Below are positions 1 to 40,656 of a stretch of 40,656 nucleotides of DNA, one piece after another (position 1 is the stretch's first letter; every line of letters starts with the position of its first letter). A program made the translations under genes and the position numbers. Under the pieces are notes generated by a model that was given only the letters and a program-made list of their open reading frames with translations, did not search any database and was not told the DNA's origin. The DNA lies in contig VMSU01000168.1 of NCBI GenBank assembly GCA_013792005.1, positions 1-40,656 on the forward strand. The letters are read 5' to 3'. Source of the stretch: Desulfobulbaceae bacterium (GTDB lineage: Bacteria > Desulfobacterota > Desulfobulbia > Desulfobulbales > VMSU01).

Positions 1-1100
1 ATATCGCCCCCCATCAAAATGGCGAGCCGCGCTGAGATCGAAAGTCCAAGACCTGTGCCGCCATATTTCCTGCTAACGGAACCATCCGCCTGGGTAAACG
101 ATTCAAAAATGACCTTGATCTGTTCTGGCGGGATGCCGATACCGGTATCATGGACTGTAAAGTGGATTAAAAGCTGATCTTTTTTCATCGGTACCGGAAG
201 TTCAATATCCTTGTCGCTCACAGATGTCCGGATCACCACCTCGCCTTGTTCGGTGAATTTGATCGCGTTCCCGATCAGGTTGACTAAGATCTGCCGGAGT
301 CTGCCCGGATCACCGCAAGCCATCCTTGGTACTTCCGGAGCGATGTCCAGCACCAGCTCAAGGTTTTTTTCATGGGCCTTGACCGCCAACATTTTCATGG
401 TGGTCTGGACCAGATTTTCCAGGTCAAAGGGGATGGTTTCCAGCTCGATTTTCTGTGCTTCTATTTTGGAAAAATCCAGGATATCGTTGATGAGTTCCAT
501 CAGTCGATTAGCGGAGTTCTGCACCAGCGCCAGGTAGTCATGCCGTTGGGCATGGTTATCATTTTTGAGCAGGATCTCGGTGAAGCCGATAATGGCATTC
601 ATCGGGGTGCGGATTTCATGGCTCATATTGGCCAGGAATTCGCTTTTTGCTCTATTGGCCGCTTCTGCTGCAGACTTGGCCTCCTCAAGCTTTGCCTCTG
701 TCTGCTCTCGCTCAATGATTTCCTGTTGCAGGGTCTGATTGGCGCTGACCAGGTCGGTGGTTCGCCGGGCTACGATGTGCTCCAGGTTGTCATTGAGATT
801 ACGCAGCTTAACGATGGTGTGTTTGGAGAGATTTATGACCAGGAAAACAAAGAAAGCTCCACCCATGAAGACCGCGCCCACCAGAAGTTCTACCGGGAAG
901 GGGATGTTGGTATGCTGAATGATGATGAAGCCGAGGTAGCCGATGAGAAAAAAACACATCAGGCCAGTCAAGGTCAGCCATTTGGCGTGTAAGCCTTTGG
1001 GGACCATGCTATAGACGCCTTTGCTGATCAGGATCGATACCAGCAGGAAGCCTGCCCCAAATCCAACCATGATTGATGACAACAGCGTGCTATCGATCAT
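1..1100 (-). CDS. Membrane sensor histidine kinase, 3' end cut by window edge
   Basis: This is a two-component sensor kinase read right to left; the last part of its catalytic domain lies beyond base 1, so 366 residues are visible. The ATG at 1100 opens a product with three hydrophobic segments in the first ~95 residues, a coiled-coil linker, then the phosphoacceptor H-box [16 protein letters not shown]. It continues with the N-box [13 protein letters not shown], the G1 box DTGIGIP and the G2 box GTGLGLSI. All are intact, so it should autophosphorylate. The family is the HisKA/HATPase_c type often found in hybrid kinases; a receiver domain could follow off the edge. No periplasmic sensor domain is visible, so the signal may be sensed by the membrane segments. 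It lies 68 bp downstream of the CoA-binding gene on the same strand and may share its transcript. Confidence 0.9.
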
Positions 1101-1168
1101 CTCTGCTCGCCTTGGTCATAATCAGTGTGTGATCCGTTTGTGTTGGAGTCATGAGGAGGAGTTATCCT

Positions 1169-1588
1169 TCATCGACCGAACTGTTGGTGGTCGATCTTCA
1201 GGCAACGATTCATGACCACGATTAGTCCCGCCGCTCTCGCTTTGGCTGCCGCTTCTTCATGGATTATTCCAAGTTGCATCCACACCGCCTTGGCCTTGAT
1301 GGCGATGGCGGCCTCGACAAGGGCAGGGACCTCTTTCGCATTTCTGAAGATGTCGACGATGTCAACTGGGACCGGGATTGAGGCGAGGTCTGGGTACGTC
1401 TGGAGGCCAAGGATCTGAGTATGTCCCGGATTGACAGGGATAACGTGATAGCCTGCGGCCAGTAGGTACGCTGCGACCTGATTGCTGGGACGCTCATGCT
1501 TGGGGGAGAGACCGACGACCGCGATGGTATTTGCTTCGCGAAGTATTCGTACAAGATCTGTATCTTGACCCGATACAATTGGGATCAT
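1169..1588 (-). CDS. CoA-binding domain protein (YccU-like)
   Basis: A 139-residue single-domain Rossmann protein of the CoA_binding_2 / YccU family. The nucleotide-binding loop VVGLSPKHERPSNQVA is near residue 25, the strand-loop VIPVNPG near residue 50, and the family's C-terminal signature VWMQLGIIHEEAAAKARAAG followed by VMNRC is present. Length matches the family (E. coli YccU is about 137 residues). The ATG at 1588 has a strong ribosome site (AGGGGG, 7 bases upstream). These proteins are presumed to bind CoA or a related nucleotide in the cytoplasm, but the physiological role is unknown. It is followed by the histidine kinase gene on the same strand. Confidence 0.85.
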   Translation of the reverse strand: MIPIVSGQDTDLVRILREANTIAVVGLSPKHERPSNQVAAYLLAAGYHVIPVNPGHTQILGLQTYPDLASIPVPVDIVDIFRNAKEVPALVEAAIAIKAKAVWMQLGIIHEEAAAKARAAGLIVVMNRCLKIDHQQFGR

Positions 1589-1737
1589 ATGTTTTCCCCC
1601 TGAGATTTATTGTGGATAAGTGGCGGTTTCCCGTTAAGGTATTATTTAAGGAGTGGGTATTGTCTTTACCGGGAAGATGATAAACTCTGTACAATATTTA
1701 ACTGGATATATACTAACAGTAGCGTTAACCGGTAACG

Positions 1738-2014
1738 GCTGTCAACTTTTTGTAAAGTTGATGTAATAATGGAGCCAACAAGGTAAAAGGCAAAGAGTAT
1801 CCGCTGAGGTGACTTTGCGTTTTACCTGGAAGAAGATTTCTAACAATAATCAATAATAAGAATAACTGCTCAGGTTGTCGGTTTACGGTTGACAGTTGAC
1901 GGTGATTGGGTCCTGCCAATGGCTGAGGACACACTGACATTGAGTATCATGCGATGATTTATGTCTAACCATGATTCTTTTAACCGTAAACCGATAACTG
2001 ATTACCGTTAACCT
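1738..2014. repeat. Hairpin-rich intergenic block, MITE-like or structured RNA
   Basis: The 479-bp gap between the CoA-binding gene and the cooT-like gene holds no convincing ORF but several inverted repeats. TCAACTTT-TTGT-AAAGTTGA (1742-1761) is a perfect 8-bp hairpin. Bases 1781-1795 pair with 1813-1827 in 14 of 15 positions (AGGTAAAA..CAAAG against CTTTG..TTTTACCT). GTCCTGCC-aat-GGC-tg-AGGAC (1910-1930) is a third hairpin, and it sits between two imperfect inverted copies of GGTTTACGGTTGACAGTTGAC (about 1880 and 2012). The arrangement suggests a decayed miniature inverted-repeat element or a non-coding RNA. No terminator T-tract is evident. Confidence 0.45.
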
Positions 2015-2067
2015 GTGTAGTTAATAATATAAGGGATATTGCGCAATACAAACATGAGGAGAAAGCC

Positions 2068-2259
2068 ATGTGTCAGATGAGTGTAATTTTGAAAACCAAT
2101 GGAACTCAGGAGAAAATTATGGATGCGGTTGCCCGACTTGAGGTGTCGGCGGAAGGGGTTAGTATCAATGCTCTTTTTGATGCTCCGCGGCTGGTCCCAG
2201 GAGTGATGGTCAAGGAAATTGATTTTCTTGAGGGTGTGGTGGTGTTGACCAGTTGCTAA
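2068..2259 (+). CDS. CooT-like small nickel-binding protein
   Basis: A 63-residue protein beginning MCQMSVIL, with the short beta-rich pattern of the CooT family: an N-terminal MC, then a hydrophobic strand, a central GVSINALFD stretch and a final KEIDFLEGVVVL strand. In Rhodospirillum rubrum, CooT is a homodimer that binds nickel through the N-terminal cysteine and helps mature CO dehydrogenase. Cys2 is present here, and there is an additional C-terminal Cys63. The ATG at 2068 has a good site (GAGGAG, 7 bases upstream). No carbon-monoxide dehydrogenase gene is nearby, so its client is unknown. It converges on the HAD phosphatase gene. Confidence 0.75.
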   Translation: MCQMSVILKTNGTQEKIMDAVARLEVSAEGVSINALFDAPRLVPGVMVKEIDFLEGVVVLTSC

Positions 2260-2317
2260 TCACTCTTTGCGGGCAGTGTGGCGAGGGTGACGCTGATAAT
2301 TAGCGAGAGACCCGGGA

Positions 2318-2938
2318 TCAAAAAATCGGCAGAGCGGTGATTTCCATAAAGCTGTTGACGTGATAATCGGCTGCCAGTTCTGGATTCTTGAAGGCGATCA
2401 TTCGCATTCCTACGGCTTGGGTGTGTTCCAGATCGACCTGCGAATCACCAATATAGATTGCATCATCGGGACGAAGGTTGAAGTGGGCAAAAATCTGGTG
2501 CAATGCCTCAGGATGGGGTTTAGAGTGGGTGACATCAAGGGCTGTTACCACCTTGTCAAAGTAGCTGTTCAAGCCAAAGATCTTAAGGACTGAGGCCATG
2601 GTGGTGGAACGGTTGGTGCTGATTGCCGTGTGGCGGGTAGGACGAAGAAAGGTGAGGAACTCCGGAAGGTCTGGTTCCATGCGCATGAACTTGAGATAGG
2701 GGGAGTAGTCGAGTGTCAGACGGTGGGCATCTGCCGCCGCATAGTCTGCCGGGTGGTTGCGAAAAATGTAGCGAATCGAATCCGCGACATGGCGGACATG
2801 GACGTAGCGAAGCTCGTCTTCATCCATGGGTGGGTGGCCAAAGTGGGCCAGGATGTCATTATAGTAGGCTTCGTTGGCGGCGATGGAGTCGAACATCACC
2901 CCGTCGCAGTCAAAGATTACCAGGTGTAAACGTGACAT
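2318..2938 (-). CDS. HAD-superfamily phosphatase (phosphoglycolate phosphatase-like)
   Basis: A 206-residue cytoplasmic HAD hydrolase. Motif I is FDCDGVMFDS near residue 10 (the first Asp is the nucleophile), motif II is the Thr in AISTNRST, motif III is the Lys in HSKPHPEAL, and motif IV is IGDSQVDLE with the metal-binding acidic residues. The helical cap between motifs I and II, with an HFGHPPMDED-like stretch, is that of the Gph/beta-phosphoglucomutase branch. The substrate cannot be read from sequence; phosphoglycolate or another small phosphomonoester is likely. It is divergent from nadB with an 85-bp shared upstream region. Confidence 0.85.
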   Translation of the reverse strand: MSRLHLVIFDCDGVMFDSIAANEAYYNDILAHFGHPPMDEDELRYVHVRHVADSIRYIFRNHPADYAAADAHRLTLDYSPYLKFMRMEPDLPEFLTFLRPTRHTAISTNRSTTMASVLKIFGLNSYFDKVVTALDVTHSKPHPEALHQIFAHFNLRPDDAIYIGDSQVDLEHTQAVGMRMIAFKNPELAADYHVNSFMEITALPIF

Positions 2939-3002
2939 AGTCGGTTCCTTTATCGTAGTTTCAGTGGGAACTTGTCCTCAGACTCACTGTGGTCGTGAAT
3001 GG

Positions 3003-3033
3003 AATCACCGTGATTGGTCATTAATGATCCAAA
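3003..3033. promoter_or_regulatory. Two adjacent dyads at the nadB start
   Basis: AATCAC-C-GTGATT (3003-3015) is a perfect 6-bp inverted repeat. It is followed by the 10-bp palindrome TCATTAATGA, flanked by TTGG and TCCAA (3013-3033), which overlaps the first candidate nadB ATG. The position between the divergent HAD gene and nadB suits an operator. No regulator can be named. If the dyad is an operator, translation may start at the second ATG (3057). Confidence 0.35.
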
Positions 3034-4700
3034 AACCAGAAAACACAAACAAAAAAATGACGACGAAGGAATTTGTTTCCGACTTTTTGATCATTGGCAG
3101 TGGCATTGCCGGGTTGTCTTTTGCCCTGAAGGCCGCGACTTTGGGGTCGGTGACTCTCGTTACCAAAAAGTCGCGGATCGACACCGCCACAAATCTGGCC
3201 CAAGGAGGTATCGCCGCCGTTCTCTCAGATGATGACAGTTTTGCCAGTCATGTCCAGGACACCCTTAAGGCAGGGGCTGGGATATGTAGTGAAGAGATTG
3301 TGCGGATGGTGGTTGAAAACGGGCCGGAGCGGATCAGGGAACTTATTGATCTTGGGGTGTCGTTTAATCGCAATGATCATGGTTCCCATCTTGATCTGAC
3401 CCGTGAAGGCGGACATTCGGCCCGTCGGATTGCCCATGCGTACGATCTTACCGGGCATGAAATCGAGCGCTGTCTTCTGGCCTCTGCTGCCGGTTCTGCC
3501 AATATCACTATTCTTGAAAACCACTGCGCTGTTGATCTGCTCCTTGCCTCAAAGGCAGGTCTGATGAGTGAGTACGGCGGCGAACAGTGTTTGGGCGCCT
3601 ACGTACTTGACAATATGAGTGGTGAGATCCATACCTTTCAGGCCAAGACAACGGTTCTGTGTACCGGTGGCTGCGGTAAGGTTTATCTGTACACCACCAA
3701 TCCGGACATCGCGACCGGTGACGGAGTGGCTATGGCCTATCGGGCCGGAGCCAAGGTTGCGAACCTGGAATTTGTTCAGTTTCATCCAACCTGTCTCTTC
3801 GATCCCAAAGCCAAGAATTTCCTGATTTCCGAGGCGGTACGGGGAGAGGGCGGGCGACTGATCGACAAGGCAGGCATAACCTTCATGGACAAATACGACC
3901 CTCGTGGCGACCTTGCTACCAGAGATACCGTGGCTCGTGCCATTGATAGTGAGTTGAAGGCCAGTGGCGATGATTCGGTTTTTCTCGACATCACCCATCA
4001 GTCGGCTGATTTTGTCCGCACCCGATTTCCTAATATTTACCAGACGTGCCTCTCCTTCGGTATCGATATAACCAAGCAACCGATTCCGGTCGTGCCAGCG
4101 GCTCATTATATGTGCGGCGGCGTCCTGACCGATGCCCATGCCCGGACTTCAATTCCCGGTCTGTTTGCCTTTGGTGAAACCGCCTGCACCGGGCTGCATG
4201 GTGGGAACCGGTTGGCCAGTAATTCGTTGCTTGAGGCGGTGGTTTTCGCTCATCAGGCCTTTTGCCAATGTCAGATTGACTGGCCCGAGGTCGGAGGTCG
4301 TCGTTTTCAATCTCTGCCTGCCTGGTCTTCCGGCCGTGCGGCCCGAATCAAGGAGTGTGTCCTGATTACTCACAACTGGGATCAGATCCGACGTCTGATG
4401 TGGAATTACGTCGGGATTGTCCGCAGCGATAAACGTCTTAACTTGGTCCAAGCGCGACTGGCTCCTATTCTGGCGGAGGTTGATCAGCACTATCAAGATT
4501 ATCTCCTGACGCCGGATCTGATCGAGTTGCGAAACATTGCCACCATGGCCCAGCTTATTGTCACTTCTGCCCGAATACGTAAGGAGTCGCGAGGGCTTCA
4601 TTATAATGTGGACCACCCTTTTGCTAATGACCGGGAGTGGAGGAAATATACAGTTCTTTGCCAGCATCAGACGACGGAGTTTTTTCCGATTGGGCCATGA
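3024..4700 (+). CDS. nadB: L-aspartate oxidase
   Basis: NadB oxidises L-aspartate to iminoaspartate with FAD, the first step of de novo NAD synthesis; in anaerobes fumarate serves as the electron acceptor. From the ATG at 3024 the product has 558 residues, close to the E. coli length of about 540. The FAD dinucleotide-binding motif LIIGSGIAGLSFAL is near residue 22. The family signatures NLAQGGIAA, QFHPTCL, EAVRGEGGRLID, the active-site region AAHYMCGGV and GLHGGNRLASNSLLEA follow in order, and a helical C-terminal domain ends the protein. An in-frame ATG at 3057 is an alternative; neither start has a clear ribosome site, and the reading frame is open further upstream without family similarity. 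No nadA or nadC is adjacent. Confidence 0.95.
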   Translation: MIQKPENTNKKMTTKEFVSDFLIIGSGIAGLSFALKAATLGSVTLVTKKSRIDTATNLAQGGIAAVLSDDDSFASHVQDTLKAGAGICSEEIVRMVVENGPERIRELIDLGVSFNRNDHGSHLDLTREGGHSARRIAHAYDLTGHEIERCLLASAAGSANITILENHCAVDLLLASKAGLMSEYGGEQCLGAYVLDNMSGEIHTFQAKTTVLCTGGCGKVYLYTTNPDIATGDGVAMAYRAGAKVANLEFVQFHPTCLFDPKAKNFLISEAVRGEGGRLIDKAGITFMDKYDPRGDLATRDTVARAIDSELKASGDDSVFLDITHQSADFVRTRFPNIYQTCLSFGIDITKQPIPVVPAAHYMCGGVLTDAHARTSIPGLFAFGETACTGLHGGNRLASNSLLEAVVFAHQAFCQCQIDWPEVGGRRFQSLPAWSSGRAARIKECVLITHNWDQIRRLMWNYVGIVRSDKRLNLVQARLAPILAEVDQHYQDYLLTPDLIELRNIATMAQLIVTSARIRKESRGLHYNVDHPFANDREWRKYTVLCQHQTTEFFPIGP

Positions 4701-4725
4701 AATTAAGACGTAGCCAAGAGAAGAA

Positions 4726-4752
4726 GAAAAAATGAGTCTCCCTTCATTTTTC
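4726..4752 (+). terminator. Weak A/T-rich terminator-like hairpin after nadB
   Basis: GAAAAAATGA pairs with TCATTTTTC across the loop gtctccct, starting 26 bases after the nadB stop. The stem is A/T-rich with one bulged A, and the terminal T-run is part of the stem. It is a plausible but weak intrinsic terminator separating nadB from the dsrC promoter. Confidence 0.35.
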
Positions 4753-4765
4753 CGGTGATAGGATC

Positions 4766-4794
4766 TTGACAAATGGTTGGGGCTATAGTATCAA
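4766..4794 (+). promoter_or_regulatory. Sigma-70-type promoter for dsrC
   Basis: A perfect -35 hexamer TTGACA (4766-4771) is separated by 17 bases from TATCAA (4789-4794). Transcription would begin near 4801, giving a leader of about 60 bases. The location between nadB and a strong dsrC ribosome site fits an independent, strongly expressed dsrC gene. Confidence 0.55.
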
Positions 4795-4863
4795 ACAACA
4801 TCTTACAAAATGGGAATTTTTGTAGCATGGAACTTTTATTAACATAAAGAGAGGAGGAGTAAC

Positions 4864-5184
4864 ATGGCCACAATAGAGCATAACGGCAAGTCCTACAACG
4901 TGGACGAAGATGGATTCTTGACCAAGGGTATGGAAGAGTGGGACCAGGGTTGGGTTGAGTACGTAAAGAGTGTTGAAGGTATTTCCGAGTTGACCGACGA
5001 GCACAACAAAGTCATCAACACCCTTCAGGACTACTACAAGAAGAACGGTATCGCTCCGATGGTACGTATCCTGTCCAAGACCACTGGATTCCCTTTGAAG
5101 AGAATCTACGAGTTGTTCCCGTCAGGACCTGGTAAGGGAGCTTGTAAGATGGCTGGCCTTCCGAAGCCGACTGGTTGCGTTTGA
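4864..5184 (+). CDS. dsrC: DsrC sulfur-carrier protein of dissimilatory sulfite reduction
   Basis: DsrC is the cytoplasmic substrate partner of DsrAB. Sulfite sulfur is bound as a trisulfide between its two C-terminal cysteines and then reduced through the DsrMKJOP membrane complex. This 106-residue protein has the DsrC/TusE fold sequence and the full C-terminal arm: Cys94 and the penultimate Cys105, ten residues apart, in GACKMAGLPKPTGCV. Having both cysteines separates true DsrC from TusE-like paralogues. The ribosome site GAGAGGAGG is excellent, and the gene has its own promoter and terminator, in line with the monocistronic, abundant DsrC of sulfate reducers and sulfur disproportionators. 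No dsrAB is in the window. Confidence 0.96.
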   Translation: MATIEHNGKSYNVDEDGFLTKGMEEWDQGWVEYVKSVEGISELTDEHNKVINTLQDYYKKNGIAPMVRILSKTTGFPLKRIYELFPSGPGKGACKMAGLPKPTGCV

Positions 5185-5200
5185 TTTATCGCTTTATTCA

Positions 5201-5242
5201 GTAAAAAAAAGGGGTGGCCTTGTCGGTCACCCCTTTTTTTTA
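5201..5242. terminator. Strong bidirectional terminator between dsrC and the HEAT-repeat gene
   Basis: GTAAAAAAAAGGGGTGGCC and GGTCACCCCTTTTTTTTAC form a long stem around a TTGTC loop, starting 16 bases after the dsrC stop. The A-run and T-run make it functional on both strands, so it can also end the minus-strand operon that finishes at 5279. Confidence 0.92.
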
Positions 5243-5278
5243 CTCATTTTTTCACAGTTTCTTCAGATCTAAAAAATC

Positions 5279-5668
5279 CTACCATCCCAAGCCCTCCCGT
5301 ATTATCTCGGCAACCTGTGGATCGGGGTCGTGTTGGAAGCGGGCCAAGGCATCCATTGCCTCCGAGCTTCTGATCGTCATCAGGAGATATGCGGCATCTC
5401 CGCGGACATAGGCGGCGGGATGCTCCATCGCTTTCAGTAGCGACGGGACTGCCAACGACATAACTTCTTTCGGCAGGGCGGTGGCCAGATCCTCGAACAA
5501 CACGGCCATTCCCATCCTCACCTTGAAACGCTCATCTTGAATTAAGGCTCCGGTCAAGGTCAAACAGGTATGATCCTGTTTGAACATGGCGATAATATTG
5601 TCTACATGACCAATTTCCAGGAAATCGGTAATAACCATTGTAAGTTGTTCGGTGTTGCTTTTATCCAT
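5279..5668 (-). CDS. Small HEAT-repeat protein
   Basis: A 129-residue soluble all-helical protein whose second half has HEAT/PBS-lyase-type repeats: AVPSLLKAMEHPAAYVRGDA followed by ALARFQHDPDPQVAEIIREG. Such repeats form protein-binding solenoids. The ATG at 5668 is preferred over the upstream in-frame TTG because AAGGGA lies 7 bases ahead of it. It is the third gene of a minus-strand operon, 42 bp after the GGDEF-EAL gene, so it may act as a partner protein in that signalling unit. No catalytic motif is visible; the precise role is unknown. Confidence 0.75.
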   Translation of the reverse strand: MDKSNTEQLTMVITDFLEIGHVDNIIAMFKQDHTCLTLTGALIQDERFKVRMGMAVLFEDLATALPKEVMSLAVPSLLKAMEHPAAYVRGDAAYLLMTIRSSEAMDALARFQHDPDPQVAEIIREGLGW

Positions 5669-5710
5669 GTGCAATCCCTTTTAGGTGGTACGTTGTAAAC
5701 TTCCAAGTCT

Positions 5711-7891
5711 TTAACGGGTTAGAAGCTTCAAAAAGGCTTCCTCTTCCAATGGGCGGTGAAAATAATAGCCTTGGATATAGTGGCAGCCGAGAGGTTGAAG
5801 GAATGCAACCTGATCTGCGGTCTCCACCCCTTCAACTACCACTTCAATTTCTAGTTTGTCGGCCATGGCGAAGATTGCCTCAACAATGGCTTGGTCTGTG
5901 GTGTTAGTGATGAGCTCTCTGATAAACGAGCGATCTATCTTGAGCCGGTCGATGGGAAAACGGGACAGGTAACTTAAGGAAGAATAGCCGGTACCGAAGT
6001 CATCAATGGCGAGAGAGAGTCCCTTGGCCTTGAATTGATCAAGGGTTTCGGTTACCAGATGCGGATCGTTCATCAAAGAGCTTTCCGTCAGCTCAAGCTC
6101 GAGAAAGTGGGTGTCAATGTTTGTCGAGTCGATAACTGAAATCAGGAAATCAAGGAAATTGTGTTGGGAAAATTGTCGGGCTGAAACGTTGATCGAGATT
6201 TTAACCGGCGGCAGATCCGCCTCTGACCAGGTCTTCAGGGCGTGACAGGCTTCCTTGATCACCCATTCGCCAATCGCGATGATCAGACCGCTCTCTTCCG
6301 CCAAGGGGATGAAATCACCTGGCATGATCAGTTTGCCGGAGGTGTCACGCCAGCGGATCAGGCATTCGGCGCTTGTCATCGTGTTGGTGGTAATGTTCAT
6401 AACCGGCTGAAACACTAAAAAGAACTCATCATGAGTCAGGGCGTAGCGCATCTTGGCGTCCATTTCCATCCGTACATGGGCCTTGCTGTTCATTTCGGCA
6501 GTGAAAAAACAGTAGCTGCTGCGGCCCATTTCTTTGGCGGCATACATGGCGAGGTCAGCATTTTTAAGGAGCGTTTCACTGTCGCAGCCGTCAGAAGGGA
6601 AGGTGGCAATACCGATGCTGGTCCCTGAAAAGACCTTATGGTCTGCAATGATGAACGGCTTAGCAATTGCGTTGATCAGCTTTTTGGCCAGGTGAGTGAT
6701 TCCTGCCCCTTCATCCGAGAAGGAGATGAGGACCACGAATTCGTCCCCACCTAATCGGGCGATGGAGTCTGATTTACGGAGTCCTTTCGAAAGTCGTTTT
6801 GCCACAGCAATGAGCAGTTGATCTCCAAGGGCATGCCCTAAGGTGTCATTGATGTGCTTGAAGCGGTCCAGATCAAGAAAGAGAAGAGCCACACCCTTGT
6901 TGTCACGCCGGCATTGGGCAAGGAGCTGTTCCAGCCGGTCTATCAGCAGAAAACGGTTGGGTAACTCAGTTAATTGGTCGTAGTAGGCAAGCGTATGGAT
7001 CTGTTTTTCTGAAATTTTTCTGTCGGTTATGTCTTCGATGAGGATCGCAAAGGTTGTGGATGTAGGGGCAAAGAGATTGACATCGTAATACTTTTTTGCA
7101 TCCTGGTCGGTCGCTTCAATGTGAAGTGTCGTGGCGTGGTTCATGGCAGAGGCGATATCGGTACAATAATTGAGCAGCGCCCCGTTTAGAAGGTGAGCGC
7201 CGCTGGTCCCGACGAGGGCATTTTTTTCTGCGCCGAGGATATGTTCAAGGGCAGGATTGACATCGAGAAAAAGAAAATCCTTTATTGTCTTATCCGCGCC
7301 ATAGACAGGTTCGAAGAGGCCAAGTCCTTCCCGCATGGAATTATATAGGGAGCGGTAGCGGAGTTCGTTCTGCGAGAGCTGCCCATAGGCCCGCCTGACC
7401 GCTCGCATGGGAATAATGCGCAGGATAATAAATACGAGGAGCCCGAGGGTCAGAGATACTGCCGCGATGATCAAGGTCCGGATGGCAATTGGCTGTAGGG
7501 AGCGGATAAGCTCAATCCGAGCCACGACGGTACCTGCATCGTAGATGTCATGGGAATCGCTGATAGTCGGCCACGGTACGTCGCCGATGGATTCGGCTAC
7601 CACTAAGCCCTTGGAGTCCAGGACTTGGCGACTTTCAAAGGTGTTTGGTCGGGCTCGGCGGGCTAAGATCTCTGAAATTCTGAGATCCTGGAAGGGCCAG
7701 GTTTTTGGGTTGGCAGTAACTATCCCGGTGATGGCGTTTGCTGTTAGTTCGTTGTCCGTCTTTATATTGCTTAGGACAGAGTTCCGGGAAACATAAAAAT
7801 ACCCAATGGGGGCCAGGAGGGTGATGGCGGTTGCAATAACCCCGGCAATCAGGGACGTGACCCGTGATACGGCTGAGAATTGAGCATTCAC
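5711..7891 (-). CDS. Membrane PAS-GGDEF-EAL cyclic-di-GMP enzyme
   Basis: A 726-residue inner-membrane signalling protein. A TM segment near residues 14-33, a periplasmic domain of about 100 residues and a second TM near 140-160 are followed by a PAS-like domain (about 175-295). The GGDEF domain (300-460) has an intact RLGGDEF active site, and the EAL domain (475-720) has ELTESSLM, IDDFGTGYSSLSYL, LKIDRSFI and VVVEGVE. The signature EAL reads ECL (AECLIRW), a single-residue change, while the other metal and catalytic residues look conserved. It could therefore both make and degrade c-di-GMP; the direction cannot be judged by eye. Its start overlaps the end of the periplasmic binding-protein gene by 4 bp, which suggests that the binding protein feeds the periplasmic sensor domain. 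Confidence 0.93.
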   Translation of the reverse strand: MNAQFSAVSRVTSLIAGVIATAITLLAPIGYFYVSRNSVLSNIKTDNELTANAITGIVTANPKTWPFQDLRISEILARRARPNTFESRQVLDSKGLVVAESIGDVPWPTISDSHDIYDAGTVVARIELIRSLQPIAIRTLIIAAVSLTLGLLVFIILRIIPMRAVRRAYGQLSQNELRYRSLYNSMREGLGLFEPVYGADKTIKDFLFLDVNPALEHILGAEKNALVGTSGAHLLNGALLNYCTDIASAMNHATTLHIEATDQDAKKYYDVNLFAPTSTTFAILIEDITDRKISEKQIHTLAYYDQLTELPNRFLLIDRLEQLLAQCRRDNKGVALLFLDLDRFKHINDTLGHALGDQLLIAVAKRLSKGLRKSDSIARLGGDEFVVLISFSDEGAGITHLAKKLINAIAKPFIIADHKVFSGTSIGIATFPSDGCDSETLLKNADLAMYAAKEMGRSSYCFFTAEMNSKAHVRMEMDAKMRYALTHDEFFLVFQPVMNITTNTMTSAECLIRWRDTSGKLIMPGDFIPLAEESGLIIAIGEWVIKEACHALKTWSEADLPPVKISINVSARQFSQHNFLDFLISVIDSTNIDTHFLELELTESSLMNDPHLVTETLDQFKAKGLSLAIDDFGTGYSSLSYLSRFPIDRLKIDRSFIRELITNTTDQAIVEAIFAMADKLEIEVVVEGVETADQVAFLQPLGCHYIQGYYFHRPLEEEAFLKLLTR

Positions 7892-8733
7892 CAGGGTGAT
7901 TTCTCCCCGGCGGTAACTTCTACCCCTGCGGCTTCGGCAATCGTTCTTCCTTTAGGCGAGTAGACAAAGGTCAAAAATTGTTTGGCAGCTTCAGACAGGG
8001 TGTGCAATGTAACAATATCCAGGGGTTTGCTTAAGGGAAAGCTGTGTGTGGTCAGAGCGTTCGGGGTAGGTTCCACTCCGTTCAGACGGATCACGTTTAC
8101 AGGGAGCTGCTCGACGATAACTCCGGTCAGGCCGGAAGTTCCAATAGCCCCCGGCGTTTTGGCAATGGCGGCAATGGACTCTGGGTCAGTCACGGCGATG
8201 GTCATACCTGGTCGTAATTGCGCACTGATCATAGCGGTATTCATCTCGGGGGAGAGTTGGCTCAGAATTTTGGTGTCGGAGTCCTCTTGTGGGCGAAGGA
8301 TGATTCGGATGGGATTGCCATCGGGCCAGTTCAGGGTCTTTCCAGCGTAGATATTCACCAGTTCCTGGGTGGTGAGTTCTGTTACAGTGACATCTTTGTG
8401 GGTAACAAGGGCCAGTGGTGTTTGACCATAGGGTGACACTCTGGCGCCAGCTTGAGCCTCTTTGGGTTTCAGCGGCCTGCTTGACACCGCAATATCCAGG
8501 ACGTTGGCCAGCAGGGCCTTGATCGAGCCTGAGGAACCCAGCGCCTTATCCATCTCGAAGTGAGCCTCTGGGTGGGTCTTGTTGTAGGCCTCGAGCAGAG
8601 GTTTCATCATGTGGAGGCCGCTTCCTGTGCCATTGATACGGATCGGAGTGGTGGCACAAGCAGGGAGGGGCAGCATGAGATTTGCTATGAGGATAGCTCC
8701 GAGCACGAATCCTTTTGTTACACTGCGCAACAT
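7888..8733 (-). CDS. PstS-like periplasmic substrate-binding protein
   Basis: A 281-residue exported binding protein of the PBP-like/PstS family. It has a signal peptide (hydrophobic 8-25, then LPACA; the cysteine could also make it a lipoprotein) and the oxyanion-binding pattern NGTGSGLHMMKPLL. SSGSIKALLANVLDIAVSSRPL and the C-terminal FLTFVYSPKGRTIAEAAG also fit the family. It is shorter than true PstS, and no pstCAB genes follow, so it probably senses rather than imports phosphate or another small anion. The ATG at 8733 has an ideal site (AGGAGGT, 7 bases upstream). It is the first gene of the operon with the GGDEF-EAL and HEAT proteins. A short dyad ATGAG-A-CTCAT lies about 40 bases upstream (8772-8782). 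Confidence 0.85.
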   Translation of the reverse strand: MLRSVTKGFVLGAILIANLMLPLPACATTPIRINGTGSGLHMMKPLLEAYNKTHPEAHFEMDKALGSSGSIKALLANVLDIAVSSRPLKPKEAQAGARVSPYGQTPLALVTHKDVTVTELTTQELVNIYAGKTLNWPDGNPIRIILRPQEDSDTKILSQLSPEMNTAMISAQLRPGMTIAVTDPESIAAIAKTPGAIGTSGLTGVIVEQLPVNVIRLNGVEPTPNALTTHSFPLSKPLDIVTLHTLSEAAKQFLTFVYSPKGRTIAEAAGVEVTAGEKSPW

Positions 8734-8954
8734 GGTGTCTACCTCCTGCGATGGAACGGGAATTAAACCGGATGAGACTCATTTTCGTAATGTTAGTGGA
8801 TGAGCAATTGTACCTATATCCATGTCTTGTATAGACTATCGAATAGAGGGGTTGCCGTCAATCAAAGGATTGCTGATTTCTCAAAAAATAGTGCAACCGC
8901 ATTTATACAGAAATATTTTACTGGTAGGGGCTCAAGGAATTTTTTAGGAGTGGC

Positions 8955-9031
8955 TGGTACTGTGGCATGGACCCGGAAACCACCGCAAATGTAGTTTTTG
9001 CCTTGACGGCCTTCATTTGCTCATGGTACCA
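8955..9031 (+). ncRNA. Candidate structured leader RNA of dapL (three-way junction)
   Basis: The 359-bp gap before dapL contains a compact nested fold. An outer stem TGGTAC (8955-8960)/GTACCA (9026-9031) encloses arm 1, GTGG (8962-8965)/CCAC (8980-8983). It also encloses arm 2, GCAAATG (8985-8991)/CATTTGC (9014-9020), which is itself capped by GCC-ttgac-GGC (9000-9010). Almost every base is accounted for and the fold is immediately followed by a terminator-like hairpin. It matches no riboswitch class I recognise, including the lysine class. The fold is seen directly; a regulatory role is inference. Confidence 0.4.
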
Positions 9032-9069
9032 AAGCGGCAGGGTCTCTGCCCTGCCCACTTGCTTTTTTT
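9032..9069 (+). terminator. Attenuator-like hairpin upstream of dapL
   Basis: GGCAGGG (9036-9042) pairs perfectly with CCCTGCC (9049-9055). After a 5-base bulge, AAGC (9032-9035) pairs with GCTT (9061-9064), followed by the rest of a T7 tract. It sits 24 bases before the dapL start and directly after the structured leader, where it would attenuate dapL transcription unless disrupted. Confidence 0.5.
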
Positions 9070-9092
9070 ATCATACCGCGTTGAGGACAACC

Positions 9093-10328
9093 ATGGCACG
9101 ATTGAACGATAATTATCTGAAGCTTAAAGCTGGCTACCTGTTTCCGGAGATCGGCCGGCGGGTTAAGGCCTTTACCGATGCCAACCCGGAGGCCAAGGTT
9201 ATTCGCCTTGGTATCGGTGACGTTACCCGTCCCCTTGCCCCAGCCGTACTCAACGCCTTTCATCAGGGAATTGACGATCTGGGTCGTGCCGAGACCTTCC
9301 ACGGCTATGGCCCGGAGCAGGGATACGACTGGCTGATCAATACTATCATTGATAAGTCTTACCGCCCGTTGGGGGTTGAGCTTAAGGCCAGTGAGGTCTT
9401 TATTTCCGACGGCTCGAAATGCGATACCGCCAATATTCTTGATATCTTTGATCTGAGCAATCGGGTGGCGATCTGCGATCCGGTTTATCCGGTCTACAAC
9501 GATACCAATGTGATGATCGGCAGAAGCGGCGAGGCCGATGAAAAAGGGTATTACCGTGGATTAGTCTATATGCCCTGTACAGCAGAAAATGATTTCGCTC
9601 CGGCCTTTCCTGCTGAAAAAGTCGATATCATCTACCTTTGCTATCCTAACAATCCTACCGGTGCCGTGGCCACCAAGGCGCAACTTCAGGCCTGGGTTGA
9701 TTACGCGAAAGAGAATCAGGCGATTATCCTTTTTGATGCCGCTTACGAAGCGTTTATCACTGAGCCCGGTATTCCTCACTCGATTTATGAGTTGGATGGG
9801 GCCAAAGAGTGTGCCATCGAATTCCGTTCTTTTTCCAAGACCGCGGGGTTTACCGGGGTGCGCTGCGGCTTGACTGTGGTTCCAGAGGCCCTGATGGCCA
9901 CCACTGCCGAGGGCGAAAAGATTGCTATCAACCGCTTGTGGAACCGTCGTCAATGCACCAAGTTTAACGGCGTTTCCTATCCGGTGCAGAAAGCGGCAGC
10001 AGCCGTCTACTCTGATGAGGGGTGGGCTGAGGTCAAGGAGACGGTTGATTTCTATATGGAGAATGCCCGCCTCATCCGCCAGGGACTGGAAGAGGCAGGA
10101 ATCACTTGTTATGGCGGGGTCAACGCCCCCTATATCTGGCTTAAGACCCCAGATGGAATCAAGAGTTGGGATTTTTTCGACAAACTGCTCTTTGAGTGTC
10201 ATGTGGTCGGTACCCCCGGCAGTGGATTTGGTCCCAGCGGCGAGGGGTATTTCCGGCTTTCAGCCTTTGGCGGAAGGGCGAACGTGATTGAGGCTATCAG
10301 CCGTATTCGGGTCAAGTGGGGAAAGTAG
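9093..10328 (+). CDS. dapL: LL-diaminopimelate aminotransferase
   Basis: DapL converts tetrahydrodipicolinate directly to LL-diaminopimelate with glutamate and pyridoxal phosphate, bypassing the succinyl/acetyl route to lysine and cell wall. The 411-residue length and sequence match the family: [11 protein letters not shown] at the start, the [12 protein letters not shown]/substrate loop near residue 190, DAAYEAF, and the PLP-lysine motif [14 protein letters not shown] near residue 250. The family-specific [18 protein letters not shown] follows. The ATG at 9093 has a good site (GAGGA, 6 bases upstream); the open frame extends upstream but that part encodes the leader RNA. The DapL route is common in Desulfobacterota, cyanobacteria, plants and chlamydiae. 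Confidence 0.95.
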
Positions 10329-10342
10329 GAGTTATCAATAAG

Positions 10343-10397
10343 AAATTACGAGTTACGAATTGATCGGGAACTTTCACGCATTCGTAATTCGTAATTT
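10343..10397. terminator. Bidirectional hairpin between dapL and mntP
   Basis: AAATTACGAGTTACGAATT (10343-10361) and ATTCGTAATTCGTAATTT (10380-10397) are inverted copies with one or two mismatches around an 18-base loop. The structure overlaps the mntP stop codon and separates two convergent genes. It lacks a strong G/C stem, so termination may be partial. The sequence style resembles dispersed A/T-rich repeats. Confidence 0.5.
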
Positions 10398-10968
10398 AAA
10401 ATACTCCATGGTCATGCAGTATCCGGATGCCGATGGCGATCAGCACCAGGCCTCCGGCAACCTCCACCTTGGCGCCTAGCCGGGAGGCTGAGCCTACCAC
10501 TTGCCCGAGGTGCAGACCTGCGGCGGTCAGCACGCTGGCCACGATGCCAATCACCAGGGCTGGGAACCATACCGAAATCTTGAGCACGGCGAAGCTTAAG
10601 CCCACTGCCAGGGAATCAATGCTGGTGGCCAGGGAGAGAATGACCAGGGTTCGTCCTCTGGTCGGGTCCCTGCGGTCCTTCTCATCTTCTTTTTCAAGTT
10701 GCAGCGTCTCGATTATCATTCGCCCCCCGACAAAGGCCAGAAGCCCAAAGGCCAGCCAGTGATCGTAACGTTCGATGTAGGTCCGTATCGTCAACCCTGC
10801 CCCCCAGCCGATAATGTTCATCCCTGCCTGAAACAGTCCGAAGTGCCAGGCCAGCCGGAAGGTGTGGCGACGCCCAACCCACGGCAAAGAGATCCCGGCG
10901 GCAAGGGCCACGGCAAAGGCATCAACGGCCAGCGCTATCGCGATAACAAAGATGGTTGTCAGGTCCAT
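10396..10968 (-). CDS. mntP: Manganese efflux pump MntP
   Basis: MntP exports excess Mn(II) across the inner membrane. From the ATG at 10968 the product has 190 residues (E. coli about 188) and six predicted membrane helices in two homologous halves. Each half has the family's acidic TM motif: AVDAFAVALAAG near residue 14 and SIDSLAVGLSFA near residue 118. The frame is open for 50 codons upstream, but that part is not membrane-like or family-like. The divergent htpG gene lies 203 bp away. I looked for a yybP-ykoY manganese riboswitch upstream and did not find one. Confidence 0.92.
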   Translation of the reverse strand: MDLTTIFVIAIALAVDAFAVALAAGISLPWVGRRHTFRLAWHFGLFQAGMNIIGWGAGLTIRTYIERYDHWLAFGLLAFVGGRMIIETLQLEKEDEKDRRDPTRGRTLVILSLATSIDSLAVGLSFAVLKISVWFPALVIGIVASVLTAAGLHLGQVVGSASRLGAKVEVAGGLVLIAIGIRILHDHGVF

Positions 10969-11075
10969 AACAGTGAATGAGTGATGATGAAAATCAGGAT
11001 AAGATGTGTCGTCTGACGCCCCGCGCCTTGACAATTGGGGTTTGATGATTAGTTTTCGCCCCAAATTGATATACG

Positions 11076-11114
11076 TTGTACCAGTACAATCATGCGTAGG
11101 ATGGGCATCGCCCA
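11076..11114. promoter_or_regulatory. Dyad symmetries in the mntP-htpG divergent region
   Basis: TTGTAC-CA-GTACAA (11076-11089) is a perfect 6-bp inverted repeat, and TGGGC-ATC-GCCCA (11102-11114) is a small hairpin. Both lie in the 203-bp region shared by mntP (-) and htpG (+). The first looks like a repressor operator; the second resembles dispersed GGGCAxxGCCC repeats. No regulator is named, and no CIRCE element was found. Confidence 0.3.
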
Positions 11115-11171
11115 CCAAACCAACCGCGTGGTTACGATTCCCCCTTTAACAGAAATACAATGAGGTAGCAA

Positions 11172-13037
11172 ATGACAACTGCAAGTACCGAAACCCTTGA
11201 GTTTCAATCCGAGACCAAAAAACTGCTCGATATCGTCATCCATTCCCTCTACACGGAGAAGGATATCTTCCTGCGGGAGTTGGTGTCGAACGCCGCCGAT
11301 GCTTTGGAAAAGATGCGCCACTTCAATCTTACCGATCAGGAGATCTTTGATAAGGACGTACCCCTGGAGATCAACATTGCCGTCGATGAAAAGGAGAACA
11401 CCATCACTCTGATCGACACCGGTATCGGCATGACCCGTGATGAACTGATCGCCAATCTCGGCACCATCGCCCATTCTGGTTCCAAGACCTTTCTTACCAG
11501 CCTGAGTGAGGGCGCTCAGAAGGACGTTAATATTATCGGTCAGTTCGGGGTCGGTTTCTATGCGGCCTTCATGGTCGCCAAGCAGGTTCGGGTACAGTCC
11601 CGCTCCTATCAGATCGGTGATCCTGGCCATGAATGGAGTTCCGACGGCACCGGCAGCTATACCGTCAGCCCGTGTCCTGGCCTTCATCGCGGCACGAAGC
11701 TGATCATTGAGTTGACCGAGGCAGCGAAGGATTACGCGAAAGATGAGACGATCAAACGGATTATCAAGCAGTACTCAAGTTTTGTGCCCTTCCCGATCAA
11801 GGTGGCCGGCGAGACGGTGAATACGGTCCAGGCCCTGTGGACCAAAGGGGCTTCCGAGATCAAGGACGAGGAGTATTCCGATTTTTATAAATTCGTCGGC
11901 AACGCCTATGATGAACCTCTTATGCGTCTCCACTTCTCGGCTGATGCGCCATTGGCCATCCATGCCTTACTCTTTGTGCCCAAGGAGAATTTTGAGAAGA
12001 TGGGTTTTGGCCGGATGGACCCAGGTGTCAATCTGTACTGCCAGAAGGTCTTGATCGAACAGCACAGCGATAAGATCCTGCCGGAGTGGTTGCGATTCCT
12101 GCGCGGGGTTATCGACTCCGAAGACCTGCCCTTGAATATTTCCCGCCAAGCCTTGCAGGACAATACCTTGGTTCTTAAGATCAACAAGGTGGTGACCAAG
12201 AAGTTTTTGAAGTTTTTAGAGGAGCAGGCCAAAAACTCCCCCGAGACCTATCTCGAGTTTTGGAAGACCTTCGGCTTTTTTCTCAAGGAGGGTGCCACCA
12301 CCGATTTTACTCACCGGGAATCAATCGCCAAGCTTCTGCGTTTTGAGTCGTCGACTTCGGAACCCGGAACCCTGACCTCCCTTGCCGATTACGTGGGGCG
12401 GATGAAGGAGGGCCAGCAGGAGATTTACTACATTAACGGGCCGAGCCGTTCGGCCATCGAGTCCGGTCCGTATCTGGATGCCTTTAAGAAGCAGCACATT
12501 GAGATCATCTACACTATGGAGCCGATTGATGACTTCGTGTTCAGCCACGTGGGCGAGTTTGACGGTAAGAAGCTGGTCTCCGCTGATCGTGCCGATTTAA
12601 AACTTCCTGAAGATAAAGAGGCGGCAGCAGAAGAGGCCAAGAACCACTTGGATACAGCTATCGCCACCTCACTCACCAAATGGATGAAGGAGGTTTTGGG
12701 CGAACGGGTGAAAGAGGTCAGTGAATCCAAGCGGCTGGTAGACAGCCCGGCCATCATCGTCAATCCCGACGGCTTCATGACCGCTTCCATGGAGCGGATC
12801 ATGCGGGCATCGAGTCCGGACGGTCCCCGAGATTTCGGGGCCAAGAATCTTGAGATCAACACCGGTCACCAGTTGATCAAGGATCTCGCCGACCTGCGGG
12901 TTAAGGATGAGACCCTGGCCCGTCTGATCGTCGAACAGATCCACGATAATGCCATGGTGCAGGCCGGTTTGATGGTTGAACCGAGGACCATGGTGGATCG
13001 CAATTATCAGATCTTGGCCCGGGCGGTGAAAGGGTAG
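11172..13037 (+). CDS. htpG: Molecular chaperone HtpG (Hsp90)
   Basis: Bacterial Hsp90, an ATP-driven dimeric cytoplasmic chaperone that remodels client proteins together with DnaK. The 621-residue product has the complete GHKL ATPase domain: ELVSNAADALEKMR near residue 37, DTGIGM near residue 82, GTIAHSGSKTF near residue 98 and GQFGVGFYAAFMV near residue 121. The middle-domain DSEDLPLNISRQALQDN, with the catalytic arginine, and the C-terminal dimerisation domain are also present. The ATG at 11172 has GAGGT upstream. It is monocistronic, with its own terminator. Confidence 0.96.
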   Translation: MTTASTETLEFQSETKKLLDIVIHSLYTEKDIFLRELVSNAADALEKMRHFNLTDQEIFDKDVPLEINIAVDEKENTITLIDTGIGMTRDELIANLGTIAHSGSKTFLTSLSEGAQKDVNIIGQFGVGFYAAFMVAKQVRVQSRSYQIGDPGHEWSSDGTGSYTVSPCPGLHRGTKLIIELTEAAKDYAKDETIKRIIKQYSSFVPFPIKVAGETVNTVQALWTKGASEIKDEEYSDFYKFVGNAYDEPLMRLHFSADAPLAIHALLFVPKENFEKMGFGRMDPGVNLYCQKVLIEQHSDKILPEWLRFLRGVIDSEDLPLNISRQALQDNTLVLKINKVVTKKFLKFLEEQAKNSPETYLEFWKTFGFFLKEGATTDFTHRESIAKLLRFESSTSEPGTLTSLADYVGRMKEGQQEIYYINGPSRSAIESGPYLDAFKKQHIEIIYTMEPIDDFVFSHVGEFDGKKLVSADRADLKLPEDKEAAAEEAKNHLDTAIATSLTKWMKEVLGERVKEVSESKRLVDSPAIIVNPDGFMTASMERIMRASSPDGPRDFGAKNLEINTGHQLIKDLADLRVKDETLARLIVEQIHDNAMVQAGLMVEPRTMVDRNYQILARAVKG

Positions 13038-13042
13038 GGATG

Positions 13043-13079
13043 AATGACCGGGGGGGATCGCGTAACCCCCCCGGTCATT
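13043..13079 (+). terminator. htpG terminator
   Basis: AATGACCGGGGGG pairs with CCCCCCGGTCATT around ATCGCGTAA, beginning 6 bases after the htpG stop. It is a very stable G/C stem with only a short T-run, and is likely a terminator or 3'-end stabiliser. Confidence 0.8.
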
Positions 13080-13255
13080 TAGGATCTCGCCGGCTTATAC
13101 TTTTCTGAGGGGTGAGCCGGCGGGACTTTACAAAACAAGCCATGAACTTTCCGGTCTCCCATTTGACAATAAACTATCGGTTTGTCGTCGTTTGGAGTGG
13201 TTGACTTACAGTAATAAGATCAACTATTGAGGATTTCTGGAATATTTATGGTGGT

Positions 13256-13325
13256 GAGATGACATCTTTCATCTCTTCAGGAAAAAAGCCGATGACTAGG
13301 ACTTGCTCTCCCTGCCATCGGCTTT
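13256..13325 (-). terminator. Tandem hairpins; minus-strand terminator of the cytochrome operon
   Basis: AAAGCCGATG (13285-13294) pairs perfectly with CATCGGCTTT (13316-13325). Read on the minus strand, the stem is followed by TTTTTT, a good intrinsic terminator 230 bases after the tetrahaem cytochrome stop. A second hairpin, GAGATGA/TCATCTC (13256-13275), lies beside it. On the plus strand a -35/-10-like pair, TTGACT (13201) and TATTGA (13225) with 18 bases between, precedes both hairpins, so a short plus-strand RNA is possible. The rest of the 517-bp gap between htpG and the cytochrome shows nothing else clear. Confidence 0.6.
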
Positions 13326-13554
13326 GTCGTTTACCGACTACGAGTTAGTCAGTTTATGGTTTGAAACCTTGGATCATGTATGGCATTGAGTACAGTTTAG
13401 CTAGCTATCATGGGTTGGATTGCTACCGCTGCCACTGCTGTTTCAAGACATGTTGGTCCTTGTCGGGCAATCTGGTAGATGCCGGTTTTGTGCTGTCGGT
13501 TTGGCAGCAAGTTGCTGTTTTTCTTACCCCATTGTCATGACATGTATGTTGGCC

Positions 13555-13911
13555 TTAAGCAGGATGACAGGAGAGACAAAGCTTCTCGCGCTCCATCCTC
13601 AAAAATTTGCCAACCGTATTCTTCCCATGTGGCTCATGGCAAGTAATACATATAATTCTTTTCTGACTGTCAAGGGGAAGACTTTCAGGTGCTGTATTAG
13701 AGACAATGTCAAGTTTGTGATCTGTTATATTAGCCGCATGACAGCCAAGGCACAGGGAATTGACAGTCTCCCTGATATTCTCATCTGCTCCTCTTAGTTC
13801 ATGACATGAGACACACTTTTTGTGCTCTGTTAAACAGTAGCCGCTACCTGCTGAAAAAAGGGTAATGAGTGTGATTATTATGGGTAAGGCTATTACCTTG
13901 ATTGATCTCAT
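13555..13911 (-). CDS. Small periplasmic tetrahaem cytochrome c
   Basis: A 118-residue exported protein with a signal peptide (hydrophobic residues about 6-22, ending SGYC) and four CXXCH haem motifs: CVSCH, CLGCH, CITCH and CLSCH. They fall in two pairs, the doubled-CXXCH arrangement. Extra histidines (HKK, HKLD, HGKN) can serve as distal ligands. The ATG at 13911 is preferred over the in-frame TTG at 13926 because AGGAAGA lies 7 bases upstream of the ATG. It starts 18 bases after the stop of the large cytochrome gene, so the two are co-transcribed. The small protein is a good candidate for a periplasmic electron shuttle to the large one. Confidence 0.9.
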   Translation of the reverse strand: MRSIKVIALPIIITLITLFSAGSGYCLTEHKKCVSCHELRGADENIRETVNSLCLGCHAANITDHKLDIVSNTAPESLPLDSQKRIICITCHEPHGKNTVGKFLRMEREKLCLSCHPA

Positions 13912-13929
13912 TGTTCTCTTCCTCAAGTG

Positions 13930-16900
13930 TTATTCATTGGCCGGAGTAAACCAATTATACGTCTTGCCCTGAATGCTATGACAATTATATAAGCAATTTG
14001 TAGGACTGTTTCTGAGGCTGGAATAATTAGGTATATCCATGGTGCCATACTGGTCCTCTCCGACTGTATAACGATTGTATTGCATCTCGTCATAGACCCA
14101 TCCTGATTGTGTATTCGAGCCATGCACGTTGTGACAAGCAATGCAGGTTATTCCTGAATTTTGAATCGAATCTCTGTATGCCCAAGTCCCAGCTTGTGCA
14201 TGGAAGTAATGGAGATTAGAATATCCGGTCCAGAAGCCTCCATCATCGTAATTCTTTGCGCTTCCGTCATACCTATCTCTGAAATTCGTTTTAATATCTG
14301 TGATGTTATAAGGGGGTTGGCCATCGCCCCATGTATCGTAATGCCCACCACTCCTGTACCCCAAAACGGCCTCCTTGGTTATCCTCGGGTAGTTTTGATG
14401 GCAACTAAAGCACATCTCATAATGGCCTTCGTCCGTCAACGGATTGTAATAGGTACCTGGAGCGGGAAGAGTCAGGTTCTTACTTAGGAGCCCCACATTG
14501 TCAGAGCCATGGCCGTTTGAGTGGCAACCTGTAGTCGGATTTCCGTTCCCAAGACAGGTAAGACCCTGCTGCTTATGCCCGTAAGTCTTTTGCCAACTGG
14601 CCTTTACATCTTTGCTAGCCCTATAGGGAATAACACCGATTGTTGACCCGTCTGCAAAAGGACTCATATTGCCGTTTGCACCATTTGTATCATGACAGCT
14701 GAGGCAAAAATTCTCAGCGGTTGTCGGGTTGGCGGGATCATAGGCATATATTGCACCTGTGTCCGCATCCTTTAGCCTCACTGTACCCCCCATGTGCTGC
14801 AAGGTATCGTGACAGACCAGACAGGCGGTATTAGTGATCGGAGCGGTGCTGGAATTATACGTTACCCTGACCTGTATCCAATCCAAATGATTCGTGGTAG
14901 CCGGGGTAGAGGTAAAGTAATTCCGCACTCTCACCTTGAAGTTTGAGTTGCTCAATTTCGCGTTTTTCCATGTCGTACTCCATGTGAAATCTTTGAATTG
15001 GGTGGTTGCGGTATTTATTGGAAGATTAACAACCCCCTCGCCACTCCACGTTGTTCCCCCATCCCATGAAATCTGAATGATAAATTGCGAGGTTCTCGTT
15101 GTAGCAGCGGTATAAAATCCTGTAACGCCAATCTCTACTTTAGTTATAATCTGTGCATCACCAAGCAACGTAACGCCAAAGTTTTCATACAACTGGGTAT
15201 TGCCATCACTAGTGCAAGTTGCATAAATGCTATCGAGAGCATAGGCATTGGCCGGGTCGGTAAAACCACCTGTACCGGCTGTAGTCGCCGTCGGGTTCTT
15301 CACCGTGACCTGTCCTGCAACAGGTGTTGTAATATGGTGGGTTGTCTTTTTGAAATCTCCTCCCGTGCCAGTCCCGTTTCCATTGCTGTCAACGATCTGT
15401 CTCCTGCTGTCCATGACACCCTTATGACAGGAAAGACATTCGTTATAGGCAATATGGGTAGGTGTCGGGCCTCCCCAGGTTGCATCATCGTGGCAGGCAA
15501 TATTGCTACATGATCCACCGCCGGAGTTATAAGTGTAACTCAGAGTGCCAGCACTATTACCGATATCATACAGCTTATTTGCATGTTTCGTGGAATCCTT
15601 TATGGTATTGCCGGTCTCGGTCAAGGGCCAATGACACGCATTGCATTTAATATAAGAGTGAGCAGAGGCATTATGACTGTTGGCCTTTGGTGTGCCGTTT
15701 GGATATGATGGCCGTCCGGATGCATCTCCTCCGCCATGGCAACTGCCGCATGATGTAGCGCTTCCCCAGGCTGGTGAGGTGTTGGCAGCAATGCTTCTTG
15801 TCTCGCCAGTGTTTGTTGTGCCCCCTGTCCCATTGCTGTGACAATATACATTTGAGCAGCTACCATAAATATTGAGCATAATCGTGTCGCCGCTGTATAC
15901 AGCATCGCTAAGCCAAGGATATGTCCCGGTGTCGAAGGTGAAATCAGCTTGGTTGTTTACATGGAGAGGCTCGTAACCGTAATGGCAGAATGTGCATGAA
16001 AGGGCCAGCCCTCCGTTGGCAGAGCCCGCATGCTTTAGGTGGCTGCCTAAAGTCGGAGGGTTATCCGCTGTCGTCCCATGGCATGTGCCGCAGGCAGCAG
16101 TAGAAGGATTGTCCCACACAGGAGTTGTATTGCTGCCTCCGTCAGGCGCCATGGTTGAACCATGGCAGTAGGCACTACATGTCTTAGTGCCTACTGTCGT
16201 TATCACTGTGCCACCACTACTGTCATAGGCCACACTGGACTGACCGTCATAACTTCCCCCACTGTATGCTCCATTGAAAATGGAAAATCCTAGTGTGATG
16301 TTACCGTTATTATGGGTCGCTCCACTGCCAGCGCTGTTCTGGTGACAGGTACTACAGCTATACTTGACCGCATGCAGTTCATGGGCCCCTGCTGTCAAAG
16401 AGCCGGTTATCTTGCCGTTTAGCCAGACTAGACCATCAGGCTGGGCAGCCGTGTTGTTTACAGGCGGAAAACCGTGACAGGCATCACATGTGACCTTAAA
16501 CCCCTCTTTAGATAGGTGACATTGCGTGCAGCACGCCCCACTGTTGTGCGAAGCGCCGGTGCCGTCATTTTTATAGTATTTGGTCTCGGTGTGACACACC
16601 TGACAGATACCAGCCACAGCCATAGTGTCGTCTGTAAAGCCATTAGGATCAAAAAACTTCACCTCTCGGTCACCTTGAGATGTGGTAATCTTTTTCTTGA
16701 TCAACTGACCATAGATAAGGCCAAAGGACTTGCCGGCATCAGTCGAATTGATGATACCCTTGACGGTGATAACGCTATCGTTGGCGCTGATAACCTGGTA
16801 GGTGTTTTCGGCCCTACCGGTATTGACCACTAAGATCAGACCTCGCTCAAAATCGGAGTTGGCATTTTTATTACCCCAACGGCTGCGGTCGGTCCAGTCG

Positions 16901-17382
16901 CCGGTCTGGTTGTCAGGCGGGACGTTGCTGTAGGCGATATTTGTGGTGTCGGTGAGAGTGCCAGCGGTGATCGTGCCAATAGTGCCGTTGACTAGATAGA
17001 GCTCGGCCGGATAGGTTTGCGTGCTAGGGTCAATCCATGCCAATTGGCCTTGATAATGGGGATCGTGACAATCAATACAATTGGATTCCCAAACGCCATG
17101 CAGCGATGAGCCGATAACCGTGCTGGAGTGGGTGCGCTGCAAGGGTATTTCTGCCCTCGAGCCGTCATGACAGTTACTACAGACATTGTTGGCTATGGTG
17201 TCTTTGCTCGGGTTTAGGCTCTGGTTGATTGGCGAATACCGCCACCACAGGGAATAACTATGACAGGAACTACAATGCACATCGCTGATGCTATTATGAG
17301 GGGCATCAAGGACAGAGGCTGCCGAAGCCATTGATGCAAAAAAGATCAGGGCCATGGATACGATAATACTTTTCTTAAACAT
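13930..17382 (-). CDS. Large secreted multihaem cytochrome c, about 20 haem motifs
   Basis: An 1150-residue exported cytochrome. A signal peptide (MFKKSIIVSMALIFFASMASA) is followed by 16 CXXCH motifs, two CX3CH (CSAYCH, CLYNCH), two CX4CH (CSNVYCH, CSNIACH) and one long-spaced CX9CH candidate. The CX4CH...CXXCH pairing is the Geobacter-type GSu_C4xC__C2xCH pattern. The N-terminal module (about 20-290) has a DAPHN opening, SLWWRYSP and KFFDPNG, and is shared with the 1803-residue cytochrome at 22375. Residues about 695-845 have no haem and look like a beta-sandwich inserted into the haem array. The ATG at 17382 has AGGGGAA upstream; 18 further codons upstream fall in a repeat element and are not real. 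It is likely outer-surface or extracellular and involved in electron transfer to or from solids, partners or sulfur. The tetrahaem gene follows. Confidence 0.92.
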   Translation of the reverse strand: MFKKSIIVSMALIFFASMASAASVLDAPHNSISDVHCSSCHSYSLWWRYSPINQSLNPSKDTIANNVCSNCHDGSRAEIPLQRTHSSTVIGSSLHGVWESNCIDCHDPHYQGQLAWIDPSTQTYPAELYLVNGTIGTITAGTLTDTTNIAYSNVPPDNQTGDWTDRSRWGNKNANSDFERGLILVVNTGRAENTYQVISANDSVITVKGIINSTDAGKSFGLIYGQLIKKKITTSQGDREVKFFDPNGFTDDTMAVAGICQVCHTETKYYKNDGTGASHNSGACCTQCHLSKEGFKVTCDACHGFPPVNNTAAQPDGLVWLNGKITGSLTAGAHELHAVKYSCSTCHQNSAGSGATHNNGNITLGFSIFNGAYSGGSYDGQSSVAYDSSGGTVITTVGTKTCSAYCHGSTMAPDGGSNTTPVWDNPSTAACGTCHGTTADNPPTLGSHLKHAGSANGGLALSCTFCHYGYEPLHVNNQADFTFDTGTYPWLSDAVYSGDTIMLNIYGSCSNVYCHSNGTGGTTNTGETRSIAANTSPAWGSATSCGSCHGGGDASGRPSYPNGTPKANSHNASAHSYIKCNACHWPLTETGNTIKDSTKHANKLYDIGNSAGTLSYTYNSGGGSCSNIACHDDATWGGPTPTHIAYNECLSCHKGVMDSRRQIVDSNGNGTGTGGDFKKTTHHITTPVAGQVTVKNPTATTAGTGGFTDPANAYALDSIYATCTSDGNTQLYENFGVTLLGDAQIITKVEIGVTGFYTAATTRTSQFIIQISWDGGTTWSGEGVVNLPINTATTQFKDFTWSTTWKNAKLSNSNFKVRVRNYFTSTPATTNHLDWIQVRVTYNSSTAPITNTACLVCHDTLQHMGGTVRLKDADTGAIYAYDPANPTTAENFCLSCHDTNGANGNMSPFADGSTIGVIPYRASKDVKASWQKTYGHKQQGLTCLGNGNPTTGCHSNGHGSDNVGLLSKNLTLPAPGTYYNPLTDEGHYEMCFSCHQNYPRITKEAVLGYRSGGHYDTWGDGQPPYNITDIKTNFRDRYDGSAKNYDDGGFWTGYSNLHYFHAQAGTWAYRDSIQNSGITCIACHNVHGSNTQSGWVYDEMQYNRYTVGEDQYGTMDIPNYSSLRNSPTNCLYNCHSIQGKTYNWFTPANE

Positions 17383-17400
17383 TGTATTTCCCCTATCGTT

Positions 17401-17480
17401 GATGGTCTCACAAAAAGTCACGGGATGGCTAAGCAAAAGTGCGCTGCAACGCAGTAGGTCGGCCTTTTTGCGACGCCATC
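17401..17480. repeat. 80-bp element with terminal inverted repeats
   Basis: The block starts GATGGTCTCACAAAAAG and ends CTTTTTGCGACGCCATC, which are inverted copies matching at 14 of 17 positions. A smaller palindrome TGCG-CTGCAA-CGCA lies in the middle. It sits 18 bp upstream of the large minus-strand cytochrome start, inside its leader, and supplies a false N-terminal extension to that frame. It resembles short dispersed elements I associate with delta-proteobacterial genomes (recalled, not checked). No second copy was seen in this window. Confidence 0.6.
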
Positions 17481-17654
17481 ATCGTTAGTTCAATGCAACA
17501 ATATCATATTTATATTTTCCTGTGGTGGACCAATCCATTACAGAAAGGCAACAGCCTAAGACCATACAATTTATGAATATAGTTGTGTGTGTGATGCGCA
17601 AGTGGGTATTGCGGGGTATTTTCTTTTGCTACCCATTTAGACCTCATATTAAGC

Positions 17655-17670
17655 AGCAATTATTGTTCCA
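17655..17670 (-). promoter_or_regulatory. Sigma-54-like promoter for the minus-strand cytochrome operon
   Basis: On the minus strand TGGAACAATAATTGCT matches the RpoN -24/-12 pattern (TGGCAC, four to five bases, TTGCW), with GG and GC exactly 10 bases apart. Transcription would start near 17644, giving a leader of about 260 bases that contains two small hairpins and the 80-bp repeat. The rest of the A/T-rich gap up to 18066 shows no other clear signal except TTGACA at 17752 (+), which may serve the next gene. Confidence 0.45.
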
Positions 17671-18066
17671 ATAAATTCCTTATTGTCATTATTTTTAATC
17701 CTATTTTCAACATCCTGATATTAAGGTGTTTTATTAGTGAAGGCGAAATAATTGACAGCATAATATTAACTACGTTTCTATTTACCGGGGCATTTTGCCA
17801 TTGACCAAGAAGCCAAATAACCCAAAAAAATGAATTATCCCTCATTTCGGCACAAACGCAGACACAAACGGGATGCATAACAAGATTATTTTACTCACGG
17901 AGCGAGTGGACCGCTTCCCCTATTTAACCTTATCCACGGCAAATAGTGAGGAGCCAAACGATCCATCCCTATTATTACCACTTCCGCTTCTCCCCCCACA
18001 GTATCGCGCAAAGAGATTGACTTCCATAACGGCTCAGGCTACTTTTTCCCTTATTGAGTAAGGGGT

Positions 18067-18666
18067 GTGCTTGCTCCGATCGAATTGGATGGTGGCAGTG
18101 AATTCGTTGAAAAAGAGGTCTTGAAAAGTCTCCGTCTGCTGACCCAGAAGCTCTATCTGCGCAATCCGCAGGAATTCCGCAAGCAGGGACTGGAGACACC
18201 TCATGTAGCGACTGCGAAATTATTCAATCAGCTCGAGCACTGGTCGGATTCACCGATGAAAGATCTTGACTGGCAGGAAAATTTCAAGCTCAGTTTTGTC
18301 GAGGACTATCCGGGAGACCGTGTCCACACCTACATGAGCGCTCTCTTGACCATGATCATGGCCTCTTATGAGCATAAACAGACCTTTTTTTTCTGCGACG
18401 CCCTTGATGCACAGAAGCTCTACAACAGCGCTCGCAACATTGAGACGGCGGTGTGGAAGTTGTCCAATGCCAAGTTCCCGACTGGACAACAATATTTGCT
18501 TACCAACACCATGGATGATTTGGTAGATAACCTTAGCTTCGAGCGAGAGTTCGGTAAATTGATCGCCGATCAGGACCTGATGGCCTTAATTATTGAAGGT
18601 AAGAACAATCGGGTTATTAGCCGCATAGTTACCAGTGCGGCCAGTTTTATCTTCCTGCCGATTTAA
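18067..18666 (+). CDS. Conserved-looking helical protein, function unknown
   Basis: A 199-residue soluble, largely alpha-helical protein. I do not recognise the family. Visible features are an acidic N-terminal region (IELDGGSEFVEKEVLKSL), a central aromatic/acidic stretch KDLDWQENFKLSFVEDYPGD, and a hydrophobic C-terminus ASFIFLPI. It has no signal peptide and no catalytic motif. A GTG start at 18067 is chosen because an in-frame stop lies 12 bases upstream; AAGGGG is close to it. The next gene is the helicase-exonuclease on the same strand, 133 bp downstream, with a CTGACG/CGTCAG hairpin between them. Confidence 0.65.
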   Translation: MLAPIELDGGSEFVEKEVLKSLRLLTQKLYLRNPQEFRKQGLETPHVATAKLFNQLEHWSDSPMKDLDWQENFKLSFVEDYPGDRVHTYMSALLTMIMASYEHKQTFFFCDALDAQKLYNSARNIETAVWKLSNAKFPTGQQYLLTNTMDDLVDNLSFEREFGKLIADQDLMALIIEGKNNRVISRIVTSAASFIFLPI

Positions 18667-18799
18667 CCGTTCCTCAGTCTGACGTTTTCAGGAGACAGGC
18701 GTCAGGTCCGGCGAATGTCTTTGCTGTCCGTTCCGTCATCTTTATCACCTCGGCGATAACTCTTGGTAACGAAAAACCTAAAGCAGAACGGCATTGTTC

Positions 18800-21769
18800 A
18801 TGACATCAGACTCAGAGCAGCAGAGAGGGGTTGCCGAATATATCCGGGCCTTGAAGGGTTCTTCCCGTTTTGGCCCTCAGGTGGTCCATCATGAGGAGCT
18901 TCCAGAGACGCCGGCCGTTTTCTCTGAGTTAGCCCGGCCGCTTCCCGCTGCCTTGGCTGAAGCCTTCGGGCAGGCAGGATACCGGAGTATTTTCAGCCAC
19001 CAACAACAGGCGATTGACCTGATCCGGGATGGTCGGGACGTGATTGTCGCCACCCCCACGGCGAGCGGCAAGAGTCTCATCTATAACATCCCTGTGATGG
19101 AGCGGCTGCTCACCGATCCCAAGGCCCATGCCCTCTATCTCTTCCCGCTCAAGGCCCTGGCGCAAGACCAGCTGCGCTGGATCGACGAATTTGCCCACCG
19201 CTTGCCATCATTAGGGGAGCACCCGGCTTTGATCTGTGATGGTGATACCTCAAGTTACCGGCGTCGTAAGATCCGCCAACAGCCTCCCCGTATCCTGATC
19301 ACCAATCCCGACATGCTCCATCTCTCCATGCTGGGGTATCATGAGAACTGGGCTGCTCTGTGGCAAGGTCTGACCCATATCATCATCGACGAGGTCCACA
19401 CTTATCGGGGGGTCTTTGGCAGCCACATGGCTTGGGTGATGAGGCGGCTCTCCCGTATCTGCGATAGATTCGGAGCTCAGCCCCAATTCGTTCTCTCATC
19501 GGCCACCGTGGGCAACCCCGGCCAATTGGCCTATGACCTGTTGAGCCGGGAGGTCGAAGTGGTCAGCGAAAGCGGTGCGCCCCGAGGGACCCGGCACTTC
19601 ATCTTTTTCAATCCGCTTGACTCTGCGGCCTTTGCCGCCAGCCAGCTCCTTGAGGCGGCGCTGAAGCGGGGGCTACGCACTATCGTTTATACTCAAGCCC
19701 GTAAGATGACCGAACTAATCTTCATCTGGACCCATGAGCGGCTGGGATACCTGAAGGAGAAGCTCACCTCGTATCGAGCCGGCTTTCTGCCCGAGGAACG
19801 GAGGGAGATCGAGGCCCGGTTGACCTCCGGTGATCTTTTGGGAGTGGTCTCCACCAGCGCCCTGGAACTCGGCATCGATATCGGCAGTCTCGACATTTGC
19901 ATCTTGGTCGGCTATCCGGGGACGATCATGGCCACTTGGCAGCGCGGGGGCCGGGTGGGGCGGCGGCAACGGGACTCTTTGGTCGTGATGGTGGGGCAGG
20001 AAGACGCTTTGGATCAATACTTTATGCGTAACCCCCGCGATTTTTTTGACCGGGGGGTGGAGTCTGCGGTGTTGAACCCCGGAAACGTGGCGATTGCACG
20101 GCGGCATCTGCTCTGTGCCGCGGCCGAGATGCCGCTTAAGGCGGATGAGCCTATTTTAGCCGAGGCAGCGGCCCGGGAGGCGAGAGCGGAACTGGTGGTT
20201 GATGCCGAATTGTTGACGGGATCAGACGGCCGCACCTGGTACACTGGACGCAAGTACCCGCACCGCCATGTCGACATCAGGGGCAGCGGTCACTCCTTTG
20301 TTATTCGGCAGGCAGGTGGTGACGGTCGAGAACTGGGTCGCATTGATGGCCCCCGTTGTCTTAAGGAGTGTCACCCTGGCGCCATTTATCTGCACCGGGG
20401 CGAGACCTGGCTGATTACTAATCTCGATCTTGATGGGCATGAGGTGACGGCGCAACGCAAAAGTGTCAATTACTTCACTCGCACCATGGGCAGTAAGGAG
20501 ACCGAGATCTTGAAAGTTACTGCGGTGGCGGAGCGGCAGTCGGTGGAGCCTGGCTTCGCCTGCCGGGTATCGCTTGGTCGGGTGAAAGTCACTGATCGGG
20601 TCAGCGGTTATCAGCGTCGTCTGGTCAGCGGCCACCAGGTGATTGCCACTGTTCCTCTTGACCTGCCGCCCACAGTCTTTGAGACCGAAGGTCTGTGGAT
20701 TGAGATCCCTGAGGGGCTGCAACGGCGAGTCGAAGATGAGCGCTTCCACTTCATGGGCGGTATCCACGCCCTGGAGCACGCCGCCATTGGGATCTTTCCA
20801 CTCTTGGTCCTTTGTGACCGTAACGACGTGGGCGGTATCGCCTATCCTTTTCATCCCCAGCTCGGCAAGCCCGCTGTCTTCATTTACGACGGTCATCCCG
20901 GTGGGGTGGGACTTTGTCGTGAGGCCTTTGGCAAAATCGGCGAACTGCTTGAGAAGACGCGGATGGTAATCACCTCCTGTCCTTGCGAAACCGGTTGTCC
21001 CTCCTGCGTCCATTCGCCCAAGTGCGGCTCGGGCAATCGGCCCATCGACAAGGCGTCAGCCCGGTGTCTGCTCGAAGGACTGCTTTCTGGTGGTCGGGAG
21101 TCAGATTTTTCCAAGATGAGAGTGGAGGTCGACGAACAGGATAAGAGTCTACCGTCGGTCCCTGAACCAGGGTCTGAAGGAGCACAGGATGAAGAGGCAA
21201 AGGCTTTGAGGATTACGGCGCATTACGGAGTCTTCGATCTCGAGACCCAGAAATCGGCTGCCGAGGTCGGGGGCTGGCACCTGGCCGAGCTGATGCTGGT
21301 GAGCGTGGCCGTGGTTTATGATTCCGGGCTTGATGATTATCTGGTCTTTCGAGAGGGGGAGGTGGAGAGGCTGATTGCCCATCTACGGACCTTCGATCTG
21401 GTGGTGGGCTTCAACAACAAGCGTTTTGACAATCAGGTGTTGTCCGGCTATGGCTGTAACGATCTGGCCAGTCTCCCCACTGTAGACATTTTGGAGCAGG
21501 TACAACGACGGCTTGGCTATCGGATCAGTCTGAACAGCCTGGCCGAACATCCCCTGGGAGTGAAAAAATCGGCCGACGGGCTCATGGCCCTGAAATGGTA
21601 TAAGGAGGGTCGGATTGATAAGATCATCGATTATTGCCGCCAGGACGTCCAAGTGACTCGTGACCTCTTCCTCTTTGGTCTCAAGAATGGCTACCTGCTC
21701 TTCAAAAATAAGGCGGGCAGCACTGTTCGTTGCCCAGTGGATTTCTCCCTGAATCCGGGACGGAAGTGA
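18800..21769 (+). CDS. MrfA-type DEAD/DEAH helicase fused to MrfB-type DEDD exonuclease
   Basis: A 989-residue cytoplasmic DNA-repair-type protein. Superfamily-2 helicase motifs run in order: the Q-motif region SHQQQAIDLI, Walker A ATPTASGKS near residue 90, DEVH near 197, SSAT, TSALELGIDIG and QRGGRVGR near 380. A DUF1998-type C-terminal part carries the four-cysteine cluster CPCETGCPSCVHSPKCG near residue 730, as in B. subtilis MrfA (YprA). From about residue 805 comes an RNase H-like 3'-5' exonuclease: FDLET (ExoI), VVGFNNKRFDNQVL (ExoII) and DYCRQDVQVTRDL (ExoIII), as in MrfB (YprB). In Bacillus these are two proteins acting together in mitomycin C lesion repair; here they are one chain. 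The ATG at 18800 is preferred over the upstream TTG at 18794. Confidence 0.9.
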   Translation: MTSDSEQQRGVAEYIRALKGSSRFGPQVVHHEELPETPAVFSELARPLPAALAEAFGQAGYRSIFSHQQQAIDLIRDGRDVIVATPTASGKSLIYNIPVMERLLTDPKAHALYLFPLKALAQDQLRWIDEFAHRLPSLGEHPALICDGDTSSYRRRKIRQQPPRILITNPDMLHLSMLGYHENWAALWQGLTHIIIDEVHTYRGVFGSHMAWVMRRLSRICDRFGAQPQFVLSSATVGNPGQLAYDLLSREVEVVSESGAPRGTRHFIFFNPLDSAAFAASQLLEAALKRGLRTIVYTQARKMTELIFIWTHERLGYLKEKLTSYRAGFLPEERREIEARLTSGDLLGVVSTSALELGIDIGSLDICILVGYPGTIMATWQRGGRVGRRQRDSLVVMVGQEDALDQYFMRNPRDFFDRGVESAVLNPGNVAIARRHLLCAAAEMPLKADEPILAEAAAREARAELVVDAELLTGSDGRTWYTGRKYPHRHVDIRGSGHSFVIRQAGGDGRELGRIDGPRCLKECHPGAIYLHRGETWLITNLDLDGHEVTAQRKSVNYFTRTMGSKETEILKVTAVAERQSVEPGFACRVSLGRVKVTDRVSGYQRRLVSGHQVIATVPLDLPPTVFETEGLWIEIPEGLQRRVEDERFHFMGGIHALEHAAIGIFPLLVLCDRNDVGGIAYPFHPQLGKPAVFIYDGHPGGVGLCREAFGKIGELLEKTRMVITSCPCETGCPSCVHSPKCGSGNRPIDKASARCLLEGLLSGGRESDFSKMRVEVDEQDKSLPSVPEPGSEGAQDEEAKALRITAHYGVFDLETQKSAAEVGGWHLAELMLVSVAVVYDSGLDDYLVFREGEVERLIAHLRTFDLVVGFNNKRFDNQVLSGYGCNDLASLPTVDILEQVQRRLGYRISLNSLAEHPLGVKKSADGLMALKWYKEGRIDKIIDYCRQDVQVTRDLFLFGLKNGYLLFKNKAGSTVRCPVDFSLNPGRK

Positions 21770-22084
21770 TGTATTGACGCCTTGGGAATAGATCACCCCA
21801 GCCCTCTGTCCTGGTGGTCTCCACCATCGTTCTCCCCCTGTCCCCTTAATTGATATTTTCTCATGGGACGCAGTTCTTACCGTAATTATGAATCCTAGCT
21901 AAATTTTTTTACATGGGTATTTTGACAGGAATGTGGGGGATATCTCGTCTCTGTGGGTTATATCGCCTCACCATCTTGCCAAGCAACTACAGTGAGTCCT
22001 CTACACCGTGTACCTGCCCTTCTCTGACCAGATAAAGCGGCTAACTATTAAAAACCTCTTATAGATATCTAGTAATTATACCTA

Positions 22085-22100
22085 TGGTCCGCTGATTGCA
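22085..22100 (+). promoter_or_regulatory. Sigma-54-like promoter at the riboswitch
   Basis: TGGTCCGCTGATTGCA has GG and GC 10 bases apart, with the TTGCA -12 element and TGG -24 element of RpoN promoters. The predicted start, about 22111, falls at GGAAACAATC immediately before the GEMM aptamer, which is just where a riboswitch transcript should begin. The region from 21770 to 22084 holds no gene that I can see; TTGACA at about 21923 lacks a good -10. Confidence 0.5.
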
Positions 22101-22110
22101 ATAGGTTGCT

Positions 22111-22186
22111 GGAAACAATCATGCCAAACCCGTTGTAAAATGGGGACGGAAAGCCACGGGTCCATCGGGATAGCCGGGTTGCCTAC
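22111..22186 (+). ncRNA. GEMM-I cyclic-dinucleotide riboswitch aptamer
   Basis: The aptamer contains GCCAAACC, then a 6-bp hairpin capped by a GTAA (GNRA) tetraloop (22129-22144). The GEMM core GGGACGGAAAGCC (22143-22155, one base from the usual GGGACGCAAAGCC), a short TCC-atcg-GGA hairpin and the 3' strand GCCGGGTTGCC (22173-22183) follow. These are the hallmark pieces of the GEMM-I class, which binds c-di-GMP or, in Geobacter-type variants, 3',3'-cGAMP. It lies 190 bp upstream of a 36-haem cytochrome gene. Which ligand it binds cannot be decided by eye. Confidence 0.88.
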
Positions 22187-22214
22187 CAGAGAGATAGGAG
22201 CCCGGCTTTTTTTT
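22172..22214 (+). terminator. Riboswitch expression platform: intrinsic terminator
   Basis: AGCCGGG (22172-22178) pairs with CCCGGCT (22201-22207), and inside it CCTA (22182-22185) pairs with TAGG (22195-22198), followed by T8. The 5' arm is the aptamer's own 3' strand, so aptamer folding and terminator folding are mutually exclusive. Ligand binding should therefore release the terminator and turn the downstream operon on. Confidence 0.85.
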
Positions 22215-22374
22215 ATTAGCTTGTTCCCACAACGGTCTCTTTTAGTCTCGTATCCTTTTGTCTGCGGGAATTAGTCGAACAATGGATGCGCCCCCAAATG
22301 TGAAAAAAACCACTAAATGAATGCCAAGGAAATTGAATATGACTTAGCACGATAACCAAACCCAGAGAGTTGCC

Positions 22375-25300
22375 ATGAAAAATTTTAGCCTTTGCCTGGT
22401 CTTTGTCTTGCTAGCGCGGATTGCCACAGCGGCAGTGGTTGATGCCCCTCACAACGATACGAATAATATGGGCTGTACGGGATGCCATAATTATTCACTG
22501 TGGTGGCAGTATTCTCCGATGGAAAATGATCCTGCCCTGAGGGCGGGACAGATAAACACCATCTGCCTTAACTGTCATGGGACCAATGGCCCAGAGATCG
22601 CCGGGGTCGCTCACTCCAGTCTGGCTATGGGTAGTTTGCATCGAGATTCTCTTGGCGACTGGTCCCGGTTATGCACCGACTGTCATGACCCTCATTTTCA
22701 AGCACAACTCGATTGGCTGGGCACCGTCCCGGACTCCCAGCTCTATCTTGTCTCCGGTGATCTGACACCCTCATCTCTTGCTGTTCTTGGCGATGGCACT
22801 CCCGCCTCTCCGTATTCCACCACCTTTCAATTCTCCAATCTCTTGGCCAAGGCCAATTGGGACAATGCCACGACACCCTGGGCTTCCAAAAACGGCACCA
22901 CTGGTCGTGGATTGATTATGGTCATACCCTCGACCAACCCTGTGGCAAGCTTTGAAGTTACCGGCGTCAACAAGGCCAACAACTCAATCACTGTGAATGG
23001 CAAGGTCCCGAGCGCTTTTAATAGTGGAGGTCACTTCGGGATGATCTATGGTCAGTTGATCCGTAGCGAAATCGTTGGCCCCGCCGGCACTCATACGGTA
23101 AAATTCTTCGATCCCAACGGGGGGTTTGTCGGCACGGCGTCAAATGACGGCCTCTGCCAAGTCTGCCACACCGAGACCAATCACTACCGCTATGACGCCG
23201 TTGATGGGGCGACTGATCATCTTGATAAAATGGATGACAGGGGGGCCACAGGGGCTGCAAGCCGCTGCACCTATTGTCATAAACATGGACGAGGTTTTGC
23301 TCCGGGGAGTGATTCCGGCAAGCACCCCGATCATCTGGCCATGGGTGTTGCCTGCACGGTATGTCATATCCCAGGCGGCGGGGTCATGGATCCCCTTACA
23401 GCCGTCGGATGCAATACCTGTCACCACGATGGCCGAGGCGGTCCGCCCAACGATACTACCTACCGCCTGCATTGGAACGACCTCGATCCAACCTACTCAC
23501 TTAACTGCAACTCCTGTCACAGCGGACGGCTCGTCCTTGCCGACGCGGCAAATACCTTAAACTACACCCATCAAGCTGCCGACACCACGTGTGACACCTG
23601 CCATGACGGACGGGTGACGATTCAAGATGTGGTCAATACCGTTAATTACACCCACCAGCCGGGGGATACTCTTTGCGGTCAGTGTCATGATGGGTCCGGC
23701 CCTGGTTCGCAGACCGACTTCCGGGTAGGACCGGTAGGCATGCAGACCAACGGCCACACTCGATTGGCCAGTTCCAAGTGGATTCGTCAGTACACCTGTT
23801 CCTACTGCCACTATGACACCGTCGATGCTGCCGGTAACTCAAAGGCCGCCCATCTCAATTATGCCATCGATGTCAAAATCGATCCCAATCAGTGGGCTAT
23901 TGTCGGCATGCCTGCGCCCCAGTATGTCACCGCAACCAAGGTCTGTCGCAATGTCTATTGCCACAGCGACGGGACCACGGTCAATCCCGAAATGCGGGAT
24001 TATGCCTGGACTGGCGGGCATCAGGAGTGTAACGCCTGTCATGGACATCAGCCTTCGTCTGGGGGGTGTAATGCCTCTGGCTGTCACAGTGACGGCCGGG
24101 ACGGCACTTACTGGAACAAGTTCCCGGAGAAGCGCTGGCTTTCCGCTATGCCCATGTATCCTAACACCGGACCGCTCACTGACAAGGCCAATTCCCATTA
24201 CCGACACCTCTTTACCGGGTTTTCCTGCGACGATTGTCATGTCGGCACCATCAGCGGTGGTAGCTGTTTGAACTGTCATGACTCCATTATCCCCTCCATT
24301 AATATGACCGAGGATCAGCACATCAACCCGGCCCGACACGTCAATCGGGTCAAGAATGTCAACTTCAAGGACGGCGGCACCTATGACGCCGCCACCAAGA
24401 CCTGTAGCAACACGGTCTGTCATACCGGCTCTAACCCGCAGTGGGGCGGTTCGGTCCATGACGCGGTGGTCTGTCGAGATTGCCATGGCGCCACCAATGC
24501 CGATGTCGATGACTTTGGCAAGTTCAACAGCACCCGCGCTAAGATCAATCTTACCCAATGGGCTACTGCCGGTCATGGTCGACCGGGGGTGATTGATCCG
24601 GCTACCGGCAAGCCGGAACTCCAGACCAACCGCTATCCGTCCGGGAACCCCCCGGCTAACTTCCCAAGTAACGGGTGCTGGTACTGCCATGACTCTCAGG
24701 TTCTCCATCAGGATGAGGATCGCCCGTTCCGTCTGGTGGAGCACCAGCATTTCAAGCAGCGTTTCGAAAAGGAGTGTGTCTTCTGTCATATGCAGGGTCA
24801 GGACAGCGAGTGTCTGGGCTGCCATGACGCCGCAGAATCCCTGGCCCCGCAGCTCGGCGCCATCACCGGTTTGCCCGGAGTGGTCAATCCTCCCTATGTC
24901 ATTGCTCGGCCGGATCATAGCAGCTTCAGCGGCGGGTGCTCAGCCTCAGACTGCCATGTCGATGATGCGGCGACCCACAAGACCGATGCCGGAGTCTGGA
25001 CCGAGGAGAAGAAGGAGGATGTCAGAAACTCCTACCTGCAGATGGGGGTTTGTTTGATCTGTCATGACGACGACAACAGCGGCGAGTGTGCCGCTTGCCA
25101 TGTCGGACCGCAGTATGCCTTGGGGTATGATCCAGCAAACAATGACTCCGGCCTGGTGGGCAAGACCGTTGGCAGGATCTCGGCTCAAAGGGCCAAGGCC
25201 TCGTCCTTCCATTTCGGTTACAAACACTATCAGGACTACGAAGAGAGTCTGGCCGATCTGTTAGAGAGCGGCACAGTGACTCAGTCCTCCGCTTCTACCC

Positions 25301-27786
25301 GGGAGGTTATCGACACCAGCAAGGACTGGGCAGCGGATGCCTTTACCGGGCGGCGGGTGATGATGACCGGCGGGGTCAATGCCGGCCTCTCCCGGCCGAT
25401 TGTCAGAAATAGCGCCACTACCCTCATTGTGGCCCCGGCCTTTCCTGACGGCCAGCAACTGCACAGTGGAGACAGCTATCAGATCATGGATGTGGTGTGG
25501 AAGGGTGGCAAGTTTTGTTGGGACTGCCACGACCCTCATGGCGACAATAACATCTATATGATTCAAAACGAGGTGGCGACCCGAACCGATGGGGTTGTCG
25601 GCAAACCTATCGATCGTAAGCAGGTCTCTTTCATCCGCAAGAGCACGGGCCTCGATTACGTTCGGATCACCCCCAATCCGGCTACCGGTAAGTATGACGG
25701 GGTGTGCAATGTCTGCCATACCAATGCCGAGATGCACTACACTTCGACCAAAGGGGATAATCACAACTCGGGTCGGGTATGCACCGAGTGCCATGAACAT
25801 CGCTTCACCGACAGTCATGCCTCTGGTCAGCCTTGTAACACCTGCCACTCCAACCGGCCGGTGCCCCGTCATACCGGCTTCAGTCAGGCCCGAGACTGTA
25901 CCAAGTGTCATAAGGACGCCATCGGCGCCCGGATGAACATCATGAAGCAGTTTTCCGCCAAATCCCATCATGTGCAAGGCGATAAGGTCACTAACCGTCA
26001 TTGTTATGCCTGCCACTGGGAGGCGACCCCGGAGGGGTTGATCGATCTGGAGCACCATGCCGGCTATAATTACAAAACTTATGGCTCGGAGAAGAATCAA
26101 GCGGTCGAACTGGTTATTTGGCAGGCAGGGGTGCGGCCTACGACCTTTGACAATGACGGGGTGAACAACGACGATACCGCCGTCTCCTTCATGGCGGCCA
26201 ATGTCGATATCACCAAACCCGGCAAGACCATGGCGGGACAACGGATTGAGGTCAGCAAGGTTACTCCCCACTGTATTGGCTGTCATTCGGACCAGAACAA
26301 CGAGACCAGGCCATTCAATGTGGTGGACCCGGAACACGGGGATTGTAAGACCCCCCGTCAATACGCCTGGGACCGTTCCAGCATCGAGTCCCGTTATTCC
26401 GACCCCGGGACCGCCACCCTGGGCAAATACAACACCCCTAACGCCGCCAAGAAGCTGGTCACCAAGGCCTTCTCGGCCCATGGCAATGCGGTGGCCAATC
26501 AGGGCGGTCAAGATCCGGTCACCGGTGTTGATGGTACCACTCCCAATAGCCGGGGAGGTCTCTATAATGTCCAGTGTTTTGACTGTCATGCCTCCCACGG
26601 CTCGATGGTAGGCGGGATTACCTCAAGCTACACGACCTTCAATGGCACCAAAAATGGTGGCAATCTTAAGGAGACCCAGGCCGGTAAGGGCGGTTACCCC
26701 ATGAGCTACATGGCCACCGCCAATCCCAACCCTACCACGGTTAACCCGTATCAGGCCGGTGCCGGACAGTGCTTTGACTGTCATGAGACTGCGGTAAGCA
26801 ACACGCAGCTCAGCCCGGTATCCAAGTCCCCCTGGGGTTACACGGAGACCTTCGGCGCCACCGCCCCGATTAAGGAGTATCGGGATAACCCCCGCTTTTC
26901 GGGCTCCTATTCCGGGGCGAGTCAGTTCTCCTCTTATCGGGCAGGAAAGCGCACCCTAGGTGGCCACTTCAAGGCCTCTCATAAGAACCCTGAGTCTCCT
27001 AATTACGATACCAGCGGGGCCTCGGAGGTGACCGTGATGGGCACTATCGACGGACTGTGCACTCCCTGTCACGACCCGCATGGGGTCAGCCCGGCCTTGG
27101 GTAACAAAAAGCCCTATGCTCTGCCGATTCTCAAAGGGACCTGGCTCTCCTCGCCCTATAAGGAGGATGGTCCGCCGCTGGCAACCCCTACTTCGTTTGG
27201 TGATTACGATGACGGCTGGTCGTCAGGGGGCAGGCCCTATCCACAAAAACCTAATCCGCAACCGGCCGGGGTGTGGCGCACCGACCGCAACACCTTTAAT
27301 CTGGCTGATCTCAGTGTGGCGGGCAATTATCCGGTGGCTTACAGTCGAGTGAGCGAAGAGGCCGAGACCTTTGCCGGACTCTGCCTCAGCTGTCATGCCA
27401 AGGATACCCTGACCACTGAGGCCAGCGAGGTATCGACGGCCTCCATCCCTTGGGCGACTTCATCCCGCATTCATCGTTCAGTGAAGGGTTGGGGCTGGAA
27501 CGATGGCGAGACCCCTCGTGAACACTCTTATACCTGTTCCAAGTGCCATAAACCCCACGCCTCGGGTTTGCCCCGCTTGATGCAGACCAACTGCCTAAAT
27601 AGCACACACCGAGGGAAAGTGGTCTCGGGGGGGACCCCAGGGCGTGGCGACGCTGGTGAGTTTCCTCTTGGCTTTTATTATCCCAACTCCAATAACTGTC
27701 ATGCTGCCCCCACGGCCAATGGTGCGGCTGGTTGGCCTAACAACCAGCGCTGGAACCTGGTTACTCCCTGGACAGGAGGGCAATGA
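22375..27786 (+). CDS. Giant multihaem cytochrome c, 36 haem motifs
   Basis: An 1803-residue exported cytochrome with a signal peptide (MKNFSLCLVFVLLARIATAA). I count 32 CXXCH and four CX4CH motifs (CRNVYCH, CNASGCH, CSNTVCH, CSASDCH), the latter usually followed by CXXCH as in Geobacter-type proteins. Residues about 20-290 (DAPHN, SLWWQYSP, GLIMVIPS, KFFDPNGG, CQVCHTET) are paralogous to the minus-strand cytochrome. A 28-residue unit GR..(D)..NT(L/V)NYTHQ..DT.C..CHD occurs twice in tandem (bases 23524-23691). Residues about 960-1045 form a haem-free beta module. The C-terminus has two lone cysteines instead of a final CXXCH. No membrane anchor is visible, so it is probably an extracellular or surface electron-transfer protein. 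It is first in an operon behind the riboswitch; the next gene starts 1 bp after its stop. Confidence 0.95.
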   Translation: MKNFSLCLVFVLLARIATAAVVDAPHNDTNNMGCTGCHNYSLWWQYSPMENDPALRAGQINTICLNCHGTNGPEIAGVAHSSLAMGSLHRDSLGDWSRLCTDCHDPHFQAQLDWLGTVPDSQLYLVSGDLTPSSLAVLGDGTPASPYSTTFQFSNLLAKANWDNATTPWASKNGTTGRGLIMVIPSTNPVASFEVTGVNKANNSITVNGKVPSAFNSGGHFGMIYGQLIRSEIVGPAGTHTVKFFDPNGGFVGTASNDGLCQVCHTETNHYRYDAVDGATDHLDKMDDRGATGAASRCTYCHKHGRGFAPGSDSGKHPDHLAMGVACTVCHIPGGGVMDPLTAVGCNTCHHDGRGGPPNDTTYRLHWNDLDPTYSLNCNSCHSGRLVLADAANTLNYTHQAADTTCDTCHDGRVTIQDVVNTVNYTHQPGDTLCGQCHDGSGPGSQTDFRVGPVGMQTNGHTRLASSKWIRQYTCSYCHYDTVDAAGNSKAAHLNYAIDVKIDPNQWAIVGMPAPQYVTATKVCRNVYCHSDGTTVNPEMRDYAWTGGHQECNACHGHQPSSGGCNASGCHSDGRDGTYWNKFPEKRWLSAMPMYPNTGPLTDKANSHYRHLFTGFSCDDCHVGTISGGSCLNCHDSIIPSINMTEDQHINPARHVNRVKNVNFKDGGTYDAATKTCSNTVCHTGSNPQWGGSVHDAVVCRDCHGATNADVDDFGKFNSTRAKINLTQWATAGHGRPGVIDPATGKPELQTNRYPSGNPPANFPSNGCWYCHDSQVLHQDEDRPFRLVEHQHFKQRFEKECVFCHMQGQDSECLGCHDAAESLAPQLGAITGLPGVVNPPYVIARPDHSSFSGGCSASDCHVDDAATHKTDAGVWTEEKKEDVRNSYLQMGVCLICHDDDNSGECAACHVGPQYALGYDPANNDSGLVGKTVGRISAQRAKASSFHFGYKHYQDYEESLADLLESGTVTQSSASTREVIDTSKDWAADAFTGRRVMMTGGVNAGLSRPIVRNSATTLIVAPAFPDGQQLHSGDSYQIMDVVWKGGKFCWDCHDPHGDNNIYMIQNEVATRTDGVVGKPIDRKQVSFIRKSTGLDYVRITPNPATGKYDGVCNVCHTNAEMHYTSTKGDNHNSGRVCTECHEHRFTDSHASGQPCNTCHSNRPVPRHTGFSQARDCTKCHKDAIGARMNIMKQFSAKSHHVQGDKVTNRHCYACHWEATPEGLIDLEHHAGYNYKTYGSEKNQAVELVIWQAGVRPTTFDNDGVNNDDTAVSFMAANVDITKPGKTMAGQRIEVSKVTPHCIGCHSDQNNETRPFNVVDPEHGDCKTPRQYAWDRSSIESRYSDPGTATLGKYNTPNAAKKLVTKAFSAHGNAVANQGGQDPVTGVDGTTPNSRGGLYNVQCFDCHASHGSMVGGITSSYTTFNGTKNGGNLKETQAGKGGYPMSYMATANPNPTTVNPYQAGAGQCFDCHETAVSNTQLSPVSKSPWGYTETFGATAPIKEYRDNPRFSGSYSGASQFSSYRAGKRTLGGHFKASHKNPESPNYDTSGASEVTVMGTIDGLCTPCHDPHGVSPALGNKKPYALPILKGTWLSSPYKEDGPPLATPTSFGDYDDGWSSGGRPYPQKPNPQPAGVWRTDRNTFNLADLSVAGNYPVAYSRVSEEAETFAGLCLSCHAKDTLTTEASEVSTASIPWATSSRIHRSVKGWGWNDGETPREHSYTCSKCHKPHASGLPRLMQTNCLNSTHRGKVVSGGTPGRGDAGEFPLGFYYPNSNNCHAAPTANGAAGWPNNQRWNLVTPWTGGQ

Positions 27787-27787
27787 G

Positions 27788-30700
27788 ATGAGAGAGAACG
27801 CCCGTAACGGTCAAGGTGAGATATTGACAAGGAAGAGGAGAGAGGGGGCTGTTATGCGAATGGGAAGGCAACGAAATATCCTGGTCATGCTTTTTGGCCT
27901 GGCTCTGGTCTTGGTGGGCAGTGTCTCGTTCTCCCAGGCGGCAGGAGATCTCTTTATCTGGCAGTTCTCGCACAGTCAGCCCGGAATTCAGGAGGCTAAG
28001 GCCAGTGCAGTCGACTCGTTAGGTAATCTGGTTATCACCGGCTATACCAATAGTGGTGGTGATGACGATTGGTATACTATCAAGCTCAGCAGTGACGGCC
28101 AGAGCGTTTTGTGGACGGCTCGTTATGCTAACCCGCAGGGTGATGATCTTGCCGTTGCGGTGGCGGTTGATGGCAACGACGATGTGATTGTCACCGGGTA
28201 CGTTTTTAACGGGGTCAATAAGGATATCGCGGTCATTAAGTATGATGGGGCTAACGGTAACCAGCAGGGGGAGCCGTTTATTATGAATGGCGTGGCCAAT
28301 GGCGACGACCTGGCCCAGGCCCTGGCGGTTGATGCCTTAAATAATATCTATGTGGCCGGCTACTCCCATACCGGGACCAGCGCGGGGGATAACGCCCTCA
28401 TCTTCCGGCTCGGCCCTGGTGGCCCCAATCCGGACGGCACGCCCATCTGGCAGGTCAATTATAACGGAGCTGCCAATGGCGATGACCGTTTTACCACGGT
28501 CATCGCCGGGGTGAGCGGCATTGCCGTGGCAGGTCACAGCAGAGTCATGCATAGTGGCGGTCGTGAGGACTTTGATTATCTGACTATGAAGATCGATGCT
28601 ACCGGTACGACGCTATGGCAAAAGAATTATGATCACGGTTCTGAGAACGATCTGGCTTATTATGTCGGCATGGATCAGTTCGGCAACGTCATTGTCACCG
28701 GTGAGGTCCTGGCCGGGGGACAGCATGACATGCGAACGATCAAATACGCTGGGGGCGATGGCCAGCAGCTGTGGGCCAGGTCGTACAGCGGCGGCAGTCC
28801 CAATATCCCTCGGGGGTTGGTGGTCGATAGTGACGGCGAGGTCTATCTTGCCGGCAACACCTTTACCAACAACGGCAAGGATGACTTCTATACGGCGCGG
28901 TATGCCGGGGCCAGCGGGGTGGTGGTCTGGGAGAAGGTCTTTGATTCCGGGGCCAATAACTCCGATATCCCTCAGGCCTTAGCCGTGGATCAAACCGGCG
29001 GCCTCTATGTCACCGGCTATACCCACAAGGCGGTGGACGGGGACGATGATTTTCAGACCCTGAAGTACAATAAGGAAAATGGCAACCTGATCTGGCAGCA
29101 GGCTCAGGATGGACCGCCGGCTGGTGGCAATCAGCAGCCGGTGGGGGTGGCGGTGGCTCTTTCGATCACTGCCGACGGTAACGTTTACGTGGCCGGATGG
29201 TCCCAGATTGCGACCGAGGATCTGGATTACTATGCGGTCAAGTATAGTGCCGACCTCCTGAATTCGCCTACCGGCCTGATCTCAACCGTGGTGAGTCAAA
29301 CCAGGGTAGATCTCGTTTGGCAGGATAACTCTAACCCGCCCAACAATGAAGACACCTTCTGCGTTGAGCGCTGCCAGGGATTTGGCTGCGGTGATTTTGT
29401 CGAGATCACCTGTAGTGTCCCTCAGGACCAGACGACCTACAGCGATACCAGTGTCATCCGTGATATTTGGTATACATATCGACTAAAAGGCAAGAGCGTG
29501 GCTTTGGGCTACTCGCTGCCTACTGCTCCCTCCTCAGTCCTGACCACGGTGATCGACTATCCGGCCCCGGAGTGGCTCTATACCCATGATGGTGAAGGTC
29601 TTGACGATATGGCCAACGCCATTGCCGTGGGCAGCGACGATAACCCGGTGGCTACCGGCATGAGCGCCTCCGCCTATTCTCAGTACGATTACTATACCGT
29701 CAAGCTCGACCGGACCAACGCCGCTATCCCCCTGTGGATTGACGATTACGATGGGCCGGACGGTCAGGGCGACATGGGGATCTGCCTGGCAGTGGACAGC
29801 CATGACGATGTGGTTGTTTCCGGATTTTCGTCGATTGATGCTGGCCAAGGTGTCAACACCAACGATATCTTCACTATCAAGTACGCTAAGACCGGGCCCG
29901 ACCCCTACACCGGTTACCCGGTGTGGACCTCCCAGTACAATGGCCCCGGCAACGACGATGATCGTTCCACGGCAGTGGCGTCTGCGGCCGATAACACCGA
30001 TTTTACCGTGGTTACCGGTTACGGTAAGAACACTGACGGCAATGACGATATTTATTTGATCAAGTATAAACCCAATTATGATACAGCGGGTCAGGAGGTG
30101 TGGTCGATTGCCCCCTTCGATGGCGGCTTTAATGATTACCCCTCTGCCACGGCCTTTACCTTGGCAGGAAATGTGGTGGTGGTGGGTACGACGTATAACG
30201 CGGCCGGCGACAGTGATATCTTTATTAGTCAGTACCGAGGCAGTGATGGCACCCTGATGCCTGGTTGGCCCTATGTCCACGACTTCGGTAACGGGGTCGA
30301 CGGCATCAACGCCCTGGCGGTGGCGGAGGACGGGTCGATCTATGTGGCCGGCTACGCTAGAAATAGCGCCGGTAACGTCGATATTTACGTGAACAAGTTT
30401 GATCAGGGCGGCAGCCCGCAATGGGGGGGGGGGCAGATCATCGATGGCGCAGGCCACGGCTTTGACGAGGCCAGGGGGGTGATGATCGATCCCAATGATG
30501 GTGAGATTGTGGTTGGGGCAACCGTCACCTCGGCTTCTGGGAGTCTGGACTTCCTGGTGTTGCGCTTTACTGCGGACGGGACCCTTCGCTGGAGCAGAAC
30601 GCTCGATTTGGTGGAGCATGATGAGATTTTGCAGGGGATGACCATGTCGCCTTCGGGGGAGGTCTGTCTGGTGGGTGAGACGGATGATGATGTCGATACC

Positions 30701-33700
30701 GATGTCCTGGCGGTGAAGTACGACCATCTCGGCAACCTGATCGGTTCAACCCGGTTTGATCATGGGTATGATGATTTTGCTACCGCCATCACCGTTAACC
30801 GGCGGGGAGAGTTTTATGTCGCTGGGTATTCGGCTACCGGCCCCTTGGCCCACGATGATTATGACTTTGTGGTCTTTCGTTTCAACGGACAGGAGTTGCA
30901 AGCGCCATCCCCCCTGACCACTCACGTCCAGCATACGACGGTTGATTTGCTCTGGACGGAGAATGATCCCACGGTCAGCGGTTATAAGGTGTACCGGATC
31001 AACGGAACCTGCGCGGTGGGTGGTTCAAGCTTCAGCCCGGCGGACCTGATCCAGACTACGACCATGGTGACGACGGCGATCCATGATAGCGGGCTCAACA
31101 TCAACGCCACTTACTGCTATGGGGTGGAGTCGTACCGTAGCAGCACCGGCGAGGTGTCTCGAATGATTGAACGCCAGGTCACCACTACCGTGCCGGTCCC
31201 TCCGGATACTCTGGTGGCAACGATCAAGAATACCTCGGCGGTGGATGTCTGCTGGCATGATAACAGCAGTTCCGAGGAGGGATTCGAGGTGCAGCGCTGT
31301 ACAGGGGTTGATTGCGATTTTTCTGCAGTTACCTCCTTTTTAGTCCCGGCCGAACTGGATGGGGCGGCCGCCGCCACATGTATGGTAGACACCACGGCGT
31401 GTGATGCCGGGCAGGGCAAAGTGTTCAGGTATCGGGTCCAGTCCTATCTGGCAAATGCCTGGAGGAGTGCGTTTTCTCTGGCGACTCCTAGCGATACCGT
31501 CACCGTGCCTGGGTTGATGGCGCCCTCCTCCTTGCAGACCACTCAGGTGGTCGAGACCATGGTTAACCTGCAATGGACCGATAATACGGTAGATGAGTCG
31601 GATTTTGTGGTTGAACGTTGCTTGGGCGCGGATTGCAGCAATTTTAGCCAGGTGGGCGTCACCAGCGCGGTTACCTTTGCCGATGCCACCGTGCTTGCCA
31701 ACCAGACTTATAGCTATCGGATCAAGGCCCGCAAGCAGACTCCTTGCGGCGCTGACCTTTCTTCTCCTTCCCCTGCGATCATCGTGAACACCATTCCTCC
31801 TGTGCCTGCTTCCCTGGTGGCCACCGTGATCCGGCCCGGTGTTGTCTCTTTGGCTTGGACGCCGCAGACCACCACTCACTCCGGGTTCTCGGTTGAGCGT
31901 TGCGACGGGGCCGGCTGTACGGATTTTGCTCTCCTTGCCACTATTTCCAGCCCTACAGTCGCTAAATACACCGACACCACTGCCTGCTATGGCAGTGACG
32001 GCACTAACCGTTATCGGGTCACAGCCATTGGGGCGTGGGGTGCGTCAGCCCCCAGCGCCGCGGTTACTGCGGTAAGCGGCACCGGGGCGATCCCCATAAG
32101 CCTCAGCACAGTGACCACCGAGGCCAGCGTCAAGCTGAACTGGAGCTACACCGATGCCAATCGGGATGGTTTCATTATCGAGCGTTGCGCCGGTCCTGTA
32201 GCCACCTGTAATCAGAGTGACGCCAATTTTATTCAGGTCAGCGGTTCGCCCATTACCGGTGATGATGCTGCTCTGCAGGCCTTCTGGCACATGGATGAAT
32301 TGTCCTGGTCCGGGGCCGTCGGCGAGGTGATCGATAGTTCCGGCAAAGGAAACCATGCTACGGCGAGGAATGGCGCGGTTGCAGACAATCCGGGCAAAGT
32401 CGGTTCCGGCGCCGCCCTCCTGTCCGGAGTCGATTATCTCAGCACCGATCTCCTGGTCGATCAGGGTAACACTACCCCTGGGGCCACTTTCATGGCTTGG
32501 GTCTACCCGACCCTGCAGAACAACACCTATCAATACCTTTTCAGTACCGACAATGGTGGCGCGGACTGGGGGTTGAGTCTCAGAAACGGCTACTGGTATG
32601 TCGATACCGGCAGCACTGCCAATTACTATGCTACCTCCGCCACTATGAACACCTGGCAGCACGTGGCCGTAGTCTTCAATCCGGTGGTGGGGGTGCAGGT
32701 CTATGTTAACGGCATCTTGCGCAGTACCATCGCCAATATCGGTTTCGAAGAGAGTTCAAACCCGATGAATATCGGTCGGCGTCCCACGACCGGCGACTAT
32801 TTCACCGGTCGGGTGGATGAGGTGGCGCTCTTCAATCGGACCTTGACCAGCCAGGAGGTGACCCAGTATTACAATAATAGCCGTGTTTTCACCTTCATCG
32901 ATAGTGATGGCATCACTACCGCTACCACCTACAACTACCGGATTAAACCCGTGATCAATACCACCTGCGGGGACTGGGAGCCAAGGGTGGGCTTTGGGGC
33001 GGTGAGCGCTACCACCCCGACCGTGCCGTTGGCCCCGCTCTCCTTGACCGTGACCCAAAAGGGCACCACTGAACTTGGGCTGGCCTGGACCCCCAAGACC
33101 TCGAGTGAGTCTGGGTTTGTTATCGACCGCTGTCAGGGAACGGGTTGCGATTTTTCAACCATGGTCAGCTTCCAGGTTGGGGCTGGGATGAGTGCTTATC
33201 AGGATATCTCTACGTGTCAAGGAACGACTTATCGTTATCGGGTGAAGGCGGTGAAAGGGAGCGCCGCCCCCTGGGAGTGGGAGAGCCCATACAGCACAGC
33301 GGCGGAAAAGGCCACGGTGGCTGCTAATTCCGTGGCGCTTTTACTGAATGTGGTCTCTGAATCGGAGGTCACCGCCTCGTGGAGCGATGTCAACCCGGAT
33401 GAGGATAGTTACGAACTCTCCCGCTGCCTGGTAGTCTCCGGCATCACGGCCTGTGACCAGGATCATCACTTTACTGTCCTGGAGACTTTCCCGGGCACGG
33501 TATCCGGTGCCTTGCTCCATTATCGGATGGATGAGGCCCTGTGGAATGGTACCGCCAATGAGGTCAAGGATGTGGGCAACAGTAAACATGGCCGGGCCTA
33601 TGGCGGGGCGACTACGGCAGCCGGAGGCCGTTTTGGCCGGGCCGGGTCCTTTAACGGCACCACCGGTTATGTATACACCCCGTTGACGTTGGATCAGAAG

Positions 33701-36061
33701 CGGAACTCGCCAGGGGTGACTATGGAGGCTTGGGTCTATCCGACCATGACCGATACCAACCCGCGTAATGTCTTTTCTACCGAGAACGGCGGTTATGATT
33801 GGGGGATTGTTGCCTTGAACGGCAAGTGGTATGTCAACACCGGCTTGTCGCAATACTACACCGGTTTGACGGTGGAGTTGAACACCTGGCAGCATATCAC
33901 CGCCGTGTTCACCCCCTTGGTCGGCATCACCTTCTATAAGAACGAGCAGATGGTCTCTATTCCCGAGATCGATTACGACCTCTCGAGTGGGGCGTTTACT
34001 ATCCGTCGCCAGGCCAATAGCAGTTCAGCGCTTTACTACTTCAAGGGGATGATCGACGAGGTCTTAGTCTATGGCCGACCATTGACTGCGGCCCAGGTAA
34101 CGGACCACAACAGCTATCAGGAGCGGACCGCCTTCACTTATAGCGATACTGGGCTTGAGCAGGACAGTACCTATGTCTACCGGCTTAAGGCCAGCAAGGC
34201 GGCTGGCTGCGGGTGGAGCAAGGTGGCGACTGCCACTGCCGTTACCCCGGTGCTGCCACCTCCCACCAACTTGGCCATCACCTGTAACTCGACCAGGTGT
34301 ACGCTCGGGTGGATGGATAACAACGGTTCTGAGACCGGCTACGTGGTTAGCCGTTGTGAGGGGGGGAGCGGAGATTGCGGCACACCTGCATTGTTTAATC
34401 TGGGGGCGAACAGTACCGCCATGATCGATGACACGGTCTGCCCGAATACGGCTTACACCTATCGAGTCTGGGCCATAGGGGCTTGGGGTCAGACCACCTT
34501 TGTCGAAATGGGGAAGAGCACCTCGATCCCGCCGGTACTCTCCAGTTTGAATGCCAATCGGGTATCTGAGGTGGCGGTCGATCTCTCCTGGAGCTTTCAG
34601 TCGGCCGATGAGACCGGGGTCAGGTTGGAACGCTGCCTCGGGGCAAGCTGCGTCGAGGTGGACCTTCCTCCGGCGACCAAAGCCTACGCCGATGCCACTT
34701 TGATGGCCGACACCGAGTACTGTTATCGGGTCAGTGCCTATAAAAACGCCTCCTGCGGTTGGCAGACCGCCTTGATCGGGCCGGTCTGCCGGACCACCAG
34801 CCTGGTGGTCGGTGATTTGACCGTTACCCCTCAAAACACCACCACGGCTGCGTTGGCCTGGAGTGATACTTTCCAGACCGAGACTGTTTCGGTCGTGGAG
34901 CGGTGTAATGGGGATCTGGCCACCTGCTGCAACAATAACCCCGCAGTCTGCAACGGCACTTTTGCCAATATCGCTGAAGTAACAGCGAACAAGGTCTCCT
35001 ATACTGATACGGATCTCTGTGCCGGTACCCCTTACACCTACCGGGTCACCACCATGGATAAGGGCTTGAGCAGGGATAACAACGGCTGTTGGACCAGACG
35101 GGCACCGTTTACCTTTACTACCTTTCCGGCCAATACCGGGGTCGAGGTGGTAATTCCCTATAAGAGCGGGATGCGGTCCGACTTTGCCGATCTGCGGTTC
35201 TATGATACCACCGCCCATCGGGAGTTATCTTATCGGATCAAGCAGAAGGTCAACTCCTCCAGCGCCACCGTCTGGGTGAAGACCGGCAGCAAGGCTACGA
35301 TCTCTCTCTATTACGGTAATCTCAATGCCGGGGATAGCAGTGATGTCGGGGCCGTATCCACTGCCCAGGCGGGAGTAGCCAGTGTTAATTTCGCCGGCAC
35401 CGAGGGCGATGGCGTCACCTGTTTCACCTTCACCCACACTTGGGTTGCCCCTCCGACTTTGGCTGTTCAGGCCGATACCGCCGCGGCCATGGCTCCTACG
35501 GATTTGACCGCCACGGTGGGAGAAGGGAGTATCCTTCTCTCCTGGACCTCCGGGACCGGCGACGAGAGCGGGTTTCAGGTGGAACGGGATTGTGGCAGCG
35601 GTTATGTCCAGATCGGTCTCACCCCGGCGGGTGTCACTACCTTGAGCGATGAGACGTTCCCCAGTTCTGAGCTGTGCAGTTATCAGGTCAATGGGGCTAA
35701 ACAGGGGGCATGCCCCTGGACCTCCGCCCCGAGTAACAGTGTTCAACTCCTGGCGCCGCCTGAGACGCCGCAGGTTACCGCTACCCCGGAGAATGCTTTC
35801 TTGATCCGTTTGGATTGGACGGATGCCAGCGATGAGGAGGGGTATGACGTGGAGGTCAAGGTCTTCGGCGGAGTTTGGGTGCCGGTGATCGCTCTTGCCG
35901 CCGACCAGGTGAGCTTTACCGACACCGAGGGCATCAACCCTAACAGCCAGTACCTCTATCGAGTTCGAGCCCGTCGAGGGGCGGTCCACTCCGCCTGGGG
36001 CCAGGCAGCAGCTATTACCCCGGTCTATACAACCGGGGCGGCGACCTGTCCGTTGCCCTAG
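27788..36061 (+). CDS. Giant secreted beta-propeller / FN3 / LamG surface protein
   Basis: A 2757-residue exported protein. The ATG at 27788 has GGAGGG 7 bases upstream and is translationally coupled to the cytochrome; an ATG at 27854 would give a more ordinary signal peptide (RNILVMLFGLALVLVG core). Domains in order: a propeller of about eight W..Y..G.DD-type repeats (about 55-490), one FN3, a second eight-repeat propeller (590-1035), then about twelve more FN3 domains. LamG-like domains (about 1495-1700 and 1905-2110) each sit inside an FN3 domain, and a DUF2341-like domain lies near 2445-2560. Most FN3 domains carry a VERC-x(3-6)-C cysteine pair. No haem motif, protease motif, C-terminal sorting signal or TM anchor is seen. 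It is probably an extracellular scaffold or adhesin presented with the 36-haem cytochrome. Confidence 0.92.
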   Translation: MRENARNGQGEILTRKRREGAVMRMGRQRNILVMLFGLALVLVGSVSFSQAAGDLFIWQFSHSQPGIQEAKASAVDSLGNLVITGYTNSGGDDDWYTIKLSSDGQSVLWTARYANPQGDDLAVAVAVDGNDDVIVTGYVFNGVNKDIAVIKYDGANGNQQGEPFIMNGVANGDDLAQALAVDALNNIYVAGYSHTGTSAGDNALIFRLGPGGPNPDGTPIWQVNYNGAANGDDRFTTVIAGVSGIAVAGHSRVMHSGGREDFDYLTMKIDATGTTLWQKNYDHGSENDLAYYVGMDQFGNVIVTGEVLAGGQHDMRTIKYAGGDGQQLWARSYSGGSPNIPRGLVVDSDGEVYLAGNTFTNNGKDDFYTARYAGASGVVVWEKVFDSGANNSDIPQALAVDQTGGLYVTGYTHKAVDGDDDFQTLKYNKENGNLIWQQAQDGPPAGGNQQPVGVAVALSITADGNVYVAGWSQIATEDLDYYAVKYSADLLNSPTGLISTVVSQTRVDLVWQDNSNPPNNEDTFCVERCQGFGCGDFVEITCSVPQDQTTYSDTSVIRDIWYTYRLKGKSVALGYSLPTAPSSVLTTVIDYPAPEWLYTHDGEGLDDMANAIAVGSDDNPVATGMSASAYSQYDYYTVKLDRTNAAIPLWIDDYDGPDGQGDMGICLAVDSHDDVVVSGFSSIDAGQGVNTNDIFTIKYAKTGPDPYTGYPVWTSQYNGPGNDDDRSTAVASAADNTDFTVVTGYGKNTDGNDDIYLIKYKPNYDTAGQEVWSIAPFDGGFNDYPSATAFTLAGNVVVVGTTYNAAGDSDIFISQYRGSDGTLMPGWPYVHDFGNGVDGINALAVAEDGSIYVAGYARNSAGNVDIYVNKFDQGGSPQWGGGQIIDGAGHGFDEARGVMIDPNDGEIVVGATVTSASGSLDFLVLRFTADGTLRWSRTLDLVEHDEILQGMTMSPSGEVCLVGETDDDVDTDVLAVKYDHLGNLIGSTRFDHGYDDFATAITVNRRGEFYVAGYSATGPLAHDDYDFVVFRFNGQELQAPSPLTTHVQHTTVDLLWTENDPTVSGYKVYRINGTCAVGGSSFSPADLIQTTTMVTTAIHDSGLNINATYCYGVESYRSSTGEVSRMIERQVTTTVPVPPDTLVATIKNTSAVDVCWHDNSSSEEGFEVQRCTGVDCDFSAVTSFLVPAELDGAAAATCMVDTTACDAGQGKVFRYRVQSYLANAWRSAFSLATPSDTVTVPGLMAPSSLQTTQVVETMVNLQWTDNTVDESDFVVERCLGADCSNFSQVGVTSAVTFADATVLANQTYSYRIKARKQTPCGADLSSPSPAIIVNTIPPVPASLVATVIRPGVVSLAWTPQTTTHSGFSVERCDGAGCTDFALLATISSPTVAKYTDTTACYGSDGTNRYRVTAIGAWGASAPSAAVTAVSGTGAIPISLSTVTTEASVKLNWSYTDANRDGFIIERCAGPVATCNQSDANFIQVSGSPITGDDAALQAFWHMDELSWSGAVGEVIDSSGKGNHATARNGAVADNPGKVGSGAALLSGVDYLSTDLLVDQGNTTPGATFMAWVYPTLQNNTYQYLFSTDNGGADWGLSLRNGYWYVDTGSTANYYATSATMNTWQHVAVVFNPVVGVQVYVNGILRSTIANIGFEESSNPMNIGRRPTTGDYFTGRVDEVALFNRTLTSQEVTQYYNNSRVFTFIDSDGITTATTYNYRIKPVINTTCGDWEPRVGFGAVSATTPTVPLAPLSLTVTQKGTTELGLAWTPKTSSESGFVIDRCQGTGCDFSTMVSFQVGAGMSAYQDISTCQGTTYRYRVKAVKGSAAPWEWESPYSTAAEKATVAANSVALLLNVVSESEVTASWSDVNPDEDSYELSRCLVVSGITACDQDHHFTVLETFPGTVSGALLHYRMDEALWNGTANEVKDVGNSKHGRAYGGATTAAGGRFGRAGSFNGTTGYVYTPLTLDQKRNSPGVTMEAWVYPTMTDTNPRNVFSTENGGYDWGIVALNGKWYVNTGLSQYYTGLTVELNTWQHITAVFTPLVGITFYKNEQMVSIPEIDYDLSSGAFTIRRQANSSSALYYFKGMIDEVLVYGRPLTAAQVTDHNSYQERTAFTYSDTGLEQDSTYVYRLKASKAAGCGWSKVATATAVTPVLPPPTNLAITCNSTRCTLGWMDNNGSETGYVVSRCEGGSGDCGTPALFNLGANSTAMIDDTVCPNTAYTYRVWAIGAWGQTTFVEMGKSTSIPPVLSSLNANRVSEVAVDLSWSFQSADETGVRLERCLGASCVEVDLPPATKAYADATLMADTEYCYRVSAYKNASCGWQTALIGPVCRTTSLVVGDLTVTPQNTTTAALAWSDTFQTETVSVVERCNGDLATCCNNNPAVCNGTFANIAEVTANKVSYTDTDLCAGTPYTYRVTTMDKGLSRDNNGCWTRRAPFTFTTFPANTGVEVVIPYKSGMRSDFADLRFYDTTAHRELSYRIKQKVNSSSATVWVKTGSKATISLYYGNLNAGDSSDVGAVSTAQAGVASVNFAGTEGDGVTCFTFTHTWVAPPTLAVQADTAAAMAPTDLTATVGEGSILLSWTSGTGDESGFQVERDCGSGYVQIGLTPAGVTTLSDETFPSSELCSYQVNGAKQGACPWTSAPSNSVQLLAPPETPQVTATPENAFLIRLDWTDASDEEGYDVEVKVFGGVWVPVIALAADQVSFTDTEGINPNSQYLYRVRARRGAVHSAWGQAAAITPVYTTGAATCPLP

Positions 36062-36083
36062 GGTTTTACTTCGTGCGATCACC

Positions 36084-36122
36084 GTAGAGTTGCCTCTGGC
36101 CCACGGCCAGAGTCAACTCTAC
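36084..36122 (+). terminator. Very stable hairpin after the giant surface-protein gene
   Basis: GTAGAGTTG-C-CTCTGGCC and GGCCAGAG-T-CAACTCTAC form a 17-bp stem with one mismatch and a CAC loop, 22 bases after the stop codon. There is no T-tract, so it may block 3' exonucleases or assist termination of the long operon transcript. Confidence 0.55.
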
Positions 36123-36176
36123 TCATACATAGGGCTGGCGGATCGATGCCACTTAACCGTCCGTTGTCTCGCCTCT

Positions 36177-36200
36177 GGTGGGGAGCGTTGGCTCCCTACC
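36177..36200 (+). terminator. Second hairpin downstream of the giant operon
   Basis: GGTGGGGAGC-GTTG-GCTCCCTACC is a 10-bp stem with one G-T pair, followed by TTAATT. Together with the hairpin at 36084 it forms a tandem 3'-end structure. The rest of the 337-bp gap to 36398 shows nothing I can name. Confidence 0.45.
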
Positions 36201-36398
36201 TTAATTGCGTGTTGCCATTATTTCGATCATGGTCCTGTGTGGCAACGTCTGTAACTTTCTTGGGTGTGCTCCTCAGGCGCATCCTGCCATCTACGGAAAA
36301 GCTTGTTCATTCCTTCCTCTTCTGACAACTGCCCCGATCATAGCTTGAATCCAACACCATTCTTGCCAATTTACTGGAAGTATTGTAAGCCATTCTTT

Positions 36399-37475
36399 AT
36401 GTTCAACCATCTCACTCGAGCCATTCAGTATAACTGTGAAATCTCCGATGCCAGGTTCGGCGCGGGCTATTCGCTCTGTACCCTGATTCTGAAGTTACGC
36501 AACTGTTACAAGTGGGAGCAGGGTCTTGAGCCTTGGGAGGAGCCGGAATCTGCAGTGGTTCTCGATTGGATTGAGGCGAAGGAGGAGCAGTGGCAGGTAA
36601 TAGGCGGGCAGGAGTATCTGGGGCTACCAGGGAATGGCGCTTCGATTGACCCATATGATCTGATAGCTGTTAACTCTCTGCTTAAAGGTCATAATCTTTA
36701 CTACGGTGCCGGGTATGGCCGTTCACTGAAAGCGATCTTTTTTCTGGCTGAGGTGCGTGAGCGGCTTGAGGTGTCTGGTTCACCGGTTCTGATCCTGGGT
36801 CGGGAGCTGGCCAGGGAACTCTCGGCGCCTTTTGCTCTCCTCCAAGACGACCTGATCATTATCCGGCAACAGCCGCTCCGCTTCTTTTTCTGGGATCAAA
36901 TTCAAGAACTCCGGGCTGTGACCCGCTTGCCGCTGCGTCATGCCCTCCAGTTTTACGGGGTGGTTGGCAACGACTTGACCCTTAACCAGCGAGCCTTACG
37001 GGATAAACTTGATACTATCGTGGAGAGTGAAATGCCGATCTTCATTCATCACGAGATCGGTGAACTCCGTGAGACAGGACTTGACAGCGCCACCTTGCAC
37101 GCGATAATCGCCGCCTTTCCCGATTCCCCGATCGAACTGGTTGCCCGAGGGGTTAAGGATATCCTGGCTGATACCCATCCCGAGGGGATGCTGAGCTTTA
37201 TCCTTCACCATCGGCGACAGGCGTCGCTCTCCTTTTATCTCGGTTTTCTGGACGGCATCCGGAAACTGCTCTTTCCCGAAATCGGGCCGGCTTACCGGCA
37301 ATTCATGGAGGATTCCGATTGGTCTGGGATCAGCCGAGTCCGTGATCAGGCCCGAGAGGCAAATCTGGTGAGATCTGCCATCTTGAAGGCTGCGGCCCAG
37401 GATCTGGACATAATCGGCAGTGGACCGGTCGGGGAGCGGTTGCAGGAGGAACTTCTGACCCCGCTGGGTATGTAG
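36399..37475 (+). CDS. Conserved protein of unknown function
   Basis: A 358-residue soluble protein without a signal peptide. The N-terminus MFNHLTRAIQYNCEISDARF is followed by GYSLCTLILKLRNCYKWEQG. I believe a similar opening occurs in an uncharacterised family of sulfate-reducing bacteria, but that is memory, not a search. The middle contains FFLAEVRERL and LILGRELARELSAPFALLQD, and the second half is helical. The start at 36399 is chosen where family-like sequence begins, because the 45 upstream codons are of low quality; no strong ribosome site is present. It is a single gene convergent with the FecR-PASTA gene. No function can be offered. Confidence 0.7.
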   Translation: MFNHLTRAIQYNCEISDARFGAGYSLCTLILKLRNCYKWEQGLEPWEEPESAVVLDWIEAKEEQWQVIGGQEYLGLPGNGASIDPYDLIAVNSLLKGHNLYYGAGYGRSLKAIFFLAEVRERLEVSGSPVLILGRELARELSAPFALLQDDLIIIRQQPLRFFFWDQIQELRAVTRLPLRHALQFYGVVGNDLTLNQRALRDKLDTIVESEMPIFIHHEIGELRETGLDSATLHAIIAAFPDSPIELVARGVKDILADTHPEGMLSFILHHRRQASLSFYLGFLDGIRKLLFPEIGPAYRQFMEDSDWSGISRVRDQAREANLVRSAILKAAAQDLDIIGSGPVGERLQEELLTPLGM

Positions 37476-37510
37476 CAACAGTCACTCCGCTGGTTTCCCC
37501 TCTCATTATG

Positions 37511-37532
37511 GCATGGTTCCAGTGCTTTTTTT
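37511..37532 (+). terminator. Possible weak terminator after the unknown gene
   Basis: GCATG-GTTC-CA-G-TGC forms a short imperfect stem followed directly by a T7 tract, in the 55-bp gap between two convergent genes. The T-run is clear but the stem is weak. Confidence 0.3.
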
Positions 37533-38886
37533 ATCTCACCTGTAGCAGGACCGGGGGCAAGGGAGCGTTGGGCATGGACTGTGTCTCCAGGCTGTATACC
37601 CAAATATCCACTCTGGCGCCACGTTCCATGGCGACGCCGGCTGAGGGTTTCTGTCGAAAAACAAGTCCGTTCTTGGGTCGTGCCGATGTCGACTCCTTGG
37701 TGGTCTGGCCGATGTTCAAACCGGCTCTTTCCAGCTCGTGCCGGGCCTTGTCGATGTGCATGCCCAAGAGATGCGGCACTTCCGTCATGGGTGGTGGTGG
37801 GCGTTCATATCGGTAAATCGTGAGTTGCGCCTCCGTGTTCGGTCTCATTTGACTCCCGGCCTTGGGCCATTGCCGCGCTACCCGGTTATCCTGGCGCTGA
37901 TTATTGGTGATCAGCTCATCCCTCTGCCGATTGAGGGGAATCCCAGCTTCTTTGAGCATCTCACGCGCTCTCTGGAAAGGAAGATTGAGGAGCATGGGCA
38001 TCTCCGGAATATCGACATGGTACCGATAGACATACAGATCTACCTCGGTCCCGGGTGGCGCCATTGTTCCCGGTTTGGGGGACTGGTTCGCTACCCGACC
38101 GTCGTCTGAACGTCGTTTGGCTGCTGTCTCTCGTATCTTGCCAAACTTCAGGCCGCTTCTGGAAAGAATGTCGCGGGCCTGGTCACGGTCGCTACCGATC
38201 AAGTCAGGCACAGGTACGCGGTTTATTCCCTGTGAATGCTCCTGGCACAGGCTTCGGTTCAGTCCGCAGGCCCAATCGATTTCATCCAGGAAATCATCCG
38301 CCGGGGTCGGCTCGGGGGCCGACTGGTTACGCCAGGTTTGACACTGGAAGCCGGCCGGAACGATCTTACTGTCCCCAACATTGCTGCGGATAGACATTTC
38401 GCCCTTGATGACGGTGAGTTTTGTCCATTGTGATGTAACCCGGAGATGAAACGTGGTTCCAATGGTATTGACTACTGCACCGGAGCCGGTTTCTGCTTCG
38501 GTCTGGCAAGGGGTGTCCACCAGCATGCTACCCACGTTGATCAGGATGCGGAGTTTACAGAAGGATGTTGAAAGCCATTCCAGTACCGGATCGGTGTCGG
38601 CATCGAATAATACCTCTCCTCCCCGTGCCAAAGTGAGAGTGGTGCGGGCGTCTCCCACTGTCCTGATGTGATCGCCGGACTGCATCACTGCCCCTTGGGA
38701 GACGATCCGATTGTTGATTTGCACCTCTCCTGGCCCGATGATACGGGTGATTCTGCCGATTTCACCTGTGCTGGAGGGGGCTGGTTTGCTGCCCTTCGGT
38801 GAGGAAGGTACGCAACCAGTCAGCAGGCAGGCCAGGGCCATCAGTAAGAAAAACAGCGGGTGTTGGATACGGGGCAGGATTTTCAA
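37531..38886 (-). CDS. FecR-PASTA lipoprotein
   Basis: A 451-residue predicted lipoprotein. The start is a TTG at 38886, set by a perfect AGGAGG 6 bases upstream; the in-frame ATG at 38913 would overlap the previous gene by 17 bp and lacks such a site. The signal sequence ends in the lipobox LLTGC. A FecR-like beta domain (about 45-195; GEVQINNRIVSQGAVMQSGD, NTIGTTFHLRV, TVIKGEMSI) is followed by three PASTA domains (VPVPDLIGSDRDQARDIL, IPEMPMLLNLPFQRAREML, VPHLLGMHIDKARHELERAG). PASTA modules usually bind peptidoglycan or sense it in Ser/Thr kinases; here no kinase is attached. It follows the membrane-protein gene by 10 bp, so the two form an operon, probably an envelope module. Confidence 0.88.
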   Translation of the reverse strand: MKILPRIQHPLFFLLMALACLLTGCVPSSPKGSKPAPSSTGEIGRITRIIGPGEVQINNRIVSQGAVMQSGDHIRTVGDARTTLTLARGGEVLFDADTDPVLEWLSTSFCKLRILINVGSMLVDTPCQTEAETGSGAVVNTIGTTFHLRVTSQWTKLTVIKGEMSIRSNVGDSKIVPAGFQCQTWRNQSAPEPTPADDFLDEIDWACGLNRSLCQEHSQGINRVPVPDLIGSDRDQARDILSRSGLKFGKIRETAAKRRSDDGRVANQSPKPGTMAPPGTEVDLYVYRYHVDIPEMPMLLNLPFQRAREMLKEAGIPLNRQRDELITNNQRQDNRVARQWPKAGSQMRPNTEAQLTIYRYERPPPPMTEVPHLLGMHIDKARHELERAGLNIGQTTKESTSARPKNGLVFRQKPSAGVAMERGARVDIWVYSLETQSMPNAPLPPVLLQVR

Positions 38887-38896
38887 TGGCGGCCTC

Positions 38897-39937
38897 CTAA
38901 GGAATGATGGCATTTGGCGGTGGGGAGGGCTCTGAAAACAGGGAGGCGTGATCGATTACCTCCAGAGTCGTGATTTCGGAGAATGGAACCACATATGACG
39001 CATCGTTACCGGCATGCCAGAGAATTATGGATTTTTCACTCTGGTGGATGAGAAAAAACGGGCCGTTGGGAATATGGACCTCGGAATTTTTCTTGGTGTA
39101 AATATTCACCTTGGGGAAAACATTGGGCATCACCAGCGCCCCGTAGGTCAGTGGCAAGACCATGCCGTAAATCATGAACAGGATCATGAGCGGCAGATAG
39201 ATAATTCGGGTCGCAGCGCCTCTGAGCAAGTGACTACGAAAGGGTACTACCACCAGAAAAAGCCCAAAAACGAGGTTTACCAAGCCGGCATAATAGGCTT
39301 GGGGGAGCGCATGATCCTGACGGCGGATTTTGCAGGCCAGGCGTGCCGCCGGATTCTGGTTGGCCACGGTGTTGGGGGCCTCGGTGCATGTCATGTGGAG
39401 TACCCCGGTGATCTGAATTGGGATGAAGACATTCCGGTACTGGCTGCCTGCCCAGAGCAGCATCAACACTAAGAGACAACTCGAAAACAGTTGTGACGAC
39501 AGGATGTTTCCGACTCCCTTGTGGGCCGCGATAAGCCATTCCTGAAGAAGAACTGTGGTGGTGGTGCGCCGAATTTTGGAGATGACAGCAGCTATAATGC
39601 CGACGAGGCCTAGGCTCAGGATAATCAATCCGGCCAGTATCGGCAGCAGGGCATGTCCCAAGTCGATGAGGCTCTCAAAGAGGATGATCAGTGTAATGTA
39701 AAAAAACTTCGCTCCGATCTCCACATAGTCGCCGACAGCAACTCCGGAGTATAGTTCGACCCCAAGCATGTTGAGGTGGGATTTGGCGCAGAGAAATCCC
39801 ACGGCATACATCAGGGCCACCACCCCGGACATGGAGCCAGCGAGCCAGCCAATAGCACCGGCTGTGGATTTTAAGTCCGTACTCAGGCTGTGGAGGTATC
39901 CAGGGCGATTGTGGTCTTTAGTCTCGTTTATGGTCAT
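38897..39937 (-). CDS. Six-TM membrane protein, function unknown
   Basis: A 346-residue inner-membrane protein with about six hydrophobic segments (near 27-50, 78-95, 97-120, 147-165, 215-233, 245-268). A loop of some 45 residues between TM4 and TM5 contains two cysteines (MTCTEAP, LACKIRR), and a soluble C-terminal tail of about 75 residues follows. The tail contains SEKSIILWHAGNDASYVVPF and ends in a proline-rich SEPSPPPNAIIP. I do not recognise the family. It is first in a two-gene operon with the FecR-PASTA lipoprotein, so a joint envelope function is likely. The ATG at 39937 lacks an obvious ribosome site. Confidence 0.75.
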   Translation of the reverse strand: MTINETKDHNRPGYLHSLSTDLKSTAGAIGWLAGSMSGVVALMYAVGFLCAKSHLNMLGVELYSGVAVGDYVEIGAKFFYITLIILFESLIDLGHALLPILAGLIILSLGLVGIIAAVISKIRRTTTTVLLQEWLIAAHKGVGNILSSQLFSSCLLVLMLLWAGSQYRNVFIPIQITGVLHMTCTEAPNTVANQNPAARLACKIRRQDHALPQAYYAGLVNLVFGLFLVVVPFRSHLLRGAATRIIYLPLMILFMIYGMVLPLTYGALVMPNVFPKVNIYTKKNSEVHIPNGPFFLIHQSEKSIILWHAGNDASYVVPFSEITTLEVIDHASLFSEPSPPPNAIIP

Positions 39938-40227
39938 GGTGTGCCATTGCGACTGAAGAGATTGGAACGATTTTTGTCCACGATTTAGGTTACCTAGAGA
40001 TTGCTACGGAAGGCAATTACGCATTGTGGTGAAGGAGTGCGGAGAAATGTTTCTGCACTAAATGGTGGAACTATTTGATTTGTTAATGTTTTTCTTGGTA
40101 TGTGTTGTCTGCAATTTTTCCCTGATATTTTCTTTGTGGGCGCGATTTTTTTTGTGAGAGAAGGGGAGGTTGGTCAACGCTGGTTCTTTGACCCTTGTAC
40201 ATGAGGGCGATATCACATTTCGTGTTC

Positions 40228-40256
40228 TTGACATCAGTAGATGATATTTTTTTACA
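40228..40256 (+). promoter_or_regulatory. Possible promoter for the ABC-transporter gene
   Basis: TTGACA (40228-40233) and TTTACA (40251-40256) are 17 bases apart; the -35 is perfect and the -10 weak. A start near 40263 would give a leader of about 185 bases. The rest of the A/T-rich 39938-40448 gap holds no convincing gene. Confidence 0.3.
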
Positions 40257-40448
40257 AAAATACATTCCGTGGACCTTGCGTAACCGTCAAGGCGGTGCTA
40301 CATTTGCCCCGTCTTCCTGTGTGAGTCAGGCGCATGGACGATGCCCGCCCCTTTCTTCTCTCAGGAACAAGCCCCTTGCTCTTAACACTCGTGTTTCTTT
40401 TAAACAAATTTAACAGCCCCAGCGCGCAGCCCTGGGAAGGCAATGACT

Positions 40449-40656
40449 ATGATTGACGTCAAAGAACTCTGCAAAAACTATGATGATGTCGTGGCTTTGA
40501 GCGATGTTTCTTTTTCCATCGCGCCCGGCGAGGTCATAGGTCTGCTCGGCCCCAACGGCGCCGGTAAGACCACCCTCATGAAGATCCTCACCGGATTTCT
40601 CCAGCCCTCGTCAGGCACGGCGAGTGTCGGGGGGTTCGATGTCTTGAACGACACCG
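40449..40656 (+). CDS. ABC-transporter ATP-binding protein, N-terminal part
   Basis: The first 69 codons of an ABC ATPase that runs off the right edge. Visible features are [20 protein letters not shown], the A-loop tyrosine in KNYDD, and an intact Walker A motif GPNGAGKTT near residue 38, then [20 protein letters not shown]. This is the pattern of export-type ATPases of the GldA/NatA/CcmA-like group, usually followed by a membrane permease gene. The ATG at 40449 is preferred because GGAAGG lies 8 bases upstream; an ATG at 40443 is the alternative. The Walker B and signature motifs lie beyond the window. Confidence 0.9.

Follow-up and report, generated by a model that had tools for sequence, protein, structure and literature searches.

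The window, a stretch of 40,656 nucleotides from a Desulfobulbaceae bacterium, was analysed around a gene for a giant multihaem cytochrome. A riboswitch with an overlapping terminator precedes this gene, and a second, even longer gene follows it on the same strand. The features are as follows.

22113..22186, + strand: c-di-GMP-I (GEMM-I) riboswitch aptamer (Rfam RF01051; 62.9 bits, gathering score 35)
22172..22214, + strand: intrinsic terminator AGCCGGG...CCCGGCT followed by T8 (stem z -3.2 to -3.4)
22375..27786, + strand: predicted secreted multihaem cytochrome of 1803 aa with 36 predicted haem sites
22375..22431, + strand: putative Sec-type signal peptide MKNFSLCLVFVLLARIATA, from sequence inspection
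22474..25101, + strand: dense haem array of the N-terminal part (haems 1-24 in residues 34-909; one haem per about 36 residues)
22699..23061, + strand: first haem-free beta module, set between haems 3 and 4 (residues ~109-229; AlphaFold2, pLDDT mostly 75-90)
25222..25494, + strand: second haem-free beta module (beta module 2), set between haems 24 and 25 (residues ~950-1040; AlphaFold2)
25516..27549, + strand: looser haem array of the C-terminal part (haems 25-36 in residues 1048-1725; one haem per about 56 residues)
26344..26346, + strand: codon of C1324, the cytochrome's only conserved free cysteine, which tends to be present or absent together with the terminal cysteine of the partner
27592..27702, + strand: conserved Cys/CH dyad C1740-X34-C1775-H1776, a candidate unconventional 37th haem site or a disulfide
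27854..36061, + strand: partner, a predicted secreted protein of 2735 aa with delta-60/SBBP beta-propeller, FnIII, laminin-G and DUF2341 domains, ending in ...TCPLP

The cytochrome and its haem motifs

The cytochrome frame starts with ATG and is closed by a single stop. The sequence-only reading had counted 36 predicted haem sites, and the same 32 CXXCH and four CX4CH motifs (CRNVYCH, CNASGCH, CSNTVCH and CSASDCH) were recovered directly in this one frame. For a chain with 76 Cys and 92 His per 1803 residues, about 0.2 CXXCH would be expected by chance compared to the 32 observed, and none was found in the other five frames of the region 22375-27786. Long antisense ORFs within the gene were taken as mechanical. 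Inspection of the N-terminus revealed no lipobox. The protein combines what defines a c-type multihaem cytochrome, namely multiple CXXCH/CX4CH motifs kept by selection and an export signal; that the motifs carry haem is predicted from them.

In Pfam and NCBIfam, the models that score above their cut-offs include Cytochrome_C7, Cytochrom_c3_2 and the CX4CH/CXXCH domain of Geobacter; Pfam matches in the N-terminal array are to Cytochrome_C7, Cytochrom_c3_2, GSu_C4xC and MtrC/F II-IV. In a PDB profile search the N-terminal half resembled UndA and other multihaem proteins; the C-terminal half had no relative among solved structures. The AlphaFold2 models of the two halves are weak (pTM 0.61 and 0.37). 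Haem-free beta modules had also been proposed from the sequence, and two of them are borne out by confident prediction, with pLDDT values mostly of 75-95. A fold search with the weak models gave no match below E 0.001. Its best matches cover beta module 2 only, which bears a weak likeness to phage tail-tube and baseplate beta domains (best E 0.01).

A second multihaem cytochrome is encoded at 13930-17436 (- strand) of the window. It contains 16 CXXCH, two CX4CH and three CX3CH motifs, shares its N-terminal domain with the 36-haem protein, and ends in CX3CH.

Conservation, the giant partner and the cysteines

A search of named genomes yielded 78 loci of the cytochrome family, which belong to Geobacter and its relatives, to Desulfobulbaceae and Nitrospirota, and to other Deltaproteobacteria. 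At the level of higher taxa these are Geobacterales, Desulfobulbales and Nitrospirota; homologues occur both in Geobacteraceae MAGs and in isolates, among them Geobacter sp. OR-1. Of the named records, the Desulfobulbaceae MAG STD1_110 is the closest, and the window's own genome harbours a full-length paralogue that is 76% identical. In a phylum-wide sample of 297 genomes, the core was detected at E<=1e-100 in seven, one of them the window's own, and its distribution is therefore patchy. The family is real and widespread, though patchy.

Haem sites 12-36, all four CX4CH motifs among them, are invariant across the 45 homologues compared (45/45), which argues that these columns are under selection as haem sites. 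Sites 1, 2, 4, 5, 9 and 10 are absent from many of the homologues. Outside the motifs, the invariant His residues are numerous enough for most core haems to be bis-His ligated. Residues 1167-1799 also stand alone as 8-haem proteins in Geobacter.

The partner gene starts 67 bases past the cytochrome stop, and both proteins carry signal peptides. The pairing was observed directly and is constant: in 51 of 51 assessable loci a haem-free beta-propeller/FnIII protein of 2000-3400 residues comes after the cytochrome on the same strand. These loci were drawn from 60 cytochrome frames longer than 900 aa, nine of which were left out where the DNA ends. The partner follows directly in 50 of the 60 frames; in L083 a frameshifted cytochrome precedes it. 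In a set of 58 relatives, the partner was matched at E<=1e-60 solely in genomes with the cytochrome. An apparent fusion of both proteins (5812 aa, L147 in genome G017) was rejected as an artefact, its frame crossing assembly N's.

The partner's domains are of the adhesion type, and by its sequence it looks adhesin-like. In related giant cytochromes of the genus, Calx-beta domains lie within the same chain as the haems, which ties haem arrays to adhesion-type domains independently. One publication mentions Geobacter, multihaem cytochromes, fibronectin and adhesin (PMC6199725), and the cytochrome-partner pairing may have been noticed before.

Outside the haem motifs, C1324 (43/45), C1740 (43/44) and C1775-H1776 (44/44) are conserved. 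C1324 is replaced by Tyr in L048 and L060, by Asn in L087 and by Ser in L172, and in the same four loci the C-terminal cysteine that the partner conserves elsewhere is lost as well. Partnerless relatives with sufficient downstream DNA never have a Cys at this position. One exception is L046, which retains C1324 next to a partner without the terminal cysteine. On the tree the C1324 trait changed four times, and three to four independent pairs all point in the same direction; the sign test yields p 0.25, and with so few independent events significance is unreachable. The covariation is suggestive of an intermolecular disulfide between C1324 and the C-terminal cysteine of the partner. An intramolecular C1324-C1740 disulfide was rejected, as these two residues do not co-vary.

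The C1740/C1775-H1776 site was not on the motif list of the sequence-only reading. Its two cysteines are found as a pair with a spacer that varies between 25 and 74 residues, and C1740 is missing in one homologue (L085); the CH dyad is present in every homologue that reaches that far. OmcZ has a haem site with a 14-residue loop at its subunit interface (PMC9473688), and the preserved dyad suggests a comparable long-loop haem site here. Alternatively, C1740 and C1775 possibly form a disulfide.

The riboswitch and its terminator

The aptamer ends 188 bases upstream of the cytochrome ATG and is the only RF01051 match found in the genome, with 150 of the 236 first-look candidates scored. AGCCGGG is at once the 3' strand of the aptamer and the 5' strand of the terminator, so that the two structures are mutually exclusive; the full leader folds into the terminator. 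In pilM of G. metallireducens, a cGAMP ON switch, aptamer and terminator likewise share a strand (PMC9262584). By the same logic, ligand binding should prevent termination, and the riboswitch is predicted to be ligand-ON.

The match and the overlap can be read from the DNA itself; the nature of the ligand is predicted from one base. The position that aligns with G20 of Vc2, which in this numbering we take to be the selectivity position, is a G, and c-di-GMP rather than cGAMP is therefore predicted. Accordingly, the riboswitch probably senses c-di-GMP, a 'stick to surfaces' signal.

A sister genome shows the same sharing of a strand between aptamer and terminator. Its only c-di-GMP-I riboswitch precedes a different giant cytochrome that shares the N-terminal domain (L148:3049-13155, G002:C7), a protein of 3369 aa with 31 CXXCH motifs and then 13 Calx-beta domains. 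Neither the 76%-identical paralogue nor six homologous loci (L041, L045, L046, L050, L053 and L055) have a riboswitch at gathering score upstream, which makes riboswitch control lineage-specific. Elsewhere in the window, at 5711-7891 (- strand), a GGDEF-EAL protein (identified by eye) adjoins a periplasmic binding protein; its presence fits c-di-GMP signalling.

Proposed function and comparison with known systems

We favour, with moderate confidence, the interpretation that the cytochrome is an extracellular electron conduit, induced by c-di-GMP and held by its giant adhesin-like partner as a tether. An electron-transfer role is expected by analogy with the protein family, and the cytochrome probably passes electrons to targets outside the cell. 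The 36 haems would form a long row of redox centres in each chain, 24 of them tightly packed and 12 in the looser conserved module. As the sequence-only reading suggested, such a chain could by itself be a wire of tens of nanometres or serve as a polymer subunit. Cytochrome and beta-propeller/FnIII partner would be made as a two-gene unit, which the riboswitch would turn on at high c-di-GMP, i.e. in attached cells. The partner probably serves as an anchor that attaches the cytochrome to the surface of the cell, to a mineral or to another cell, and a disulfide from C1324 to the partner's C-terminal cysteine may provide the link. Counting against a conduit at the outer surface, no MtrB/PioB-type porin was found in the genome.

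Three other roles were weighed against the tethered conduit. The cytochrome might be a periplasmic electron store, monomeric and soluble, that buffers electrons once acceptors are exhausted, as has been described for GSU1996 and the 27-haem GSU2210 (PMC10138318). The dense N-terminal packing of haems and the lack of a lipobox or visible surface-sorting signal are in line with such a store. However, a capacitor in the periplasm would have little use for a constant adhesin-type partner, and the TIGR04257 triheme 'nanowire' domain stays far under its cut-off (16.9 versus 40 bits); we consider this role unlikely. A shade less probable still is a subunit of an extracellular filament that polymerises head-to-tail like OmcS, OmcE or OmcZ. 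It could draw on the C-terminal haem module, which also exists as a separate 8-haem protein, and on the long-loop CXnCH-like motif near the C-terminus, which recalls the interface haem of OmcZ (PMC9473688). Yet filament subunits have 4-8 haems, whereas the chain here has 36 haems in 1803 residues and is accompanied by a giant partner; the C-terminal half has no sequence match to any solved structure, and the fold searches gave no meaningful match.

A multihaem redox enzyme, such as a nitrite, sulfite or tetrathionate-type reductase, is highly improbable. Profile similarity to NrfA-type reductases and weak sub-cut-off matches to DmsE-type proteins point in this direction, but these matches look compositional, and the supply of invariant non-motif His for bis-His ligation is the pattern of electron transfer.

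A bolder version of the tethered conduit is put forward tentatively, and we regard it as rather doubtful: a covalent two-protein device, in which a conduit of 36 (perhaps 37) haems with a long-loop CX(25-74)CH site is disulfide-bonded through C1324 to the giant tether and switched by c-di-GMP. If this were true, attachment and outward wiring would be expressed together.

For most giant multihaem cytochromes, motif counts are all that is known. The family studied here offers testable handles on function: a core of 25 invariant haem sites, a giant partner that is constant, a candidate disulfide between the two proteins and, in this lineage, one riboswitch that would couple expression to c-di-GMP. 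It would reveal how very large cytochromes are kept outside the cell, and when cells produce them.

The host is a sediment bacterium. Two dsrA genes score above cut-off in its genome (G000:C231 and C28; L162 and L163), which indicates a sulfur-cycling organism. The genome also encodes larger haem arrays. A 4466-aa ORF without N's (G000:C22:8645-22042, L157:146-13543) contains 110 CXXCH and two CX4CH motifs and a C-terminal Calx-beta domain, and the gene after it opens with a further haem array, of 65 motifs or more. A 2225-aa ORF with 64 CXXCH (G000:C133:192-6866, L158) lies upstream of the 76%-identical paralogue. The 112 motifs of the largest ORF exceed the 86 haems published for a protein of electroactive bacteria (PMC12133095) and come near the 113 of the protein called the record in 2020 (PMC7082337); proteins with more than 100 haems have been published (PMC11495043). 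The sequence-only reading rightly placed the 36-haem cytochrome among the larger multihaem cytochromes, but in view of the 112-motif frame in the same genome its haem number is not exceptional. The partner, the riboswitch and the cysteine covariation go beyond that reading. The 86-haem D. acetexigens and 113-haem Methanoperedens cytochromes are single-chain giants too, with more haems; unlike the protein studied here, the latter is fused to an S-layer domain.

No named full-length family matched the 36-haem cytochrome. The Geobacter cytochrome model TIGR01904 (GSu_C4xC__C2xCH) matches above its curated cut-off (45.2 versus 27 bits) and likewise has a CX4CH followed by a CXXCH, as a domain-level model that covers only part of the chain. 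The resemblance to MtrC, MtrF and UndA is looser: the Pfam MtrC-MtrF II/IV match is weak (30.8 versus 30 bits for the whole protein, with no single stretch passing), and UndA gives a profile match with E 1.5e-12. These proteins have 10 haems, in contrast to 36 here, where both the lipobox and MtrA/MtrB neighbours are lacking. OmcN had been considered as a named relative with 34 haems and was dropped, since PMC6013743 gives 24 haem sites and no relation was shown. With OmcS, OmcE and OmcZ the far larger cytochrome shares a possible extracellular role and, with OmcZ, the long-loop CXnCH-like site; no sequence or fold relation was detected, the weak models leaving the fold test little power.

The 16-haem/26-haem operon of SEEP-SRB1, also from Desulfobacterota, likewise places a large multihaem cytochrome beside a beta-propeller protein (PMC5539420). 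That operon comprises a six-bladed propeller, a PPIase and a second cytochrome (PMC5539420), whereas here a single cytochrome has only the propeller/FnIII/LamG giant adjacent on its strand. GEMM-I control of electron-transfer genes in Geobacter employs the same aptamer class and the pilM-like terminator logic. Many of those examples sense cGAMP, in contrast to the c-di-GMP predicted here from the G. Taken together, the protein is a real giant cytochrome, mid-sized for its class, and its interest comes from the partner, the riboswitch and the cysteine covariation.
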